Origin: Intrasporangium chromatireducens Q5-1
Lineage (GTDB): Bacteria > Actinomycetota > Actinomycetes > Actinomycetales > Dermatophilaceae
Reading direction: 5' to 3'
Assembly: GCF_000576575.1 (NCBI RefSeq)
Contig: NZ_AWQS01000004.1
Span: 1 to 63,658, forward strand
Length of the DNA stretch: 63,658 bases
A program made the translations under genes and the position numbers. The notes below the pieces were generated by a model. The model was not told the DNA's origin, did no database searches, and was given only the letters and a program-made list of their open reading frames with translations. The stretch's first letter is position 1, and each line of letters begins with the position of its first letter. Below are positions 1 through 63,658 of this stretch, one piece after another.

Positions 1-3
1 ACT

Positions 4-561
4 GTGGGCGATGCGCGAGAGGCGCTCTATTGGATTAGTGAGAACGCCAAGTGGGACGGCTTGCGAGTATCCCCGACCAATCGTGGGTGGGACCATGCGG
101 GCTGCCTCTGGCCCGCGAATTCCTGTCTGATTCAAGAGGCGTACGGAAAGGGGAGGCAGATCCACTCGGTGCCCATTCGTTATGAAGCGCTAATCAACTC
201 AGCGCATACGGACGCGACACGACTGGCAACGCTGGCCCACGAGCTGGGCCACCTCTACTGCGGTCACGCCGGCACTCACGACAAGGATCTCTGGCCGGAT
301 CGGAGTGGCACGCCCGAGGAAATGAGGGAATTGGAGGCTGAGTCGGTAGCGAAGGTCGTGTTCCAGCGACGCTATCCAGGCGTTGAACTTCCTGACCACC
401 TCAGTCAGTTCTTCAAGGGCGAGATACCCAGCCTGGACGGACTGGACTTGGAACGCGTCCTCACCGCTGCCGGCCGGATCCTCGAGACTGCGGATGGGTA
501 CCGTCCGCGCCGCTCCAAGATCCGACGGCCCGACCTGCACGGCATGACGAAAAGGGAGTAG
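4..561 (+). CDS. ImmA/IrrE-type zinc metallopeptidase (probably 5'-truncated by the window)
   Basis: A zinc peptidase-like protein. HELGH at residues 79-83 gives two His ligands and the catalytic Glu; ELEAES at 109-114 offers the third ligand, as in ImmA/IrrE and the metallopeptidase half of ArdC. In characterised relatives this fold cleaves a partner repressor or supports anti-restriction functions of mobile elements. The frame is open to the first base of the window, so the GTG at 4 may be internal and any upstream HTH partner lies outside. It is unrelated to the catabolic genes that follow and may mark the edge of a mobile or variable region. The family call is fairly safe; the target is unknown. 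Confidence 0.75.
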   Translation: MGDAREALYWISENAKWDGLRVSPTNRGWDHAGCLWPANSCLIQEAYGKGRQIHSVPIRYEALINSAHTDATRLATLAHELGHLYCGHAGTHDKDLWPDRSGTPEEMRELEAESVAKVVFQRRYPGVELPDHLSQFFKGEIPSLDGLDLERVLTAAGRILETADGYRPRRSKIRRPDLHGMTKRE

Positions 562-849
562 CCCGCTGAGCAGAGCTGGTTGCTCGGCAAGTTACGCGAG
601 GAGCCAACTTCGTGAGCGGCGCAGGGCCGACCGACTGGACTTCGTTGGCGTGTCGGCATGGGCTGTCATCCAGGACGACGTAAAGAGGAAGGGCCCCGAC
701 AAACTGTGAGTGCTCAACGTCCTACGGACGCATGGCACGACCAGTGGCCTGCCGCTCAGCACCTCGCTGAACCCGGGCTGGAGAAGCCTCGAAGGCCAGA
801 GCCGCGATGCGCGGCTCCTGACCGGTCTCAAGGGGTCGCCCGACTCCCG
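562..849. other. Gap between metallopeptidase and amidohydrolase
   Basis: No convincing gene. One frame from 566 to 709 on the plus strand is open and reads like a basic C-terminal tail ending in VKRKGPDKL, but it has no ATG/GTG/TTG start with a ribosome-binding site; only a CTG at 566 lies at a usable distance from AAAGGGAG. It may be the remnant of a small gene. Confidence 0.3.
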
Positions 850-1761
850 TCACAAACCCAGGAACTCGAGGGCGTTGTCCCGCATGATCCGCTGCTTCGT
901 GGCGTCCTTGAGCGGCAGCTCTTCCAGCTCGCGGACGCATCGGGTGAGGTCGAAGCCGTTGCTGCCGAGCATGATCTTGCCGCGCAGCTGCCGGTCCATG
1001 GCCCTGATCAGTTCCGGATCGAGTGTCTTGGGGAAGTAGGCGGAGATGTCGCCGTACACGTTCGGGTGCCGCCACAGCATGGAGATGAACTCGCCGGTCC
1101 AGGGCCACCCCGTGTGGGACAGGTTGATCTTCAGGTCCGGAAACTCGATGGCGACGTCGTCGACGAGCATGGGATGGCCGACGTTGCTCGGCAGCGTCTC
1201 GGCGGAGTGCCCGACCTGCATCCCCACCGGGATGCCGAGCTCCATGCACTTGGCGTACAGCGGGTAGCACCGGCGGTCGTTGGGCGCGATGCCGAAGGTC
1301 ATCGGGTGGAAGTAGACGTACTTGAACCCGTGATCGCGCACGAATGTCTCGATGCGGCGCAGGCTCTCGTCGATGCGGAACGGGTTGTAGCCCGCGGCCC
1401 CGATGAACCGGTCGCCGGCGACCTTGACGGCCTCTGCCACGACCTCCTCGGGCATGTCCATGATGAGCTGGTGGTGGTGGCGGTAGGACCACATCTTGAG
1501 GCAGGCGAGCACGATCATGTCGCAGCCCTCGCGGTCCAGTTGTGCGATGGCCTCGTCGATGTGCAAGGTGGGGTCGGCCTCGGTGGGTGGGTCGTCGACC
1601 TTGACGTCCCGTCCCCACTGGGTGGTGACGACGCCGTCGTGGAGCAGTGGGCGAAGGGTGGTGCGAACCATGGTCTGGAACTCTTCGTACTGGTACTCGG
1701 TCCCCGACAGGCCCGGCGCCACATAGGGCGCGTAGTTCATGATGTCGATGACGCCGGACAT
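850..1761 (-). CDS. Amidohydrolase family 2 (TIM-barrel metal-dependent hydrolase/decarboxylase-like)
   Basis: A 303-residue protein of the amidohydrolase-2 group, which includes ACMSD-type decarboxylases and hydratases acting on ring-cleavage products. The family pattern is seen in VYFHPMTFG, the LSHTGWPW strand near two thirds of the length (metal-ligand His), and a terminal NALEFLGL that matches the usual N-A-x-x-L-x-x-L ending. At the usual GxDxP strand this protein has LGSNGFDL, so the catalytic Asp of the family may be replaced or shifted. The ATG at 1761 has AGGAG upstream. The promoter carries both the TetR-type palindrome and the GntR-type box. Reaction not assignable; probably a CoA-free intermediate of the pathway. 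Confidence 0.8.
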   Translation of the reverse strand: MSGVIDIMNYAPYVAPGLSGTEYQYEEFQTMVRTTLRPLLHDGVVTTQWGRDVKVDDPPTEADPTLHIDEAIAQLDREGCDMIVLACLKMWSYRHHHQLIMDMPEEVVAEAVKVAGDRFIGAAGYNPFRIDESLRRIETFVRDHGFKYVYFHPMTFGIAPNDRRCYPLYAKCMELGIPVGMQVGHSAETLPSNVGHPMLVDDVAIEFPDLKINLSHTGWPWTGEFISMLWRHPNVYGDISAYFPKTLDPELIRAMDRQLRGKIMLGSNGFDLTRCVRELEELPLKDATKQRIMRDNALEFLGL

Positions 1762-1809
1762 AACGACTCCTAGAAGCTTGATGTCGGTCGGGATGGAAAC
1801 CCGACTCTT

Positions 1810-1849
1810 TGGTCAGACCGTTGTAGCACCAGATAACGATCGTTCACAA
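1810..1849 (-). promoter_or_regulatory. Dual-operator promoter of the amidohydrolase gene
   Basis: On the minus strand a -35 TTGTGA (1844-1849) and a -10 CTACAA (1821-1826) are separated by 17 bases. The palindrome AACGATCGTT (1835-1844) lies in the spacer and is identical to the core between the TetR and LuxR genes near 18425. TGGTCAGACCG (1810-1820), a copy of the window-wide GntR-type box, lies just downstream of the -10. This suggests control by two repressors. Confidence 0.55.
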
Positions 1850-1875
1850 GTAGCAGGTGAGAGCCGGACAGTCTG

Positions 1876-2748
1876 TCAGTGCTGACCGACCCCGATCGAA
1901 CTGGCCGTGACGGTGCCACTGATGCACCGTTTGCCCTCGGCGGTGCGCGCTTCCACCCGCGCCACCGCGAAGGTGCGACCCGAGTGAATGACATGCGCCA
2001 CAAAGCTCACCGTCGTGCCCAACGGAACAGGTCGCAGATAGGCGACGTGGATGGAGGTCGTCTCGAGGGCTCGGGCCTCGGCCTCCATGGCGGTGATCGC
2101 GACGAGGTCCGCCAGGCAGAGCGTGATGCCGCCGTGCAGGTTGCTCAGGGGGTTGACGAGGGCCGGCGTCGCGGCAACATCGAGCAGTGCGCCCTCGGAT
2201 GTCGGCTTCGCCTCGACGTCGAGCAGATCAAAAACCGAGCCGACGTCCCCTGGGTCGGGTGGGCCATGGGTGGATGCACCGGGCGGCCCCTCGTCGGGAG
2301 CGCCCGGCATGGTCGCGACGAAGCGGCCCTGTTGTCGGCCGACAGCGACGAGCCGTCCCTGGTTGTCCACGATCTCACCGGACGTGACGGCGGCACGCTG
2401 GTCGGCGAACACCGGCCGCGCGCGGCCCGACAGGCGAGGGCCGGTCTCGATGGGGTGGCAGAGGTCGAGCGAGATCTCAGAGCTCACCGACCAGTGGTCG
2501 GCCGGGCGCTCGGTGAGTACGGCATAGCCGAGCACGTCGTCCGCGAGTACGCCCAGCGCCCCCAGCGAGATGCGCCCTGCGGCCCGCTCGAGCCAGGCGC
2601 CGGTCGGCATGGTGGTGGAGACGATCGTGTCACGCTCACATACCGGTTCAACACGGAACAGTCGCTCGGGTTCGCTCACCACGACCGGGAGCGGTTGCCG
2701 GGCCACGACGTTCGATCCCGCGCCGGTCGTCAGTCTCGTCGTCGCCAT
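1876..2748 (-). CDS. Tandem hotdog (PaaI/TesB-like) acyl-CoA thioesterase
   Basis: About 290 residues with two hotdog-fold halves. The N-terminal half has ISLGALGVLADDVLGYAVL followed by a SLDLCHP-type strand; the C-terminal half has NLHGGITLCLADLVAITAME, the typical hotdog helix with HGG, and ends with GRTFAVARVEA. Such proteins hydrolyse acyl-CoA and can relieve CoA trapping during degradation of ring acids. ATG at 2748 is preferred because GAGGGG stands just upstream; a GTG at 2760 would add four residues. It is divergent from the dehydrogenase gene at 2822, with two GntR-type boxes in the shared promoter. Confidence 0.75.
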   Translation of the reverse strand: MATTRLTTGAGSNVVARQPLPVVVSEPERLFRVEPVCERDTIVSTTMPTGAWLERAAGRISLGALGVLADDVLGYAVLTERPADHWSVSSEISLDLCHPIETGPRLSGRARPVFADQRAAVTSGEIVDNQGRLVAVGRQQGRFVATMPGAPDEGPPGASTHGPPDPGDVGSVFDLLDVEAKPTSEGALLDVAATPALVNPLSNLHGGITLCLADLVAITAMEAEARALETTSIHVAYLRPVPLGTTVSFVAHVIHSGRTFAVARVEARTAEGKRCISGTVTASSIGVGQH

Positions 2749-2764
2749 GGCGCCCCTCACAATT

Positions 2765-2797
2765 TGGTCGGTCCATTAGTACTATATGGTCTGGCCA
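2765..2797. promoter_or_regulatory. Paired GntR-type operator boxes in divergent promoter
   Basis: TGGTCGGTCCA (2765-2775) and TGGTCTGGCCA (2787-2797), each one base from the window motif YGGTCNRACC, with centres 22 bp apart (two helical turns). An AT-rich TAGTACTAT between them could serve as -10 for either direction. Confidence 0.55.
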
Positions 2798-2821
2798 AAT
2801 TCATCTCGCCGGGAGGCCCGC

Positions 2822-3976
2822 ATGATCTCGTTCGCTTTCACCGCTGAGCAGCAGGACTTCCGGGCAGAGCTGCTCCGGTTCGCCCGAACCGAGCTGGCGC
2901 CGAAGTACATCGAGCGGGCAGCCGCCGCGGACTTCGCGTGGGATGCGCACCGGCAGCTGGCGAAGCTGGGCGTGCTCGGCATCGGCCTGCCCGAGGAGTA
3001 TGGCGGCACCGGTCCAGCTGACCCGGTGACGCTCGGCCTTGCGACCGAGACGCTGGCCCAGGGAGACATCAACGTGGCGGCCGGACCGATCTACGTCGGC
3101 CTGGTCGCCGCGCAGATCGCCGAGCACGGCCAGCCGAGCCTGGCTCGGAAGTGGGTTCCCCGGATGATCGCGGGCGAGGAGATGGTGGCGATCGCTGTCA
3201 CCGAGCCGTCCGCGGGGTCGGATGTGTCGAACCTGCGCACCGAAGCCCGTGCGGTCGACGGGGGCTGGCGTATCACGGGGGAGAAGATCGCGATCAGCCA
3301 CGCCATGAATGCCGGCGCCGCGCTCGTCTACGCACGCGAGCCGGGGACGAGCGGCTACGCCGGGATCAGCTGCTTCCTCGTCCCGCTCGACGCCGAAGGG
3401 GTCACCCGCTCCCACACGATCGGGATGGGCGCGCTGCCCCTCGGCTGGGGCGGCCTGTCCTTCGAGGAGGTCTTCGTTCCGGCGGACCATCTGGTCGGGG
3501 AGCGCGGGAGGGGCTTCGCCGGCGCCATGTCCCACTTCGACTTCAGCCGTCCCGCGATCGGGCTCGCCTGTCTCGGTGCAGCCCAGGCCAGCCTCGACGA
3601 GGCGATCGCGTGGTCGCAGCAGCGCGAGGCGTTCGGCCGCCCCATCGCGGCTTTCCAGGGCGTCTCCTTCCCCATCGCCGAGAGTGCCACGCTGCTCGAG
3701 GCGGCCCGCTGGCTCTGCTACCGCTCGCTCTGGGCCCGCGAGTCCGGGGAACAGCACACGCACCTCGCCGCGATGTGCAAGTGGTGGCCGCCGCAGGTGG
3801 CCAAGGACGCCATCGAGGCGGCCCTCGTGACCCACGGCAACCTCGGCTACTCCGCCGAGACGCCGCTCCAGCAGCGCTACCGCGACGTCATGAGCTACCT
3901 CATCGGCGACGGGACCGCCGCGATCCAGAAGCGGATCATCGCGACCACCCTGATCGGCAAGGTGGCTGCCCGATGA
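2822..3976 (+). CDS. Acyl-CoA dehydrogenase, AliB/BadJ-like (cyclohexanecarboxyl-CoA dehydrogenase candidate)
   Basis: A 384-residue flavin acyl-CoA dehydrogenase: N-terminal helical domain to about 115, beta domain with VTEPSAGSDVSNLRT, C-terminal helical domain. It is a paralogue of the protein at 48940 and resembles cyclohexanecarboxyl-CoA dehydrogenases (FAFTAEQQDFR start, FDFSRPAIGL). The catalytic Glu normally placed before GT is Asp363 here (IGDGTAAIQK), and the alternative isovaleryl-type Glu site reads SRP, so Asp is the only obvious base. ATG 2822 follows GGGAGG with good spacing; the earlier ATG 2786 lies inside an operator box. Its stop overlaps the next start (ATGA), so both are co-translated. 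The cyclohexane substrate is inferred. Confidence 0.85.
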   Translation: MISFAFTAEQQDFRAELLRFARTELAPKYIERAAAADFAWDAHRQLAKLGVLGIGLPEEYGGTGPADPVTLGLATETLAQGDINVAAGPIYVGLVAAQIAEHGQPSLARKWVPRMIAGEEMVAIAVTEPSAGSDVSNLRTEARAVDGGWRITGEKIAISHAMNAGAALVYAREPGTSGYAGISCFLVPLDAEGVTRSHTIGMGALPLGWGGLSFEEVFVPADHLVGERGRGFAGAMSHFDFSRPAIGLACLGAAQASLDEAIAWSQQREAFGRPIAAFQGVSFPIAESATLLEAARWLCYRSLWARESGEQHTHLAAMCKWWPPQVAKDAIEAALVTHGNLGYSAETPLQQRYRDVMSYLIGDGTAAIQKRIIATTLIGKVAAR

Positions 3977-4887
3977 CCAAGGTCGGGATCTCGTTCCCCC
4001 ACGATGCGCTGATGGCCTCAGGCCCCGACCAGCGCCGCCGGCTGCTGCACCACACCACGCGCGCCGGCCTGGATCATGTGACGGTGGGCGACCACATCTC
4101 CTTCCACGGCGGAACCGGCTTCGACGGCATCGTCTCTGCGAGTTCGGTGCTCGCGACCCAGGACGACGTCTCGGTCCTCATCGGCGTCTACCTGCTCGGG
4201 CTGCGCCACCCGATGGTCGCGGCGCGCCAGCTCGCCACCCTCGCCGAGATGGCGCCGGGCCGGCTCGTCCTTGGGGTCGGCGTCGGTGGCGAGGACCGCA
4301 GCGAGATCAGCAACTCCGGGGTCGACCCCGCCACCCGAGGCCGCCAGCTCGACGAAGCGCTCGGGCTCGTCCGCCGCCTCCTGACCGGCGACGAGGTCAC
4401 CCATGCAGGGGAGTTCTTCTCCCTCGACGCGGCAAGGATCCTTCCGTCACCCGCCGAGCCGATCCCCTTCGTCATCGGCGGCAAGGGCCAGGCGGCGGTC
4501 CGCCGTGCGGCTGCGCACGGCGATGGCTGGCTGGGAATCTTCTGCTCGGCCCGCCGGTTCGCCCAAACACGCGGGGAGATCCTCGAGGCGACTCGCGCGC
4601 TCGGCCGCCCCGAGCCGACCTGGTTCGGCGTGAACGTCTGGTGCGGGCTCGACTCCAACGGTGAGACGGCGCGCGGGCTCATCGGAGAACGGATGGAGGC
4701 GCTCTACAAGCTGCCCTACGAAAAGTTCCAGCACGTCGCGCCGGCCGGCACCCCGGAGCACGTCGCCGAGTGGTTGACCGCCTTCGTCGACGGCGGGGCC
4801 GAGCACATCACGTTGATCCCGGTCGCCGCCTCGGTCGAGGCAGGCCTCGAGCACGCCGCCAAGGTCAGGGAGCTGCTCGCGGGCTGA
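3973..4887 (+). CDS. LLM-class (F420/FMN) oxidoreductase
   Basis: A 304-residue TIM-barrel luciferase-like protein. Family signs are the VTVGDHISF strand near residue 35, GRLVLGVGVGG near 95 (cofactor-binding loop) and PIPFVIGGKGQAAVRRAA near 160. Actinobacterial members mostly use F420 for hydride transfer or FMNH2 for monooxygenation; the sequence does not decide which. It overlaps the upstream acyl-CoA dehydrogenase by four bases and is followed by a ligase with its own operator, so it probably works with that dehydrogenase on a ring intermediate. Substrate unknown. Confidence 0.8.
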   Translation: MTKVGISFPHDALMASGPDQRRRLLHHTTRAGLDHVTVGDHISFHGGTGFDGIVSASSVLATQDDVSVLIGVYLLGLRHPMVAARQLATLAEMAPGRLVLGVGVGGEDRSEISNSGVDPATRGRQLDEALGLVRRLLTGDEVTHAGEFFSLDAARILPSPAEPIPFVIGGKGQAAVRRAAAHGDGWLGIFCSARRFAQTRGEILEATRALGRPEPTWFGVNVWCGLDSNGETARGLIGERMEALYKLPYEKFQHVAPAGTPEHVAEWLTAFVDGGAEHITLIPVAASVEAGLEHAAKVRELLAG

Positions 4888-4898
4888 GCGGCATACCC

Positions 4899-4927
4899 TT
4901 GTCTTTTCGGTCCAACCATTCTAACTT
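4899..4927 (+). promoter_or_regulatory. Promoter with GntR-type box before the 5005 ligase
   Basis: -35 TTGTCT (4899-4904), 17-base spacer, -10 TAACTT (4922-4927). The box CGGTCCAACCA (4908-4918) fills the spacer, the position expected for a repressor site. Confidence 0.6.
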
Positions 4928-5004
4928 AGGGGCAATCGGTGGGTGGGCCCTTCGGCCGCACCCACCGTCGGGGAACCCACGCCACTCCCAGCCCTGGAGC
5001 GCTC

Positions 5005-6678
5005 ATGACAACGCAGTCGCCCGCCACCGTCTCCGACCGGTACACCGAGCAGCAGGTCAAGGACTTCTACGACGCCGGCTACTGGCGTCATGAGAGCTTC
5101 TACCAGGACGTCGTCGCCCAAGCCGCGGAATATCCGGACAAGGTGTTCATCTTCGACAGCACGGCCTCCTTCACCTACGGCCAGCTGCGCGACGACGCGC
5201 TGCGCTTGGCCGCCGGCCTGCGTCGTCTCGGGATCGAGCGCGGCGACCGCGTCGTCGTCCAGCTGCCCAACTGGGCCGAGTTCGGCCTCGCCGCCGTCGC
5301 CCTCTCACGCCTCGGCGCCGTCGTCGTGCCCGTCATGCCGATCTATCGGGGAGCCGAGGTCTCCTACGTCGTCGAGCACTCGGGCGCGGTCGCCGCGATC
5401 ACGTGCGAGTCCGTCAAGGGCTTCTCCTACGTCGACATGTACGCCGCGATCCAGGGCGAGCACCCCGAGCAGCTCCGGCACCTCGTGGTAGCACGCGGCG
5501 GAGCGGCCGCGCAGGCCACGCCGGGCGGTGCGACCGACCTGGCCTCCCTCCTCGTGGCGGGTGATCTGACCGAGCTGGCCGGCGAGGTCGGCCCGGACAG
5601 CTCCCCCGATGACCCCTTCCTCATCGTCTACACGTCCGGGACGACCGCCAAGCCGAAGGGCTGCTTCCACACGTACAACGCGATTCGCGCCAGCTCCGCG
5701 GCGATCGCGACGAGCCTCGACTACACCGCCGAGGACGTGCAGTTCGGTCCGTCGCCGATCACCCACAGCACCGGCCTCGTCACCAGTGTCGTGCTGCCCC
5801 TCATCACCGGTGCCTCCTCCCACCTCATGGAGGCGTGGGAACCGACCGAGGGCATCGAGCGGATCCAGAAGCACGGCTGCACGGTCGCCGTCACCGCGAC
5901 CGCCTTCCTCCAGATGATGATGGGCGTCCACGACCCCGCCGTGCACGACCTGAGCAGCATGCGCTACTGGGTCTGTGCTGGCGCGCCGATCCCCGGCAGC
6001 GTCGTCGAGCGGGCCGGGCAGATGCTGCGCGGCGGCCGCGTGCTCAGCCTCTACGGTCGTTCGGAGAACTTCCTCACGACGATGTGCACCGCCACCGATC
6101 CCGCGGAACGGTCGGTCACGTCCGACGGCCGTGCCCTGGCGGGCGCGTCCGTCAAGGTCGTCGACGCGCTGGGTGAGGAGGTGCCGGGTGGCACCGAGGG
6201 CGACATCGCCTACAAGGGACCGAGCCACATGCTTGGCTACTACCGGAACCCGGCCGAGACCGATGCCCTCTTCACGCCGGACGGCTACTCGAGATCCGGA
6301 GACCTCGGGTTCATGGACGATGACGGCTACGTCCGCGTCACGGGCCGGACGAAGGACATCATCATCCGAGGCGGCCTGAACGTCAGCGCGCGTGAGCTCG
6401 AGGACCTGCTGCTCGACCACCCAGCGGTCGGAAACGTCGTGGCAGTCGGGATGCCCGACGAACGCCTGGGTGAGAAGGTCTGCGTCTATGTCATCCCCGC
6501 TGCCGAGCAGGAGGCGCCGACGCTCACGGAGATCGTCGACTTCCTCAGGCAGCGCCACGTGGCCACGCCGAAGCTGCCCGAGCGGCTCGAGGTCGTGGAC
6601 TCGCTGCCCATGACCGCCACCGGCAAGATCCAGAAGCACCTCCTGCGGGACGAGATCGCAGCGAAGCTGCGGGCCTGA
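5005..6678 (+). CDS. AMP-forming acyl-CoA ligase, cyclohexanecarboxylate-CoA ligase (AliA)-like
   Basis: A 557-residue ANL-superfamily ligase that activates a carboxylic acid with ATP and CoA. Motifs: YTSGTTAKPKG (AMP-binding loop, about 210), SLYGRSEN, YSRSGDLGFMDDDGYVRVTGR near 440 and the catalytic lysine motif TATGKIQK near the end. LPNWAEFG and VPVMPIYRGAEV are typical of the cyclohexanecarboxylate/benzoate-like ligase branch. ATG 5005 follows CTGGAG; an in-frame ATG at 4939 would add 22 unlikely residues. It is a close paralogue of the ligase at 21532. The alicyclic substrate fits the BadH/I/K homologues downstream but is inferred. Confidence 0.85.
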   Translation: MTTQSPATVSDRYTEQQVKDFYDAGYWRHESFYQDVVAQAAEYPDKVFIFDSTASFTYGQLRDDALRLAAGLRRLGIERGDRVVVQLPNWAEFGLAAVALSRLGAVVVPVMPIYRGAEVSYVVEHSGAVAAITCESVKGFSYVDMYAAIQGEHPEQLRHLVVARGGAAAQATPGGATDLASLLVAGDLTELAGEVGPDSSPDDPFLIVYTSGTTAKPKGCFHTYNAIRASSAAIATSLDYTAEDVQFGPSPITHSTGLVTSVVLPLITGASSHLMEAWEPTEGIERIQKHGCTVAVTATAFLQMMMGVHDPAVHDLSSMRYWVCAGAPIPGSVVERAGQMLRGGRVLSLYGRSENFLTTMCTATDPAERSVTSDGRALAGASVKVVDALGEEVPGGTEGDIAYKGPSHMLGYYRNPAETDALFTPDGYSRSGDLGFMDDDGYVRVTGRTKDIIIRGGLNVSARELEDLLLDHPAVGNVVAVGMPDERLGEKVCVYVIPAAEQEAPTLTEIVDFLRQRHVATPKLPERLEVVDSLPMTATGKIQKHLLRDEIAAKLRA

Positions 6679-6691
6679 GGGGGAGATGCCG

Positions 6692-8485
6692 ATGCCGACT
6701 CTGCCGGCGGCCATGGCCGACCAGTTGCGCGACGTCCTGCGTCTCGCCGCGGACGCCGCCGGCGGGGCGCAGGTCAGGCTCCACATGCGTTCAGAACAAG
6801 ACGTTAGGTTCGAGCTCGCCGCCACCTCCGACGATGAGTCCCCGAGCTGTGCCGCTGCGCCGCTCGCCGCGGGCCTTCGGGACCGGGTCCTGGAGTCAGA
6901 GTCTCCAATTGTCGTGGCCGAGAAGGCCACCCGCCGGCTGTTCGTCATGGCGCGGGTCCTTGGACCGAGCGGGGACGCCATTGGGTTCCTGACCCTCGAT
7001 GGGGGCGAAGCCTCCAGTGAACACGGCAGCGACCCCGACTCGTCCATCCTGCGCGGGATCGCGACCGTCGCCACGTTGGCCGCCACCACGATTGCTTCTG
7101 TCTACCGGAGCCATGCGCTGACACGGGCGAACGGTAACCTCCGGGCTCGGGCCACGGTCGATGGTCGCCTGACCGAGATCATGCGTGACGGGGGCGGCCT
7201 GACCGCACTCGTGGGTGAGGTGGCGCGCCTGACCGGCAAGCCCACGACCCTCTTCGACCACGGTCATCGGCAGATCACGACTGCATCCTCCGGTGGAACC
7301 GCCCCCGTCTGGAGCCCCGCGATCCATGCGGTCCTCACCGACCACGACGCCGACGCCGGGGACACGACCGAAACCTTTATCGTGCCTGCGGGTGGCGTCG
7401 GCGGCCTCAGCCGTCGCAAGATCGTCGCACCCGTCGTCGCCGCCGGAGAGGTATTCGGCTGGCTCGTCATCGATGAGCACCCCTCGCGCTTCAGCGCGCT
7501 CGACACGTATGCCGCGCACCGCACGGCCGCTCACCTCGCCTCCGAGCTGCTCGTCCAACGGCGAGTCGCACGGATGGCGTGGAACGCGAAATCGGCCCTG
7601 GCCCGGTCGCTGATCCGCGGCACCCACACCGCCGAGGACCTCATGGCCAGCGCCGACTACCTTGGCGTCGACACCGGCGCCCGCCGCATCCTCGCCTACG
7701 TGCATGAACCATCCCACGCCAGGTCCAACGAGTGCGTCGACCAGACGCTCGCGGGAGCGATCGAACACGCCCTCGGCGTCGAGGTCCTCACGACGCGGGG
7801 GTCAGACGGAGTGCTCCTCGTGATCGAGGCACCGGCGGATCGCCCGAACGTGTCCCTGGTCCACGAGGTCAAGGCCGCGATCGCGTCTGCAACCGCACGC
7901 CTCTGCGGACCCGACGTCATCGTCGGCATCTCCAGCGTCTGCGAGCCGAACGCCCTCTCCCGGGGTTATCGCGAGGCCCGCGAGGTCGTCCACTGCATCG
8001 ACCGCTTCGTCGGGCGGACTGCCAACAACGTCCTCGCGGTCGACGATCTCGGTCCTGCACGGCTGTTCCTTGCCAACAGCGACACGTCCGCGATCAAGGC
8101 CTACGTCGGTGACGTGCTCGGCCGGCTGCTGTCCTCCGAACCCGGGATGGCCGACCTGCTCCTCACCCTCCAGTGCTACTTCGACGCCAGCCGCAGTGTG
8201 CGGGCATCCGCGGCGCGCCTGGGCGTGCACGAGAACACGATTCGGCTCCGCCTGGCTCGGGTCGCGGCGGCCACCGGCCTCGATGTGGCGGGAGACGCAA
8301 ACGACCAGCTGAGCGTGCAGACCGCGCTGCTCGTGCTTCGACTTCAGGGCCACCCCACGCTCGATGCAATCGGTACCCGGGTGCCCGCCGACGCGGGCGC
8401 CGCCGGCACGGAGCCGACGGAGCCCGCGAGCCGCCATACCGGCTTGGCGCCGGGGGAAGCCAGCACCGGCCGGAAGACCGCATGA
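6692..8485 (+). CDS. PucR-family transcriptional regulator with GAF-like domains
   Basis: About 597 residues. The C-terminal 60 residues hold a PucR/CdaR-type helix-turn-helix (RASAARLGVHENTIRLRLAR) preceded by the usual DLLLTLQCYFDASRSV helix. The N-terminal half looks like GAF sensor domains, with GDAIGFLTLDGG and AGEVFGWLVIDEHPSRFSALD. Such regulators respond to small carbon sources and often activate neighbouring catabolic genes. ATG 6692 sits six bases after GGGGGAG; ATG 6686 is too close to it. It follows the ligase by 13 bases, so it may be co-transcribed. Confidence 0.85.
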   Translation: MPTLPAAMADQLRDVLRLAADAAGGAQVRLHMRSEQDVRFELAATSDDESPSCAAAPLAAGLRDRVLESESPIVVAEKATRRLFVMARVLGPSGDAIGFLTLDGGEASSEHGSDPDSSILRGIATVATLAATTIASVYRSHALTRANGNLRARATVDGRLTEIMRDGGGLTALVGEVARLTGKPTTLFDHGHRQITTASSGGTAPVWSPAIHAVLTDHDADAGDTTETFIVPAGGVGGLSRRKIVAPVVAAGEVFGWLVIDEHPSRFSALDTYAAHRTAAHLASELLVQRRVARMAWNAKSALARSLIRGTHTAEDLMASADYLGVDTGARRILAYVHEPSHARSNECVDQTLAGAIEHALGVEVLTTRGSDGVLLVIEAPADRPNVSLVHEVKAAIASATARLCGPDVIVGISSVCEPNALSRGYREAREVVHCIDRFVGRTANNVLAVDDLGPARLFLANSDTSAIKAYVGDVLGRLLSSEPGMADLLLTLQCYFDASRSVRASAARLGVHENTIRLRLARVAAATGLDVAGDANDQLSVQTALLVLRLQGHPTLDAIGTRVPADAGAAGTEPTEPASRHTGLAPGEASTGRKTA

Positions 8486-8651
8486 CAGGCGGCGGCAAGC
8501 CGAAGGCCTTCGGTCACGTCCTCCGTGGCTCGGCGGTGAAGGTGCCAGGTCGACGTGGAGATGTCGACAGCGCCATCGCGCGAGCGCGTGGACGTCGTCT
8601 GGCGTGGTCCCGAAGATGAGCAAGGCCACGTCATTCGTGAAGGGAAGTGTG

Positions 8652-9398
8652 ATGAGTACGTCCAAGAGGTTGAAGGCCTTGGTCACGGGCGCCGCGCGCG
8701 AGGGCAGCATCGGCCAGGCGTTTGTGGCCAGGCTCGAGGCAGACGGCATGGAGGTCGTCACGCTCGACCGGGAGCCGGGGTGCACCTACCAGGCGGACAT
8801 CTCGCGGGACGAGCTGCCGGACTTATCCGACATCGACGTGTATGTCGCCAACGCCGGGTTGACCACGATGTTCGGGGCCGCCCACAGCATGAGTCTCGAG
8901 AAGTGGCAGAAGGACCTCGACGTCAACCTCACCGGCACCTTCCGCGTCCTGCAGGCCTGCCTGCCGGGGATGCGGGAGCGGCGCTTCGGGCGGATCGTCG
9001 TCATCTCGAGCACCGCAGGTACCCAAGGCATGCCCGCGCAGATCTCCTACAGCACGACGAAGGCCGGCCTGCTCGGCCTCGTCAAGACGGCAGCCGCCGA
9101 GAACGTCAGTTTGGGCATCACGGCCAACGCGGTGCTGCCGGGCATGACCGCCAGCTCAGGCATCCTGTCGATGCCACAGGACATCCAGGACGCTTGGCTG
9201 GCGACCATGCCCAACGGCTTCGTCGCCCCGGCCGAAATCGCCGACGCGGTGGCATTCTTCGCCTCGCCCACGGCCAAGAGCGTCACGGGCCAGGCCCTCA
9301 CCGTCGACGGGGGCGACGGGCTCAACACCCGTTCCGTCACCTCGTCCGTCACGCGCGCAGTTCCGGTCTCGCCGTCGACCAGTGGCCCCGGCCGCTGA
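8652..9398 (+). CDS. Short-chain dehydrogenase/reductase (FabG-like)
   Basis: A 248-residue classical SDR. It has a glycine-rich nucleotide loop (VTGAAREGSIGQAF), VANAG in place of NNAG, the Ser of VVISSTAG, and an intact catalytic YxxxK in SYSTTKAG. It likely oxidises or reduces a hydroxyacyl/ketoacyl-CoA. ATG 8652 follows AGGGAAG. It ends two bases before the quinone-reductase-like gene, which suggests a common transcript. The C-terminus carries a Ser/Thr-rich extension of about 20 residues beyond the usual family end. Confidence 0.8.
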   Translation: MSTSKRLKALVTGAAREGSIGQAFVARLEADGMEVVTLDREPGCTYQADISRDELPDLSDIDVYVANAGLTTMFGAAHSMSLEKWQKDLDVNLTGTFRVLQACLPGMRERRFGRIVVISSTAGTQGMPAQISYSTTKAGLLGLVKTAAAENVSLGITANAVLPGMTASSGILSMPQDIQDAWLATMPNGFVAPAEIADAVAFFASPTAKSVTGQALTVDGGDGLNTRSVTSSVTRAVPVSPSTSGPGR

Positions 9399-9399
9399 C

Positions 9400-10386
9400 G
9401 TGCGAGCTTTCGTCATCCCTGAACTGGCCGGACCGAGCGCGGGGGAACTGCGGGACGTACCGGAGCCGGACGGGGCGCACGAGTGGGCAGATGGCCAGCG
9501 GCTGCTCATCGACGTGCACGCCACCGGCGTGAGCTTCCCAGACTTGCTCCAGTCGCGTGGCGAGTACCAACATGGGCAGGCTCCCCCCTACGTCGCCGGG
9601 GGAGAGGTCGCGGGGGTCGTGCTCGAGGCGCCGTCAGGGTGTCGGTTCTCACCCGGAGACCGGGTGGCCAGCCTCACGCTCTGGGGAGGGCTGGCAGAAC
9701 GGGCCCTCGGTCAGCCCCGGTACACCGTCCGGCTGCCCGACGCGATGTCCTTCATCGAGGGCGCCGCTCTCGAGCTCAACTACGCAACCGCGTGGTTCGC
9801 GCTCTACCGAGTCGGACTGCGACCCGGCGAGACCGTGCTCGTGCACGGTGCTGGAGGAGGCGTCGGCACTGCGACGATCCAGGTCACCCAGGCGTTGGGC
9901 GGCACGCCCATCGCGGTCGTCTCCGACGACGCGAAGGAAAGGGTTGCCCGAGAGGCAGGCGCACGGCTGGTCATTCGACCGGCAGCCGGTTGGGTCGACG
10001 AGGTCAAGGCGCTCACCGATGGCCGCGGTGTCGACGTCGTCATCGACCCGGTCGGGGGAGAGCGGTTCGTCGACTCACTGCGATCCCTCGATGTGGGCGG
10101 CCGCCTTGGCGTGGTCGGATTCGCGGGGGGCGGCATACCGGAGGTGCGTGCGAACCGGCTCCTGCTCCGTGACCTGAGCGTCGTCGGGGTCGCCCTCGCT
10201 CCCTATGTGGGGCGTCACCCCGAGATCAGCGCGGTGCTCGCCTCGGCCCTCGAGGAGCTGTCCGCCACCGGCGCGATCCGGCCCGTCGTCGGGCACGTGC
10301 TTTCGCTGGACCGGGCCGCTGAGGCCCTTGCTCTCATCGACAGGCGCGCGGCGCTCGGCAAGGTCGTCGTGCAGGTCAAGACATGA
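9400..10386 (+). CDS. Zinc-free MDR oxidoreductase (NADPH:quinone reductase-like)
   Basis: A 328-residue medium-chain reductase without zinc-ligand cysteines. The Rossmann loop is VLVHGAGGGVGTATIQ; the N-terminal GroES-like domain has GVSFPDLLQSRGEYQ and YVAGGEVAGVV. Members reduce enones or quinones, or enoyl thioesters. It is a clear paralogue of the protein at 14984-15982. GTG 9400, directly after the TGA of the SDR, is chosen because VRAFVIPELAGP aligns with the start of that paralogue; GTG 9382 would overlap the SDR. A role in reducing an unsaturated ring acyl-CoA is possible but unproven. Confidence 0.8.
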   Translation: MRAFVIPELAGPSAGELRDVPEPDGAHEWADGQRLLIDVHATGVSFPDLLQSRGEYQHGQAPPYVAGGEVAGVVLEAPSGCRFSPGDRVASLTLWGGLAERALGQPRYTVRLPDAMSFIEGAALELNYATAWFALYRVGLRPGETVLVHGAGGGVGTATIQVTQALGGTPIAVVSDDAKERVAREAGARLVIRPAAGWVDEVKALTDGRGVDVVIDPVGGERFVDSLRSLDVGGRLGVVGFAGGGIPEVRANRLLLRDLSVVGVALAPYVGRHPEISAVLASALEELSATGAIRPVVGHVLSLDRAAEALALIDRRAALGKVVVQVKT

Positions 10387-10432
10387 GGGTCAAGCGGTGA
10401 AGGTCGAGTCATGACGGACAAGGAGTCATCGG

Positions 10433-11200
10433 GTGCTGGAGACTGACACGGACCGCGATGCACCGGCCGGCGACCGTCGCCGGCTGCGGGCGGACGGCAC
10501 CCACAACCTGCGTGACCTCGGTGGGCTAACGACGGTCGATGGGCGGCGCACCCGGGCAGGCCGGCTCTTCCGAAGCGAGTTCCTCGCCTCGCCGCGCATC
10601 CTCGCCGATCCACTGCTGCAGAGGATCGGCCTGCGCACCGTGGTCGACCTGCGCCGCCACGGCGAGACCGCGTTTGAACAGGTCGCCTGGGTTGACCGTG
10701 GCGTGGAGCTGCACCATGTCCCGCTACGGCTCGCTCAGGGCACCACGTGGCATGCGGGCTACCACCGCTACCTCGTCGACGGTCCGGACCGAGTGGTCGA
10801 GGCGGTGCGAACCCTCATGGACCCGGCCCGGCAGCCGGCGCTCTTCCACTGTGCAGCGGGCAAGGACCGGACCGGGGTCGTCGCGGCGCTGCTGCTGGAC
10901 GCCCTGGGAGTGACACGAGACGCGATTGTGGCTGACTACGCCCTGACCGCCCGTGGGATCGCCCCGATCATCGACCGCCTCGCCGACGCCGAGCCGTACC
11001 GAGCCCAGCTGGCCGGGACGACGGCCGACGACCACCAGCCCCGGGTCGAGGTCATGTCGGCCTTCCTCGGCTGGCTGGAGGGGAGCTGGGGTGGGGCGCG
11101 ACGATGGCTGCGCGTCCACGGTGTCACCTCCGCCGAGCTGCTGGCCTACGAGAGCGCCCTGCTCGAACCTGATCGAGCACTCAGGGAAAGGGACAGCTGA
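10433..11200 (+). CDS. Tyrosine/serine protein phosphatase family (Y_phosphatase3-type)
   Basis: A 255-residue protein with the Cx5R phosphatase signature HCAAGKDRTG (Cys140, Arg146) and the N-terminal NLRDLGG and GRLFRSE motifs of the bacterial LipA/IphP-like phosphatase group. It could dephosphorylate proteins or phosphoinositide-like lipids. GTG 10433 follows AAGGAG. The stop overlaps the ATG of the next ligase (TGATG), so the two are translationally coupled. A phosphatase coupled to an acyl-CoA ligase inside a catabolic operon is unusual. Confidence 0.8.
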   Translation: MLETDTDRDAPAGDRRRLRADGTHNLRDLGGLTTVDGRRTRAGRLFRSEFLASPRILADPLLQRIGLRTVVDLRRHGETAFEQVAWVDRGVELHHVPLRLAQGTTWHAGYHRYLVDGPDRVVEAVRTLMDPARQPALFHCAAGKDRTGVVAALLLDALGVTRDAIVADYALTARGIAPIIDRLADAEPYRAQLAGTTADDHQPRVEVMSAFLGWLEGSWGGARRWLRVHGVTSAELLAYESALLEPDRALRERDS

Positions 11201-12750
11201 TGCAGACACTCACCTCCATGTTCACGAGCACCGCCGCCGCATACCCCGACCGTCCCTTCTTCGTCACCGCGGATCAGTCCGTGACCTACGCGGAGTTCGA
11301 GCAGCAGACAGGCGAGCTGGCTGCCAACGGGTTGACCGAAGGCCAGCCGGTCGGGATCCTCCTGCCCAGCGGCCTCGAACTCGCGCTGACCTACTGGGCG
11401 GCGCAGCGGATCGGTGCCGTCGCCATCCCGCTCAACCCGATGTTCCGGGCCCCCGAGATCGCCGCCGCCGCCTCGCTCACCCGCCTGCAGATCCTGGTCA
11501 CCGACTCCGCGGGCAGGGCCGAGGTCGGCCGCATTGACGGGGCCGCCCCCGACACCGTCCTGGTCTGGTCAGGGCCCGACGGTGGGCCCGACTCCGTCGA
11601 GGCGCTGCTGAAGAGGTCGACGACGTCATACGACCCGGCGTCGCGCCGACCGGACGACCCGGTCTGCATGTTCTTCACCTCGGGGACGACCGGTCGGCCC
11701 AAGGCCGTCGTCCAGACCCAGCTCGGCCAACAGAGCGCTCTCACGGCGATGTTCGTCCACAACCGGCTGCGCTACGGCTCGGATGTGGTCCTCAACGTCA
11801 TGCCGCTGTTCAACAACTTCGGTGCGAGCGGCATCATGAATACCTGCGTGTTCGCCGGGGCCACGATGGTCCTGCTCTCGCGGTGGGACGTGGCTGTCGC
11901 CCTTGACCTCATCACCCGGCACCGCGTCACGATGCTGCTCGGGACACCGACCATCTATGTCGACATGTGCGAGCAGTACGACCCCTCGCGTCACGACCTC
12001 TCCCAGGTCCGGACCGCCATCACCGCAGGTGCGGCGGCCCCGCCTGCGCTGATCGAACGATTCCACGCGATCACCGGGGTGTGGCTGAGCCAGATCTACG
12101 GGGCCACCGAGACGTCAGGGATCGTCATCGTCGAGCCCCACCAGGGTCGGCCAAGGCCCGGCTCGATCGGGCAGGTCGTCGGCAGCGCTGTCGTGCGGAT
12201 CCTCGATGACGACGGCAAGCTGGTACCGGTCGGCCAGCCCGGCGAGATCGTCATCAGCGGCGACATCATGAGCCCCGGCTACTTCGAGGACCCCGAAGCG
12301 CAGGACGCGCACACACTCCAAGGTTGGCGCAGCGGTGACATCGGCTACGTCGACGAGGGCGGCTACTACTTCCTCGTCGACCGCAAGAAGGACATGGTCA
12401 TCTGCGGCGGCAACAACATCTACCCGGCCGAGGTGGAAGCGGTCATCGCCGGTCACCCCGCAGTGGTGGCGTGTGCCGTGGTCGGTGTCCCGGGTGAGCG
12501 GCGGGGGGAGATCCCGGTGGCGGTCGTCGTGCCGCGACGCGGTGGACACCTCGGCGCCGATTCGGTGACCGACTACTGCCGAGAGCGGATCGCGGCCTAC
12601 AAGGTGCCCAGAGCGGTGTACACCTCACGAGCCCTGCCGTTAGGCCCGACCGGGAAGGTGCTCAAGGCCGAGCTGCGGAACCAGGTGATCGCGGGTCTCG
12701 TGTCTGAGGCGACTACCGGCGACGGATCACAGAACGGGGAAACGGCATGA
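11200..12750 (+). CDS. AMP-forming acyl-CoA ligase (fatty/aryl acid type)
   Basis: A 516-residue ANL ligase with FFTSGTTGRPKAVV near 155, YGATETSG near 295, GWRSGDIGYVDEGG near 375, DRKKDMVICGGNNIYP near 392 and the C-terminal lysine in GPTGKVLK. The overall look is that of FadD/menE-like medium-chain or aryl acid ligases; it differs from the AliA-like pair in this window. It starts within the stop of the phosphatase gene and overlaps a MaoC-like remnant at its 3' end. The substrate cannot be read from the sequence. Confidence 0.85.
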   Translation: MQTLTSMFTSTAAAYPDRPFFVTADQSVTYAEFEQQTGELAANGLTEGQPVGILLPSGLELALTYWAAQRIGAVAIPLNPMFRAPEIAAAASLTRLQILVTDSAGRAEVGRIDGAAPDTVLVWSGPDGGPDSVEALLKRSTTSYDPASRRPDDPVCMFFTSGTTGRPKAVVQTQLGQQSALTAMFVHNRLRYGSDVVLNVMPLFNNFGASGIMNTCVFAGATMVLLSRWDVAVALDLITRHRVTMLLGTPTIYVDMCEQYDPSRHDLSQVRTAITAGAAAPPALIERFHAITGVWLSQIYGATETSGIVIVEPHQGRPRPGSIGQVVGSAVVRILDDDGKLVPVGQPGEIVISGDIMSPGYFEDPEAQDAHTLQGWRSGDIGYVDEGGYYFLVDRKKDMVICGGNNIYPAEVEAVIAGHPAVVACAVVGVPGERRGEIPVAVVVPRRGGHLGADSVTDYCRERIAAYKVPRAVYTSRALPLGPTGKVLKAELRNQVIAGLVSEATTGDGSQNGETA

Positions 12751-12908
12751 TCACCCCGAACGCGCAGCACGCGGGCTGCTTGGCGGGCGGCCGGACCATC
12801 GCCCAGGGGTTCTTGACGTTCTCGCTGATCCCCAGCACACGCTCGTCGCCGAGCAGGTCAACGGTGTCGGTGGCGCGTCGGCGCACGGCGATCCTGATTC
12901 ATGGGTGA
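12747..12908 (+). pseudogene. Possible remnant of a MaoC-type enoyl-CoA hydratase
   Basis: A 53-codon frame beginning with an ATGA overlap to the ligase stop. GGRTIAQGFLTFSLIPS matches the MaoC helix pattern (TIAHGFLTLSLL), but the N-terminal Asp/His region is missing and the reading frame after it becomes arginine-rich nonsense. It looks like a gene internally deleted after the ligase. The minus strand also shows some protein-like sequence here, so the call is tentative. Confidence 0.35.
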
Positions 12909-12958
12909 CTGGGACGATTGAGCGACGGTACTCGAGGGCACCTCGACGGCGGGTGTCC

Positions 12959-13747
12959 TCAGTTGATCAGGACGCCGCCGTCGACCGGCAGGCTCACTCC
13001 TGTGATGTAGCCGGCGGCGTCGCTCGCGAGGAAGACCGCCGTGGCGGCGATGTCCGTCGGGTCGCCGATGCGCCCGATCGGGATGCGGGCCGCGACGACC
13101 TTGGCCTTGTAGTTCTCGCTGTAGTGGGCCGTCGCTTCCGAGGGGAAGACGCCGGGGAGGATCGCGTTGACGCGGATCCCTCGGGGACCGAGCTGTGCCG
13201 CGAGGTCGCGGGTGAGCCCCAGGATGGCGGCCTTGCTCGCGCTGTAGGCCGCAGCCGGCATCTTTGCCGTCGTCAGCGCCATGACGCTGGAGATGTTGAT
13301 GATGGAGCTGCCCGGCTCCATGACCCTGGCGCAGGCCTGGACCATCCAGTAGGACCCGTTGAGGTTGAGGTCGACGATCGCGCGGAAGTGCTCCGGTGGG
13401 TCCTCGGTCACGAGGTGGTACTCGCCCCCACTGCCGGCGTTGTTGACTAGGACGTCGACCCGTCCGAACCCGTCCATTGCCGCAGCGACGAGTGCGTCGC
13501 AGTCCTCGATGTGCGTGACGTCGGTCTCCATCGCGATCGCCTCCCCACCGGCCGCCTCGACGAGCGCCACCGTCTCCTTCAGACGTTCCCCGCGACGTGC
13601 CCCGAGCACCACCTTGGCACCGGCTTGCGTCATGCCGAGGGCGTAGGCTACCCCGAGACCCGAGGATGCGCCCGTGATCACGACCACCTTCCCGGCAAGC
13701 GAGAAACGGTCTGGAACTGCCTTCCCCGCAGCGGCATCGAGCGTCAT
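12959..13747 (-). CDS. Short-chain dehydrogenase/reductase
   Basis: A 262-residue classical SDR with VVITGASSGLGVAYALG, NNAGSGGEYH, NISSVMA, intact YSASK active site and YITGVSLPVDGG end. It probably acts on a 3-hydroxyacyl-CoA or ring alcohol. ATG 13747 starts the conserved part; the frame continues 28 codons upstream without SDR features. It is divergent from the kinase-like gene at 13872. No GntR-type box of good quality is seen between them; TGGTGTAACAG at 13754 is a poor match. Confidence 0.8.
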   Translation of the reverse strand: MTLDAAAGKAVPDRFSLAGKVVVITGASSGLGVAYALGMTQAGAKVVLGARRGERLKETVALVEAAGGEAIAMETDVTHIEDCDALVAAAMDGFGRVDVLVNNAGSGGEYHLVTEDPPEHFRAIVDLNLNGSYWMVQACARVMEPGSSIINISSVMALTTAKMPAAAYSASKAAILGLTRDLAAQLGPRGIRVNAILPGVFPSEATAHYSENYKAKVVAARIPIGRIGDPTDIAATAVFLASDAAGYITGVSLPVDGGVLIN

Positions 13748-13871
13748 GGATCTGGTGTAACAGTGGTCTCGTCGACGGGGCAGCGCCGTGACGGGTTCAC
13801 GCTGTGCACATCTCCACTCCGCGACCCGCATCGCATTGCGTTCGCGACGTCCCGACCGGACAGTTGAGCAC

Positions 13872-14918
13872 GTGAGGAAGCTGGATCGAGACGTCTTGTT
13901 GGCCAGGCTGACGACCGCCGCAGACCGCCGCTGGCCGGGAGCTCAGGTGTGTGGCCTTCGACGGTTCCCCGGCGGTGTGTCGAGCCTGACCTATGCCACC
14001 AAGCTGGTGCGCCCGGGACAATCCGACATGCAGGTCGTCGTCAAGGTGGCCCCGGTGGGTCTCGAGCCCGTCAAGAACCGCGACGTCCTCCGACAGGCGC
14101 GGGTGATCCGGTTGCTCGGTGGGCAGGACGGCATCAGAGTGCCCGGTGTCCTCCTCGAGGACCACGGTGCGCCGCCGCTCTTCGTCATGGAGCTGGTCGC
14201 CGGCGACTCCTACGAGCCGCTTCTCGATGTCACGGAAGATCCCCCGGCCCCCGACGTCGTCGACACGCGAGCCCGCTCGGCCGCCCGGATGCTGGCGCGG
14301 ATGCAGAACATCACGCCTGCCCAGCTGGGCGTCGGGGACGAGCCGGTCACCTCCATCCAGGAGGAGCTCGACCGCTGGGCGCGCTTGTTCAGCACGGTCG
14401 ACGACGACATCTGTCCGGGCCACGCCGAGCTGCACGCGCGCCTGACAGCGACGCGGCCGGACCCTGTCGAGCCGACCCTGCTGCACGGCGACTACCGCCT
14501 CGCGAACATGCTCTTCGACGGCAGCGAGCTCACCGCCATCATCGACTGGGAGATCTGGTCGACCGGCGACCCCCGCAGCGACCTGGCGTGGCTGCTCATG
14601 CACACCGACCCGGCGCACTACTTCCGCCACCGGCGAGGCCCCCGCGACCTCGCAGCGGGCAGCGGTATGCCGCCCGCGCACGTCCTGCTCGACGAGTACC
14701 TCTCGCTCCGGCCCGGACACGTCCCTGACCTCGGCTGGTTCCTCGCCTCCTGCCACTACAAGACGGCCTCGACCATCGCCGTCTTCGTCAAGCGCAACCG
14801 CCGGCTCGCCGACCCCGACCCGCTCATCACGGTTGGGGGCGAGTCGCTGAGGGCGGTCATCGTCCGAGGCCACGAGATCATGGACGCCGTCGAGGCAGGC
14901 CGGGACTGGCTGTCCTGA
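13872..14918 (+). CDS. APH/ACAD10-type phosphotransferase family protein
   Basis: A 348-residue kinase-fold protein of the aminoglycoside phosphotransferase superfamily. The catalytic loop HGDYRLANMLFDG and the metal site IIDWEIWSTGDPRSDL are both intact, and LFVMELVAGDS is the hinge. In actinobacteria and mitochondria (ACAD10/11) such domains sit beside acyl-CoA dehydrogenases; ACAD10/11 kinases phosphorylate 4-hydroxyacyl-CoAs to allow elimination. A similar step would suit hydroxylated ring-opened acyl-CoAs here. GTG 13872 is chosen where sequence similarity seems to begin; GTG 13788 is possible. A paralogue lies at 46058. Confidence 0.75.
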   Translation: MRKLDRDVLLARLTTAADRRWPGAQVCGLRRFPGGVSSLTYATKLVRPGQSDMQVVVKVAPVGLEPVKNRDVLRQARVIRLLGGQDGIRVPGVLLEDHGAPPLFVMELVAGDSYEPLLDVTEDPPAPDVVDTRARSAARMLARMQNITPAQLGVGDEPVTSIQEELDRWARLFSTVDDDICPGHAELHARLTATRPDPVEPTLLHGDYRLANMLFDGSELTAIIDWEIWSTGDPRSDLAWLLMHTDPAHYFRHRRGPRDLAAGSGMPPAHVLLDEYLSLRPGHVPDLGWFLASCHYKTASTIAVFVKRNRRLADPDPLITVGGESLRAVIVRGHEIMDAVEAGRDWLS

Positions 14919-14927
14919 CGCAAGACC

Positions 14928-14973
14928 AAGCACGCGTATGCCGCTGAGCCGGCTCAGCGGCATACGCGTGCTT
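14928..14973. terminator. Perfect 46-bp palindrome between convergent genes (bidirectional terminator)
   Basis: Two 23-base arms (14928-14950 and 14951-14973) with no loop bases lie between the convergent kinase-like and quinone-reductase genes. The stem contains GTATGCCGCTGAGCC, the same core as the other terminators in this window. Confidence 0.8.
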
Positions 14974-14983
14974 CGCTTGTAGC

Positions 14984-15982
14984 TCAGCCCCTCTGCTCGG
15001 GGACGACCTCGATGACGACCTTGCCGATCGCGGAACGCTCCTCGAGCGAGCGCAGCGCGGCAGCCGACTGCTCCAACGGGAAGGTCGCGCCGACGAGCGG
15101 CTTGATCGCCCCGTCGGCAGCGAGCCTCTCCACGGCGTCGCGAACCATCCGGAGGGTGCCGGGGTACTCGGTCTCCATGTTGTCCATGGTGATGCCCGTG
15201 ACGGTGAGGTTGCGGTGGAGGAGACGGTTCACCTTGACGGTGGGGATCTCCCCACCCGTGAAGCCGATGACGATGAGTCGTCCGCCCTGCCGCAGGGCGC
15301 GCAACGAGTCGGTGAAGCGGTCGCCCCCGACCGGGTCGAGCACGACGTGGACGCCGCGCCCATCCGTCAGCGCGCGCACCTCCTCGAGCCAGGGCCCGTC
15401 GGACCGGACCACCTCGTCCGCGCCGCAGGCCCGCGCGGCGGCCTCCTTCGCGTCGCTCGACACGACGGCAATCGCCTTGGTCCCGAACGTCTTTGCCAGG
15501 TCGAGGGCAGCCGTCCCGACGCCTCCGGCGGCGCCCTGAACGAGGACCCACTCACCCGGCTGGACAGCCGCGCGGTACAAGGCGTACCAGGACGTCGCGT
15601 AGTTCATGTACAGGGCGGCGCCCTCCCTGAACGACATCGAGTCGGGCAGCTTGACGGTGTACTCGGGCAGGGCCAGGGCGCGTTCCGCCAGGCCCCCGTG
15701 CCAGATGATCCCCCCGACACGGTCGCCGTGCTCGAACCCCGACCCCTCGGGCGCCTCCAGGACGACGCCGGCGACCTCACTGCCCGCGATGTAGGGCGTA
15801 GCCACCCCGTTCTGGTAGAGCCCCCGCGTCTGCAGGGGGTCGATGAACGACAGACCGGCGGCGTGAACCTCCACCAGGAGGCGCTCGCCCTGCGCCCGGG
15901 GGTGGGCGCCGGTCGGTTCCGGAATGTCGCTCAGGACGGCGGCGTCCGGTCCGGTCAGCTCAGATACGACGATGGCCTTCAT
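14984..15982 (-). CDS. Zinc-free MDR oxidoreductase (NADPH:quinone reductase-like), paralogue
   Basis: A 332-residue medium-chain reductase, paralogous over its full length to the protein at 9400. The nucleotide loop is VLVQGAAGGVGTAALD; substrate-domain motifs are GLSFIDPLQTRGLYQ and YIAGSEVAGVV. No zinc-binding cysteines are evident. ATG 15982 follows GAGAGG. Fifteen bases separate its start from the end of the MaoC-type hydratase gene on the same strand, so the two likely form an operon. A reductase paired with a hydratase suggests a role in processing an enoyl-CoA. Confidence 0.8.
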   Translation of the reverse strand: MKAIVVSELTGPDAAVLSDIPEPTGAHPRAQGERLLVEVHAAGLSFIDPLQTRGLYQNGVATPYIAGSEVAGVVLEAPEGSGFEHGDRVGGIIWHGGLAERALALPEYTVKLPDSMSFREGAALYMNYATSWYALYRAAVQPGEWVLVQGAAGGVGTAALDLAKTFGTKAIAVVSSDAKEAAARACGADEVVRSDGPWLEEVRALTDGRGVHVVLDPVGGDRFTDSLRALRQGGRLIVIGFTGGEIPTVKVNRLLHRNLTVTGITMDNMETEYPGTLRMVRDAVERLAADGAIKPLVGATFPLEQSAAALRSLEERSAIGKVVIEVVPEQRG

Positions 15983-15997
15983 GACTATGCGCCTCTC

Positions 15998-16450
15998 TCA
16001 GTCGAAGTAGGCGACGACGGAGTCCGCCACGGCGGCGGGCTTCTCCTGGCCCTGGATCTCGAAGGTCTGCGTGATGGTGACGCGGTGCCCTCCAGGGATC
16101 GGATCGACCGCCTTGAGGGTCGCGGTCATCCGGATCCGCGAGTTCACCTTCACCGGGTTGAGGAAGCGGACCTTCTCGAAGCCGTAGTTGAGGCCCAGTG
16201 AGGGTCCGTCGAGCGAGTAGATCTCGTACAGGAACTTCGGTCCGAGCGACAACGTGTAGAGGCCGTGCGCGATGGTGCCGCCCAGCCCTGCCTGCCTGCC
16301 GCGGGCCTCGTCCAGGTGGATCTGCTCGAAGTCGTCGGTCGCGTCGGCGAAGGCGGTGATGCGGTCCTGGGTCACGTGGTGCCAGTCGCTCGTGCCGAGG
16401 TCCTGGCCCACCCGCTGCTCGAGCTCTGCGATGCCGTTCAGGGTCAACAT
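15998..16450 (-). CDS. MaoC-type (R)-specific enoyl-CoA hydratase
   Basis: A 150-residue single-hotdog hydratase 2. The catalytic Asp and His are in DDFEQIHLDEARG (residues 40 and 45), followed by the diagnostic GGTIAHGLYTLSLGP helix. Length and motif order match the NodN/MaoC branch, which adds water across the double bond of enoyl-CoA. ATG 16450 is the only start giving the normal family length. It is divergent from the acyl-CoA dehydrogenase at 16605, whose product it could hydrate. Confidence 0.85.
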   Translation of the reverse strand: MLTLNGIAELEQRVGQDLGTSDWHHVTQDRITAFADATDDFEQIHLDEARGRQAGLGGTIAHGLYTLSLGPKFLYEIYSLDGPSLGLNYGFEKVRFLNPVKVNSRIRMTATLKAVDPIPGGHRVTITQTFEIQGQEKPAAVADSVVAYFD

Positions 16451-16604
16451 GCGTCGATGAGACCACGCCGTCGCCGTGAGCGTCCCGTCGATGCCCCGGC
16501 GCGCTGGAGCAATCCACACCGCACTCCGGAGCGGTCGACCCGGAGCAGGGCCGATCCGACCTACCGTCCCCGGAGGAACCAGCACGTACAGGAAGGAAGG
16601 GCCC

Positions 16605-17840
16605 ATGGACTGGTCGATTCCCGAGGACGTCACGACCTTCGTGAAGCACCTCGACGACTTCATCGAGCGGGAGATCAAGCCGCTCGAGGACGAGCACCCG
16701 CAGTTCTTCGACCACCGGAGGGAGTACGCCCGCACCGACTGGGAGCGGGACGGCTTCCCGACGAAGGCTTGGCGTGAACTGCTGCAGGAGATGCGCCGCC
16801 GCGCCGACGCAGCGGGCTTCTTCCGGTACCCCCTCCCGGCGACGATGGGTGGCCAGGCGGGTACGAACGTCGCGATGGCCTTCGTCCGCGAGCACCTGTT
16901 GACGAGGGGCTCGGGGCTGCACTTCCCCCACTCGGACGAGGCCTCGGTGGTCGCCAACCTGCCGATCGCGCTCGTCCTCGACGAGTTCGGCACCCCGGAG
17001 CAGCGCGAGCTCATCGAGCCGCTCATCCGCGGAGACATCGAGATCGCCTTCGGCCTCACCGAGCCGAACCACGGGTCCGACGCGACCTGGCTCGAGACGA
17101 CCGCCCGCCGGGACGGCGACGACTGGGTCATCAACGGGGAGAAGCGCTTCAACTCACTCGTCGACTGCTCCGAGTACGACATCGTCTTCGCCCGGACCGG
17201 CGGCCAGGACGGCAAGGCCGACGGCATCACCGCCTTCCTCGTCCCCATCCCGACTTCAGGCTTCTCGATCCCGTTCAACCACTGGACGTTCAACATGCCA
17301 AGCGACCACTCCGAGGTCCACCTGCGCGACGTCCGCGTCCCCGCGGGCGCCGTCATCGGCGAGGTGGGCAAGGGCCTCGAATGCGCCCAGCTGTTCGTGC
17401 ACGAGAACCGGATCCGGCAGGCCGCCGCCTCCCTCGGCGCCGCACAGTACTGCATCAACGAGTCGGTGAAGTACGCCCAGGAGCGCGTGGTCTTCGGCAA
17501 GCCGCTGCACGAGCACCAAGGCATCCAGTGGCAGCTCGTCGAGCTGCAGACCGAGGCCGAGCTGGTCCGCAACACGATCTACAAGACAGCCTGGATGATG
17601 GACGAGCTGGGCAAGACCGGCGTGAGCGACAAGGTCGCGATGGTCAACTTCCGAAGCAACCAGCTGGCCTGCAACGCCGCCGACCGAGCCATGCAGATCC
17701 ACGGCGGCATGGGCTACACGCGAGCCAAGCAGTTCGAGCTGATCTACCGGCACCACCGCCGCTACCGCATCTCGGAGGGAACCGACGAGCTGCAGAAGCG
17801 CCGGATCGCCAGTGCCATGTTCAGCTTCGCGAAGGGATGA
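16605..17840 (+). CDS. Acyl-CoA dehydrogenase (FadE-type, 411 aa)
   Basis: A flavin acyl-CoA dehydrogenase. FGLTEPNHGSDATWLET carries the flavin/substrate loop, QIHGGMGYTRAKQFE the C-terminal helical motif, and SEGTDELQKRR retains the usual catalytic Glu before GT, unlike the dehydrogenases at 2822 and 48940. The N-terminus is longer than average and begins with an acidic helix, as in the ACAD10/11-like branch. ATG 16605 follows GGAAGGAAGG. Its 3' end overlaps the convergent TetR gene by 20 bases. It forms a natural set with the MaoC hydratase across the divergent promoter. Confidence 0.85.
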   Translation: MDWSIPEDVTTFVKHLDDFIEREIKPLEDEHPQFFDHRREYARTDWERDGFPTKAWRELLQEMRRRADAAGFFRYPLPATMGGQAGTNVAMAFVREHLLTRGSGLHFPHSDEASVVANLPIALVLDEFGTPEQRELIEPLIRGDIEIAFGLTEPNHGSDATWLETTARRDGDDWVINGEKRFNSLVDCSEYDIVFARTGGQDGKADGITAFLVPIPTSGFSIPFNHWTFNMPSDHSEVHLRDVRVPAGAVIGEVGKGLECAQLFVHENRIRQAAASLGAAQYCINESVKYAQERVVFGKPLHEHQGIQWQLVELQTEAELVRNTIYKTAWMMDELGKTGVSDKVAMVNFRSNQLACNAADRAMQIHGGMGYTRAKQFELIYRHHRRYRISEGTDELQKRRIASAMFSFAKG

Positions 17841-18396
17841 CCAGCGGTTCCAGAGCCTGCAGGCTCGAGATCGCCAGCCCGACGACCAGGTCCTCGACGG
17901 ACCGCCCGCGCAGCAGGCCACTCGGCCAGGTCGTGATCGAGAAGATCAGGCCGAGGCACGCCTGTGTCGCGACGGACACCTCCGCAGCACGCGCCTGTGC
18001 GTACCGCCGGGCAACATGGCGCTCCCAGAGCTCCACGTATCGCTCGCGCCGGCGACCGAAGCGGCCTCGCCACGGTTCGACCAGCGAGCGGCCCTCGCGG
18101 TAGTAGACATTGACGAGATGCCGGTTGCCGATGGTGAATCTGACGTGGTGGCGGATGAGCCGATCCAGGTCCTCTTGAGGATCGGTGCCATCGGGCGTCC
18201 CCGCAGCGTCGAGCAGCTCGTCCATGGCCAGGTCGAACAGTGCGGCGAGGATCTCGTTCTTCCCCGCGAAGTGTCGATAGAGGGCCGGTCCGCTCAGTCC
18301 GGCGCGGCTACCGAGCTCGTCCATGCTGGCTCCGTGAAACCCCTTCTCGTGGAAGAGCTCGGCAGCGGTCTCGAGAATCTGACGGTCACGGTCCAC
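17821..18396 (-). CDS. TetR-family transcriptional repressor
   Basis: A 191-residue TetR regulator. The N-terminal helix-turn-helix is ILETAAELFHEKGFHGASMD followed by LGSRAGLSGPALYRHFAGKNE; the ligand domain is of the FadR/KstR-like acyl-CoA-sensing size. GTG 18396 is the best start because the next upstream candidates run into the operator. A perfect palindrome TAACGATCGTTA lies between this gene and the divergent LuxR-type gene, the expected place for autoregulation. The same core recurs in the amidohydrolase promoter at 1835, which suggests a small regulon. The inducer is probably a pathway acyl-CoA, but this is inference. Confidence 0.85.
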   Translation of the reverse strand: MDRDRQILETAAELFHEKGFHGASMDELGSRAGLSGPALYRHFAGKNEILAALFDLAMDELLDAAGTPDGTDPQEDLDRLIRHHVRFTIGNRHLVNVYYREGRSLVEPWRGRFGRRRERYVELWERHVARRYAQARAAEVSVATQACLGLIFSITTWPSGLLRGRSVEDLVVGLAISSLQALEPLVIPSRS

Positions 18397-18419
18397 GGTT
18401 GCGACGCTAGCACGCGCGT

Positions 18420-18435
18420 TAACGATCGTTATGAT
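18420..18435. promoter_or_regulatory. TetR-type operator TAACGATCGTTA overlapping a -10
   Basis: A 12-bp perfect palindrome (18420-18431) between divergent TetR and LuxR-type genes. TATGAT (18430-18435) overlaps its right edge and lies six bases before the ATG of the LuxR-type gene, so that transcript may be leaderless and directly blocked by the repressor. Confidence 0.65.
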
Positions 18436-18441
18436 GTGGCG

Positions 18442-19596
18442 ATGAGCACGCATGGACGAGGGTCCCGTCTCAGGGATCGCGCGGCCGAGCTGCTCTGTAT
18501 GACGGACGAGCTGGCCGACTCGGACCTGACGCCCGCGCCGGCGGCGCTCGAGAGCCTGCGTGCGCTCGACGCCCATCTGGCCGTTCGCGGCGGGCAGTTG
18601 CGCGACCGCCTCCTGGGCACGGATACCGGCGGCGAGCGGGCGCACGCTGTCAGCATCGCCTTGGCCGACGTGCAGACCATGCGCTTCGAGATCCGCGACT
18701 TCATCGTGCACGAGCGCCTGCGACGGCTCGAGCAGCTCGAGAGAGGTCTGGCCGGCCTGCGCGACCTGCACGACCCCGATGTCTTGCTCGGGAGCGTGTG
18801 CCGGGCCGTGGTCGAGTCCTGCGGCTTCGATCGGGTCATGCTCTCTCGCGTGGAGGGGACCATGTGGCGACCCTGGAAGAGCTATGCGGTCCATCGGCAG
18901 GACGCAGAGTTGCGCTTCCGCGACTGGATGGCCCAGATCCCCGAGATCCCGCTCGACCGCCTCCTGCTCGAGTCCGACATGGTGCGTCGGGGCGAGGCCG
19001 CCATCGTCGAGAACGCCGCGACCGACCCGCGGGTCAGCCCCGTCCTCCGCGCGGCGTCGGGTCACCGGTCGTACGTCGCGGCGCCACTCATGCCGGAGGG
19101 TCGCGTCGTCGGCTTCCTGCACGCGGACTACCGGGCGCTCGCGGTGACGCCGCTCGACCGCGACGTGCTGGCAGCCTTCGCCCGGGTCTTCGACGGACTC
19201 TTCGAGCGTGCTGTGCTGGTGCGCCGGCTCCAGGAGCAGCGTGACCAGGTGCGTGCCGCGCTCCAAGCAGTCGCCACCTCGCTCGACGACCTCGCCAACG
19301 CCGAGATCGGGCTGGCCAGGCATGACCGCCCGACCGCCCTCGGCGCGGGCCAGCGACGGATGAAGCGCACCGCTGATCTCGGTCGGCTCGAGAGCCTGCT
19401 GACCAAGCGTGAGCTCGAGGTGCTCGCCCTCGTCGCAACGGGCGCGACCAACGACCGCATCGCCGAACGCCTCGTCATCTCCAGCGACACCGTCAAGTCG
19501 CACATGAAGCACATCCTTCGCAAGCTGCACGTCGACAACCGCGCCGAGGCCATCAGCCAGTACCTGCGCCTGACCCTCGAGGGCGGCGAGGGCTGA
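18442..19596 (+). CDS. GAF-domain LuxR-type transcriptional regulator
   Basis: A 384-residue regulator. The C-terminus is a LuxR/NarL helix-turn-helix (LTKRELEVLALVATGATNDR, then SSDTVKSHMKHILRKLHV). The middle region (about 115-265) has GAF features: DVLLGSVCRAVVESCGFDRV, RSYVAAPLMPEGRVVGFLHAD. The N-terminal 100 residues are helical and include a long heptad-like stretch. Such GAF-LuxR proteins activate aromatic or alicyclic catabolic operons in actinobacteria. The ATG at 18442 has no clear ribosome site but follows a TATGAT by six bases, consistent with leaderless expression. Confidence 0.8.
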   Translation: MSTHGRGSRLRDRAAELLCMTDELADSDLTPAPAALESLRALDAHLAVRGGQLRDRLLGTDTGGERAHAVSIALADVQTMRFEIRDFIVHERLRRLEQLERGLAGLRDLHDPDVLLGSVCRAVVESCGFDRVMLSRVEGTMWRPWKSYAVHRQDAELRFRDWMAQIPEIPLDRLLLESDMVRRGEAAIVENAATDPRVSPVLRAASGHRSYVAAPLMPEGRVVGFLHADYRALAVTPLDRDVLAAFARVFDGLFERAVLVRRLQEQRDQVRAALQAVATSLDDLANAEIGLARHDRPTALGAGQRRMKRTADLGRLESLLTKRELEVLALVATGATNDRIAERLVISSDTVKSHMKHILRKLHVDNRAEAISQYLRLTLEGGEG

Positions 19597-19637
19597 GCTT
19601 GGGGTTGCCTCGCGGCCATCCCCTCGGTAAGGTCTAA

Positions 19638-19655
19638 TGGTCAGACCGATATAGG
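19638..19655 (+). promoter_or_regulatory. GntR-type box before the 19665 reductase
   Basis: TGGTCAGACCG (19638-19648), identical to the box at 1810, is followed directly by the -10-like TATAGG (19650-19655). No good -35 is visible. Confidence 0.55.
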
Positions 19656-19664
19656 AGTGTCGAC

Positions 19665-20645
19665 ATGCAGGCCGTCCTGATGAGGACCTTCGGAGAGGCC
19701 GACGTCCTCCGCGCGGAGTCGGTGGCCGATCCCGAGGCGCGGGCCGGGTGGGCGACCGTGCGCCTCAAGGCCGCTGCCCTCAACTGGCACGATGTGCTCG
19801 TCCGTCAGGGCCGGTACGGCTCGCCGCTCCCGCATGTCATCGGAGCCGACGGTGCCGGCGTTCGCGTGGACACGGGCGAGGAGGTCGTCGTCCTGCCCTC
19901 CCTCTGGTGGGGCGACGACGAGTCCGCGCCCGGTCCGGACTTCGAGATCCTCGGCGACCACCGTTGGGGCACCTACGCCGAGCTGGTCCGGGTACCGGTC
20001 GACTGCCTCGCCCCGAGGCCGGCCGGCCTGAGCTGGGATGAGGCGGCAGCCCTCCCGCTCGTCGGGGTCACCACGTACCGAGGCCTCTTCTCCCGTGGCC
20101 GCCTTCGCCGGGGGGAGAGCCTGCTGGTCCTCGGTGCCGGCGGAGGGGTCGCGACGATGGCCGTCTCGCTGGCCTCCGGCGTCGGAGCCCGGGTCGTGGT
20201 CACGTCATCCTCGCCCGAGAAGATCGCGCAGGCCAAGGGTCTCGGCGCTGCTGGTGGGGTGCTCTACACGGAGGACGACTGGCCCGACCAGGCCAGGGCA
20301 CTCTCACCCGGCGGGGCCGGCTTCGACCTCGTCCTGGACTCGGTTGGTACGTGGCGGGACTCGCTCCGGTGCCTGCGGCACGGCGGGCGCCTCGTCGTCC
20401 TCGGCGCGTCGCGTTCCGACTCCGTGGTCCTCGAGCCCCGGCCCTTCTACTTCGGGCAGTACGAGCTGATCGGCACGACGATGGGCAGCCCCAGGGACTT
20501 CGCCGGCCTGCTCGCGCTCATGGACGGGAATGACATCGTGCCACCTCCGATCAGTGCCACGTACCCCCTCGACGCCGCTGCGGACGCCCACCGGTTCCTC
20601 GAGGCCGGCGCGGGCTTCGGCAAGGTCGTCCTCACCCAGCCCTGA
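19665..20645 (+). CDS. MDR-superfamily alcohol dehydrogenase/quinone reductase-like protein
   Basis: A 326-residue medium-chain dehydrogenase/reductase. Its Rossmann loop is LLVLGAGGGVATMAVS and the N-terminal domain has ALNWHDVLVRQGRYG and VIGADGAGV. The classical catalytic-zinc Cys/His ligands are not apparent, which favours a zinc-free enoyl reductase or ketone reductase. ATG 19665 follows TAGGAG. It shares an operon with the crotonase 23 bases downstream and is headed by a GntR-type box. It is only distantly related to the two quinone-reductase-like paralogues in this window. Confidence 0.8.
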   Translation: MQAVLMRTFGEADVLRAESVADPEARAGWATVRLKAAALNWHDVLVRQGRYGSPLPHVIGADGAGVRVDTGEEVVVLPSLWWGDDESAPGPDFEILGDHRWGTYAELVRVPVDCLAPRPAGLSWDEAAALPLVGVTTYRGLFSRGRLRRGESLLVLGAGGGVATMAVSLASGVGARVVVTSSSPEKIAQAKGLGAAGGVLYTEDDWPDQARALSPGGAGFDLVLDSVGTWRDSLRCLRHGGRLVVLGASRSDSVVLEPRPFYFGQYELIGTTMGSPRDFAGLLALMDGNDIVPPPISATYPLDAAADAHRFLEAGAGFGKVVLTQP

Positions 20646-20668
20646 CTGCAACCCGAAAGGAAGCCGAC

Positions 20669-21448
20669 GTGACGAACAAGGTGCGCTACGAGGTGGCCGA
20701 CGCCGTCGGGACCATCACCCTCGACGACCCCGAGGTCCGCAACGCACTCAGCGACGAGCTGCTCGACGACCTCATCTCGGCGTTCCTGCGGGCGCGGGCG
20801 GACGACACCGTGCGCGTCGTCGTGCTCACCTCCTCGCACGACCGGATCTTCTCCGCGGGCGGTGACCTCAAGGCGTTCGCCGGCGACGCTCCGACGATCA
20901 CCAAGTATGGCGGCCTGGACCGGTTCCCCCGGCTCTATCAGCTCATCGGAGGCCTCGGCAAGCCGGTCCTGTGTGCCGCGAACGGTGACGTGCTGGCCGG
21001 CGCCTTCGGGCTGGCCCTCGCGTGCGATCTGATCATCGCCAAGGACTCGGTGCGCTTCGGATGTCCCGAGATCAACGTCGGGGTCTTCCCGTTCATGATC
21101 TCCGCGGTGATCTACCGCAACATCGGCCGGATGAAGGCGAACGAGCTGATGATGCTCGGCGAGTCCATCACGGCCGGTGAGGCGCTCAGCCTGGGCATCG
21201 TGAACCGCGTGGTGTCGGCGGAGGCGTTCGACGAGACGGTCCGCGACTGGGCCCGGCGTCTGGCCACGAAGTCGCCACTGCTCATGCGACTGGGCAAGGA
21301 CGCCATCAATGCCACGCGGGACCTCCCGCTCCCCGCGGCGCTCTCGGCCCTGCAGGCGCAGCTCGCCCTCGCGTTCACCACCGAGGACATCAAGGAGGGG
21401 GTGGCCGCCTTCAAGGAGAGGCGCGCCCCGAAGTGGCAGCTGCGTTGA
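20669..21448 (+). CDS. Enoyl-CoA hydratase/isomerase (crotonase family)
   Basis: A 259-residue crotonase-fold protein. The oxyanion-hole loops are FSAGGDLKAF and ANGDVLAGAFGLALACDL, and the C-terminal helix has the EGVAAFKERRAPKW ending. The usual catalytic Glu positions after the second loop read PEINVGVFPFMIS, so at least one Glu is kept. Members hydrate enoyl-CoA or shift double bonds. GTG 20669 follows AAAGGAAG. It is the second gene after the MDR protein, and the next gene starts a new transcript with its own promoter. Confidence 0.8.
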   Translation: MTNKVRYEVADAVGTITLDDPEVRNALSDELLDDLISAFLRARADDTVRVVVLTSSHDRIFSAGGDLKAFAGDAPTITKYGGLDRFPRLYQLIGGLGKPVLCAANGDVLAGAFGLALACDLIIAKDSVRFGCPEINVGVFPFMISAVIYRNIGRMKANELMMLGESITAGEALSLGIVNRVVSAEAFDETVRDWARRLATKSPLLMRLGKDAINATRDLPLPAALSALQAQLALAFTTEDIKEGVAAFKERRAPKWQLR

Positions 21449-21461
21449 CACCGGAGACCTC

Positions 21462-21501
21462 TTGATCCTTCGGTCTAACCATTTTATGATCGGTCCAACA
21501 C
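21462..21501 (+). promoter_or_regulatory. Promoter with GntR-type boxes before the 21532 ligase
   Basis: -35 TTGATC (21462-21467), 17-base spacer, -10 TATGAT (21485-21490). The box CGGTCTAACCA (21471-21481) lies within the spacer and a second imperfect copy CGGTCCAACAC (21491-21501) directly follows the -10. Confidence 0.65.
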
Positions 21502-21531
21502 ACGAACAGACCCCGAAGGGACCGTCGCCCG

Positions 21532-23193
21532 ATGAAGCTCGCGCACGTCACCGACCGCTACTCCGCCGACGAGATCGCGACGTTCTACGACACGGGCCAG
21601 TGGCGCGCCGACACCCTCTTCGACCTGCTCGAGCGCCAGGTGCAGGCCCAGCCCGATCGCGTCTTCCTCACGGACGACACGACGGGGCTCACCTTCCGGC
21701 AGTTGCGCGACCGGGCCCTCGGCCTCGCGGTCGGTCTGCACCGGTGGGGCCTTCGAGCCGGTGACCGCGTCACCGTCCAGCTGCCCAACTGGACGGAGTT
21801 CGCCGTCATCACGGTCGCGCTCGCGCGCCTCGGCGCGATCATGGTGCCGATCATGCCGATCTACCGGCGAGACGAGGTGGCCTACATCTCGGGCAACGCC
21901 GAAGCCCGCCTCGCCTTCACCGCCGAGTCGTTCAAGGCGTTCGACTACCCCGGGATGTACGCCGAGATCCGGGACGAGCTGCCGGCGCTCGAAGCCGTCG
22001 TCGTGGTCCGCGGCGCGGGGGTCGGGGACGAGAGCACCATCGACGTCGAGTCGCTTGTGGTCGACGTCGACAGCCAGGCGGGCGCGACCGAGATCGGGCA
22101 GGGGGTCGGGCCCGACGAACCGTTCGTCATCGTCTACAGCAGCGGCACGACGTCGTTTCCCAAGGGCTGCCTGCACACGTTCAACACGATGGCGTGTGGC
22201 GCCCGCATCCTCGGCGACGCCTGGGGGGTCACGACCCAGGATGTCCAGTTCGGGCCGTCGCCGGTCACCCACACGACCGGCCTCGTCACCAGCGTCATCG
22301 TGCCGTTGATCCGCGGCTCCCAGTCGCACATCATGCAGTCCTGGGAGCCCAGGCTCGGGCTCGACCAGATCAGAGAGCATGGCTGCACGATCACCGTCAA
22401 CGCGACCACGTTCCTGCAGATGGCGCTCGACGCCTACGACCCGGAGGTGCATGACGCGAGCAGCATGCGCGTCTGGGTCGCCGCCGGAGCGCCGATCCCG
22501 GGGACCATCATCGAACGCGCGGCCACGGTGTTCCCGGCGATGAAGGTGCTCAGCCTGTACGGACGCACAGAGAACATCACGACGACGATGTGCAGGCCCG
22601 ACGACGAGCCGCGCCGGTCGCTCACCTCGGACGGCCAGGCTCTGCCACTCCAGTCGGTCAAGATCGTCGACGAGGAGGGCAACGAGGTGCCGCGGGGCCA
22701 GGAGGGCGACGTCGCCTACAAGGGCGCCATGCACATGCTCGAGTACGTCGCCAAGCCGGTCGAGACGGCGGAGCTGTTCACCCCCGACGGCCACTCCCGC
22801 TCCGGCGACCTGGGGGTGATGGACGAGGACGGCTTCGTCAGGGTCACCGGGCGGACCAAGGACATCGTGATCCGCGGCGGGCTCAACATCAGCGTGCGTC
22901 AGGTCGAGGACCTCCTGACGGCACACCCGGCCGTGAGCAGGGTCGCAGTCGTCGGGATGCCTGACGAACGACTGGGGGAGAAGGCGTGCTGCTATCTCGT
23001 TCCGACGGCGGGCAACGAGGGCATCACTCTCGAGGACGTCACGACCTACCTGCTCGACCAGGGCATCGCGAAGGTCAAGCTGCCCGAGCGCCTCGAGATC
23101 GTCGACGAGCTGCCCACCACTGCGACCGGGAAGATCCAGAAGCACGTCCTGCGCAAGATGATCGCCGAAAAGCTGAGCGAGCCGGTCGCCTGA
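21532..23193 (+). CDS. AMP-forming acyl-CoA ligase, AliA-like paralogue
   Basis: A 553-residue ANL ligase closely related to the one at 5005. Motifs: VYSSGTTSFPKG near 203, SLYGRTENITTT near 345, SRSGDLGVMDEDGFVRVTGR near 425, RGGLNISVRQ, and TATGKIQKHVLRK at the end. LPNWTEFA and VPIMPIYRRDEV again indicate the cyclohexanecarboxylate-type branch. ATG 21532 gives an N-terminus that aligns with the paralogue. Two ligases with the same kind of promoter suggest either two related ring acids or activation at two stages (parent acid and a chain-shortened acid). Confidence 0.85.
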   Translation: MKLAHVTDRYSADEIATFYDTGQWRADTLFDLLERQVQAQPDRVFLTDDTTGLTFRQLRDRALGLAVGLHRWGLRAGDRVTVQLPNWTEFAVITVALARLGAIMVPIMPIYRRDEVAYISGNAEARLAFTAESFKAFDYPGMYAEIRDELPALEAVVVVRGAGVGDESTIDVESLVVDVDSQAGATEIGQGVGPDEPFVIVYSSGTTSFPKGCLHTFNTMACGARILGDAWGVTTQDVQFGPSPVTHTTGLVTSVIVPLIRGSQSHIMQSWEPRLGLDQIREHGCTITVNATTFLQMALDAYDPEVHDASSMRVWVAAGAPIPGTIIERAATVFPAMKVLSLYGRTENITTTMCRPDDEPRRSLTSDGQALPLQSVKIVDEEGNEVPRGQEGDVAYKGAMHMLEYVAKPVETAELFTPDGHSRSGDLGVMDEDGFVRVTGRTKDIVIRGGLNISVRQVEDLLTAHPAVSRVAVVGMPDERLGEKACCYLVPTAGNEGITLEDVTTYLLDQGIAKVKLPERLEIVDELPTTATGKIQKHVLRKMIAEKLSEPVA

Positions 23194-23215
23194 GGGAGCG
23201 TCTCGCGCGAGGCGC

Positions 23216-23260
23216 GAGCCCAGCGGCATACGAGAGCATCGACCTTATGCCGCTGGGCTC
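23216..23260. terminator. Bidirectional terminator hairpin
   Basis: Perfect 15-base arms 23216-23230 and 23246-23260 (GAGCCCAGCGGCATA and its complement) with a 15-base loop, between convergent genes. It shares the GCGGCATA core with three other terminators here. Confidence 0.7.
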
Positions 23261-23291
23261 GTCGCGCTCTCCCGTCGGGCCGGTGGTGGTC

Positions 23292-23723
23292 TCAGGAGGC
23301 GGAGACGACCACGTCGGCCCTGCCCGTGACCACGAGACTGCCGTCGTCCTTCGTCGCACGAAGCTCGACGGTGGCGAGCTGCCCCGCCTCGCGCTGCTCG
23401 ACCGAGACCACCTCACCGCCCACCGTGACGGCGTCGCCGATCATGAGCGGCGCGACGAAGCGGACCTCGAGGCTGCGCAGGTGCTCGACACCCAGCCAAT
23501 CGGACACCCAACCGGCGAGCAGGCCGGCCTGGAACTGCCCCATCGCGATGGGACGCGGGAAGCCTGCGCGAGCGGCGAACTCCGGGTCGTGGTGCAGCGG
23601 GTTGAAGTCACCGCCGGCACCGGCGAAGCGGACGATGTCGGTCTGGGTGATTGGCCCGATGACCCGGGCCGGGTGGGTGTCGCCGACGGCGACGGCGGCC
23701 GGCGCTCGCCCGGAATGCGTCAT
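23292..23723 (-). CDS. MaoC-type dehydratase subunit (HadB-like)
   Basis: A 143-residue hotdog protein with the hydratase-2 catalytic pattern GGDFNPLHHDPEFA (Asp and His) and the FPRPIAMGQFQAGLL helix. In actinobacteria this type pairs with an N-terminal MaoC-like subunit to form a heteromeric (R)-hydratase, as in HadAB and ChsH1H2. Exactly such a partner is encoded immediately upstream with a four-base overlap. It probably hydrates the enoyl-CoA formed by the nearby dehydrogenases. Confidence 0.85.
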   Translation of the reverse strand: MTHSGRAPAAVAVGDTHPARVIGPITQTDIVRFAGAGGDFNPLHHDPEFAARAGFPRPIAMGQFQAGLLAGWVSDWLGVEHLRSLEVRFVAPLMIGDAVTVGGEVVSVEQREAGQLATVELRATKDDGSLVVTGRADVVVSAS

Positions 23724-24178
23724 GAGGATGCTCCACGCTCGATGATCGTCTCGGTCAGCCGCACGACGGGGGAGCCTGCCGCGTCGAGGTATTCGGTCTC
23801 CAACGTGATGATTCGCACGGTGCCGCCCCGGGACCCGGCTCGCTGCACGTCGCTCGTGACGCGACGTGTCCCGCGCAACGTGTCACCGGCCACCAGTGCT
23901 CGCTGGTACTCCCACCGCACGCCGCCGACCACCACCCGTTCGAGCGCCAGACCCAGGCGGTCGACGAAGGCACCCTGGTCCCGCACGTGCCCGGCGACGA
24001 CGACGTGTGTCGGCGTCGCGAGGACGTCTTCGAAGCCGGCGGCGCGTGCCGCGGCGCGGTCGGTGTGGATGAGGTCGTCGGTCGCGGTGGCGGTCGCGAA
24101 CTCGCGGATCTTGCCACGCTCAACGTCGAACGACACCTCGTCGATGACGGTGCCGACGAGGCCATCGGTGGCGCCCAT
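23720..24178 (-). CDS. FAS1-like/MaoC N-terminal dehydratase subunit (HadA-like)
   Basis: A 152-residue hotdog protein of the MaoC_dehydrat_N type: FDVERGKIREFATATATDD at the start, then FEDVLATPTHVVV and RVVVGGVRWEYQRALVAGD. It lacks the full catalytic Asp/His set and is expected to act as the non-catalytic half of a heteromeric hydratase with the next gene, which it overlaps by four bases. ATG 24178 follows GAGGAG; the ATG 21 bases upstream has none. A GntR-type box lies 24 bases before the start, shared with the divergent dehydrogenase. Confidence 0.8.
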   Translation of the reverse strand: MGATDGLVGTVIDEVSFDVERGKIREFATATATDDLIHTDRAAARAAGFEDVLATPTHVVVAGHVRDQGAFVDRLGLALERVVVGGVRWEYQRALVAGDTLRGTRRVTSDVQRAGSRGGTVRIITLETEYLDAAGSPVVRLTETIIERGASS

Positions 24179-24201
24179 GGTGCTCCTCAGAGGTCTCATT
24201 T

Positions 24202-24217
24202 CGGTCTGACCTATAGT
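24202..24217. promoter_or_regulatory. GntR-type box in divergent promoter
   Basis: CGGTCTGACCT (24202-24212), with a TATAGT -10-like element at 24212-24217 directed toward the plus-strand dehydrogenase. GGTCTGACC is a near-perfect palindrome. Confidence 0.6.
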
Positions 24218-24251
24218 ATCATTTAGCCAGAGAGACGAGAAAGGGCGGCTG

Positions 24252-25427
24252 ATGGACCTGACCGACTCCCCGACGGAGGCGCAGTTCCGGACCGAGGTCC
24301 GGGAGTGGCTGGCCTCGGCGCTGCCACAGCTGCCCTGGCCGCAGCCTGTCGACCTCGTCGAACGCGCTCCGTTCTGGCGCCAGTGGCAGCGGATGCTCTA
24401 TGACTCCGGGCACGCCGGCATGTCGTGGCCGGTCGAGTACGGCGGGCAGGGCGCGGACCCGATCCGGCGCGCCATCTGGGGCGAGGAGCTCGACCGGGCC
24501 GGAGCGCCCGAGCCGCTCAACATCCTGGGCGAGAACCTCGCGGGCCCGACGATCATCGACTTCGGCACCGAGGCTCAGAAGGAACGCTTCCTGCGTCCGA
24601 TCCTCACCGGCGAGGAGATCTGGTGCCAGCTCTTCTCGGAGCCCGAGGCCGGTTCCGACCTCGCCTCCCTGCGGACCAAGGCGACCCGGGTCGACGGCGG
24701 CTGGCTCATCAACGGGCAGAAGATCTGGACGAGCCGTGCCCATCTCGCGTCCAACGCCATCCTCCTCGCCCGCACCGGGGGAGGCCCGCGGCACAAGGGG
24801 ATCACCTACTTCCTCCTGCCGATGGACTCGGCCGGCGTCACGGTCAGGCCGCTCCAGCACATGCTCGGGGAGGCAGAGTTCAACGAGGTGTTCCTCGACG
24901 ACGTCTTCATCCCGGACGACCTCGTCGTCGGTGAGGTCGACGGCGGGTGGAAGGTCACGATGGCGACGTTGTCCTACGAGCGGGTCGCCATCGCGACTGG
25001 CCGGGTCAACACCAAGCAGGCGGTCGAGGAGATCATCGACGACATCCGCGAGATGGTCGACGACTCGGGGCGCCCGCTCGGGCAGTCCACCGCGGTGCGC
25101 CAGAAAGTGGCCGACCTCTACGGCCGAGCCTTCATCCACTACCTCATCGGCCAGCGGGTCGTCACCTCCACCGCGGGTGGCGGCGCCCCAGGCCCGGTCA
25201 CCTCGATCGGCAAGCTCTACTTCTGCCCCCTCGTGGACGACCTGGCCGACTTCCGGCTCGCCCTCGAGCCGCTCGGCGGCCAGCTCGGGCTCGACGACCC
25301 GGACCAGGGCGCGGCCCGATGGCTGCGTCTGGCCTACCAGTCCCGCGGCAGCGCGATCGCCGGGGGATCGACCTTCATCCAGCGCAACATCGTCGCCGAG
25401 CGGATGCTCGGCATGCCGAGGAGCTGA
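24252..25427 (+). CDS. Acyl-CoA dehydrogenase, large-subunit FadE type
   Basis: A 391-residue acyl-CoA dehydrogenase with WPVEYGGQGADPIRRAIWGEE, FSEPEAGSDLASLRTKA and an IAGGSTFIQRNIVAERMLG ending. The position before GxT is Gly, so the base is more likely the Glu in LSYERVAIATG (isovaleryl-type position). Proteins of this class often form heterotetramers with a smaller, non-catalytic dehydrogenase subunit; 28383-29465 is a candidate partner. It is followed three bases later by an acyl-CoA synthetase, clearly one operon. Confidence 0.85.
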   Translation: MDLTDSPTEAQFRTEVREWLASALPQLPWPQPVDLVERAPFWRQWQRMLYDSGHAGMSWPVEYGGQGADPIRRAIWGEELDRAGAPEPLNILGENLAGPTIIDFGTEAQKERFLRPILTGEEIWCQLFSEPEAGSDLASLRTKATRVDGGWLINGQKIWTSRAHLASNAILLARTGGGPRHKGITYFLLPMDSAGVTVRPLQHMLGEAEFNEVFLDDVFIPDDLVVGEVDGGWKVTMATLSYERVAIATGRVNTKQAVEEIIDDIREMVDDSGRPLGQSTAVRQKVADLYGRAFIHYLIGQRVVTSTAGGGAPGPVTSIGKLYFCPLVDDLADFRLALEPLGGQLGLDDPDQGAARWLRLAYQSRGSAIAGGSTFIQRNIVAERMLGMPRS

Positions 25428-25430
25428 GCC

Positions 25431-27386
25431 GTGTCCGACTACGTCTGGAACCCGTCCACCGACTACGTGGAGCGCGCCAACGTCACGCGCCTGGCCCGGG
25501 CCAACGGTCTGGCCGGCCTGCCCGAGCTGCGCGCGAAGTCCGTCGCCGACGTCGGGTGGTACTGGGACGCCGTCGTCAAGGACCTCGGCCTGCCCTTCCG
25601 CACCCCCTACACGCAGGTCCTCGACCTGGGCCGGGGCATCGAGCACCCGGAGTGGTTCGTCGGGGGGCGGCTCAACATCGTCGACGCCTGTCTCGGACGG
25701 TGGCGCGACGACCCGGCCGTCGCCGACCGGCTGGCGGTCGTTCACGAGAGCGAGGACGGCACGGTCGTCACCCTGACCTACCGAGAGCTGACCGGTCTCG
25801 TCGAGCGCGCGAGCGCCGGTCTGCGCGACCTCGGGATCGGCAAGGGCGATGCCGTCGCCGTGTTCCTGCCGATGGTCCCCGAGGCGGTCGTCTCGCTGTA
25901 TGCCGTGGCGCGGCTGGGCGCCGTCCTCGTCCCGCTCTTCTCCGGGTTCGCGCCGACCGCGATCGCCACACGGCTGCAGGATGCCGACGTCAAGGCGGTC
26001 GTCGTCGCCGACGGCACGGTGCGCCGTCGCAAGGTCGTCGCGATGAAGCCACTCCTCGAGGAGGCGCTCGGGTCCTGTCCGAGCGTCGAGCACGTCATCG
26101 TCGTCGACAACCTCGGAGCGGCCGCACCCGCCGACAGCAAGCCGGTGTCCGGTCGTCGCGAGATCATGTGGACGGACCTGATTGCATCGCGGTCGGATCC
26201 GGGCGATGTCGAGCTCCTGGAGGCGAGCGACACCCTGTTGTTGGCGTACACGTCCGGCACGACAGGCAGGCCCAAGGGCGCTGTCCATACGCATGCCGGC
26301 TTCCTGCTCAAGACGGCGAGCGAGGTCGCCTACTCCTTTGACGTCAGCGCGGGCGACGTCTTCTGCTGGGTGACCGACATGGGCTGGGTGATGGGACCCC
26401 TGTCGATCATCGGCACCCACGCCAACGGGGCGACCCTGCTGCTCTACGAAGGCTCTCCGGACGTGCCGGACCTGAACCGGCTCTGGCGACTCGTCGAGAA
26501 GCACCGGGTGACCATGCTCGGGGTGTCACCGACTCTGATCCGGACCCTGCGACTGACCGAGCAGGGGCAGTCCGAGCCGTTCGACCTCTCCTCGGTCCAC
26601 GTCCTCGGCTCGACGGGGGAGCCCTGGGACCCCGACTCCTACGAGTGGCTCGCGAGGGACCTCTTCGGTGGCCGCATCCCGGTCATCAACTTCTCCGGCG
26701 GCACGGAGGTCGGTGGGTCGTTCCTCGCGCCGTACCCGGTCGAGCCCATCCGGAGCTGCTCGCTGGGAGGCCCCTCGCTCGGCATGGACGTCGACGTCGT
26801 CGACGACGCCGGTCGCTCGATCCGGGGCGAGGTGGGCGAGCTCGTCTGCCGCCAGCCCTGGCCGTCGATGACCCGGGGGGTCTGGAAGGACGAGGAGCGC
26901 TACCTCGAGGCCTACTGGTCGACCTTCCCCGGCATGTGGCGGCACGGCGACTACGCGCTCGTCGAGGACGGCCAGTGGTACATCCGCGGTCGCAGCGACG
27001 ACGTCATGAACGTCGCGGGCAAGCGGCTTGCCCCGGCCGAGGTCGAGGCGGTCATGGTGACCCACCCGGCGGTGTCGGAGGCGGCCGCCGTCGGGGTCCC
27101 CGACGCCAAGAAGGGTGAGGCGGTCTGGGCCTTCTGGGTTCCGCGGCCCGACTCCACGCAGGACGTTTCCGAGGAGCTCAAGGCGATGGTCGCCAAGGAG
27201 CTCGGCAAGCCCTTCGCGCCGAGCCAGGTGCACCGGATCGAGCGGCTGCCCAAGACCCGGTCCGCCAAGATCCTGCGGCGGGCGATCCGGGCCGCTGCGC
27301 TCGGCACCGACCCGGGCGACCTCTCGGGCGCCGAGAACCCCGAGGCGATCGACGAGATCCGTGCCGTCGTGGACCAGCCCCGCTGA
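25431..27386 (+). CDS. Acetyl-/propionyl-CoA synthetase-like AMP-forming ligase
   Basis: A 651-residue synthetase of the AcsA/acetoacetyl-CoA synthetase length class, with the N-terminal ACAS-type extension (GWYWDAVVKDLGLPF), YTSGTTGRPKGAVHTH near 270, NFSGGTEVGG, WRHGDYALVEDG and the acetylatable lysine region KTRSAKILRR. The extension sets it apart from the other ligases in this window. It may reactivate a short product acid of ring cleavage. GTG 25431 is three bases after the dehydrogenase stop. Substrate unassigned. Confidence 0.85.
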   Translation: MSDYVWNPSTDYVERANVTRLARANGLAGLPELRAKSVADVGWYWDAVVKDLGLPFRTPYTQVLDLGRGIEHPEWFVGGRLNIVDACLGRWRDDPAVADRLAVVHESEDGTVVTLTYRELTGLVERASAGLRDLGIGKGDAVAVFLPMVPEAVVSLYAVARLGAVLVPLFSGFAPTAIATRLQDADVKAVVVADGTVRRRKVVAMKPLLEEALGSCPSVEHVIVVDNLGAAAPADSKPVSGRREIMWTDLIASRSDPGDVELLEASDTLLLAYTSGTTGRPKGAVHTHAGFLLKTASEVAYSFDVSAGDVFCWVTDMGWVMGPLSIIGTHANGATLLLYEGSPDVPDLNRLWRLVEKHRVTMLGVSPTLIRTLRLTEQGQSEPFDLSSVHVLGSTGEPWDPDSYEWLARDLFGGRIPVINFSGGTEVGGSFLAPYPVEPIRSCSLGGPSLGMDVDVVDDAGRSIRGEVGELVCRQPWPSMTRGVWKDEERYLEAYWSTFPGMWRHGDYALVEDGQWYIRGRSDDVMNVAGKRLAPAEVEAVMVTHPAVSEAAAVGVPDAKKGEAVWAFWVPRPDSTQDVSEELKAMVAKELGKPFAPSQVHRIERLPKTRSAKILRRAIRAAALGTDPGDLSGAENPEAIDEIRAVVDQPR

Positions 27387-27440
27387 GCCCTCCGGCGCCT
27401 GCGGGCTGCTGAGCCCGCCGGCGCCTGCGCCAGGCAGAGA

Positions 27441-27482
27441 ACGTCGTATGCCGCTGGGCCGGGGCCCAGCGGCATACGACGT
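27441..27482. terminator. Bidirectional terminator hairpin with 20-bp perfect stem
   Basis: Arms 27441-27460 and 27463-27482 with a two-base loop, between the convergent synthetase and GntR genes. The core is again GTATGCCGCTGGGCC. Confidence 0.8.
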
Positions 27483-27492
27483 CGTGCGTCCG

Positions 27493-28287
27493 TCAGTCCG
27501 CGTCCGGGATGTCGATCTCGGTGCGCTTGTCGACCGCCAGGAGCGCCTTCGCGTAGGAGTGCACGTGCCGCGACATGCGGCGCACCGCGGCGTCCGGGTC
27601 GCGGTCGCGGATCGCGTTGGTGATGGTGCGGTGGGCCCGGACTGCGGTCCTGCGGACCTCCTCGTCGACGAAGGACTCGTTCTCCGTCGAGGTGTAGATC
27701 GCCTTCTGCAGTGCCATCATCAGGCCGGTGAGCAGCTCGTTGTGGCTGGCCGTCGCGACCGCCACGTGCCAGTCGACGTTGGCCTGCAGGAAGCCGGCCA
27801 GGTCGGTGCCCGACCCGGCGATCGCGTCGTTCGCGGCCTCGATCACGACGAGGTCCTCATCGGTACGGTGCAGGGCGGCGAGCCGGGCACACGAGGGCTC
27901 GATCGCCTCGCGGGTCTCCAGCAGGGCCGACAAGCGGATCTGCCGACCCCGGATGAGCAGGCCGACACTGCGCGCCATGTCCTCCTCGCCCGGGCGCTGC
28001 ACGAAGGCCCCGCCGGCGCGCCCGGCCTTGATGCGGACCAGGCCCTGGACCTCGAGGATGCGCAGCGCCTCACGGACCGTTGTGCGGCTCATCCGGGTCT
28101 GCGTCACGAGCTCGCGCTCCGGCGGCAGGGGGGTGCCTTCGACGAACTCGCCGCTGAGGATCCGCTCGCGCAGGTTGCCGGCCAGCACGTCGGAGGCCTT
28201 GGGCACCTCCATCGGCGCCAGCTGGATCGCGGATCGCCCTTGCCTGACGGTCGTCTCGGGGGCGTTGCTCATCATTGTCCCATCCAT
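27493..28287 (-). CDS. GntR/FadR-type (FCD) transcriptional regulator, likely local master repressor
   Basis: A 264-residue regulator with an N-terminal winged helix (LPPERELVTQTRMSRTTVRE, then LEVQGLVRIKAGRAGGAFV) and an all-helical FCD ligand domain with DLAGFLQANVDWHVAVATAS and SYAKALLA, whose Asp/His residues usually bind a metal and a carboxylate. FadR-type regulators recognise TNGTNNNACNA-like palindromes. The repeated YGGTCNRACC boxes in this window fit, and one (28298-28308) lies just upstream of this gene. ATG 28287 is the longest form; ATGs at 28275 and 28272 are alternatives with a slightly better GGGA upstream. That it binds all boxes is inference. Confidence 0.85.
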   Translation of the reverse strand: MDGTMMSNAPETTVRQGRSAIQLAPMEVPKASDVLAGNLRERILSGEFVEGTPLPPERELVTQTRMSRTTVREALRILEVQGLVRIKAGRAGGAFVQRPGEEDMARSVGLLIRGRQIRLSALLETREAIEPSCARLAALHRTDEDLVVIEAANDAIAGSGTDLAGFLQANVDWHVAVATASHNELLTGLMMALQKAIYTSTENESFVDEEVRRTAVRAHRTITNAIRDRDPDAAVRRMSRHVHSYAKALLAVDKRTEIDIPDAD

Positions 28288-28297
28288 TGTGGTTTAA

Positions 28298-28308
28298 CGG
28301 TCTGACCT
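28298..28308. promoter_or_regulatory. GntR-type box at the regulator's own divergent promoter
   Basis: CGGTCTGACCT, identical to the site at 24202, eleven bases upstream of the regulator's first ATG and 75 bases before the divergent dehydrogenase. It supports autoregulation. Confidence 0.65.
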
Positions 28309-28382
28309 AAGGTACCATTCTAGTCATCGAATGGCCGTATTGTGGAGAGTAGTCCTTCGCGGGACTGGGAGGAGTGAGGCGC

Positions 28383-29465
28383 GTGCGCTGGGAGCTTGCC
28401 GAGGAGCAGGACCTCTTCCGGGAGTCACTCCGGGGCTGGGTCGAGAAGGTTGCCCCGTCCGACACCGTCCGGGGCTGGTTCGCCACCGGCGACCCGTCCG
28501 AGTTCGAGAAGCGGCTCGCCGACGAGGGCTGGCTCGCGGTGGGGACGACCGAGGAGCGCGGCGGGCAGGGCGGCGGGCTGCTGGAGACCGCGCTGACCGC
28601 CGAGGAACTCGCGCGCCGTGCCGCCCCCTCGGCCGCGTGGACGGCCTCGGTCCTCGCCCTCCCGGCCCTTCCGGACGACGTCGCGGCCGACGTCCTGTCG
28701 GGGGGCGGTTTCGCCACCCTTGTCGTCGATGCCGGTCGCCCCGTCGACGCGGCGGGGACTGACGGGTCGTGCCATCTGGACACCGACGGCAACCTGACCG
28801 GCCGGGTCGAGTCGGTGCTCGGGGCGGATCGGGCCGCCCGCCTCGTGGTCCCCACGACCGGCGCGGACGGCTTAGCGCTCCACCTCGTGGACGCGTCGGA
28901 CCAGGGCGTGACCCTGACACCGCACGACCTGCTCGACCGGTCCCGCTCCGTCGCGACCGTTGCGTTGACCGCCGCCGCGGGAACCCGACTCGACGTCGAC
29001 GCGGACGCCCTGCTGGCCGAGGCGGCCCTGCGCTCGGCGGCGCTCGTCGCGGCCGACAGCCTGGGTGCCATGGAGCGCATGCTCGAAATGGCGGTGGACT
29101 ACAGCCTGCAGCGCAAGCAGTTCGGCGTGCCGATCGGCTCCTTCCAGGCGGTGAAGCACGCGGCGGCGTCGATGCTCGTCTCGGTCGAGGCGGCCCGGTC
29201 CATCGCCTACTTTGCGGCCTCCTCGGTCGACGACGGCAACTCGGAACGAGCCGTGCACGCAGCGATCGCCAAGGCGCAGGTCTGCCGCGACGCATCGAAG
29301 GCCGCCGACTCGGCGCTGACGATGCACGGCGCCATCGGCTACACGTGGGAGCACGACCTGCACCTGCTCTACAAGCGGGTCAAGCTCAACGAGCGACTCT
29401 ACGGGTCGACCACCGCGTGGAACGAGCGGATCGCGGCCGCGCTGCCCCTCGTCCCGCGGGGCTGA
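28383..29465 (+). CDS. Acyl-CoA dehydrogenase-like small subunit (no obvious catalytic Glu)
   Basis: A 360-residue protein of the acyl-CoA dehydrogenase fold with a degenerate middle: the flavin loop normally rich in TEP/GSD is absent, and only the C-terminal helical domain (YSLQRKQFGVPIGSFQAVKH, MHGAIGYTWEHDLHLLYKR) is well preserved. Neither usual Glu position holds Glu (LYGSTTAWNER; ALRSAALVAADSLG). This profile fits the non-catalytic partner of an actinobacterial alpha2beta2 FadE heterotetramer. GTG 28383 is chosen because GGGAGGAG lies nine bases upstream; GTG 28374 overlaps that site. It is divergent from the GntR gene. Confidence 0.75.
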   Translation: MRWELAEEQDLFRESLRGWVEKVAPSDTVRGWFATGDPSEFEKRLADEGWLAVGTTEERGGQGGGLLETALTAEELARRAAPSAAWTASVLALPALPDDVAADVLSGGGFATLVVDAGRPVDAAGTDGSCHLDTDGNLTGRVESVLGADRAARLVVPTTGADGLALHLVDASDQGVTLTPHDLLDRSRSVATVALTAAAGTRLDVDADALLAEAALRSAALVAADSLGAMERMLEMAVDYSLQRKQFGVPIGSFQAVKHAAASMLVSVEAARSIAYFAASSVDDGNSERAVHAAIAKAQVCRDASKAADSALTMHGAIGYTWEHDLHLLYKRVKLNERLYGSTTAWNERIAAALPLVPRG

Positions 29466-29549
29466 GCGAGAACCCTCCCGGCGGCATACGGCAGCGGGTG
29501 GGTGGCACGCCACAGCCCGCGGGTGAGGCCTCGGTCACGCTCTCGACGG

Positions 29550-29578
29550 TTGACACTTTGGTCAGTCCTTTATAATAC
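29550..29578 (+). promoter_or_regulatory. Strong promoter of the ring-cleavage operon with GntR-type box in the spacer
   Basis: Consensus -35 TTGACA (29550-29555) and TATAAT (29571-29576, 15-base spacer) or TAATAC (29573-29578, 17-base spacer). TGGTCAGTCCT (29559-29569) fills the spacer and differs by one base from the motif. Confidence 0.65.
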
Positions 29579-29615
29579 TTCTTGTCACGACGATGCGCGC
29601 AGATGGGATGCCACG

Positions 29616-30782
29616 GTGGACTTTGACCTGACCGATGACCAAGCGGAGATCCGCAAGGCGGTCCGTGAGCTGGCCGGCCGCTTCGACGACCAGTACTGGC
29701 TCGAGAAGGACTGGGCGCACGAGTTCCCGAGCGAGTTCTACGACGAGTTCGCCAAGGGCGGCTGGCTCGGGATCACGACGCCGGAGGACTACGGCGGGCA
29801 CGGGCTCGGGATCACCGAGGCCTCGATCATCCTCGAGGAGATCGCCGCCTCGGGTGCCGGGATGAACGGCGCGAGCTCGATGCACCTGTCGATCTTCGGG
29901 ATGCACCCCGTCATCGTGCACGGCTCCGAGGAGCTCAAGGCCCGGACCCTGCCCCGGATCGTCAACGGCGACTTGCACGTGTGCTTCGGCGTGACCGAGC
30001 CCGGCGCCGGCCTCGACACGACCCGGATCACGACCTTCGCCCGGCGGGACGGCGACCACTACGTCGTCAACGGGCGCAAGGTGTGGATCTCCAAGGCGGT
30101 CGAGTCCGAGAAGGTTCTGCTCCTCACCCGCACGACCAAGCTCGAGGACGTGCAGAAGAAGACCGACGGGCTCACCCTCTTCCTCACCGACATCGACCGC
30201 TCGGCGATCGACGTGCGCCCGATCAGGAAGATGGGCCGCAACGCCGTCACGTCCAACGAGCTGTTCATCGACGATCTGCACATCCCCGTCGAGGACCGGG
30301 TCGGCGAGGAGGGCAAGGGCTTCAAGTACATCCTCGACGGGCTCAACCCCGAGCGGATGCTCGTGGCGGCCGAGGCGCTGGGCATCGGCCGCGCGGCCCT
30401 GCGTGCCGCGGTCCGCTACGGAAACGACCGAGAGGTCTTCGGTCGCCCGATCGGCAAGAACCAAGGCATCCAGTTCCCACTCGCCGACTCGCTCGCGCGG
30501 CTGGACGCCGCCGAGCTCGTCCTGCGCAAGGCGACCTGGCTCTACGACAACGGCCGGCCGTGCGCGCGCGAGGCCAACACGGCCAAGTACTTGTGCGCGG
30601 ACGCCGGCTTCGACGCGGCCGACCGCGCCCTGCAGACGCACGGCGGGATGGGCTACTCGGAGGAGTACCACGTCGCTCGGTACTTCCGTGAGGCCCGGCT
30701 CACCCGGATCGCTCCGATCAGCCAGGAGATGATCCTCAACTACCTCGGCGAGCACGTGCTCGGCCTCCCCAGGAGCTACTGA
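29616..30782 (+). CDS. Acyl-CoA dehydrogenase, first gene of the BadHIK-like operon
   Basis: A 388-residue dehydrogenase with FGVTEPGAGLDTTRITTFA, VNGRKVWISKAVESEKVLL, QTHGGMGYSEEYHVARYFRE and an ISQEMILNYLGEHVLGLPR ending. The position before the usual GT is not Glu; NPERMLVAAEALG offers an isovaleryl-type catalytic Glu. In this operon it may desaturate the ring thioester or the ring-opened dicarboxylyl-CoA. GTG 29616 follows GGGATG. Its TGA overlaps the ATG of the SDR. It lies under the best consensus promoter in the window. Confidence 0.85.
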   Translation: MDFDLTDDQAEIRKAVRELAGRFDDQYWLEKDWAHEFPSEFYDEFAKGGWLGITTPEDYGGHGLGITEASIILEEIAASGAGMNGASSMHLSIFGMHPVIVHGSEELKARTLPRIVNGDLHVCFGVTEPGAGLDTTRITTFARRDGDHYVVNGRKVWISKAVESEKVLLLTRTTKLEDVQKKTDGLTLFLTDIDRSAIDVRPIRKMGRNAVTSNELFIDDLHIPVEDRVGEEGKGFKYILDGLNPERMLVAAEALGIGRAALRAAVRYGNDREVFGRPIGKNQGIQFPLADSLARLDAAELVLRKATWLYDNGRPCAREANTAKYLCADAGFDAADRALQTHGGMGYSEEYHVARYFREARLTRIAPISQEMILNYLGEHVLGLPRSY

Positions 30783-31531
30783 TGTTCGACCTCACCGGCC
30801 GCACCGCCCTCGTCACCGGCGCTGGCAGTGGCATCGGCGCCTCGGTAGCCCAGGCCTTCGCGGCCGCGGGCGCCGCCGTCCTCGTCACCGACGTCAACGG
30901 GGAGGCCGCCGCTGCCATCGCGACGGCGATACGCGACAGCGGCGGCCGGGCGGAGTCTTTCGTCCTCGACGTGCGGGACGCCGGGCAGGCGGCCGAGGCG
31001 GTCGCGAAGGCTGCCGGGCTCGGCGACGGCACCCTCAACATCCTCGTCAACAACGCGGGCGCCATCGCGCCGGCGATGGTCGCGAACCTCACCGAGGAGG
31101 ACTTCCGCCGGATCGTCGACATCCACCTCGTCGGCAGCTTCGTCTGCAGCAAGGCGGCGCTGCCGCTCCTGCCCGACGACGGCACCGGTCGCATCATCAA
31201 CGTCACGTCGGCCGCTGGTCTCGTCGGCACGATCGGTCAGGCCAACTACGGCGCCGCCAAGGCCGGCATCATCGGGCTGACGAAGTCCCTCGCCAGGGAG
31301 CTCGCCCGTCGCCAGATCAAGGTCAACGCGATCGCGCCGCTGGCGGCGACGCCCATGACGCAGAACATCCGCGACAACGAGAAGCTGTCGGCGATGACCC
31401 TCGCGCGCATTCCGCTTGGCCGCTGGGCCGAGCCCGACGAGATCTCGGCGAGCTTCGTCTTCTTCGCGTCGGACGGCGCGTCGTACATCACGGGCCAGGT
31501 GCTGCCCGTCGACGGTGGGACGGTGATCTGA
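30782..31531 (+). CDS. Short-chain dehydrogenase, FabG/3-hydroxyacyl-CoA dehydrogenase-like
   Basis: A 249-residue classical SDR: VTGAGSGIGASVAQAF, NNAGAIAPAM, INVTSAAG, active site NYGAAKAGI (Tyr and Lys intact), YITGQVLPVDGG at the end. It probably oxidises a 3-hydroxyacyl-CoA in the beta-oxidation that follows ring opening. It is translationally coupled on both sides: its ATG overlaps the previous stop by one base, and the thiolase starts right after its TGA. Confidence 0.85.
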   Translation: MFDLTGRTALVTGAGSGIGASVAQAFAAAGAAVLVTDVNGEAAAAIATAIRDSGGRAESFVLDVRDAGQAAEAVAKAAGLGDGTLNILVNNAGAIAPAMVANLTEEDFRRIVDIHLVGSFVCSKAALPLLPDDGTGRIINVTSAAGLVGTIGQANYGAAKAGIIGLTKSLARELARRQIKVNAIAPLAATPMTQNIRDNEKLSAMTLARIPLGRWAEPDEISASFVFFASDGASYITGQVLPVDGGTVI

Positions 31532-32731
31532 ATGGCCAAGACGACGACGAGCCCCTTCCTCGCGAACTCGCGTGAAGTCCTCATCGCTGAGGCGGTGCGC
31601 ACCCCAATGGGCAAGTCGCACCCTGAGCGGGGCTGGTATCGCGACATCCACCCGAACGAGATCCTGGGACGGGTCTACACCGAGCTGCTCCACCGCTCGG
31701 GCCTGGCGCCTGAGGTCGTCGAGGACCTCGTCGTCGGGTGCACCGCACCCTTCGGCGAGCAGTCCCGCAACGTCGGCCGCAACGCATGGCTGCAGGCGGG
31801 CTTCCCGCCCGAGGTGCCCGCCGTGACCCTCGACCGGCGTTGCGGCTCGGCGCAGACCGCGGTCGAGATGGGCGCGGCCCTCGTCGGCAGCGGCACCCAC
31901 GACGTCGTCATCGCCGGGGGCGTCGAGCACATGCACCACGTGCCGATGAACTCGCCCGCAAAGATCTCCGAGCTCTTCGGTGAGCCGTGGCCACAGGAGC
32001 TGCGCGACCGCTACGACTTCGTCGGCCAGGGCGAGAGCGCCGAGCTCATCGCCGACCGGTGGGGGATCAGTCGCGCGGAGATGGACGAGTTCGCAGTGCG
32101 CTCGCACGCGCTGGCGGCCGCGGCCATCGAGGCCGGGCGGTTCGACGCGGAGCTGGTGCCGTGGGAGCTCGACGGCGAGGTCCGCCATGGCGACCAGGCG
32201 GTCCGCCCGGGAACCTCGATGGAGACCTTGGCCGGGTTGAAGACGGCCTTCCGCCAGGACGGCAGGATCACGGCCGGCTCGTCGTCGCCGATCTGCGACG
32301 GCGCCTCCGGCGTGCTCCTCGCCTCGCGGGAGGCGGCGCGGGAGCACGGGCTGCTCGCCCGTGCCCGGATCCTCGACCAGACGACGGTCGGGGTGGATCC
32401 GATCATCATGCTGACCGGCCCCATCCCGGCGACCCGCAAGCTGTTGGAGCGCAACGGCCTGACGATGGCCGACATCGACCTCGTCGAGATCAACGAGGCG
32501 TTCAGCTCCGTCGTGATCGCGTGGGAGCGCGAGCTGAAGCCCGACATGGACCGGGTCAACGTCAACGGCGGCGCCATCGCGCTCGGGCACCCCGTCGGTG
32601 CGACGGGTGGCCGGCTCATCGCCACGATCGTCGCCGAGCTCGAGCGGCGCGACGCCGAGATCGGCCTCGTCACGATGTGCTGCGGCGGCGGCCTCGGCAC
32701 CGCGACCCTCGTGCAGCGGGTCGACGGATGA
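31532..32731 (+). CDS. Acetyl-CoA acyltransferase (thiolase, FadA5-like)
   Basis: A 399-residue thiolase. The nucleophilic Cys is Cys104 in DRRCGSAQTA; the second active-site His is in GGAIALGHPVGATGG and the second Cys in MCCGGGLGTA. EAVRTPMGKS and VVGCTAPFGEQSRNVGR place it near degradative thiolases such as the steroid FadA5. It cleaves 3-ketoacyl-CoA to acetyl-CoA and a shortened acyl-CoA. It starts immediately after the SDR stop and overlaps the CoA-transferase start by four bases. Confidence 0.9.
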   Translation: MAKTTTSPFLANSREVLIAEAVRTPMGKSHPERGWYRDIHPNEILGRVYTELLHRSGLAPEVVEDLVVGCTAPFGEQSRNVGRNAWLQAGFPPEVPAVTLDRRCGSAQTAVEMGAALVGSGTHDVVIAGGVEHMHHVPMNSPAKISELFGEPWPQELRDRYDFVGQGESAELIADRWGISRAEMDEFAVRSHALAAAAIEAGRFDAELVPWELDGEVRHGDQAVRPGTSMETLAGLKTAFRQDGRITAGSSSPICDGASGVLLASREAAREHGLLARARILDQTTVGVDPIIMLTGPIPATRKLLERNGLTMADIDLVEINEAFSSVVIAWERELKPDMDRVNVNGGAIALGHPVGATGGRLIATIVAELERRDAEIGLVTMCCGGGLGTATLVQRVDG

Positions 32732-33969
32732 TCGACCTGCGGCCGCACATACCGCCCGGCGCCGGGATCTGGTGGAGCCAGACGAGCGCAGAGCCGACCC
32801 CGCTCGTGCACGCGCTGCTCGACCAGGCCGCCGACCTCGGGGCGCTGCGGGTCTTCGTGGGCCTGACGTGGGACCGCCGGCTCACCCGCGAGCTGCCTCC
32901 CGAGGTGACCGTGGTGTCCTACGGCGGGCTCGGCGAGCTGCGGGCCTTGAGCAAGCAGGGGCGCCTCGAGGTCGTGCCGTGCCACTACGCGGCGCTGCCG
33001 CGCCTCTTCGCGGAGGGCCGGCTGCCCGCCGACGTCGGTCTCGTGCAAGTGTCGCCCCCCGACACCGACGGGATGTGCTCGCTCGGGGTCGGTGTGGACT
33101 ACGTCGCCGACGCGGTCGCCCACACGCCCGTCCTCATCGCGGAGGTCAACCGCCGTATGCCGCCCACGCGGGGCTCCGCACGCATCCCGCTGTCCCGCTT
33201 CGCCGCCGTCGTCGAGACGGACCGGCCGTTGCGCGAGGCGCCCGACCGGCCTGTCGGGCCGGTGGAGCTGGCCATCGCCGGTCACGTGGCCGCACTGGTG
33301 GAGGACGGGGACACAATCCAGGTCGGCGTGGGGTCGCTGCCGTCGGCGGTGCTCGACGCGCTCGGCGGGCACCGGGACCTCGGCCTGCACTCGGGGATGG
33401 TGTCGGATGCGGTGGTGCGGCTCGTCGACAGCGGCACGCTGACCGGCGCCCGCAAGGAGATCGACCCCGGAGTGCTCGTCACCGGGGCTGCGCTCGGCAC
33501 GGCCGTGGGCCTCTACGACCGCATCGAGGGCCTGCCGATCGAGTTCCGTCCCGCCAGCTACACGCACAGTCCCGCGGTGCTGTCGCAGCTGTCCACGCTC
33601 GTGTCGGTCAACTCGGCCATCGAGGTCGACCTCACCGGCCAGGTCGGCGCGGAGGTCGCGGGGCGCACCTATGTTGGGGCCGTCGGCGGGCAGGTCGACT
33701 TCTCGCGGGCGGCGGCCCTGACCGGGGCCCGCTCGATCATCGCGCTGCCCTCGACCAACCGTGAGGTGTCGTCGATCAAGCCGGCTCTCGACTTCGGCGC
33801 GGTCACGACCGCCCGGGCCGATGTCGACTTCGTCGTCACCGAGCACGGGGTGGCCGAGCTGCGTGGCGCCTCGCTGCACCAGCGGGCCCTGCGGTTGGCC
33901 GCGGTGGCGGCCCCCGAGCATCGGGACGAGCTGCAAGAGGCTTGTCGGACCATGGAACTCGCGTCATGA
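32728..33969 (+). CDS. Acetyl-CoA hydrolase/4-hydroxybutyrate CoA-transferase family protein with substituted catalytic Glu
   Basis: A 413-residue class I CoA-transferase-like protein of the Cat1/AbfT layout. QVGVGSLPSAVL (199-209) is the CoA-binding GxGxxP segment; the following LGLHSGMVSDAV should hold the Glu that forms the glutamyl-CoA intermediate (HTEMFSDG in AbfT), but residue 223 is Gly. The C-terminal VVTEHGVAELRG motif is intact. It may hydrolyse a thioester, use another residue, or represent a distinct subfamily. The ATG at 32728 overlaps the thiolase stop. Its place between thiolase and lyase suggests handling of a ring-cleavage CoA ester. Confidence 0.75.
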   Translation: MIDLRPHIPPGAGIWWSQTSAEPTPLVHALLDQAADLGALRVFVGLTWDRRLTRELPPEVTVVSYGGLGELRALSKQGRLEVVPCHYAALPRLFAEGRLPADVGLVQVSPPDTDGMCSLGVGVDYVADAVAHTPVLIAEVNRRMPPTRGSARIPLSRFAAVVETDRPLREAPDRPVGPVELAIAGHVAALVEDGDTIQVGVGSLPSAVLDALGGHRDLGLHSGMVSDAVVRLVDSGTLTGARKEIDPGVLVTGAALGTAVGLYDRIEGLPIEFRPASYTHSPAVLSQLSTLVSVNSAIEVDLTGQVGAEVAGRTYVGAVGGQVDFSRAAALTGARSIIALPSTNREVSSIKPALDFGAVTTARADVDFVVTEHGVAELRGASLHQRALRLAAVAAPEHRDELQEACRTMELAS

Positions 33970-33995
33970 CGACGCCCAACGAGAGGGGAGGCGCC

Positions 33996-34919
33996 ATGAC
34001 GCGCCCCACGTCAGTACAGATCCGGGAGGTCGGCCCGCGGGACGGCTTCCAGAACGAGCCCGAGAGCATCCCGACCGATGACAAGGTCCGCCTCATCAAC
34101 TCGCTCGGCCGGGCCGGCTTCAAGCGGATCGAGGTCGCCAGCTTCGTGCGGCCCGACGTGATCCCGCAGCTCGCCGACGGCGTCGAGGTGCTGAACCGCA
34201 TCGACGTGCCCGCCGACGTCAGGCTCATGGTGCTCGTGCCCAACAGCCGGGGTCTGGACAACGCCCTCAAGCAGCGCGACAAGTTCCACGAGGTCGCGAT
34301 CTTCGTCAGCGCGTCGGAGACCCACAACAAGAAGAACGTCAACCGCACGGTCGCCGAGAGCATGGCCGACAACGACGTCATCGCCAGGCGGATCGTCGCG
34401 GAGGGGCTCGACTGCGCGGCCGTCATCGCCACGTCGTTCGGCTGCCCCTACGAAGGCAAGGTCGAGATGACCCGCGTGCTCGACCTGGCCGAGCGCTTCG
34501 CCGAGGCCGGGGCCACCGAGCTCGGCTTCGGTGACACCACCGGCATGTGCAACCCGGCCTACGCCGGTGACTTCTTCCGAGCGGCGATCGAGCGGCTGCC
34601 GGGCGTGGAGATCACCGCGCACTTCCACAACACGCGCGGCCAGGGCCTCGCCAACGCCTATGCCGCGCTCGAGGCCGGGTGCGCCAGCTTCGAGTCGAGC
34701 TTCGGGGAGCTCGGCGGCTGCCCCGTGCCGGCCGGCTCCACCGGCAACATCGCCACCGAGGACCTCGTCAGCATGTTCCACGAGATGGGCGTGCAGACCG
34801 GCCTCGACCTCGAGGGCGTCATCGCGTCGGCGCGCGAGGCCCAGGCCGTCCTCGGGCGCAAGCTGACCAGCCACTCCATCATCGCCGGCGCCATCAACTG
34901 GGCGCCCAGCGCCTCCTGA
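33996..34919 (+). CDS. HMG-CoA lyase-like (retro-aldol/Claisen) enzyme
   Basis: A 307-residue TIM-barrel lyase of the HMGL family. REVGPRDGFQNE (metal and catalytic Arg/Asp) opens the barrel, GFGDTTGM and TAHFHNTRGQG give the metal-binding His residues, and FGELGGCPVPAGSTGN carries the catalytic Cys loop. HMGL splits a 3-hydroxy-3-methyl acyl-CoA into acetoacetate or an analogue plus acetyl-CoA. In a ring-cleavage operon this points to a substrate with a tertiary, methyl-branched carbon. ATG 33996 follows GGGGAGG; ATG 33966 overlaps the preceding gene. Confidence 0.85.
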   Translation: MTRPTSVQIREVGPRDGFQNEPESIPTDDKVRLINSLGRAGFKRIEVASFVRPDVIPQLADGVEVLNRIDVPADVRLMVLVPNSRGLDNALKQRDKFHEVAIFVSASETHNKKNVNRTVAESMADNDVIARRIVAEGLDCAAVIATSFGCPYEGKVEMTRVLDLAERFAEAGATELGFGDTTGMCNPAYAGDFFRAAIERLPGVEITAHFHNTRGQGLANAYAALEAGCASFESSFGELGGCPVPAGSTGNIATEDLVSMFHEMGVQTGLDLEGVIASAREAQAVLGRKLTSHSIIAGAINWAPSAS

Positions 34920-34952
34920 CGTCCACCGACACCCGAGCAGAGAGAAGACACC

Positions 34953-35711
34953 ATGAGCAACCGAGTAGCACTCGTCACCGGCGGTGCCCAGGGAATCGGC
35001 AAGGGAATCTCCATGGCGCTCGGCGCCGCCGGGTTCCGCGTCGCCGTCGCCGACCTCAACACCGAGGCCGCCGACAAGACCGTCGCCGAGATCGTCGGCA
35101 ATGGCGGCCAGGCCATCGCCGTCGGGATCGACATCACCGACACCGCCTCGGTGCAGTCCGCCGTCACCGCCGTCACCGAGCAGCTCGGCCCGGTCGAGGT
35201 CGTCGTCAACAACGCCGGATGGGACGACTTCATGACGTTCCTGCAGACCGACGAGGACTTCTGGGACAAGATCCTCGACATCAACTTCAAGGGGGCCCTC
35301 CGGGTGAGCCAGGCCGTCGTGCCCGGCATGGTCGAGCGCGGCTGGGGCCGTGTCATCAACATCGGCTCCGACGCCGGCCGTGTCGGCTCGTCCCTCGAGG
35401 CCGTCTACTCCGGCGCCAAGGGCGGGATCATCGCCTTCAGCAAGACCCTGGCCCGCGAGGTCGCGAGGAAGGGCGTCACCGTCAACACGGTCTGCCCCGG
35501 CCCGACGGACACCCCAGCGCTGCGCAAGTTCGCCGACGCCTCCGGTGGCGACGCCGACAAGGTGCTCGCCGGGATGGTCGGGGCCGTGCCCATGAAGCGG
35601 CTCGGGCGGCCGAGCGACGTCGGTGCGGCCGTGGCCTTCTTCGCCTCAGACGCCACCGAGTTCATCACGGGCCAGACGCTGTCGGTCAGCGGCGGCCTGA
35701 CGATGGCCTGA
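34953..35711 (+). CDS. badH: BadH-like 2-hydroxycyclohexanecarboxyl-CoA dehydrogenase
   Basis: A 252-residue SDR. From memory, it matches Rhodopseudomonas BadH in diagnostic stretches: GPVEVVVNNAGWD, MVERGWGRVINIGSDAGRVG, SSLEAVYSGAKGGIIAFSKT, VCPGPTDTPAL and ITGQTLSVSGGLTM. Ser139, Tyr152 and Lys156 form the active site. BadH oxidises 2-hydroxycyclohexanecarboxyl-CoA to the 2-keto ester, the step before ring opening. The next genes are BadI- and BadK-like, as in the benzoate/cyclohexanecarboxylate pathway. The assignment is the firmest in the window for a ring acid, though a substituted ring remains possible. Confidence 0.8.
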   Translation: MSNRVALVTGGAQGIGKGISMALGAAGFRVAVADLNTEAADKTVAEIVGNGGQAIAVGIDITDTASVQSAVTAVTEQLGPVEVVVNNAGWDDFMTFLQTDEDFWDKILDINFKGALRVSQAVVPGMVERGWGRVINIGSDAGRVGSSLEAVYSGAKGGIIAFSKTLAREVARKGVTVNTVCPGPTDTPALRKFADASGGDADKVLAGMVGAVPMKRLGRPSDVGAAVAFFASDATEFITGQTLSVSGGLTMA

Positions 35712-35723
35712 CCGGGACAGCCC

Positions 35724-36581
35724 GTGACGACACCTGAACCGGTCCCCGCCGCGGTCACGTGGACCGCTCACGGCGACTACGAGGACATCCGCTACGAGCA
35801 CTCCGGCGACGGGATCGCCAAGATCACGATCTGCCGCCCGGAGGTCCGCAACGCGTTCCGCCCGCAGACCCTGATGGAGGTCTCGGACGCCCTCGTCGAC
35901 GCTCGCGAGGACGGCTCGGTCGGCGTCATCGTCCTCACCGGGGAGGGGCCCGACGCCTTCTGCTCCGGCGGGGACCAGAACGTCCGAGGTGACACCGGCT
36001 ACCTGACCGACCCAGGTCGACAGGGCAGCGTAGGCCGCTTCCACGTCACCGACCTGCAGGTGCAGATCCGGCGTCTGCCGAAGCCGGTGGTGGCCATGGT
36101 CGCCGGCTACGCCATCGGGGGCGGACACATCCTGCACCTCGTCTGCGACCTGACGATCGCCGCCGACAACGCCCGGTTCGGCCAGGTCGGCCCCAGGGTC
36201 GGATCCTTCGACGGCGGCTTCGGTGCCGGGCTCCTGGCCGACCTCGTGGGGCCCAAGAAGGCCAAGGAGATCTGGTTCCTGTGCCGGCAGTACACCGCCG
36301 ACGAGGCCCGGCAGATGGGTCTCGTCAACACGGTCGTGCCGCTCGCGGACCTCGAGGCCGAGACCGTTGCCTGGTGTCGCGAGATGCTCGCAATGTCGCC
36401 CTTCGCCCTGCGCCTGATGAAGGCGAGCTTCAACGCGGCCGAGGACGGGATCTCCGGCATCCAGCAGCTGGCGCACGACGCGAACCTCCTCTTCTACGCC
36501 ACGGACGAGGCGAAGGAAGGGCGCGAGGCCTACAAGCAGAAGCGGCGCCCCGAGTTCGAGAAGTTCCCCCGGCGGCCATGA
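35724..36581 (+). CDS. badI: BadI/MenB-family ring hydrolase (2-ketocyclohexanecarboxyl-CoA hydrolase candidate)
   Basis: A 285-residue crotonase-fold protein. [51 protein letters not shown] and [20 protein letters not shown] are close to E. coli MenB; Gly156 marks the bicarbonate-dependent type I MenB class, while mycobacterial MenB has Asp there. BadI is a homologue that runs the reverse chemistry, hydrolysing a beta-keto ring thioester to a pimeloyl-CoA-type product. Direct linkage to BadH and BadK homologues and to no menaquinone gene argues for ring opening. MenB cannot be excluded from sequence alone. GTG 35724 lies 12 bases after the BadH stop. Confidence 0.75.
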
Positions 36582-36616
36582 AAAGCGCAACCGCCCCGAT
36601 CACAGAGGACCGACCC

Positions 36617-37402
36617 ATGACCGACACCCCAGAACCCGCGGTAGCCTGGCACGTCGCCACCCCCGGCGTGCTCGTCGTGACGCTCCAGCGCCCTCGGGCC
36701 AACGCCCTCGGTCTGCCGATCATCGAGGGCCTGACCGAGGCGCTCGACTCCGCTTCGGCACGCGGCGACATCAAGGTCGTCATCGTGAGTTCGAGCCTGC
36801 CCGGGTTCTTCGCCGCGGGAGCCGACATCAAGCACATGGCCACCGTCGACGCGACGTCGTTCACGGCATACGGGGATGCCCTGCGGGGGGTGCTCGACCG
36901 GCTCGCCGGGGACACCTGGATCGCGATCGCCGCCATCGACGGCCTCGCCCTCGGCGGCGGCCTGGAGCTCGCGATGGCCTGCCACCTGCGGGTGGCGGGC
37001 AACGGTGCACGGCTGGGTCTGCCCGAGGTCAGCCTCGGCCTCATCCCCGGTGCCGGTGGCACCCAGCGGCTCCCGCGCCTGGTCGGGCGCGGGCGAGCGC
37101 TCGGCATGATGCTCACGGCACGTCAGGTCCCCGCAGACGAGGCGCTGACGATGGGACTCGTCGACCGTCTCGTCCCAGAAGGGACCGCGCTCGAGGCGGC
37201 GCTCCAGCTCGCTGACACACTCCTCGAGATGTCGCTGCCCGCCCAGTCCGCCGTCATCCGCTGTGTGGATGCGGCCTTCGACACCAGCCTCGAGGACGGC
37301 TTCCGCTTCGAGGTCGCCCAGGAACAGCGGCTCTTCGAGGAGGGCGAGGCGAAGGAGGGCATCACCGCCTTCCTCGAGAAGCGCCCGCCGAAGTTCTCGT
37401 AG
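36617..37402 (+). CDS. BadK-like enoyl-CoA hydratase (cyclohex-1-ene-1-carboxyl-CoA hydratase candidate)
   Basis: A 261-residue crotonase. Motifs FFAAGADIKHM and GLALGGGLELAMACHLRVA build the oxyanion hole; LPEVSLGLIPGAGGTQRLPR carries both catalytic Glu residues; the end EGITAFLEKRPPKF resembles BadK. It would add water to the ring enoyl-CoA, giving the BadH substrate. ATG 36617 follows GAGGA with eight-base spacing. The stop overlaps the GTG of the transporter gene, so the transporter belongs to the same transcript. Confidence 0.8.
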   Translation: MTDTPEPAVAWHVATPGVLVVTLQRPRANALGLPIIEGLTEALDSASARGDIKVVIVSSSLPGFFAAGADIKHMATVDATSFTAYGDALRGVLDRLAGDTWIAIAAIDGLALGGGLELAMACHLRVAGNGARLGLPEVSLGLIPGAGGTQRLPRLVGRGRALGMMLTARQVPADEALTMGLVDRLVPEGTALEAALQLADTLLEMSLPAQSAVIRCVDAAFDTSLEDGFRFEVAQEQRLFEEGEAKEGITAFLEKRPPKFS

Positions 37403-38367
37403 TGGCCGGGGGACGGGCGAGCAAAAGGCAGGTCTGGTTCGCGCTCGGCCTCGTCTACCTCATCTGGGGATCGACCTACCTCGGCATCCGACTCGTCGTC
37501 GACGAGGCGCCGCCCCTCGTGTCGATGGGACTGCGGTTCGTCCTGGCGGCAGCGATCATGGGCCTGTTCCTCGCGGTACGCGGTGGCGTGCGGCAGTTCC
37601 GCCTGACACGCGGGGAGGCCCTGGGCGTCGCGTTCCTCGGGTTGCTCCTGCTCGCCGTCGGCAACGGCATGACCGCGCTGGGCCAGCTGCAAGGCGTTCC
37701 GTCGGGGGTCACGGCGCTGCTCATCGCCATCGTGCCGGTCTGGGTGGCGGTCTATCGCACCATCGCCGGAGACCGTCCGTCTGCACTGAGCACGCTCGGG
37801 ATCGTCATGGGGCTGGTCGGGCTCGCGATCCTCGTTCTGCGCAACCGCGGTGGGGGAGTGCTGCCACTCCTGGGCGTCGTGGTCATCCTCATCTCCAGCG
37901 TCTCCTGGTCCTTCGGCTCATGGATTCAGCCTCGAATCTGGTTGCCCCGCAACGTATTCGTGAGCTCGGCCTACCAGATGCTCACTGCCGGCACCGTCCT
38001 CGGCCTGGCCGGCGTGCTCTCGGGGGAAGACCTGCATGCAAACCTCGGCCCCCAGGCCTGGGGCGCCCTTGCGTATCTCGTCGTCGTGGGGTCCGTCATC
38101 GGATTCACGGCCTATGCGTGGCTCCTCGACCACGCCCCGATCTCGCTCGTTGCGACGCACACGTATGTCAACCCGGTCGTGGCCGTCTTCCTCGGATGGC
38201 TGGTGCGGAGCGAGCCGGTGACCAGCCCGGTGCTGATCGGCGGTGGCGTCGTCGTCGCGTCGGTCATCCTCATCGTCTCGGGCGAACGGCACGGCGCCAG
38301 GCAGTCCTTGGCCGTCAGCCGGGTTCGCGAACGCGTCCCCACCGCGCCTCCACCCATCGGGGGATGA
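37402..38367 (+). CDS. EamA/DMT-family membrane transporter
   Basis: A 321-residue integral membrane protein of the drug/metabolite transporter family, with about ten hydrophobic segments in two EamA repeats; LVYLIWGSTYLGIRLVV is the typical first helix and VATHTYVNPVVAVFLGWLV the typical ninth. RhaT/YdcZ-like members export or import small metabolites. Its GTG overlaps the stop of the BadK-like gene (TAGTG), placing it last in the ring-cleavage operon. It might export excess acids or import the substrate; direction is not predictable. Confidence 0.8.
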   Translation: MAGGRASKRQVWFALGLVYLIWGSTYLGIRLVVDEAPPLVSMGLRFVLAAAIMGLFLAVRGGVRQFRLTRGEALGVAFLGLLLLAVGNGMTALGQLQGVPSGVTALLIAIVPVWVAVYRTIAGDRPSALSTLGIVMGLVGLAILVLRNRGGGVLPLLGVVVILISSVSWSFGSWIQPRIWLPRNVFVSSAYQMLTAGTVLGLAGVLSGEDLHANLGPQAWGALAYLVVVGSVIGFTAYAWLLDHAPISLVATHTYVNPVVAVFLGWLVRSEPVTSPVLIGGGVVVASVILIVSGERHGARQSLAVSRVRERVPTAPPPIGG

Positions 38368-38401
38368 GAGATCACCCTTTCGGGGGATGCCGAAGGTCGA
38401 A

Positions 38402-38416
38402 TAATCAGACCATAGT
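38402..38416 (+). promoter_or_regulatory. Weak GntR-type box before the Liv operon
   Basis: TAATCAGACCA (38402-38412) keeps the right half of the motif and overlaps CATAGT, a possible -10. The left half is poor, so the site is doubtful, but it stands in the only promoter region of the transporter operon. Confidence 0.35.
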
Positions 38417-38489
38417 GGGATGGCGCAATACACATCGATGTGACGCGCTCGAACCGGGGCCCAGGTGGCTCCACGATCCCCTGGGAGTT

Positions 38490-39743
38490 ATGAACGTGAC
38501 GAAGAAGCTCTTCCCCGCGCTCTCGGTCCTGGTCCTCGGAGGCCTGGTCGCTGCCTGTGGCACGCCGGGCGGTGCGGCAACCTCTGGCGGTGCGGGTGGC
38601 GCCGACGCGGCAGGCAGCACCATCAAGGTCGCCCTGATCCCTCCGTCGAGCGGCGCGCTGGCGCAGTTCGGCTCCGACGCTGCAGACGCGTGGCAGTTCG
38701 CCGCGGACGAGGCGAACGCCGCCGGTGGCGTGGCCGGGCACAAGATCGAGCTCATCAAGATGGACACCGACGCCACGGCGGCGACCACCCTGCGAGCGGC
38801 TCGGGAGGCTGTCACCCAGAAGGGCGCCAAGTTCATCGGGGCCGTCATGACCTCGACCGAGCACGGCGCCCTCGACGCCCAGTTGGCCGGGCTTGGCGCC
38901 CTCGAGTTCAACGGCCTTGGCAAGGACGACGCGCTGACCGGCAAGGACTGCAAGGCCAACGCATTCCGCGTCGTGCAGAGCACCTCGATGGACATGAACG
39001 CAGTGGCCGAGGCCCTGGCGAAGCTACCGGGCAAGAAGTGGGCCATCCAGGCCGTCGACTACTCGACGGGGCACACCTCGGCCAAGGTCTTCAAGGAGGC
39101 CGCCGCCAAGGCCGGCAAGCAGGTCGTCCTCGAGCAGTACGCCCCGCTCAACACCACAGAGTTCGGCAGCTACATCACCAAGCTCCAGCAGAGCGACGCC
39201 GACGCGCTCTTCGCCGTCGAGTACGGCGCCGACGGCGTCGCCTTCGTCAACCAGGCCGCGCAGTTCAAGCTGAACGAGAAGTTCAACACGATCCTCGGCT
39301 TCAACATGGTCTCCGAGCCGCTGTTCAAGGCTCTCGGCGACAAGGTCGTCGGCTATTACAACAACCTCGGCTACGACGTCAGCTCCGACAACCCGCTCAA
39401 CCAGAAGTTCGTCACGGACTGGGCCGCGAAGCACGGCGGCTCGAAGCCGTACTACGTCGTCGCCGACAACTACCTGGCCGCGCAGACGCTCTTCGAGGGC
39501 ATCAAGAAGGCCAACAGCGGCGACCCGATCAAGGTCCGCGACGCGCTGAACGGCCTCAGCTTCGACAGCATCGTCGGCAAGGTGACCATGCGTGGCGCCG
39601 ACCACCAGCTGATTCGCTCCTCGTACCTCGGTCAAGTGGTCAAGGATCCCAACGGGATCGGGGGGCTGGGCTGGAAGATCGTCCACGAGGCCGACGGCTC
39701 CGTCACCGCCCCCGCGCCGGACCCGGCCTGCAAGCTGTCCTGA
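38490..39743 (+). CDS. livK: Branched-chain-amino-acid-type ABC transporter, substrate-binding lipoprotein
   Basis: A 417-residue periplasmic-binding-type lipoprotein. A signal peptide ends in the lipobox LVAAC (Cys23), then a Gly/Ala-rich linker, then the LivK fold with IKVALIPPSSGALAQFG and AADAWQFAADEANAAGGVAG. HAAT-family binding proteins next to CoA-ligase genes commonly carry aromatic or alicyclic acids rather than amino acids. ATG 38490 follows TGGGAG. It starts a five-gene importer operon. Confidence 0.9.
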   Translation: MNVTKKLFPALSVLVLGGLVAACGTPGGAATSGGAGGADAAGSTIKVALIPPSSGALAQFGSDAADAWQFAADEANAAGGVAGHKIELIKMDTDATAATTLRAAREAVTQKGAKFIGAVMTSTEHGALDAQLAGLGALEFNGLGKDDALTGKDCKANAFRVVQSTSMDMNAVAEALAKLPGKKWAIQAVDYSTGHTSAKVFKEAAAKAGKQVVLEQYAPLNTTEFGSYITKLQQSDADALFAVEYGADGVAFVNQAAQFKLNEKFNTILGFNMVSEPLFKALGDKVVGYYNNLGYDVSSDNPLNQKFVTDWAAKHGGSKPYYVVADNYLAAQTLFEGIKKANSGDPIKVRDALNGLSFDSIVGKVTMRGADHQLIRSSYLGQVVKDPNGIGGLGWKIVHEADGSVTAPAPDPACKLS

Positions 39744-39749
39744 CCCGCG

Positions 39750-39791
39750 GTGGTCGGCCCCCCGGCGCCGCGTCGGCGGGGGCCGGCCACC
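39750..39791 (+). terminator. GC-rich hairpin between livK and livH (attenuator/processing stem)
   Basis: An imperfect inverted repeat (GGTCGGCCCCCC at 39752-39763 against 39777-39791). It may lower expression of the membrane genes relative to the abundant binding protein. Confidence 0.5.
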
Positions 39792-39824
39792 TCACCTTCG
39801 GCACCACTCTCGGACAGGCTCGCC

Positions 39825-40676
39825 ATGAACTTTGCTCAAGTGCTCAACGGCATAGCGCTCGGATCGCTCCTGATGATCCTCAGCTCCGGGCTGGCCATGA
39901 TCTACGGCCTGCGCGGCGTCACGAACTTCGCCCACGGAGCGCTCTACATGGCCGGTGCGTACGTTGCCTACAGCGTCAGCACCCACATCAACTTCTGGGC
40001 TGCGCTCATCGCGGCGCCGGTCGTCCTGGCCGTCCTCGGGGCGGTCCTCGAACTCGTCTTCTTCCGGCGGATGCAGCACCGCAACCACATCGAGGTCGGT
40101 CTCGTGACCTTCGGGGCCGCCATGGTCATCGAGCGCGTCATCGTGCTCATCTGGGGAGAGCGCACCCTGTCCGTCGACGCTCCATCCGGTCTGGGCGGGA
40201 CCACGTCGATCCTCGGGACTGACTACCCGACCTACCGGCTGCTCATCATCGGGATCGCCCTGGCCCTCGCCATCGGACTCGTCCAGTGGATCCGGCGAAG
40301 CGACGTCGGCCTGCACATCCGTGCCGCGAGCCACGACGTCGAGACCTCGGGCATCCTCGGCATCAACGTCGACAGGGTGAGCCTCATCGTCGTCTGCCTC
40401 GGCGCAGCGCTCGCCGGGCTCTCCGGCGCGCTTGCGGCACCATACGTCAGCGTCTACCCCGCCATGGGGATCAGCATCCTCATCACTGTCCTCATCGTCG
40501 TCGTCATCGGCGGGGCGGGCAGCATCGGCGGGGCCATGGTCGCGGGAATGGCGCTCGGCATCATCCAGACGCTTGGCTCGGTGTGGATCCCCAGCCTGTC
40601 GGTGCTGGTCCCCTACGTCGCGCTCGTCGTCGTCCTCCTATGGCGCCCAACCGGGCTCGCCGGAAAGCGGGTCTGA
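39825..40676 (+). CDS. livH: Liv-type ABC transporter permease LivH
   Basis: A 283-residue permease with about eight membrane segments. Opening helix NGIALGSLLMILSSGLAMIY and the GLRGVTNFAHGALYM motif are diagnostic of LivH; IGGAGSIGGAMVAGMALG lies in the conserved cytoplasmic loop region that contacts the ATPases. It pairs with LivM to form the channel. ATG 39825 is 81 bases after livK, beyond a hairpin. Confidence 0.9.
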   Translation: MNFAQVLNGIALGSLLMILSSGLAMIYGLRGVTNFAHGALYMAGAYVAYSVSTHINFWAALIAAPVVLAVLGAVLELVFFRRMQHRNHIEVGLVTFGAAMVIERVIVLIWGERTLSVDAPSGLGGTTSILGTDYPTYRLLIIGIALALAIGLVQWIRRSDVGLHIRAASHDVETSGILGINVDRVSLIVVCLGAALAGLSGALAAPYVSVYPAMGISILITVLIVVVIGGAGSIGGAMVAGMALGIIQTLGSVWIPSLSVLVPYVALVVVLLWRPTGLAGKRV

Positions 40677-40677
40677 C

Positions 40678-41754
40678 GTGAATGCCCCCACCAAGACGAC
40701 CGGCCCGACGGCCCCCACCAGTGACACCCCAGTGGTCAGTCCGGGCGCGCGCCGGCTGGGCCTCAGCCGCGGACTCGCCCTGCGAGGCGTGGTCATCGCG
40801 GCCGTCGTGCTGGCTGCCGGCATGGCCGTGCCCTACATCGTGCTCGACCGGTTCTACATCAGCATGCTCTTCGACGGCCTCGTGCTCGCCCTGCTCGCCC
40901 TGTCGGTCGGCTTCCTCGCCCGGCACCTCGGGCTGATCAGTCTCGGCCACACGGCGTTCTACGGAGGAGCCGCCTACCTCGTGGGTATCAGCGTCACCCA
41001 ATGGGGATGGAGCCCACTGATGGCAGCCCTCACCGGCTTGGTCGGCGGCACGGTCCTCGCCCTCGTCATGGCTTTGCTCGTCGTCCGATCGTCGGGGATG
41101 GGATTCCTCATGCTGACGCTTGCTTTGGGGCAGGCGCTCTACCAGTTGTCGATCCAGCGCGTCGCCATCCCCTACACCGGAGCCTTCGACGGGCTGCAGA
41201 TCAGCTTCGACGCCGACGCGACCTTCCTCGGGCTGTCCGTCGCCCAGATGATGAACGGCGCCCTCTTCTGGCCAGTTGTGTGGACCGCGCTCGTGCTCAG
41301 CGCCCTTGGTCTCTGGCTGGTCGGCCGCTCGCGGTTCGGCACGGTTCTGGAGGGCATCCGGGAGAACGAGGAACGGATGCGATTCTCGGGCTTCAACACG
41401 TACTGGCCCCGCGTTCTCGCCTTCACGATCTCCGGCGCCGTCGCCTCGGTCGGAGGGGTCCTGTTTGCCCTCAACGCGGCATACGTCTCGCCGGACGTCC
41501 TGAGCTTCCTCAAGGCCGGCGATGCCCTGATTGCGGCGATCGTCGGAGGTCTCGGCGTCCTGCTCGGACCGATCCTCGGAGCACTGCTGTACATCGTCGC
41601 GCAGTCGCAGTTCAACCAGTCGGGCAACCTCTACCTCTACACCGGGCTGGCCCTGATCCTGGTGCTCATGTTCCTTCCCGGGGGCATCCTCGGCTCGATC
41701 TCGTCCATCCGCAAACGGCTCGCGCGCCGCTCGGCAAAGGAGAACTCGCCGTGA
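40678..41754 (+). CDS. livM: Liv-type ABC transporter permease LivM
   Basis: A 358-residue permease. After a Pro/Thr-rich cytoplasmic N-terminus of about 35 residues it has the LivM helix pattern, with LGLISLGHTAFYGGAAYLVG and the loop RFGTVLEGIRENEERMRFSG that docks on the ATPase. GTG 40678 follows the livH stop by one base; the stop overlaps the livG start by four bases. Confidence 0.9.
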   Translation: MNAPTKTTGPTAPTSDTPVVSPGARRLGLSRGLALRGVVIAAVVLAAGMAVPYIVLDRFYISMLFDGLVLALLALSVGFLARHLGLISLGHTAFYGGAAYLVGISVTQWGWSPLMAALTGLVGGTVLALVMALLVVRSSGMGFLMLTLALGQALYQLSIQRVAIPYTGAFDGLQISFDADATFLGLSVAQMMNGALFWPVVWTALVLSALGLWLVGRSRFGTVLEGIRENEERMRFSGFNTYWPRVLAFTISGAVASVGGVLFALNAAYVSPDVLSFLKAGDALIAAIVGGLGVLLGPILGALLYIVAQSQFNQSGNLYLYTGLALILVLMFLPGGILGSISSIRKRLARRSAKENSP

Positions 41755-42452
41755 CCCTCTTCCAAGGCACCGGAGTCACGGTCCGCTACGGCGCCGTCAA
41801 GGCGCTCACCGATGTCGACATCACACTCGAGCCCGGCGTCGTCCACGGCGTCATCGGCCCGAATGGCGCGGGGAAGTCGACGTTCATCGACGCACTCTCC
41901 GGCCGGACCCGGATGACGTCGGGCACGGTCCTGCTCGAGGGAGAGGACATCACGAACCGCCCGGTGGGATGGCGCCGGCACCACGGCGTCTCACGATCAT
42001 TCCAGCGGACCAGCGTGTTCAACTCGATGACGGTTCGCACCCAACTCGAGATGGTTGCCTGGCGCAACGACGAGCCGGACCTGGACGGACTCATGGCCAC
42101 TCTGGGACTGGAACCGGTCCTGGACCAGGTGTGCAACGAGATCGCCTACGGCACCCAGCGGTCCGTCGACCTTGCCATGGCCCTGATCGGCAGCCCCCGT
42201 GTCGTGCTGCTCGACGAGCCGTGCGCAGGACTCGTCGCCGACGAGTCCGTCCGGATGCTGCAGCACGTGCGGGACCTCTGCAAGGACCGGGGCGTGGCGG
42301 CGCTGCTCGTCGAACACGATGTAGACGGTGTCTTCCGCACCTGCGACCGGATCACGGTGCTCAACCTCGGGACTGTCCTCGCCTCAGGCGAGCCGGCGGA
42401 GATTCGCGCCAACCCGGACGTCGTGCGGGCCTACCTCGGGAGTGCCGCATGA
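41751..42452 (+). CDS. livG: Liv-type ABC transporter ATPase LivG
   Basis: A 233-residue ATPase. Walker A is GPNGAGKST (about 38-46), Walker B VVLLDEP, and the switch His lies in LLVEHDVDGV. The signature region is IAYGTQRSVDLAMAL, a variant of the LSYGxQR form typical for LivG. GTG 41751 overlaps the livM stop and the stop overlaps livF, so stoichiometric translation is expected. Confidence 0.9.
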   Translation: MTLFQGTGVTVRYGAVKALTDVDITLEPGVVHGVIGPNGAGKSTFIDALSGRTRMTSGTVLLEGEDITNRPVGWRRHHGVSRSFQRTSVFNSMTVRTQLEMVAWRNDEPDLDGLMATLGLEPVLDQVCNEIAYGTQRSVDLAMALIGSPRVVLLDEPCAGLVADESVRMLQHVRDLCKDRGVAALLVEHDVDGVFRTCDRITVLNLGTVLASGEPAEIRANPDVVRAYLGSAA

Positions 42453-43141
42453 GCGCCGTGCTCGAGTTCCGCAAGATCGGCGCATCGTATGACGGCGCCG
42501 TCGTCCTCCAAGACGTGTCGTTCGCGATCGAGCAGGGCGAGACGGTGGGACTCGTCGGCCGCAACGGTGCCGGCAAGACCACCGCGCTGATGTCGGTCTA
42601 CGGAGTCCCCGACGTGACGGGGCACATCCTCATCGACGGCCGCCCGATCGGCCGGAGAAGCTACGAACCGACCGGCCGGGGCGTCAGCCTCGTCCCGCAG
42701 GGCAAGCGCATCTATCCCAACCTCACGGTCGAGGAGAACATCATGCTCGGCCGCGCCTCCGGTCGGGAGAGCCACTGGAACCTGGCGCGGATCTATGAGC
42801 TCTTCCCCAATCTCGAGCGTGGGTCCAACCGGATGGGAACTGCCCTCAGCGGCGGCGAGCAGCAGATGCTGGCCATCGCGCGTGCCCTCATCTCCGGACC
42901 AAAGCTGCTCATGCTCGACGAGCCCACGGAGGGACTCGCCCCGGTCATCATCGACGAGCTGATCAGCGCCTTCCAGAAGATCCGGGAGACTGGAACCGCT
43001 CTGCTCCTCGTGGAACAGCACATCGCGATGATCCAGAAGCTTGCCAGCCGCTACCTCGCGCTCCGCAAGGGAGAGCTGGTCGGCGACGGGCCGGTGGCAG
43101 ACCTGGATCGCCGCGAAGTCCAGGAACTGATCGCCCTCTGA
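42449..43141 (+). CDS. livF: Liv-type ABC transporter ATPase LivF
   Basis: A 230-residue ATPase: Walker A GRNGAGKTT, signature LSGGEQQMLAIARAL, Walker B LLMLDEP, the LivF-specific TEGLAPVIIDEL, and the switch His in LLVEQHIAMI. With LivG it powers the importer. It ends the transporter set; the racemase gene follows after 27 bases with its own ribosome site and may be co-transcribed. Confidence 0.9.
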   Translation: MSAVLEFRKIGASYDGAVVLQDVSFAIEQGETVGLVGRNGAGKTTALMSVYGVPDVTGHILIDGRPIGRRSYEPTGRGVSLVPQGKRIYPNLTVEENIMLGRASGRESHWNLARIYELFPNLERGSNRMGTALSGGEQQMLAIARALISGPKLLMLDEPTEGLAPVIIDELISAFQKIRETGTALLLVEQHIAMIQKLASRYLALRKGELVGDGPVADLDRREVQELIAL

Positions 43142-43168
43142 GCCCGCGCTCCCCTGTGAAAGGAAACC

Positions 43169-44368
43169 ATGCAGGTGCCCGACCAGCGCCCCGCCTTCAC
43201 CGGCCCCCTCGCCGGCCTCAAAGTCGTCGAGATCGGGTCCATCGGACCAGGACCCTTCTGCGCCATGCTCCTTGCTGATCTCGGAGCGGATGTCATTCGC
43301 GTCGACAGGGTGTCAGGTTCTGCGCTGGTCGGCCCGAGCGACAACTTCCGCACCGAGCTGCTCAACCGCGGTCGCCGGTCGATCGCCGTCGACCTCAAGC
43401 ACCCCGACGGCGCGGAGATCGTGCTCTCCCTCGTCGAGCAGGCCGATGTCATCATGGAGGGCTTCCGGCCCGGGGTGGCCGAGCGGCTTGGCATCGGACC
43501 CGAGGACTGCGCCACCCGCAACCCGACGATCATCTACGGGCGGATGACCGGCTTCGGCCAGGACGGGCCGCTGGCGCAAGCGGTGGGGCACGACATCAAC
43601 TACGTCGCCCTGAGTGGGCTGCTGTCGATGGTCGGTCGCCACGGGGAGCCACCGACCCCGCCGCTCGCACTCGCCGGTGACTTCGGTGGTGGTGGCATGG
43701 TCCTGGCGCTCGGGATCCTGGCTGCGGTCTTCGAGCGGGGACGCTCAGGCAAGGGTCAGGTCATCGACGCCGCCATGGTCCACGGGGCCGCGTTGCTCGG
43801 GACCTGCTTCTACGGCTACACCCAGACCGGGGAGTGGAACCCTGAGCGGGGCACCAACATCGTCGACTCGGGTGCCCCCTACTACGACGCCTACGAGACG
43901 GCCGACGGCAAGTGGTTGTCGGTCGGCGCGATGGAACCGCACTTCTATGCGGACCTCGTCAGGCTCCTCGACCTGCCCAACGACCTGCCCGACCAGAACG
44001 ACCAGAGTGCCTGGCCGCGGATGAAGGTGGTCTTCGCCGACGCCGTCAGGAGGCGCACACTCGATGAATGGCTGGCCTCGGCGGAAGGGTTGACGCCCTG
44101 TATCGCTCCGGTGCTCGACGCCCTCGAGGCGCCGAAGCACCCGCACCACGTGGCCCGTGCCACCTTCATCGAGGTCGACGGCCTGGTCCAGCCGTCCCCG
44201 GCGCCCCGGTTCAGCCGGACCCCGGCCACGGTCGACCGCCGGCCCCCGGTGCCGGGAGAGCACACCACCGAGGCGCTGCTGGACTGGGGCCTCGACACCG
44301 AGCGCGTGAGCAGCTGGACCCAGTCCGGCGCCGCCGCGGACCTGGCAAGAACGACTGACGACGCGTGA
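43169..44368 (+). CDS. Alpha-methylacyl-CoA racemase (CaiB/BaiF family)
   Basis: A 399-residue family III CoA-transferase fold protein. The residues that define alpha-methylacyl-CoA racemases are kept: His141 in VGHDINYVALSG and Asp171 in LAGDFGGGGM, instead of the single Asp nucleophile of true CoA-transferases. It interconverts (2R)- and (2S)-2-methylacyl-CoA so that stereospecific dehydrogenases can act. This implies a substrate or intermediate with an alpha-branched carbon, which a ring carboxylate with a substituent would give. ATG 43169 follows AAAGGAAA. Confidence 0.85.
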   Translation: MQVPDQRPAFTGPLAGLKVVEIGSIGPGPFCAMLLADLGADVIRVDRVSGSALVGPSDNFRTELLNRGRRSIAVDLKHPDGAEIVLSLVEQADVIMEGFRPGVAERLGIGPEDCATRNPTIIYGRMTGFGQDGPLAQAVGHDINYVALSGLLSMVGRHGEPPTPPLALAGDFGGGGMVLALGILAAVFERGRSGKGQVIDAAMVHGAALLGTCFYGYTQTGEWNPERGTNIVDSGAPYYDAYETADGKWLSVGAMEPHFYADLVRLLDLPNDLPDQNDQSAWPRMKVVFADAVRRRTLDEWLASAEGLTPCIAPVLDALEAPKHPHHVARATFIEVDGLVQPSPAPRFSRTPATVDRRPPVPGEHTTEALLDWGLDTERVSSWTQSGAAADLARTTDDA

Positions 44369-44378
44369 GGAGCACGAC

Positions 44379-45200
44379 GTGACAACGCAGCAGGACAAAG
44401 ACCTGGTCCTCGAGACGATCCGTGTGGAGCGCCCGCGACCGGGCATCGTGGTAGCCACCCTGAACCGGCCGGACCGCATGAACGCGATGACGAACACCAT
44501 GTTCCGGGAGTTCGAGGAGCTCGCCTTCGCACTCAACCACGAGGACGACCTCCGGGTGCTCATCATCACGGGGGAGGGACGGGCGTTCTGCGCCGGGTTC
44601 GACCTCGACTCCGCCGAGGAGCTGCCGTCGATGACTCCGATGGAGTTCCTCGACCAGCAGGAGCTCGCAGCCCGTGGCCTGCTCGCCATCCGCTCGATGC
44701 GCGTGCCGGTCATCGCCGCTGTCAACGGGCCCGCCGCCGGAGGCGGCCTGTCCCTCGCGCTCGCCGCCGACATCCGGCTCGGGTCGCCCAATGCGCGGTT
44801 CAACGCCGCCTTCGTGCGGATCGGCCTGTCCGCCGGGGACCTCGGCGCCTCCTGGATGCTGACCCGGATCATGGGCCCCGGCCGCGCCGCCGAGTTCGCC
44901 TACACCGCCGGACTCATCGACGCGGAGGAGGCCGAGCGCACCGGGCTGCTCAACCACGTCCACCCCGCCGAGTCGCTCGTCGACGAGGCCATCGCGATGG
45001 CCGAGCTGATCGCGCAGAACTCACCCGGCGGCATACAGATGTCGAAGCGCGCCCTGCAGGCCAACATGGAGGTCACCTCGTATGCCGCAGCGCTCGAGCT
45101 CGAGAACCGCGGCCAGGCCCTGCTGACCCAGGGCGAGGACATGCCGGAGGCGTTGGCGGCCTTCAAGGAGAAGCGTCGTCCCGTCTTCACGGGCCGGTGA
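44379..45200 (+). CDS. Enoyl-CoA hydratase/isomerase (crotonase family) 1 of a tandem pair
   Basis: A 273-residue crotonase with FCAGFDLDSAEEL and VNGPAAGGGLSLALAADIRL oxyanion loops. The catalytic Glu positions are replaced: the second helix reads NAAFVRIGLSAGDLGASWML, with Asp rather than Glu, as in isomerase or dienoyl-CoA-isomerase-like members. The ending is the common EALAAFKEKRRPVF. It overlaps the next paralogous gene by four bases, and the two share the pattern throughout, so they may form a hetero-oligomer. Confidence 0.8.
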   Translation: MTTQQDKDLVLETIRVERPRPGIVVATLNRPDRMNAMTNTMFREFEELAFALNHEDDLRVLIITGEGRAFCAGFDLDSAEELPSMTPMEFLDQQELAARGLLAIRSMRVPVIAAVNGPAAGGGLSLALAADIRLGSPNARFNAAFVRIGLSAGDLGASWMLTRIMGPGRAAEFAYTAGLIDAEEAERTGLLNHVHPAESLVDEAIAMAELIAQNSPGGIQMSKRALQANMEVTSYAAALELENRGQALLTQGEDMPEALAAFKEKRRPVFTGR

Positions 45201-46054
45201 CCGAGATGGCTGAGACCACCGCCACGGCGCCCGCGACCCTGCGCAACTACGTCCCGCCCGAGCTGGAAACGCTCAAGCTCGACGTCCTCGACCACGGCGT
45301 CGTCGTCATGACGGTCAACCGGCCGGACCGGATGAACTCCCAGACGGTGAAGATGTTCGAGGAGTTCAACACCGTCGGGTACGCGCTGCGCGACAGCGAC
45401 GCGCGGGCGCTCATTCTCCGAGGTGCCGGCGAGCGGGCCTTCTGCGCCGGCTTCGACCTCGACGAGATCGACGTCATCACCACGATGGGGGTCCGAGACT
45501 TCCTCCAGTTCCAGGAGCTCGCCACCGGAGGCATGTCCGGCATTCGTCACCTGCCCTTCCCGGTCATCGCAGCGATCCACGGGGCCGCGGCGGGTGGCGG
45601 GCTCGCCCTCGCCCTGGCAGCCGACATCCGCCTCGTCGCGCCGACCGCCAAGTTCAGCGCCGCCTTCGTCAAGCTCGGGCTGTCGGTGGGTGAGCTCGGC
45701 ACGTCGTGGCAGCTGACCCGGCTCGTCGGCCCCGGTCGCGCCGCCGAGATCGCCTACACGGCGCGCCTCGTCCACGCCGAGGAGGCCGTCCGCATCGGCC
45801 TCGCCAACCGGTTGGTCCCCTCCGCGGAGCTCATGGACGAGGCGATCGCCCTGGGGTCGCGCATCGCCTCGAACTCGCCGGGAGGGATCCGCGTGTCCAA
45901 GCGGGCCCTGCAGCGCAACCAGGAGATCAGCTCGTATGCCGCCGCCTCCGAGATCGAGAACCGCGGCCAGACGATGCTGGCGCGCAGCCCCGACATGCCG
46001 GAGGCGCTCGCGGCCTTCCGGCAGAAGCGCCCGGCGCGCTTCACGGGGCGCTGA
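45197..46054 (+). CDS. Enoyl-CoA hydratase/isomerase (crotonase family) 2 of a tandem pair
   Basis: A 285-residue crotonase paralogous to the preceding one, with an N-terminal extension of about 25 residues. Oxyanion loops are FCAGFDLDEIDVI and IHGAAAGGGLALALAADIRL. Here the catalytic region SAAFVKLGLSVGELGTSWQL keeps a Glu where the partner has Asp. Complementary residues in tandem partners fit a two-subunit enzyme or two sequential double-bond shifts. GTG 45197 overlaps the previous stop; ATG 45206 is an alternative. Confidence 0.8.
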   Translation: MTEMAETTATAPATLRNYVPPELETLKLDVLDHGVVVMTVNRPDRMNSQTVKMFEEFNTVGYALRDSDARALILRGAGERAFCAGFDLDEIDVITTMGVRDFLQFQELATGGMSGIRHLPFPVIAAIHGAAAGGGLALALAADIRLVAPTAKFSAAFVKLGLSVGELGTSWQLTRLVGPGRAAEIAYTARLVHAEEAVRIGLANRLVPSAELMDEAIALGSRIASNSPGGIRVSKRALQRNQEISSYAAASEIENRGQTMLARSPDMPEALAAFRQKRPARFTGR

Positions 46055-46057
46055 ACC

Positions 46058-47143
46058 GTGGTCTGGGACTGGACTGCTGACTCCCTGCGGGCCCTCGAGG
46101 CATTCCTGGCGGAGCGCGGCGTCACTTCCGGACCGCTGACGACGAGGGCCATCGGCGACGGGCACTCGAACCTCACCTACCTCGTGTCGGACGGCACGCG
46201 GCAGGTGGTCGTCCGCCGGCCACCGCCCCCACCGGTGCCGCCCGGCGCGCACGACATGCTCCGGGAGGCCCGTCTCATCGCAGCGCTCGACGGCAGTGAC
46301 GTGCCGGTGGCGCAGGTGCTCGCCACGAGCGACGCGGGCGAGGTGCTCGATGTCGGCTTCTACGTCATGAGCTATGTCGCCGGGCCGGTCGTCACCACCA
46401 CGACCCCCGACGCCCTGGCGACGCCGGAGGACCGCCGCGCGATCGGGTTGGCGCTGGTGGACACGCTCGCCGCGCTGCACCAGGTCGACTGGCGCGCTGC
46501 GGGTCTCGGGGAGATGGGTCGGCCCGAGGGGTTCAACGCGCGACACCTCAGACGGATGGGCCGCTTGGTTGCTGACGAGGAGGGCCGTCCCCCAGCAGAG
46601 TTCGCGGATGTCGACGCCTGGCTCGCCGCGAGTATCCCGCCCGAGTCCGGCGCCGCGATCATCCACAACGACTACCGCCTCGGCAATGTCATCCTCGGCG
46701 CCGCCCCGCCGGGCCGGATCACCGCAGTCCTCGACTGGGAGCTCGCCACGATCGGGGACCCGCTCTTCGACCTCGGCTACTTCCTCGCGTCCTACCCGGT
46801 CCCTGGCGAGCCGCTGACACCCACGCAGGAGCTTGGGGTCGCGGTGCTCGAGGAGGGCTACCCCACGCGCGGCGAGCTGGCGGAGCGGTATGCCGCCGTC
46901 ACCGGCGCGGACCTGAGCAACCTCGGCTGGTACACGACGCTGGCGCTGTGGAAACTTGCCGTGCTGTACGAGTACGGCCGGCGCCGGGCCATCGAGGGCG
47001 TGGGTGACGAATACTACCGCGACCAGGCGCTCGTCGAGTCGTTCCTGGTCGCTGCGCGGACATCGGCGGGTCTCGTGCCCACCAGCATCATGACTGATAG
47101 CGCCCCGCTATCATGGGTGCATGAGGCAGGCACCGACCGCTGA
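46058..47143 (+). CDS. APH/ACAD10-type phosphotransferase family protein, paralogue
   Basis: A 361-residue kinase-fold protein. NLTYLVSDGTRQVVVRRPP is the nucleotide-binding part, IIHNDYRLGNVILG the catalytic loop and VLDWELATIGDPLFDLGYF the metal site, all intact and very close to the ACAD10/11 kinase domain. Mitochondrial relatives phosphorylate 4-hydroxyacyl-CoA before dehydrogenase-linked elimination. It follows the crotonase pair by three bases. The 3' end overlaps the toxin-antitoxin operator and start region by 23 bases. Confidence 0.8.
   Translation: MVWDWTADSLRALEAFLAERGVTSGPLTTRAIGDGHSNLTYLVSDGTRQVVVRRPPPPPVPPGAHDMLREARLIAALDGSDVPVAQVLATSDAGEVLDVGFYVMSYVAGPVVTTTTPDALATPEDRRAIGLALVDTLAALHQVDWRAAGLGEMGRPEGFNARHLRRMGRLVADEEGRPPAEFADVDAWLAASIPPESGAAIIHNDYRLGNVILGAAPPGRITAVLDWELATIGDPLFDLGYFLASYPVPGEPLTPTQELGVAVLEEGYPTRGELAERYAAVTGADLSNLGWYTTLALWKLAVLYEYGRRRAIEGVGDEYYRDQALVESFLVAARTSAGLVPTSIMTDSAPLSWVHEAGTDR
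47095..47113 (+). promoter_or_regulatory. Inverted repeat operator of the HTH-MNT/HEPN module
   Basis: TGATAGCG-CCC-CGCTATCA (8-base arms, 3-base spacer) ends seven bases before the HTH-MNT start codon. Its place and symmetry suit autorepression by the HTH domain of the antitoxin. Confidence 0.6.
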
Positions 47144-47582
47144 GACGCTGCGACGGCGGAGGCGGGCCTCGGGACTGTCTCAGCGGGCGCTCGCCTTGCG
47201 CTCCGGCATACCTCAACCGAATATCGCGGCGTACGAGAACGGCCGTCGCGCTCCGACTGCCCAGACGCTCGAGCGGCTCGATGCGGCGCTACGGATCCCA
47301 ACGCTGGTTCGCCTCCGGCTGGTCCGGGAGGAGATCATCGCGGCAGCACAGCAGCGCAGGCTCTCCCACGTCAGGGTCTTCGGTTCGGTCGCCCGCGGCG
47401 AGGCGGGGTCCGGATCGGACGTCGACCTGCTCGTCCATCCGGGGCCGGACGCGTCGGTCTTCGACCTAGCGCGATTCATGGTCGATGTCGAGGAGTTGCT
47501 CGAGGTCAGTGTCGACGTTGTCTCCGATCGCGGCTGTGGCCCCGTGATGGACCGAATCCGCGCCGAGGCCGTTGCCCTGTGA
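47121..47582 (+). CDS. HTH-MNT antitoxin (Xre domain fused to minimal nucleotidyltransferase)
   Basis: A 153-residue two-domain protein. The N-terminal Xre helix-turn-helix (RASGLSQRALALRSGIPQPN) is followed by a minimal nucleotidyltransferase with the pol-beta motif VFGSVARGEAGSGSDVDLLV; GS and DxD are intact. MntA-type proteins neutralise HEPN RNases by AMPylating them. The fused HTH suggests self-regulation through the palindrome just upstream. Its stop overlaps the HEPN gene start (GTGA). Confidence 0.85.
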   Translation: MRQAPTAETLRRRRRASGLSQRALALRSGIPQPNIAAYENGRRAPTAQTLERLDAALRIPTLVRLRLVREEIIAAAQQRRLSHVRVFGSVARGEAGSGSDVDLLVHPGPDASVFDLARFMVDVEELLEVSVDVVSDRGCGPVMDRIRAEAVAL

Positions 47583-47914
47583 GTGGCGATCTGGATCGCA
47601 CACCGGCTGTGCTCGCCGATATCGCCCGGTTCGCGGTGACTGCCCGCCGGGTCGTCGAGCGCGGCCACGAGAGGTTTACCGATCCGGATGACGACGACCA
47701 GCGACGTATCGCCCGCTCAGTCCTCATCGACCTGTCAGCTGCTGCCGATCGGCTGCCGGCGTCGTTCCGCCGGGCGCACCCCGACGTCGACTGGCGTGGC
47801 ATCCGAGCCGTCCGCAACTTCATCGCTCACGACTACGACGGGACGGACGAGGAAGTCCTCTGGCAGGCGATCGTGCAGTTCCCGGCGATAGTTGCTGCGC
47901 TCCTGCCCGGGTAG
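47579..47914 (+). CDS. HEPN-domain RNase toxin
   Basis: A 111-residue HEPN protein. The catalytic Rx4-6H motif is in VRNFIAHDYDG, and the Tyr three residues after the His is the residue AMPylated by MNT antitoxins in characterised type VII systems. Active HEPN toxins cleave RNA, including tRNA. It is coupled to the HTH-MNT gene and ends the module. The module interrupts an otherwise catabolic gene order and may stabilise this region. Confidence 0.85.
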   Translation: MSGDLDRTPAVLADIARFAVTARRVVERGHERFTDPDDDDQRRIARSVLIDLSAAADRLPASFRRAHPDVDWRGIRAVRNFIAHDYDGTDEEVLWQAIVQFPAIVAALLPG

Positions 47915-47947
47915 TTCGCCGGCCGTTGACAGGCACGTCAGATCCCC

Positions 47948-48808
47948 TCAAGCACGGTTGAGCTCTGCGTAGCGCTGGCGGGTGATGGGGGTCCACTCTG
48001 CGCGTAGCTGCTCGATCCGCCGGGCGACGCGCCGGCCGATCCAGTGGGGCAGCAGGGCTTCGGGCAGCTGGGGGTCCGTGCGCGGGAACTCCTGCCACTC
48101 GTTCATCGTCTGGATGTGGGTCAGGAGGATCTCCTCGGCCCCGACAGGCCGCAGGCGAGAGACCCGCTCGAGCACTTGGGCGTAGTGGTCCTGCAGGGCA
48201 TCGAGGTCCCAGCCGCGGGAGATGATCTCCGAGGTGGACAACCCGATCGACGCGACCGTACCGGTCAGTGACACTGTGTGCTCGACGAGGTCGAGCTCCT
48301 TGATGAGCCACGCCACCTCCTCCGCCCGCTCGACGTGTGGTGACAGCCAGAGACCCGGAGCCGGGTCGCCGAACCCGGCCCAGGTCAAGCCGGCATACAG
48401 GGGGCGGCGTGCCGCGCGGCGCGACTGGGGGATCGTCGGCATCACCGAGAGCCACCGGCCGTCCCAGTCCGTCACGGGACGGCTGAGGGAGTACACGCGG
48501 ACCGAACCTGTCACAAAGATGTCGATGATCTTCGGGGTGAGGGCCCAACTGACCTCGCGGCCATTGCGCCGGGCCTCGATCCAGTCGGATGCGGAGGCTC
48601 GCGCGATCGCCTGGCGTGCGGTCTGCTCCTCGAACCCGAGGCCGGTGAGGATGTGCACGAGGGTCGCGGTGCGCACGGTCTCGCCGGCCGGCCAGACCAG
48701 CTCGCCGAGGGCAGTGAACAGCAGCGACCGGGCGCTGCCCGGTGTCACGGATGCACTCTCGGCCCGGAAGCGCGCGACCTGCAAACCCGTTGCCACACGA
48801 GGTGTCAC
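47948..48808 (-). CDS. PaaX-family transcriptional regulator
   Basis: A 286-residue regulator with the PaaX layout: N-terminal winged helix (SARSLLFTALGELVWP, TGLGFEEQTARQAIARASA), a central Cas2-like domain (DGRWLSVMPTIPQ) and the C-terminal PaaX_C domain (RLRPVGAEEILLTHIQTMNEW). PaaX senses phenylacetyl-CoA; relatives sense other aryl- or cycloalkyl-CoA esters. GTG 48808 is chosen for its AAAGGG upstream. It is divergent from the AliB-like dehydrogenase, the likely target. Confidence 0.85.
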   Translation of the reverse strand: MTPRVATGLQVARFRAESASVTPGSARSLLFTALGELVWPAGETVRTATLVHILTGLGFEEQTARQAIARASASDWIEARRNGREVSWALTPKIIDIFVTGSVRVYSLSRPVTDWDGRWLSVMPTIPQSRRAARRPLYAGLTWAGFGDPAPGLWLSPHVERAEEVAWLIKELDLVEHTVSLTGTVASIGLSTSEIISRGWDLDALQDHYAQVLERVSRLRPVGAEEILLTHIQTMNEWQEFPRTDPQLPEALLPHWIGRRVARRIEQLRAEWTPITRQRYAELNRA

Positions 48809-48863
48809 ATGGAGCCCTTTCTCGGTCGTGTGGTGGCCACACCCGCCGTGCACGGGCACAATA

Positions 48864-48934
48864 TCCCGGGGTCGTCCCCGGGACCGGAAGCCGATAACAT
48901 CCTACATGAGGTGACACTCACTTGTAGAGGATGT
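48864..48934. promoter_or_regulatory. PaaX/dehydrogenase intergenic symmetry elements
   Basis: A perfect hairpin (TCCCGGGG 48864-48871, TCGT loop, CCCCGGGA 48876-48883) and a second imperfect inverted repeat (ACATCCTACA 48897-48906; TGTAGAGGATGT 48923-48934) next to the dehydrogenase start. The latter is a candidate PaaX operator. No YGGTCNRACC box is present. Confidence 0.45.
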
Positions 48935-48939
48935 AGATA

Positions 48940-50106
48940 ATGACGGCGTTCGGCCTCACCGAGGACCAGATTGCCCTGCGTGACGCGGTCCGCACGTTTG
49001 CCCAGGCGCAGGTGGCCCCGGGCTACCTCGACCGGGCGAGCAGGACGACCTTCCCGTGGGAGCTGCACCGGAGGCTCGGGGAGCTGGGGGTGCTCGGCAT
49101 GCTCGCGGGGCCCGAGCACAACCCGACCGGAACGGACGACTTCGTCGCGGCCGGGCTTGCCGTCGAGGAGTTGGCCTACGCCGACTTCAACGTGGCCAAT
49201 GCGGTGATCCCTGTGCTCCTCATGTCGTCGCTCATCGCGGCCCACGCCTCACCCGGCATCAAGGAGCGCTGGTTGCCGCCGCTCGTCGCCGGACAGACCT
49301 ACGTCGCGTTCGGGCTGACCGAGCCCCACTGCGGCTCGGACGCCACGGCGCTGCGCACGACCGCCGTGGCCGACGCGGACGGCTATCTGCTGACCGGTGA
49401 GAAGACCTCGGTGACGATGCTGGGAAATCCGGAGGCGATGATCGTCACCGCCCGCACGGTTCGGGATGGGGAACACCGCGGCGTGAGCACCTTCCTGGTG
49501 GACTTGGGCGCCGAGGGGATCGGCACGTCGGACATCCCCGACACGGGATTCCAGCCCATGGGTCGGGGAGTACTCCACCTCGATGGTGTTCGGGTGGCGG
49601 CGAGCGCCCTCATCGGGCCGGAGGGGTCGGCCTTCCGCAGCGTCCTCGGGGGGTTCGACTTCACCCGCCCGCTCCTTGCCCTGACCGGGATCGGGTGCGC
49701 ACAGGCGGCTCTCGACATCACCGCGACCTACGTGCGCGACCGGGAGGCCTTCGGAGCGCCGCTCTCGCGCTTCGAGGGGGTCTCCTTCCCCCTCGCCGAG
49801 CACTGCACCACCCTGGAAGCCGCCCGGCTGCTCTGCTACTCCGCGCTCTGGCGCCGCAACGAGGGGCTGCGCCACACCGCCGAGGCGGCGATGTCCAAGT
49901 GGTACGGCCCCCTCATGGCCAGCCAGGCGGTCAAGGACTGCCTTCTGCTTCACGGCAACTACGGTTACGCCCGCGAGTACGGCCTCGAGCAGCGATTGCG
50001 CGACGTCATGGCGGTCGAGATCGCCGACGGCACCGCACAGATCCAGAAGATCATCATTGCTCGTGAGCGGTACGGCGCCGAGTTCGTCCCCTATCGCAAG
50101 GGATAG
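48940..50106 (+). CDS. Acyl-CoA dehydrogenase, AliB/BadJ-like paralogue
   Basis: A 388-residue dehydrogenase paralogous to the one at 2822. FGLTEPHCGSDATALRTTA is the flavin loop; LLHGNYGYAREYGLEQRLRD the C-terminal helix. As in its paralogue, the residue before GT is Asp363 (IADGTAQIQK) and the isovaleryl-type Glu is absent (FDFTRPLLAL). ARTTFPWELHRRL-like and YADFNVANAV stretches resemble cyclohexanecarboxyl-CoA dehydrogenases. It probably introduces ring unsaturation under PaaX control. ATG 48940 follows AGAGGA. Confidence 0.85.
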   Translation: MTAFGLTEDQIALRDAVRTFAQAQVAPGYLDRASRTTFPWELHRRLGELGVLGMLAGPEHNPTGTDDFVAAGLAVEELAYADFNVANAVIPVLLMSSLIAAHASPGIKERWLPPLVAGQTYVAFGLTEPHCGSDATALRTTAVADADGYLLTGEKTSVTMLGNPEAMIVTARTVRDGEHRGVSTFLVDLGAEGIGTSDIPDTGFQPMGRGVLHLDGVRVAASALIGPEGSAFRSVLGGFDFTRPLLALTGIGCAQAALDITATYVRDREAFGAPLSRFEGVSFPLAEHCTTLEAARLLCYSALWRRNEGLRHTAEAAMSKWYGPLMASQAVKDCLLLHGNYGYAREYGLEQRLRDVMAVEIADGTAQIQKIIIARERYGAEFVPYRKG

Positions 50107-50118
50107 CGATGCGGTGGG

Positions 50119-50916
50119 TCAGGCCGCGGAGATGCCGCCGTTGACGCTGATCGCCTGACCGGTCAGCCGGGCAGCGCCCGGCCCGCCGAGGAAGACGATC
50201 AGCGCGGCCAGGTCGTCGGGCTCGGCCACCCCGAGGTGGGCCTGCTGGGCGGCCTTCTCGAAGAGAGCCTTGCTGAAGCCGTCCCGCAGGACGTTTTCGG
50301 CAGTCGGGGTCCCCGCGATGAGCGAGGGCGTCACGGCATTGACCCGGATACCGTTGCGCTTGCCCTCGATGGCGGCCACCCGCGAGAACATGACGATCGC
50401 GGCCATGGCAGCGCCGAGGACGCTCTCACCCGGCGTCGCCACCTTCGCCGCGTCGGAAGCGACGTTGACGATGCTGCCCCCACCCTGTGCCTGCATGATC
50501 GGCAGCACCGCTCGCGTCAGGTGCATGGGCGGCAGCGCCTGCCTGGTCAGGATGCCGGAGACGTCGGCCAGGGAAAGGCGGTGCAATAGTTCCGGCCGGT
50601 ACGTCGAGGTCATCGAGTTGACCAGCACGTCGATGGCGCCGAGAGCCCGGTATGCAGCGTCAACCGACGCCTCGACCTGCGCCGGGTCGTCGGCGTCTGT
50701 GCCGATGAAGTGGACCTGCGCTTGCGGACAGGCCGCCAGGACGGCTGCTCGCGCCGCCGCTCCCCGTTCGGGGCTGCGGGCCAGCAACGCGATCCGCCGG
50801 ACCCCGGCACGGACGAAGCCGAGTGCGCTGGCGAGGCCGACACCCGAGGTGCCGCCGGCCACGACGACACCGGCCTCTGAGTAGGCCCGCACGAGCGGCG
50901 ATTGCTGCGATGTCAC
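50119..50916 (-). CDS. SDR-family protein lacking the catalytic Tyr and Lys
   Basis: A 265-residue SDR-fold protein. The nucleotide loop VVVAGGTSGVGLASALG is good and the C-terminus LTGQAISVNGG normal, but the YxxxK site reads LGAAM (Leu167, Met171). The surrounding SDAAKVATPGESV and VMFSRVAAIE segments align with BadH-type SDRs, so it looks like a BadH relative that lost redox chemistry or uses other residues. GTG 50916 is chosen because TTGGAGG stands six bases upstream. It is convergent with the AliB-like gene and divergent from the ligase at 51070. Confidence 0.7.
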   Translation of the reverse strand: MTSQQSPLVRAYSEAGVVVAGGTSGVGLASALGFVRAGVRRIALLARSPERGAAARAAVLAACPQAQVHFIGTDADDPAQVEASVDAAYRALGAIDVLVNSMTSTYRPELLHRLSLADVSGILTRQALPPMHLTRAVLPIMQAQGGGSIVNVASDAAKVATPGESVLGAAMAAIVMFSRVAAIEGKRNGIRVNAVTPSLIAGTPTAENVLRDGFSKALFEKAAQQAHLGVAEPDDLAALIVFLGGPGAARLTGQAISVNGGISAA

Positions 50917-50987
50917 GAGGACCTCCAAACGGTGACGGGGACCTTGCCGGACCCTACATGTGAAGGGACTGAGTTTCTACAAACGTC

Positions 50988-51015
50988 TTGTATTGTACTG
51001 GTCCAACCATATACA
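50988..51015 (+). promoter_or_regulatory. Promoter with perfect GntR-type box before the 51070 ligase
   Basis: -35 TTGTAT (50988-50993) and -10 TATACA (51010-51015) flank TGGTCCAACCA (50999-51009), the most symmetrical box of the set (TGGT-N3-ACCA). Confidence 0.65.
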
Positions 51016-51069
51016 TTCTCGGTAGGGGCCGCGACCGCGTGACCTCCTTCACGAGTCCAGGAGAGCCGA

Positions 51070-52725
51070 ATGGCGTCGACATCCCTCCTCCAGACCTCCC
51101 ACTGGCCCGCTGAGCCAGGTGAGGTCCGTGACGTCACCGTGTGCGAGCTGCTTCGTCACGCAGCTGCAACCGTGCCCCACCGCATCGCCCTGGTCGACTG
51201 CGTCGAGGACCAGTCCGCCCGCACACAGTGGACCTATCGCGAGTTCGTGGCCGATGCAGAGCGGGTGGCCCGAGCCCTGCTCGAGCGCTTCGAGCCGGGC
51301 GACCGGATCGCGATCTGGGCGCCCAACAGCGCCGCCTGGATCATTGCCCAGCAGGCGATCAGCCTGGCCGGCATGGTCCTGGTAGCCCTCAACCCGGCCT
51401 ATCGGGCGCGCGAGGTCGGCTTCGTGCTCGCCCAGTCGACGGCCGCCGGGGTCTTCATCGTCGACGAGTTCCGCGGCTTCGACATGAGGGCGATGATCGA
51501 CGAGATCCGAGACGAACTGCCCGCGCTGCGCGAGGTGATCTCGTTCTCCGACTGGGACGCCTTCCTGGACACCAGTGACCCCGCGCGCGAACTGCCAGAG
51601 GTCGCACCGCATGACCTGATCCAGATCCAGTACACCTCCGGCACGACCGGCTTCCCCAAGGGAGCCATGCTGCATCACATGGGCCTGGTCAACGAGGCGA
51701 CCTTCGTCGCCGAGCGGGCCGGGATGTCCGACGGCGGCGTATACATCAACGCCATGCCGATGTACCACATCGGGGGTGGCGCGGTAACCTCCTTCGGGGC
51801 GTGGGCCAAGCGCGGCACCTTCGTGATCCTGCCCGGCTTCGACTCGAGCCACGTGCTCGAGGCGTTCGAGACCTACCGGGGCACGCACACCCTCGTCGTG
51901 CCGACGATGCTCATTGCGATGCTCGACCACCCGGACCGTGAGACCCGTGACCTGTCCAGCCTCCAGACGATCCTGAGCGGCGCCTCGGCGGTACCGGCCT
52001 CGCTGGTGCGCAAGACGATCCAGCTTCTCGACTGCCAGTTCAGCATCCTGTTCGGCCAGACCGAGTCGCATGGGGTCATCAGCCAGACGCGGGTGACCGA
52101 CGCTCCCGAGGACCAGGCCGACACGGTGGGCCAGCCGCTACCCCAGCTCGAGGTCAAGATCGGCGATGTTGCCACGGGTGAGCCCGTGCCCCTGGGCGAG
52201 GAGGGGGAGATCTGTGTCCGCGGGTACCAGACGATGCACGGCTACTACGAGATGCCCGCCGAGAGCGCTGCCGCCCTGGACGACGACGGCTGGCTGCACA
52301 TGGGCGACATCGGCTCGATGGACGAGCGCGGCTTCCTGCGGGTCAGCGGACGGGTCAAGGACACGATCATCCGTGGTGGCCTAAACCTCTACCCAGCCGA
52401 GATCGAGGCTGCGCTGCAGGATCATCCCGCTGTCGAGTACGCCGCTGTCATCGGCCTGCCCGACGAGAAATGGGGCGAGCAGGTTGCGGCTGTCATCACG
52501 GTCCGCGCGGGGTTCGAGGCGCCCAGCGTGGCTGAGCTCAGCGAGTTCCTGCACGGGCAGATCGCGGCGCACAAGGTCCCCTTGTACTGGACGGTCGTCG
52601 ACCACCTGCCGATGACCCCGTCCGGCAAGACCCAGAAGTTCGTCCTTCGCGAGGAGGCGGCCTCGGGCGAGCTGTCCTTCACGGAGCGGGAGACCGCCGC
52701 CTGGCGGGTGGGGGAGCGCGCCTGA
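51070..52725 (+). CDS. AMP-forming acyl-CoA ligase (FadD3/FadD17-like)
   Basis: A 551-residue ANL ligase: IQYTSGTTGFPKGAML near 187, FGQTESHGVISQT near 333, GYQTMHGYYEMPAESA, DDGWLHMGDIGSMDERGF near 415, RGGLNLYPAEIE and the lysine in PSGKTQKFVLR. This is the FadD branch that takes medium chain, ring or steroid-derived acids (NPAYRAREVGFVLAQS). ATG 51070 follows CAGGAG. It ends before a strong terminator and faces the dehydratase cluster, so it could activate the acid used by that cluster. Confidence 0.85.
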   Translation: MASTSLLQTSHWPAEPGEVRDVTVCELLRHAAATVPHRIALVDCVEDQSARTQWTYREFVADAERVARALLERFEPGDRIAIWAPNSAAWIIAQQAISLAGMVLVALNPAYRAREVGFVLAQSTAAGVFIVDEFRGFDMRAMIDEIRDELPALREVISFSDWDAFLDTSDPARELPEVAPHDLIQIQYTSGTTGFPKGAMLHHMGLVNEATFVAERAGMSDGGVYINAMPMYHIGGGAVTSFGAWAKRGTFVILPGFDSSHVLEAFETYRGTHTLVVPTMLIAMLDHPDRETRDLSSLQTILSGASAVPASLVRKTIQLLDCQFSILFGQTESHGVISQTRVTDAPEDQADTVGQPLPQLEVKIGDVATGEPVPLGEEGEICVRGYQTMHGYYEMPAESAAALDDDGWLHMGDIGSMDERGFLRVSGRVKDTIIRGGLNLYPAEIEAALQDHPAVEYAAVIGLPDEKWGEQVAAVITVRAGFEAPSVAELSEFLHGQIAAHKVPLYWTVVDHLPMTPSGKTQKFVLREEAASGELSFTERETAAWRVGERA

Positions 52726-52750
52726 CGGGCGGGACACACACGAGGGCAGA

Positions 52751-52779
52751 GGGCGGCATACCTCATGGGTATGCCGCCC
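52751..52779. terminator. Bidirectional terminator hairpin
   Basis: Perfect 12-base arms GGGCGGCATACC (52751-52762) and its complement (52768-52779) with a 5-base loop between the convergent ligase and activase genes; a T-rich tract follows. Confidence 0.75.
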
Positions 52780-52837
52780 ACTTCTCTTTGGCGCGACGGT
52801 GACCTCGGCGTGGGCGAGCCACCTGCCCGCGGCGGCG

Positions 52838-53782
52838 TCAGGGCCGCCGGTCGGCTGCGATCGACGCGGTCCACAGCTCGACGTCGATGGGCTGGTACTT
52901 GGCCCGTCCGAGGCTGCACGTCGAGCAATCGCGCCCGTTGGGCTGCTGGCCGGTGTGGACGTGCTCACGGTCGACGGCTTGGCCGATGACCCTGGTCTCG
53001 CCCTGCAGCGACTCGAGACCGAGCAGCGCGGCGCCGTAGGCCCCGCTGATCTGCGGTTCCGCCGGTACGATCACAGGTGCCCGGAGCGACTCGGCGAGGA
53101 AGTGCACGGCCGCCCGGCTGCGCGCCACCCCGCCGGTCATGACGACGGGAGCCGCCCGGCCCACCCGGGAGACGAGACCGAGGGTGCGTGCGGAGACCGC
53201 GCGGTGCACCGAGGCAGCGATGTCTGTTGGCTCCTCGCCCTCGGCGAGCAGCGAGATGATCTCCGTCTCGGCGAACGTGGCACACATGCTGCTCACCTCG
53301 AGGTCCTGACCACCGGCCAGCGCGAGGTCATCGAGGTCGTCGAGCCGGCACTCGAGGGCACGTGCCAGCACCTCGAAGAACCGGCCGGTGCCGCTCGCAC
53401 ACCGGTCATTCATGGCGAAGTCGTCGACGAGTCCGACCTCGTCCACCCGGATCGCCTTGCTGTCCTGGCCCCCGATGTCGATGACCAGGGCCGCGCCCGG
53501 GCACATCGCGGCCACACCCCTCGCATGGCAGGTGATCTCCGTGAAGGTGCGGTCGACGTCGGGAACGAGGCGCCGGCCGTAGCCGGTCGCGATCACCTGG
53601 CCGAGGTCGCCCCGCTCGAGCCCGGCATCGTCGAGGACCGCGTCGATAGCGGCGGCGACACCGCGACGGCTGACCGCGCCCATCTGGACGACGCGATGCG
53701 CGACGATCCCGCCGGCCTCGTCGACGACGACGGCCTTCGCGGTCGTAGAGCCGAGGTCGACTCCCATCGTGCGCAGTGCCAT
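52838..53782 (-). CDS. 2-hydroxyacyl-CoA dehydratase/benzoyl-CoA reductase activase ATPase (HgdC/BcrA-D family)
   Basis: A 314-residue ATPase of the ASKHA fold. GVDLGSTTAKAVVVD is the phosphate-1 loop, VIDIGGQDSKAIR phosphate-2, VVMTGGVARS the adenosine loop. Cys128 (NDRCASGTGRF) and Cys167 (SSMCATFAETE) match the two cysteines through which the homodimer holds a single [4Fe-4S] cluster in HgdC. ATP hydrolysis drives one low-potential electron into the partner enzyme. A C-terminal extension adds CSTC. A single activase gene suggests the homodimeric dehydratase type rather than BcrAD. ATG 53782 follows AAGGAG. The partner subunits lie directly upstream. Confidence 0.9.
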   Translation of the reverse strand: MALRTMGVDLGSTTAKAVVVDEAGGIVAHRVVQMGAVSRRGVAAAIDAVLDDAGLERGDLGQVIATGYGRRLVPDVDRTFTEITCHARGVAAMCPGAALVIDIGGQDSKAIRVDEVGLVDDFAMNDRCASGTGRFFEVLARALECRLDDLDDLALAGGQDLEVSSMCATFAETEIISLLAEGEEPTDIAASVHRAVSARTLGLVSRVGRAAPVVMTGGVARSRAAVHFLAESLRAPVIVPAEPQISGAYGAALLGLESLQGETRVIGQAVDREHVHTGQQPNGRDCSTCSLGRAKYQPIDVELWTASIAADRRP

Positions 53783-53799
53783 GACCCGCTCCTTCGGTC

Positions 53800-55140
53800 T
53801 CAGACGCCGGCCTTGGCCCGGCGCACGTCGATGCTCTCGAGCATGGCCACCAGGCGACTCTCGAGGATGTCGTCCTTGTAGAACGAGGCGTCGGCGACGT
53901 CGCCCTCGAAGAACATCGCAGGGATGCCGAGGTGCTCGCGTGCGGTCGACGCGAGCATCGTCTGCGGATTGGTGAAGGCCCGGCAGGTCCGGGTCGAATG
54001 GAAGACGAGCCCGTCGATCTCGAAGCGCTCGCAGTCACGCAGCGTCAGGTAGTTCAGCGTCTTGAGGCTGTGGTTGATCGGGCAGAGCAGATAGTGCTGG
54101 GCCATGCCACGCAACGGGTCCTCGGGATCGATGAGCTGCGGCTCCTGCCAGAACGACGAGTGGGTGTACCGGCCGGCGATGACGGCCGCGTCGTACTCGG
54201 CGAAGCGCTTGGCCAGCCAGCCGAGCTTGTTCCAGTTCATGATGCCGTCGAAGTAGAGCCGGTAGCGCTCGTTCTCCAGAGCGGGCACGCCGGCGTCGAC
54301 CCGGGCCTGGATCTCGTCCCGCACGGAGGCGAAGTAGTCGACCAGGGCCTGGTCACCGGGCAGGAAGTTGATGTGCGCGATGCTGGCCACCCAGTCCCAG
54401 TAGGTGGCAGGCGTCGGCTTCCGCTCGCACAGCGCCATACCTTCGAGGCGCAGCTCGGAAGCGCGGCGGATGTACGACATGCTCTCGGAGAGGGCGTCCC
54501 AGTCGAAGGGGCGTCCGGTCTGGGCTTCGATGAAGGTGACGAGCTCGCGCAGCTGCCCGACGACGTAGTCGGTCGCCTCGTCCCACTCCTGACCAGCCAT
54601 GTAGGTCGAGTCGGGTCGGTTACCCCAGAGGAACGGGATCGAGACGTTGAAGATGGGGATTGACCTGCCGAAGACCCGGTAGGTCATCTCGTCCCACTGC
54701 TGGCCCGTGCTGCAGCCGGAGTAGGCGTTGACGAAGAAGTCGGGCTTGGGCAGCTTGCTGGCCAGCTCCTGCTGGTCGAGCGCGTCGACGACGCCGGTCT
54801 CGGAGCCCGGCGCCGGTCCGCCGCCGTTGCTGAGGACTGCGCAGCCGAGGTGGGTGCGCGAGTAGGAGCAGAGCTCGTTGATGTAGCCGTACTCCGCGCC
54901 CGCGAGCTGGGCCGGGCCCTCCAGGTGCTGGGCGGCGAGCCGGGCCGAGAAGGCCTCACCATGGCACCACTCGAGCCCGGCCGCCTGGAAGATCGGGTTG
55001 AGGGCGGAGCCGTTGTACCACACGACGTGCTTGCCCCGCTCCCGAGCGGTGAAGATGTTGTCCCAGTAGTCCGCGATCATCTGGCCGCCCGCGCGGGTGG
55101 TCTGCATCCGGGTGACGGTGCTGCCAGTCTGCGTCGTCAT
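53800..55140 (-). CDS. 2-hydroxyacyl-CoA dehydratase/benzoyl-CoA reductase-type subunit (HgdA/BcrB-like)
   Basis: A 446-residue subunit of the HgdA/B, FldB/C, BcrB/C family. The N-terminal half has HVVWYNGSALNPIFQAAGLE, INELCSYSRTHLGC (Cys91, Cys100) and NAYSGCSTG (Cys143); the C-terminal half has GLVFHSTRTCRAFT. Three cysteines in comparable places bind the double-cubane or [4Fe-4S] cluster that receives the activase electron. ATG 55140 follows GGAG; the frame continues 40 codons upstream without family features. It is 17 bases from the activase and 31 bases from the other subunit. Substrate unknown. Confidence 0.85.
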   Translation of the reverse strand: MTTQTGSTVTRMQTTRAGGQMIADYWDNIFTARERGKHVVWYNGSALNPIFQAAGLEWCHGEAFSARLAAQHLEGPAQLAGAEYGYINELCSYSRTHLGCAVLSNGGGPAPGSETGVVDALDQQELASKLPKPDFFVNAYSGCSTGQQWDEMTYRVFGRSIPIFNVSIPFLWGNRPDSTYMAGQEWDEATDYVVGQLRELVTFIEAQTGRPFDWDALSESMSYIRRASELRLEGMALCERKPTPATYWDWVASIAHINFLPGDQALVDYFASVRDEIQARVDAGVPALENERYRLYFDGIMNWNKLGWLAKRFAEYDAAVIAGRYTHSSFWQEPQLIDPEDPLRGMAQHYLLCPINHSLKTLNYLTLRDCERFEIDGLVFHSTRTCRAFTNPQTMLASTAREHLGIPAMFFEGDVADASFYKDDILESRLVAMLESIDVRRAKAGV

Positions 55141-55171
55141 TGCTGCGCTCCGTGGTGTCTCGGTGGGATGG

Positions 55172-56332
55172 TTAGCTGGCCGCGACCGCGGCCCGCCGCG
55201 AGATGCGCTCGACGAGCGCCTCCACCCGGGTCCGGAGGGTCTCCATGGGCAGGCCCGCATGCTCGGTCTCGACGAGCAGGTAGGGGATCTCGCGGGCCTC
55301 CAGCGCCTTTCGGAGCTCCGGGTAGAGCAGCATGTGGGGCTCGCAGAACTTGGCCATCAGGATCACCACGCCGTCGGCGCCGCTCTCGCTGACCGCCTTC
55401 GTCAGGTAGGTGTCCCAGTCGGCGTTGTGCTGGACGCGGGTCGGGCAGGGGACGTTGACGTTACGGTCGAAGTACCACTGGCTCAGGGCGGCGACCGGCT
55501 CGAGGTCTTCGCGCACGTCCGTCGTGATGTAGCGGCGGCCGTGGTAGAGGTCGTCGTCGACGATCTCTGCTCCGCAGTCCTCGAACAGCTCGAGCAGCGC
55601 CTGCTTGGGTGCGTGGCAGAAGTGGCCGGACAGGTGCAGGCGAACCCGCGCGTGGGGATCGTGGGACTCGATGCCGTCGGAGAGCAGCTGCTCGAGGAGG
55701 GCGATGTGCTCGGCCTTGTCCATCACCATCGAGGACTTGACGAGGTTCTGCATGGCCTTGGAGGAGAGGTGGACCCGGCCCTCGCGCCGCGCGTCGAAGA
55801 CGGCCCGGAGCAGCGCCCGGTCGCGGTTGTACAGCCGGATGCTCTCGGCGAGCCGGCCATGGTCCAGGGGAACGCCGGTGCTGCGTTCCACCTCGGCGAC
55901 GATGTGGTCGAGCTCCCCGCGAACCCTGGCAGGCGTGGACGGCTCGCTCATCGACGCGATGAACTGTCCGAAGAAGATGGGCGTGTGGGGCTGCTTGAAG
56001 CGCATCACGTCTGCGGCCCCGAGGAGCTGGACGCAATGGTCCGCGAGGAAGAACGCGTCGTAGATCTTGAGCCGGCCCTTGGCCGCCTGGTCGGCGAGGT
56101 TGCGGGTGTAGCCGCAGTAGAACTCGGCGAGGATGACGCGTCCCTCGGTGTCCGGCTCGTTGTTCTCTTGGATCACCACGGGGAGGAACCCGGCGGCGTG
56201 CAGCAGCTCCTCCGGGAAGTTCATCGGCAGGACCCCGGCCACCTTCCGGTCGGGGTGGGTCCGCTTCCATTCGACGACGTACCGGTCCGGATCCGCGGCC
56301 ACCTCGGCGAGCCGGTCGAGGATTGCGTTCAT
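55172..56332 (-). CDS. 2-hydroxyacyl-CoA dehydratase/benzoyl-CoA reductase-type subunit (HgdB/BcrC-like)
   Basis: A 386-residue subunit of the same family. VLPMNFPEELLHAAGFLPV is the standard opening, FYCGYTRNLADQAAKG holds Cys73, ADHCVQLL Cys100, and LMAKFCEPHMLLYPEL Cys330; these are the family cluster ligands. The C-terminal LVETEHAGLPMETLRTRVEA matches the typical E-x10-LRTRxEA end. Together with the next two genes it forms a complete ATP-driven two-component enzyme that could dehydrate a 2-hydroxyacyl-CoA or reduce an aryl-CoA. ATG 56332 follows AGAGGA. It has its own promoter at 56365-56393. Confidence 0.85.
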   Translation of the reverse strand: MNAILDRLAEVAADPDRYVVEWKRTHPDRKVAGVLPMNFPEELLHAAGFLPVVIQENNEPDTEGRVILAEFYCGYTRNLADQAAKGRLKIYDAFFLADHCVQLLGAADVMRFKQPHTPIFFGQFIASMSEPSTPARVRGELDHIVAEVERSTGVPLDHGRLAESIRLYNRDRALLRAVFDARREGRVHLSSKAMQNLVKSSMVMDKAEHIALLEQLLSDGIESHDPHARVRLHLSGHFCHAPKQALLELFEDCGAEIVDDDLYHGRRYITTDVREDLEPVAALSQWYFDRNVNVPCPTRVQHNADWDTYLTKAVSESGADGVVILMAKFCEPHMLLYPELRKALEAREIPYLLVETEHAGLPMETLRTRVEALVERISRRAAVAAS

Positions 56333-56354
56333 GAGGGCGTCCTCTCTCCTGGGC

Positions 56355-56393
56355 GACACATCAGAGTTTACGTGACGTGTGTCTGAAGCGCAA
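56355..56393 (-). promoter_or_regulatory. Putative promoter of the dehydratase operon with inverted repeat
   Basis: Minus-strand -35 TTGCGC (56388-56393), 17-base spacer, -10 TAAACT (56365-56370). GACACA (56355-56360) and TGTGTC (56378-56383) form an inverted repeat spanning the -10. No GntR-type box is present, so control may be separate. Confidence 0.45.
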
Positions 56394-56463
56394 TATCTGT
56401 AGAACGACGGTCGCGTGACTCCACCGGATGGTCGCCGCGCCAAAGGCAGGACAGCGGGTGGGC

Positions 56464-57345
56464 TCAGGGCGCGTAGCCAGTGCCCTCGAGCACGCTCGGT
56501 GGCTTGGCCAGGTGGAAACCACGGAAGGGCTCGGTGTTGTCAGATCCGCACAACGGCCAGCCGCCACGCCAGTTCGGTGTGCCGCCGTCGATGCGCAGGC
56601 AGGACCCGGTGATGTAGGCGGCGGCTGGGGAGAGCAGGTAGACGATGCCTGCCGAGATCTCGGCCTCGGTCCCGAACCGTCGCAGCGGGATGACCGGCAC
56701 GGCCTGCTCGCGGAAGTAGGCCCGGTCCTGCTCCGTGTAGGTGTCGAACCCGCTGGAGGCGATGCCGCCCGGCGCGAGCGCGTTGACCCGGATGCCGTAC
56801 TCGGCCCACTCGCACGCGGCTGTCTCGGTCAGCGTCCACATCCCGCCCCGGGCCGCTCCTGAGTGACCCATGCCCGGCCAGCCGTGCCACATGTCGGCGA
56901 CGATGTTGACGATTGCTCCGCCGTGCTCGGCCATCCACTGGTTGACGGTCTCGCGCATCATGATGAAGCCACCGGTGAGGTTGTTGCGCACGACCGCCTC
57001 GAACCCCTTGGTGCTGATGTCCCTCAACGGCGACTTGTACTGTCCCCCGGCGTTGTTGACGAGCCCGTGGATCGCGCCGTGTTCCTCGATGACGCGCGAC
57101 ACGGTGTCGCTGACGGCTGCCTCGTCGCGGATGTCGCAGACGAGCGCCGAGGCTGAGCCACCGTCGGCTCGGATCTCGTCGACGACGGCATCCAGCTTGT
57201 CCCGGGTCCGTCCGGTGATGACGACTGTCGCGCCGAGGTGGGTGAGCTCGTGGGCGGCGCAGCGTCCGAATCCGCTGCCGCCGCCTGTGACGATGATGGT
57301 CTGGCCCGTGAACAGCCCCGGCGCATAGATCGACTGGTATGGCAT
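56464..57345 (-). CDS. SDR, 2,4-dienoyl-CoA-reductase-like, with Lys to Arg change
   Basis: A 293-residue SDR with IIVTGGGSGFGRCAAHELTH and LVNNAGGQYKSPLRDIS. Instead of YxxxK it has GHSGAARGGM, resembling peroxisomal 2,4-dienoyl-CoA reductase (HAGSAKAAV) but with Arg in place of Lys. TETAACEWAEYGIRVNALAP also fits that branch. It has an unusual C-terminal tail of about 40 residues rich in Trp, Gly and Pro. It lies between the dehydratase subunits and the AttH-like gene, three bases from the latter. It could reduce a dienoyl-CoA formed by the dehydratase/reductase system. Confidence 0.7.
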   Translation of the reverse strand: MPYQSIYAPGLFTGQTIIVTGGGSGFGRCAAHELTHLGATVVITGRTRDKLDAVVDEIRADGGSASALVCDIRDEAAVSDTVSRVIEEHGAIHGLVNNAGGQYKSPLRDISTKGFEAVVRNNLTGGFIMMRETVNQWMAEHGGAIVNIVADMWHGWPGMGHSGAARGGMWTLTETAACEWAEYGIRVNALAPGGIASSGFDTYTEQDRAYFREQAVPVIPLRRFGTEAEISAGIVYLLSPAAAYITGSCLRIDGGTPNWRGGWPLCGSDNTEPFRGFHLAKPPSVLEGTGYAP

Positions 57346-57348
57346 GGT

Positions 57349-58365
57349 TCAGAGCGACGGGCGGTAGCGGTAGCGGCTGCTGCGGCTGTGGGCGAACTCG
57401 AAGATGCCGTACCCGACGACGTCGCCCCACGTGAACTTCGTGAGCCGGTCGGTCAGGGCGGAGTCGACGGTCTTCGGCGAGACGGTGCCGTCGAGTGGGT
57501 AGACGTCGTGCTCCTCGTAGTCGCGGCCCATGGGCCGGCCGTGCTGGCCGCCGTACCAGCCGCCCGACATGTAGCCGCCGCCCGCGCTCGCGTCTGCGTT
57601 GATCTGGTAGGTGACACCGCCCGCGGTCGTGACCTCCACGCGCCCCGACTGCAGGTCGAGGCTGTCGTTGAACCGCAGCTCGTGGCGCACGCCGACGATG
57701 CCGTCGAGCTCGCCGTCGGTGTGCATGACCGCACCTTCGAGCAGGATCGGCTGGTGCTCGCGGTCCTCGACGTAGAGGAACCCGACCGAGCGGTCGGGGA
57801 ACTGCGCCTGGTGCCAGATGTGCAGGCCCTGGCCCCCGGACATGTTACGCACCCCGCGGGAGCGGTCGCGCTGTCCGTACCAATCGTGCACTTCCTCGGT
57901 GACGCCGTCTATCGTCAGCGTCCCGTCGTAGAGGCCGGACTGGACGAGGTGCTCGAACGTCGACGGTGTCCCGCCGTCGTTGGTGACGCCGATGTCGCCG
58001 ACCCAGGCGGGCGTGCGTGCCCGCCACGTGACGTCGAACTCCATCCCGGTCGGGTTCGGACCGAGCGTCAGGTGCCAGGTCCGCATCGGCTCGACGACCT
58101 CGAACCGGAACGGTCCCGCGCCGTCGCCGTCGGTCGCGGTCAGCTCGGTCGAGAACCGGACGTTGCGCTGCTCGGTCTCGGTGACGAGGATGGCGAAGCC
58201 GTCGACGACGTCCCGCGGGGGATAGCTGCCGAAGCCGAACAGGACCGACGGGGTGACCGCGTCGGTGCGGTGCAGGTTGAAGACGAAGCGGTCGAAGAAC
58301 CGCTCCGGCAGCTCCGGTGACGTCCGGGTCACCAGCTCGTCGACGAAGGCACGTTCCGTTCCCAC
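57349..58365 (-). CDS. AttH/CrtC-like (DUF7064/7065) tandem lipocalin-type protein
   Basis: About 338 residues of beta-rich sequence. The diagnostic motif WYGQRDRSRGVR and the preceding ATPSTFEHLVQSG-like strand place it in the AttH/hydroxyneurosporene-synthase-like group (DUF7064/7065), formed by two lipocalin-like halves. CrtC members hydrate isolated double bonds of terpenoids; most others are uncharacterised but occur in lipid, steroid and aromatic catabolic clusters. GTG 58365 is preferred because GAAGGGG stands seven bases upstream; the longer frame from 58410 would overlap the upstream SDR. A non-CoA hydratase or binding role is possible. Confidence 0.65.
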   Translation of the reverse strand: MGTERAFVDELVTRTSPELPERFFDRFVFNLHRTDAVTPSVLFGFGSYPPRDVVDGFAILVTETEQRNVRFSTELTATDGDGAGPFRFEVVEPMRTWHLTLGPNPTGMEFDVTWRARTPAWVGDIGVTNDGGTPSTFEHLVQSGLYDGTLTIDGVTEEVHDWYGQRDRSRGVRNMSGGQGLHIWHQAQFPDRSVGFLYVEDREHQPILLEGAVMHTDGELDGIVGVRHELRFNDSLDLQSGRVEVTTAGGVTYQINADASAGGGYMSGGWYGGQHGRPMGRDYEEHDVYPLDGTVSPKTVDSALTDRLTKFTWGDVVGYGIFEFAHSRSSRYRYRPSL

Positions 58366-58402
58366 TGTGATCCCCTTCTTGGGTATGCCGCTGGGCCGGG
58401 TC

Positions 58403-59299
58403 TCAGACACCCCGTTGGGCCTTGCTCGCCGCAGTCGCGGCCTTGCTGCGCTCCTTGGCCTGGGCCCAGTCCTCGGCCGTCATCGACGTGAGGCCGGCGA
58501 AGGTGCCGGGTCCGGCGAGCATCTGTCCGCCGTCCATCGCGATGGTCTGCCCGGTGAGGTAGTCGCAGGCGTCCGAGAGCAGGAAGATCGTCAGGTTGGC
58601 CAGCTCCTCGATCGTGCCCATCCGGCCGGCGGGCACCTGATCGGCCTGCGTGGCGCCGACGGAGCTCTTGTCGGTCGGGTTGAGCATCTCCCACGCATAG
58701 TCGGTGGGGATCGGGCCCGGAGCCAGGGCGTTGAGCCGGATGCCGTACTTGGCCCACTCGACGGCGAGCGACATGGTCATGGCGTGGACGGCCGCCTTGC
58801 CCATCGCGGACGGCACGACGAAGGCCGAGCCGGTCCAGACCCACGTCGTCAGCGTCGAGAGCACGACACCCTTGTCGCCACCGGCGATCCAGCGCCTGCC
58901 GGCGGCGTGGGTGGTGTTGAAGGAGCCGTTCATGACGGTTGACGAGACGGCCTCGAAGCCACGTGGGCTGAGCGTCTCGGTGGGGGCGATGAAGTTGGCG
59001 GCGGCGTTGTTGATCACGCCGGTCAGGGGGCCGTGGAGAGTCCAGATCTCGTCCATGGCGGCGTCGACCATGTCCGGCTGGCGCACGTCGACGGCCTGGA
59101 AGTGGACAGAGCCGGGCCGGCTCGCCGACGCCTCGGCCGCGGCCTCCTCGAGCACGGCCGGGCGCCGTCCCCAGAGGTGGACCTCGGCGCCGTGCTCGAC
59201 GAGGTGCCGCGCGACACCGCGGCCGAGGCCGGTGCCGCCGCCGGTGATCAGGATCCGCTTGCCGGCGAGTGTGTCGGGGCGGAAGGGGGAGGTGGTCAT
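58403..59299 (-). CDS. 2,4-dienoyl-CoA reductase (NADPH), DECR/FadH-SDR type
   Basis: A 298-residue SDR. FVVPSAMGKAAVHAMTMSLA, EWAKYGIRLNALAPGPIPTD, GRMGTIEELANLTIFLLSDA and a C-terminal extension containing LTSMTAEDWAQAKER match mitochondrial-type 2,4-dienoyl-CoA reductase step by step; the catalytic Lys is present and the classical YxxxK Tyr is Ser, as in that family. It reduces 2,4-dienoyl-CoA to 3-enoyl-CoA with NADPH. Beside an aryl-CoA-reductase-type enzyme it could reduce a cyclic dienoyl-CoA. ATG 59299 follows GAGGA. Confidence 0.75.
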   Translation of the reverse strand: MTTSPFRPDTLAGKRILITGGGTGLGRGVARHLVEHGAEVHLWGRRPAVLEEAAAEASASRPGSVHFQAVDVRQPDMVDAAMDEIWTLHGPLTGVINNAAANFIAPTETLSPRGFEAVSSTVMNGSFNTTHAAGRRWIAGGDKGVVLSTLTTWVWTGSAFVVPSAMGKAAVHAMTMSLAVEWAKYGIRLNALAPGPIPTDYAWEMLNPTDKSSVGATQADQVPAGRMGTIEELANLTIFLLSDACDYLTGQTIAMDGGQMLAGPGTFAGLTSMTAEDWAQAKERSKAATAASKAQRGV

Positions 59300-59331
59300 G
59301 CGACGGTCCTCTCGTGGGATGGCCTGCCCGG

Positions 59332-60468
59332 TCAGAGACCGAGGTTCTTGCTGATGATCTCGCGCTGGATCTCGTTGGTGCCGCCGTAGATGGGCGGTGC
59401 CAGGGCTTTGCGGACCTGTTCCTCCATGCCGTACTCGCGGGCGTAGCCGTAGCCGCCCATCAGTTGCATGGCCTCGAGGGCGGTGGCCTTGGCGAGCTCG
59501 GTGCACTTGAGCTTGGCCATCGACGATTCGGTCGAGAGGTTGGCCTCGTCGCCGGCGTCGATGCCCGAGGCGATGTCGTAGACGAAGGAGCGGCTGGCTG
59601 CGATCTCGGTGGCGAGGTTGGCGATCCGGTGCCGGACTGCCTGGAAGCTGCTGATGGTCCGGCCGAACTGCTCCCGCTCCTTGACGTAGGCGATCACGTC
59701 GTCGAGGGACCGCTCCGCTGCCCCAAGGGACATCGCGGCGATGATCAGGCGCTCGACCGAGAGGCCCCGCATCAGGTGCTTCCATGCGCGGTCGGGCTCG
59801 CCGACGACGGCCGAGGCCGGGACCTCGACGTTGGTGAAGAAGAGGTCGTTGACGGTCCTGGCCTCCATCGTCTCGATGCCGCGGATCTCGAGACCGTCGA
59901 CGTTGGTCGGGACCATGAAGAGCGTGAGCCCTTGGTGTTTCGTCCCGGACGCGTCGGTTCGTGCGAGCAGGAGGATGTTCTCGGCGACGTGGGCCGCCGA
60001 GCACCAGGTCTTCTGGCCGTTGATGACGTAGTGGTCGTCAACACGCTGCGCCTTGATCCGCACCCCGCCCAGGTCGGAGCCCGCGCCCGGCTCGCTGAGC
60101 GAGATCGCCTCGAGCTTGCCCGCAGCCATGTTCGCAACGATGGTGCGCTTCTGCTCATCCGTCCCGTAGCGCAGGTAGCTCTGGGCAGCGGTCAGGCCGG
60201 TCGAGTAGGCGGTGATCGGGGCCAGCCCTCGCGAGGTCTCCTCGAGGAAGATGACCTCCTCGACCATCCCGGCGCCGCCTCCTCCGTACTGCTCGGGAAG
60301 GGAGACCGCGAGCCAGCCGAGGCCAGCCAGCTTCTCCAGAATGACGGGGCTGTTGGCGAGCGTGCCGTTCTCGGTGAGGGCGTCTCGCTGCTGGTGGGTC
60401 CTGCAGTGGCTGTCGCAGAAGTCGCGAACGGCCGCCGCGAACTCCTGCTGCTCGTCGGTGAACCGCAT
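59332..60468 (-). CDS. Acyl-CoA dehydrogenase of the dehydratase cluster
   Basis: A 378-residue dehydrogenase: LSEPGAGSDLGGVRIKA, VINGQKTWCSAAHVAENIL, QLMGGYGYAREYGMEEQVRK and the ending IYGGTNEIQREIISKNLGL. Gly before GT indicates that the base is the Glu in LSVERLIIAA (isovaleryl-type). It has a normal bacterial FadE length. It is 32 bases from the dienoyl-CoA reductase gene and likely supplies or uses the same enoyl-CoA. The ATG at 60468 has only a weak ribosome site. Confidence 0.85.
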   Translation of the reverse strand: MRFTDEQQEFAAAVRDFCDSHCRTHQQRDALTENGTLANSPVILEKLAGLGWLAVSLPEQYGGGGAGMVEEVIFLEETSRGLAPITAYSTGLTAAQSYLRYGTDEQKRTIVANMAAGKLEAISLSEPGAGSDLGGVRIKAQRVDDHYVINGQKTWCSAAHVAENILLLARTDASGTKHQGLTLFMVPTNVDGLEIRGIETMEARTVNDLFFTNVEVPASAVVGEPDRAWKHLMRGLSVERLIIAAMSLGAAERSLDDVIAYVKEREQFGRTISSFQAVRHRIANLATEIAASRSFVYDIASGIDAGDEANLSTESSMAKLKCTELAKATALEAMQLMGGYGYAREYGMEEQVRKALAPPIYGGTNEIQREIISKNLGL

Positions 60469-60503
60469 GTCGGTACCAATCTTTCGGCGGGCGGCTGGAA
60501 TCG

Positions 60504-60540
60504 GGGCGGTGCGGCTCTGGCTCGGATGGCCGCACCGCCC
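60504..60540 (-). terminator. GC-rich hairpin between the BadI-like and dehydrogenase genes
   Basis: Perfect 12-base arms GGGCGGTGCGGC (60504-60515) and complement (60529-60540) with a 13-base loop. It could attenuate transcription or protect an mRNA end between the two co-oriented genes. Confidence 0.5.
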
Positions 60541-60555
60541 GGGTGGGGGGAGCGG

Positions 60556-61350
60556 TCAGTTGCCGCGGAAGCTGGCGAAGTCAGGCTGCCGCTTCTCGTT
60601 GAAGGCGGTGATGCCCTCCTTGGCCTCGCCGGTCTCGCCGAACATCTTGAGGGTCGTCATGGCCATGTTGCCGATCGCCAGGAACTGCTCCGTGTCGGTG
60701 TTGAAGGACTGCTTCAGCACCTTGATCGCGGTCGGCGAGAACTGGTTCATCTGGTCGGCCCAGGCGCGGACCTCCGCCTTGAGCTGGCCGGCTGGGACGA
60801 CCTTGTTGACCAGGCCCCAGTCGAGGGCCTCCTGGGCGCTCAGCCGGCGCAGCATGAACCAGATCTCCCGGGCCCGCTTCTCGCCGACCACGCGGGCCAG
60901 GTAGCCCGAGCCCAGCCCGGCGTCGAAGGAGCCGACGCGAGGGCCGTTCTGGCCGAACGTGGCCGTGTCGGCCGCGATGGTGAGATCGGCCAGCACGTGC
61001 AGCACGTGGCCGCCGCCGATCGCGATGCCGTTGACGGCGGCGATGACCGGCTTCGGCACGTCGCGCATGACCCGGTGGAGGGCCTCGATCTCGAAGAGGC
61101 CGCTGTAGGACGGCCCGTAGTCACCTGTCTCGTTGCGCTGCTTCTGGTCGCCGCCGGAGCAGAACGCCTTGTCGCCGGCGCCGGTGAGGCAGATGACGCC
61201 GACCTCGGGGCTTCCCCAGGCACGCTTGAAGGCGAGCACGAGCTCGTCGACCGTCTGCGCCCGGAAGGCGTTGTAGCGCTCGGGGCGGTTGATGGTGATC
61301 GTGGCGAGGCCGCCCTCGACCTCGTAGGTGATATCCGTGAACTCCGTCAT
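60556..61350 (-). CDS. BadI-like 2-ketocyclohexanecarboxyl-CoA hydrolase homologue (second copy)
   Basis: A 264-residue crotonase-fold protein. [53 protein letters not shown] and RVVGEKRAREIWFML compare better with Rhodopseudomonas BadI (VVGEKKAREIWYM) than with MenB. The predicted step is hydrolytic opening of a 2-ketocyclohexane carboxyl-CoA ring. Its presence at the head of the cluster that contains the dehydratase/aryl-CoA-reductase-type enzyme ties that system to ring cleavage. It is divergent from the broken ligase, with two GntR-type boxes between. Confidence 0.75.
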   Translation of the reverse strand: MTEFTDITYEVEGGLATITINRPERYNAFRAQTVDELVLAFKRAWGSPEVGVICLTGAGDKAFCSGGDQKQRNETGDYGPSYSGLFEIEALHRVMRDVPKPVIAAVNGIAIGGGHVLHVLADLTIAADTATFGQNGPRVGSFDAGLGSGYLARVVGEKRAREIWFMLRRLSAQEALDWGLVNKVVPAGQLKAEVRAWADQMNQFSPTAIKVLKQSFNTDTEQFLAIGNMAMTTLKMFGETGEAKEGITAFNEKRQPDFASFRGN

Positions 61351-61426
61351 GGTGACCGTGTGGGTCCTTCCGTGAGTGCACCGGCCTCCGGCGGTCGAAG
61401 CGGTGCATTGTCAAGACTGAGGCTTT

Positions 61427-61562
61427 TGGTCCGACCGTATGACCCAATGTAGCGTTGTGAACGACCGTTTTCAAGAGTGGTCGCTCGTCGCGCCGCCGTG
61501 CGGACCGGACAACTCAACTGGAGAAGTCTCCATTGAGACGCCTCTTCAATATGGTCGAACCC
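61427..61562. promoter_or_regulatory. Intergenic region 61351-61657 with two GntR-type boxes
   Basis: TGGTCCGACCG (61427-61437) lies 77 bases before the BadI-like start; TGGTCGAACCC (61552-61562), followed by ATTTTATGG, lies before the broken ligase and copies the arrangement at 21471. The rest of the 307-base gap holds no gene that I can support. Confidence 0.55.
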
Positions 61563-61657
61563 ATTTTATGGTGCGTGGGGCGTTCGCAAGTGCCGGCGAA
61601 CTGCTCGCTTCGGTGCGCCATCCTCATCACGCGCCGAGAGGATCGAAGGAGACTCAG

Positions 61658-61820
61658 ATGCACTTCGATGTGACCACGCTCCGTGGTCGACGTGCCGACC
61701 AGCGGTGGAACCGGATGGCGGTGGGCGACGTCTTCGAATGGCTCACGTGGAGTACCCCTGACAAGGTTGCCATCACGGGATGGACCGGTGCGTTCGCCAG
61801 CCCCGAGTTCCAAGCCGGTT
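61658..61820 (+). pseudogene. 5' fragment of an acyl-CoA ligase gene, broken by a mobile element
   Basis: ATG 61658 after AAGGAG opens a frame whose first 50 or so residues (RWNRMAVGDVFEWLTWSTPD, KVAITGWTGAFASPEFQ) look like the N-terminus of a long FadD-type ligase. Similarity ends near 61820 and the frame stops at 61900 with unrelated basic sequence. None of the ANL core motifs are present. The operator upstream shows that it once belonged to the same regulon; the integrase fragment directly downstream suggests the cause of disruption. Confidence 0.65.
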
Positions 61821-61851
61821 CGCGTTACGCGCGGGGCGCGGGAGGATCCCG

Positions 61852-62085
61852 GTGCCAGCGATCTTCGCCGCGGAGTTCGAGGCGTACGCCTCGTCGCTGA
61901 CCGGGCACGGGCTGGCCGAGGCGACGGTGCGCGCCAAGACCGGGATGCTGCGCCGGTTCCTGGCGTTCCTGGCCGGTCGGGGAGTGGAGCAGCTGACGGC
62001 GCTGGGCGTGGCCGACGTCTCGGCCTATGTCCGTTCGCTGGCGCCGATGGCCGCGTCCACCCGTGTTGACGGACGCGTCGGTTGA
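61852..62085 (+). mobile_element. N-terminal fragment of a tyrosine recombinase/integrase
   Basis: A 77-residue frame with GTG start after GGAGG. FEAYASSLTGHGLAEATVRA and MLRRFLAFLAGRGVEQLTAL, then VADVSAYVRSLAPMAAST, are typical of the SAM-like core-binding domain of XerC-type integrases. The catalytic domain is missing: the frame stops at 62085 in unrelated sequence. It is a remnant of an integrative element inserted in the ligase gene. Confidence 0.6.
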
Positions 62086-62226
62086 GGACGGCGGCGTCAT
62101 TGTCGATGAGTACCAGCCGGGTCGAAGCGTCATTGTGCGTGAGGACGTCGGAACTCGGTGGGTCTGGTTCGTCGTCAGGCTGTCGCCGGGCAGAGGGCAC
62201 ACGGGGGTGCCGGCCGACTCGAAGGT

Positions 62227-62811
62227 TCAGCCGCTGCGCGTTGGGGTGAGCGGCGCCAGCAGCCGTCCCGCGGTGACCCAGCCGATCAGCTGCCATGGTG
62301 TCGCGGCCACGTTCAGCCGGCGGCGGGTGGCTGCCGCGGCGTACCCGAGCGCGCTCAGCGCATCCCCAAGCCGGCTACCCGTGGGCCGGATCGGCGGGTG
62401 CTCGGGATCGAGCAGGCAGACCCACCGGGTCGCCTCCTGGCGCAGCCACTCGGCCCGGCCCGTCACCGTCCGCAGCCACGAACGGACCGTGTCGACCGGC
62501 ACCCCCAGATCGGTAGCGATGCTGCCGGCCCCGGAGCCGCCGTGATGTGCCAGCAACGCGGTAAGCAGGACCTGCACGGTGTCGGCTCGTCGCGGTGACG
62601 CCTCGCCGGGCAGCAGCACGTGGGTGGCGCCGCAGGCCCGGCAGCGAGCCCGACGCGGCCGCAGAAGGAGCCGCACGCCGCGCAGGCCACGCAGCACCCG
62701 GGAACGGGCATGTCCCCAGGGCCGCAATGAGCCAGCCGAGCAGGACGGACACGGGATCGAGCCGGCCGCCAGCGACTGCTCGGCCGACGCCTCGTCCGTC
62801 ACGATCACCAC
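62227..62811 (-). CDS. DUF6431-like zinc-ribbon/HTH protein of mobile elements
   Basis: About 194 residues. A zinc ribbon (IPCPSCSAGSLRPWGHAR, then RPRRARCRACGATHVLLP) is followed by a helix-turn-helix region (SGAGSIATDLGVPVDTVRSW) as in actinobacterial DUF6431 proteins, which are common near recombinase genes. The function is unknown; a DNA-binding accessory role is likely. GTG 62811 is a guess; the open frame reaches 62832, but the IS630 element seems to begin near 62815, so the native start may have been changed by the insertion. Confidence 0.6.
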   Translation of the reverse strand: MVIVTDEASAEQSLAAGSIPCPSCSAGSLRPWGHARSRVLRGLRGVRLLLRPRRARCRACGATHVLLPGEASPRRADTVQVLLTALLAHHGGSGAGSIATDLGVPVDTVRSWLRTVTGRAEWLRQEATRWVCLLDPEHPPIRPTGSRLGDALSALGYAAAATRRRLNVAATPWQLIGWVTAGRLLAPLTPTRSG

Positions 62812-62864
62812 CGCTAGTGGTGTGTCTCGCAAATAAATAGTTAGATGGTCGGTATTCTTGTCCC

Positions 62865-63658
62865 ATGAGCGGACCCGCGGCCAAACCGTTGCCGATGTCG
62901 GACGGTGAGCGAGCCACCCTCGAGCAGTTGTCCCGGTCCCAGACCGCGGCGCACCGGCTGGTGCAGCGCGCGAAGGTGTTGCTGCTGGCGGCGGATGGCG
63001 TTGCCAACACGCGGATCTCGGCGCAGGTAGGGGTGACGCCGGTGACGGTGCGGGCCTGGCGGGCCCGGTTCGAGCAGGACGGGATGGGCAAGCTCGGGCA
63101 GGTGCGCGAGGGCCGCGGGCGCAGGGCGAGCATCAGTGAGGAGCAGGTGGCAGCGATCGTGCACGACACGATGCACACCACTCCGCCCGGTCAGACGCAC
63201 TGGTCGTGCCGCACGATGGCCAAGCACGCCGGTGTCAGTTCGGCGACGGTGCAACGGATCTGGCACGACCTGGGGATCAAGCCGCACCGGGTCGACACGT
63301 TCAAGGTCTCCAACGACCCGCGGTTCGCCGAGAAGCTGACCGACGTGGTCGGGCTCTACCTGGACCCGCCGCAGAAGGCGATCGTGCTGTGTCTGGACGA
63401 GAAATCCCAGATTCAGGCGCTGGACCGCACGCAGCCCTCGCTGCCGATGGTCAAGGGCCGCGGCGAGACGATGACCCACGACTACAAACGCAACGGCACG
63501 ACCACCTTGTTCGCCGCCCTGAACGTGCTCACCGGTGAAGTGACCGGGCGCTGCTTCGACCGGCACCGGCACGAGGAGTTCCTGGGGTTCCTCAAGGTCA
63601 TCGACGCCGAAGTGCCCAAGGGACAGGCGATCCACGTGATCCTGGACAACTACAGCAC
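62865..63658 (+). mobile_element. IS630-family transposase (3' end outside the window)
   Basis: At least 264 residues, running off the window. An N-terminal HTH (RLVQRAKVLLLAADGVANTR, VGVTPVTVRAWRARF) and a second helix-turn-helix (HAGVSSATVQRIWHDLGIKP) precede the DDE domain: first Asp in IVLCLDEKSQIQALDR and second in IHVILDNYS; the final Glu lies beyond 63658. The left end probably lies near a TA at 62815-62816 followed by GTGGTGTGTCTCGC. This element adds to the integrase remnant that truncates the ligase gene. Confidence 0.85.

Follow-up and report, generated by a model that had tools for sequence, protein, structure and literature searches.

A lineage of the HGD-D/activase superfamily, separate by sequence and probably acting on cyclic acyl-CoA, in an actinobacterial catabolic island

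INTRODUCTION

Enzymes of the HGD-D/activase superfamily are known as oxygen-sensitive radical catalysts of anaerobes. HgdC-HgdAB, HadI-HadBC and FldI-FldBC each consist of one activase and two subunits, and the (R)-2-hydroxyisocaproyl-CoA dehydratase structures 3o3m and 4eht presumably derive from Clostridioides difficile. For the reductases BzdNOPQ and MbdONPQ the downstream chemistry is of the BadI type, as is proposed for the island described here. This island lies in a 63,658-nucleotide stretch of Intrasporangium chromatireducens Q5-1, called the window below.

RESULTS

Three genes of one superfamily

A first-pass annotation of the window proposed an ATP-driven system of the HGD/BCR superfamily in an actinobacterial catabolic island, with an activase carrying both cluster cysteines (128 and 167) and two catalytic-type subunits with conserved cysteines, contiguous on one strand. 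Coordinates, Pfam scores above curated cut-offs and alignments of relatives bear this out, and the three genes lie in tandem at exactly the positions first given:

52838..53782, minus strand: ATP-dependent activase (HgdC/HadI-like), 314 aa, ligands C128 and C167, C-terminal extension with C286
53800..55140, minus strand: alpha-type (HadB/BzdO-side) catalytic subunit, 446 aa, ATG at 55140, ligands C91/C143/C386
55172..56332, minus strand: beta-type (HadC/BzdN-side) subunit, 386 aa, ATG at 56332, ligands C73/C100/C330

Spacings are 17 bases between activase and alpha and 31 bases between alpha and beta, and a 13-pair hairpin at 52751-52779 separates the convergent activase and acyl-CoA ligase genes. 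The promoter of its own that had been claimed for the system did not appear in a sigma-70 scan; the 131-base gap upstream of 56332 has room for one.

The activase matches PF01869 (BcrAD_BadFG; 1.5e-57, 195.6 bits, curated cut-off 31.5), passes TIGR00241 (231 bits, cut-off 125) and matches the HadI structure 4eht at 7.7e-61. Both subunits match PF06050 (HGD-D; curated cut-off 28.4), alpha at 1.4e-46 (160 bits) and beta at 2e-63 (215.5 bits); Pfam was scored on open frames, which for both subunits extend upstream beyond their ATGs. Among relatives, where a few rows may be one gene retrieved twice with different ends, activase C128, C167 and C286 are conserved in all 73 distinct rows, alpha C143 and C386 and beta C100 and C330 in 87 of 87, and alpha C91 and beta C73 in 86 of 87, the sole miss being a gap in each case. 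The three-cysteine columns of both subunits also occur in HadBC, MbdON and BzdNO; alpha C353 and C238 and activase C286 are invariant cysteines specific to the present clade. Active-site letters were rejected as a marker of chemistry: Glu at alpha 62 is common to HadB, MbdO and BzdO, and the alpha G44 column, with Gly both here and in MbdO and Ser in HadB and BzdO, does not sort dehydratases from reductases.

Fold, family scores and phylogeny

The predicted alpha structure (pLDDT 89.6) is nearest to HadB (3o3m_A, Z 45.0), against 41.0 (8s02_A, BzdO) and 39.0 for reductases. The beta model (pLDDT 93.4) is nearest to BzdN (8s02_B, Z 44.9), ahead of HadC (3o3m_D, Z 42.9). Both subunits thus have the fold of class I benzoyl-CoA reductases (BzdO Z 41.0, BzdN Z 44.9), which is common to HadBC and hence not diagnostic. 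No chain outside the superfamily exceeded Z 10.4 among the matches listed (Foldseek best 1000, at most 50 entries).

Equivalog scores are low throughout: 126 bits for the HadB model NF052455 (cut-off 750), 130 bits for the HadC model NF052456 (cut-off 700), and 69-124 bits for the benzoyl-CoA reductase models TIGR02260/02263/03190/03191 (cut-offs 421-487). Alpha scores highest with HadB (126 bits), then BcrB (92) and BzdO (69); for beta, HadC (130) and BcrC (124) are nearly level. In trees with few, long-branched reference rows (the program warned of this), in which HgdAB, LcdAB and FldBC were not included under those names, alpha and beta each form a monophyletic clade of their own (support 100/100 and 100/99) outside HadBC, BzdNO and MbdON. 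Neither subunit was placed inside a known clade among the references tested, a placement that the first-pass annotation had named as evidence against it. By sequence, the three genes stand apart as a lineage of their own within the HGD-D/activase superfamily, and no description of it was found in the open-access literature searched.

Distribution

A genome scan gave at least 78 loci among the best 80 of 96 matches, and therefore sets a minimum for the distribution, with a bias towards relatives above about 48%. Carriers in this set include Rhodococcus, Nocardia, Gordonia, Amycolatopsis, Nocardioides, Sphingopyxis, Paracoccus, Mesorhizobium, Zhongshania and others, soil and water genera that we take to be mostly aerobic or denitrifying; the closest relative among the matches listed is in Kribbia dieselivorans (90%). 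Five plasmids are among the carriers; match positions are nearly identical in two of them, both Sphingopyxis records. In several genomes the system is present in two or three sets, a multiplicity that a single dehydration does not explain. Aromatoleum diolicum has, besides this system, two true BzdNO pairs that pass their own equivalog cut-offs. Base composition was uninformative as a sign of transfer (68.1-70.1% G+C in window blocks, 68.0-71.5% in six other genome stretches).

Partner genes and linkage to ring cleavage

The following partners accompany the system in the window; family counts are over 82 loci, with one record counted twice, some loci cut by contig ends and some partners missed by the simple GC-frame gene caller:

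32728..33966, plus strand: acetyl-CoA hydrolase/transferase relative, lower pathway (tblastn with an R. ruber plasmid protein, 75.8% over 413 residues)
33942..34919, plus strand: HMG-CoA-lyase-type enzyme, lower pathway (PRK05692 329 bits, above cut-off 246)
43169..44368, plus strand: alpha-methylacyl-CoA-racemase-like CaiB-family protein (8rmw 377 bits, against at most 147 for CoA-transferases)
46058..47143, plus strand: APH-fold kinase, possible hydroxyacyl-CoA kinase (PF01636 7.8e-46)
47948..48859, minus strand: PaaX-type repressor (PF07848/PF20803/PF08223; TIGR02277 106.5 bits, below cut-off 264.6; 32/82 loci)
48940..50106, plus strand: acyl-CoA dehydrogenase nearest cyclohexanecarboxyl-CoA dehydrogenase, AliB (TIGR03207 349 bits, below cut-off 575; 17/82 loci)
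50119..50928, minus strand: SDR dehydrogenase (SDR_e), the commonest partner (family in 60/82 loci, 59 at 38% or more)
51070..52725, plus strand: acyl-CoA ligase (LIGe), likely maker of the CoA ester (AMP-binding 4.7e-89; family in 49/82 loci)
56464..57345, minus strand: 2,4-dienoyl-CoA-reductase-like SDR (PRK07677 199.5 bits, below cut-off 318)
58403..59331, minus strand: 2,4-dienoyl-CoA-reductase-like SDR, start approximate (PRK07677 225.7 bits, below cut-off 318; the match is residues 248-497 of the longer ORF 58403-60004)
59332..60468, minus strand: acyl-CoA dehydrogenase adjoining the BadI-like gene (PF00441 5.2e-48; 9/82 loci, beside BadI in several)
60556..61350, minus strand: candidate BadI/MrcE-type ring-cleaving 2-oxocycloalkanecarboxyl-CoA hydrolase (TIGR03210 badI 317 bits, below cut-off 468; PRK07396 333 bits, below cut-off 380; MenB models also below cut-off)

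Across the loci, SDR_e, the CoA ligase, the PaaX-type regulator and the racemase-like CaiB protein are the partners that recur. The BadI-like and dienoyl-CoA-reductase-like neighbours proposed earlier hold at family level, with both kinds under the NCBIfam equivalog cut-offs.

The link to BadI relatives extends to other actinobacteria. Of the 29 actinobacterial carriers tested, 28 have a close BadI relative, whereas among 293 class-sample genomes not known as carriers 3 do; 18 of the 296 class-sample genomes were screened for the system itself. This comparison draws on 40 carrier genomes selected by the analyst from the scan loci, and carriers are related, so that Fisher values overstate independence. 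Controls were also searched less deeply (at most 7 or 8 candidates scored per genome, whereas in carriers all were scored, or as many as 65), and their counts could be low, with a 70% relative judged still likely to rank near the top. HGD genes were mapped in 10 genomes: in 7 the BadI relative lies within 50 kb on the HGD contig, and in 3 on other contigs. The ring pathway does not require the system, since three comparison genomes have close BadI and HMG-CoA-lyase relatives but lack the system.

An SDR_e homologue at E<=1e-60 occurs in 4 of 296 class-sample genomes, three of which (source genome included) carry the system and one does not. The APH-fold kinase has a match of at least 58% in 28 of 29 actinobacterial carriers, counted among carriers only. 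HMG-CoA-lyase-type matches of at least 71% occur in 21 of the 29; at E<=1e-90 the enzyme is found in the source genome and 4 of 295 other class-sample genomes, and in none of 11 proteobacterial carriers tested. The racemase-like protein keeps its His and Asp columns, which we take to be the racemase catalytic dyad, in 34 of 34 rows. An HGD-linked CaiB of the HadA/FldA CoA-transferase type would have been strong support for a dehydratase; that identity was rejected, the proteins being racemase-like (445 bits, against at most 114 for CoA-transferases).

DISCUSSION

As the first-pass annotation had guessed, a cyclic acyl-CoA is the probable substrate of the system. Of the two reactions offered there, reduction and dehydration, which sequence alone does not tell apart, we lean to the second: a 2-hydroxy alicyclic acyl-CoA would be dehydrated to a cyclohexene-carboxyl-CoA. 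Ring reduction is the less probable course. According to this model, the ligase would convert the acid to its CoA ester, a homodimeric activase would use ATP hydrolysis to drive a single electron onto the [4Fe-4S] cluster of the alpha-beta pair, the electron would be recycled, and the ring would then be opened by a hydratase, an SDR and the BadI-like hydrolase. As a whole, the reading that a separate lineage serves a dehydration step while alicyclic and probably terpenoid-like carboxylic acids are broken down aerobically is tentative, and we give it somewhat less than an even chance. The conserved ligands argue for it, as do the co-occurring BadI relatives, often mapped within 50 kb, and the adjoining AliB-like dehydrogenase.

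The analysis demonstrates homology, ligands, fold, clade and the link to genes of ring cleavage; from there we infer dehydration over reduction, the kind of substrate and function in air. A single activase with two subunits is the dehydratase arrangement, alpha is nearest HadB in both fold and NCBIfam score, and the low electron cost would suit an aerobe. A benzoyl-CoA-reductase-like enzyme would instead use ATP to add two electrons to an aromatic or dienoyl cyclic acyl-CoA, and AliB/BadI-type enzymes would open the resulting cyclohexene-carboxyl-CoA. The BadI, AliB-like and dienoyl-CoA-reductase-like neighbours would fit this reaction, as would the BzdN-like beta fold and carriage by genera that we take to be denitrifiers. 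We nevertheless hold it unlikely: there is one activase gene, against two activase-type subunits in MbdONPQ (9gai chains C and D), and A. diolicum has true BzdNO besides, which makes it improbable that the clade supplies benzoyl-CoA reductase there. Moreover, ferredoxin-type ORFs with coding-like composition occur in only 3 of 82 loci (a weak control, since 1 of 2 BzdNO loci matched, through a 914-aa ORF), and aerobes would be expected to handle aromatic rings by oxygenases rather than at high ATP cost. The beta fold and the close HadC and BcrC scores of beta sit less easily with dehydration.

Two further reactions were weighed. Acyclic or side-chain 2-hydroxyacyl-CoA, for example 2-hydroxyisobutyryl-CoA going to methacrylyl-CoA after ring opening of 8-hydroxylated p-menthanes, would suit the HMG-CoA-lyase-type lower pathway of the actinobacterial carriers and a racemase-like protein for 2-methyl-branched acyl-CoA. 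The CoA ligase and AliB-like dehydrogenase beside the module point instead to an early step, and the proteobacterial carriers tested had no such lyase at the threshold used, which makes this distinctly improbable. In a vinylogous dehydratase or dehydroxylase, removal of the gamma-hydroxyl from a cyclic 4-hydroxy-2-enoyl-CoA by the same radical chemistry would supply dienoyl-CoA to the pair of 2,4-dienoyl-CoA-reductase-like SDRs that lie upstream in the same orientation, and the APH-type kinase may reflect a recurring need for hydroxyl removal. SDR_f-like families occur in only 10 of 82 and 7 of 82 loci, however, and we know of no superfamily enzyme that removes a gamma-hydroxyl in this way; we rate this vinylogous reaction as the least probable.

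For the favoured dehydration of a cyclic 2-hydroxyacyl-CoA, no candidate 2-hydroxy acid substrate was identified. An alpha-tertiary hydroxy acid would leave the SDR partner unexplained, and also the racemase-like protein, since it has no alpha hydrogen to epimerise. The system and the APH kinase, the latter removing a second, side-chain hydroxyl, might together open tertiary terpenoid alcohols of the 1,8-cineole/terpin type to mineralisation by soil bacteria, with alpha C353 and C238 and activase C286 as part of the adaptation; this is a speculative proposal that we think improbable as stated. More generally, a conserved lineage in genera such as Rhodococcus, Gordonia, Nocardia and Sphingopyxis, accompanied by partners and regulators that recur, would put ATP-activated ketyl-radical chemistry in aerobic catabolism too and would fill a gap in the breakdown of alicyclic or terpenoid acids. 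The carriers would offer tractable aerobic hosts for asking how such an enzyme survives air.

Comparison with known systems

One activase gene beside two subunits had been annotated as matching no classical system; it is the ordinary dehydratase architecture, and the unusual feature is the genomic context, not the gene set. The locus shares with HadI-HadBC the activase, the alpha and beta HGD-D subunits and the cluster ligands, but identity is about 23-24% in structural alignments, the clade is separate and its three additional cysteines are its own. HadI-HadBC belongs to amino-acid fermentation, whereas the present context is ring catabolism in genera that we take to be aerobic; a fermentation dehydratase was rejected on context and clade. 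BzdNOPQ and MbdONPQ belong to the same superfamily with similar folds (Z 39-45), but identity is 19-24%, scores are far under the equivalog cut-offs, and the window has one activase-type gene where class I benzoyl-CoA reductases have two different ones; on scores and activase count a true benzoyl-CoA reductase was rejected.

Table 1 for the monoterpene island of Castellaniella defragrans 65Phen (PMC4109377) shares with our island, by name, a BadI-type hydrolase (MrcE), dienoyl-CoA-reductase-like SDRs, acyl-CoA dehydrogenases, a tyrosine-phosphatase-like gene, an acetyl-CoA hydrolase/transferase and a LuxR regulator. Unlike the present island, that table lists no HGD-D or activase gene, on which ground limonene or phellandrene was rejected as substrate. 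Limonene dehydrogenase (ctmAB) was not found among the window ORFs scanned. The word 'dehydratase' is absent from the main text on the bad-ali cyclohexanecarboxylate pathway of Aromatoleum sp. CIB (PMC9795900). That pathway has AliA/AliB/BadH/BadI-type logic in common with our locus, and the same paper proposes aerobic bad-ali versions for Rhodococcus and Cupriavidus.

Gene organization and phylogenetic position

The coordinates and strand that the first-pass annotation gave for the activase and its two HGD-D subunits were borne out by our analysis:

56332-55172, minus strand: beta-type HGD-D subunit, 386 aa (Pfam 2e-63)
55140-53800, minus strand: alpha-type HGD-D subunit, 446 aa (Pfam 1.4e-46)
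53782-52838, minus strand: activase, 314 aa (Pfam 1.5e-57)

Down the minus strand, gaps of 31 bases (beta-alpha) and 17 bases (alpha-activase) separate the genes, and between the activase gene and a convergent CoA ligase gene there is a 13-pair hairpin. The same annotation had given the genes their own promoter, for which a sigma-70 scan provided no confirmation.

Alignment to HadBC (2-hydroxyisocaproyl-CoA dehydratase), BzdNO and MbdON (benzoyl-CoA and 3-methylbenzoyl-CoA reductases) placed the cluster ligands at alpha C91/C143/C386 and beta C73/C100/C330, and in each subunit these are conserved in 86/87, 87/87 and 87/87 distinct rows of relatives, respectively. The activase carries cluster cysteines C128/C167, conserved in 73/73 distinct rows. 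Residues specific to the clade of the window proteins and their close relatives include alpha C353 (87/87 rows), alpha C238 (86/87) and activase C286 (73/73 within the clade, 2/6 outside).

All scores against the HadB/C, BcrB/C and BzdN/O equivalog models of NCBIfam were far under cut-off. As references, the IQ-TREE analyses used HadBC, MbdON, HadBC-like pairs from actinobacteria and genuine BzdNO rows from Aromatoleum diolicum, of which the alpha tree had two and the beta tree one. The window sequences and their relatives formed a single clade, comprising 53 of 70 rows in the alpha tree (support 100/100, stem 3.58) and 51 of 63 in the beta tree (support 100/99, stem 1.9). Hence the phylogeny proposed in the first-pass annotation sets both subunits apart from HadBC, MbdON and BzdNO, in trees from which HgdAB, LcdAB and FldBC are absent under those names. 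With few reference rows, on long branches, we claim no sister relations.

Distribution

A tblastn search of plasmids found close relatives (alpha-subunit identity 49-73%) in Rhodococcus ruber, Rhodobacteraceae QY30, Sphingopyxis macrogoltabida (two records) and Azoarcus KH32C. A single scan across 84,980 species genomes yielded at least 78 loci at 48-90% identity, taken from the best 80 of 96 matches. Among the matches listed, actinobacterial loci occur in Rhodococcus, Nocardia, Gordonia, Amycolatopsis, Pseudonocardia, Saccharopolyspora, Nocardioides, Citricoccus and Brevibacterium, further loci in Sphingopyxis, Novosphingobium, Paracoccus, Mesorhizobium, Rhodoferax, Solimonas, Zhongshania, A. 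diolicum and others, and the closest named relative is Kribbia dieselivorans (90%). Most of these genera are known as aerobic or denitrifying. Laboratory strains of Rhodococcus jostii and R. opacus are among those with the cluster. Two or three sets per genome occur in, among others, R. jostii, Nocardia miyunensis, Citricoccus, QY30 and an uncultured Burkholderiales.

Of 186 genomes from the window's family, two have the system: that of the window itself and another, probably Kribbia, at 90%. A further match in the family reaches only 25% identity. The system is absent from the one other same-genus genome listed, and 297 genomes of the order and 396 of the phylum contained no further clade member, other matches reaching at most 34%. 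Gammaproteobacterial rows are nested among actinobacterial rows in the tree, and horizontal spread likely lies behind this patchy distribution.

More distant HGD-D genes were also seen. A plasmid of Rhizobium leguminosarum ATCC 14479 (locus L147, 9914-15342) has a pair accompanied by two activases, with two-component regulators, rhodanese and sulfate-permease genes nearby. On Novosphingobium sp. ES2-1 plasmid p1 (locus L148, 9833-11134), a lone HGD-D gene amid TRAP-transporter and CoA-transferase genes groups with one member of a further R. jostii pair (L145), far from the window clade.

Partner genes and ring cleavage

Over 82 loci, the alpha, beta and activase families occur in 76, 73 and 62, an SDR family (window 50119-50928) in 60, a CoA ligase family (51070-52725) in 49, and PaaX regulator and CaiB families in 32 each. 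At E<=1e-60 the SDR was found in 4 of the 296 genomes of the class sample (the window's class, window genome included), three with the system and one without. The CaiB protein, whose gene adjoins the beta gene in R. ruber, is racemase-like (445 bits for the R. ruber copy, 377 for the window copy; CoA-transferases at most 147) and keeps a His/Asp dyad, which we take to be catalytic, in 34/34 rows; these scores and the dyad rule out a HadA-type CoA-transferase.

A relative of the window's BadI-like hydrolase was present at 54% or above in 40/40 tested genomes with the system, and at 74-88% in 28 of the 29 actinobacterial ones, the exception being Prauserella (62%). In the class sample, for which fewer candidates per genome were scored, 4 of the 295 other genomes reached 70%, one of them carrying the system, and 3/293 did so once the three genomes known to carry the system were set aside. 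The 3 non-carrier genomes that reached 70% also have an HMG-CoA-lyase relative, which shows that the system is not a prerequisite for the ring pathway. This lyase (71-88%) occurs in 21/29 actinobacterial and 0/11 proteobacterial carriers, and in the class sample in the window genome and 4 of the other 295. An APH-type kinase relative (at least 58%) occurs in 28/29 actinobacterial carriers, a count made among carriers only.

In 7 of 10 position-mapped genomes the hydrolase and the system share a contig within 50 kb (9-14 kb in A. diolicum, Mesorhizobium and Solimonas), and in 3 they lie on different contigs. BadI homologues were found on 5/5 plasmids bearing the beta gene vs 35/72,556 plasmids at the same threshold. 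The R. ruber plasmid additionally has P450, ferredoxin, and alcohol and aldehyde dehydrogenase genes, and that of Sphingopyxis has alkane monooxygenase, P450 and BadI-like genes and a MaoC / CoA-ester lyase / acyl-CoA dehydrogenase row. Taken together, the methyl-oxidising genes, the CoA ligase, the AliB-like dehydrogenase and the ring hydrolase suggest a ring carboxylic acid that derives from an alicyclic compound with a methyl group.

A second BadI/MenB-family hydrolase (window 35724-36581) is 52% identical to the gene at 60556, and many carrier genomes likewise have a second relative at ~50%, a hint that ring or C-C cleavage happens twice in the pathway. The window also has an HTH-nucleotidyltransferase (MNT-like) and HepT-like pair of toxin-antitoxin type within the catabolic island (47121-47914), an Rv3169-family protein (57349-58410; NF053593, 186 bits, cut-off 150) found in 7/82 loci, and an IS630-like transposase (62865-63656) running into the right contig end, where the assembly probably breaks.

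Possible reaction

In this family the activase passes one high-energy electron to the enzyme, which turns the thioester into a ketyl radical anion. The family is known to proceed from there in two ways: dehydratases eliminate the alpha-hydroxyl and recycle the electron; reductases perform a two-electron ring reduction and spend ATP on each electron. Our tentative preference, held at somewhat below even confidence for the statement as a whole, is that the system would dehydrate its substrate to a cyclohexene-carboxyl-CoA. Dehydration is favoured by the single activase, the limited energy that an aerobe would spend on the step, the presence of true BzdNO alongside the system in A. diolicum, and the score and fold of the alpha subunit, whose confident AlphaFold2 model (pLDDT 89.6) matched HadB at Z 45.0 (rmsd 2.2, 396 residues), BzdO at 41.0 and MbdO at 39.0 in a fold search. 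However, the beta model (pLDDT 93.4) leans to the reductase side, with BzdN at Z 44.9, HadC at 42.9 and MbdN at 41.5, and dehydration leaves the racemase and the multiple sets unexplained. We are much surer that the window system is a separate superfamily lineage tied to ring catabolism than of the dehydration statement as a whole. In a search of an open-access library, in which one Coriobacteriia paper was listed, no account of a system of this kind in aerobes came up, and it is within that scope that we call the system undescribed.

Comparison with the Castellaniella monoterpene island

A tyrosine-phosphatase-like gene (PF13350) lies at window 10433-11200; we know of no catabolic role for it. 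Similarly named genes occur on the Sphingopyxis plasmid and in the Castellaniella monoterpene island (PMC4109377). By name, the window and the island have in common this gene, a BadI-type hydrolase, SDRs that resemble dienoyl-CoA reductase, a LuxR regulator and an acetyl-CoA hydrolase/transferase. In annotation names only, the Sphingopyxis MaoC / CoA-ester lyase / acyl-CoA dehydrogenase row has the order of three Castellaniella island genes (PMC4109377).
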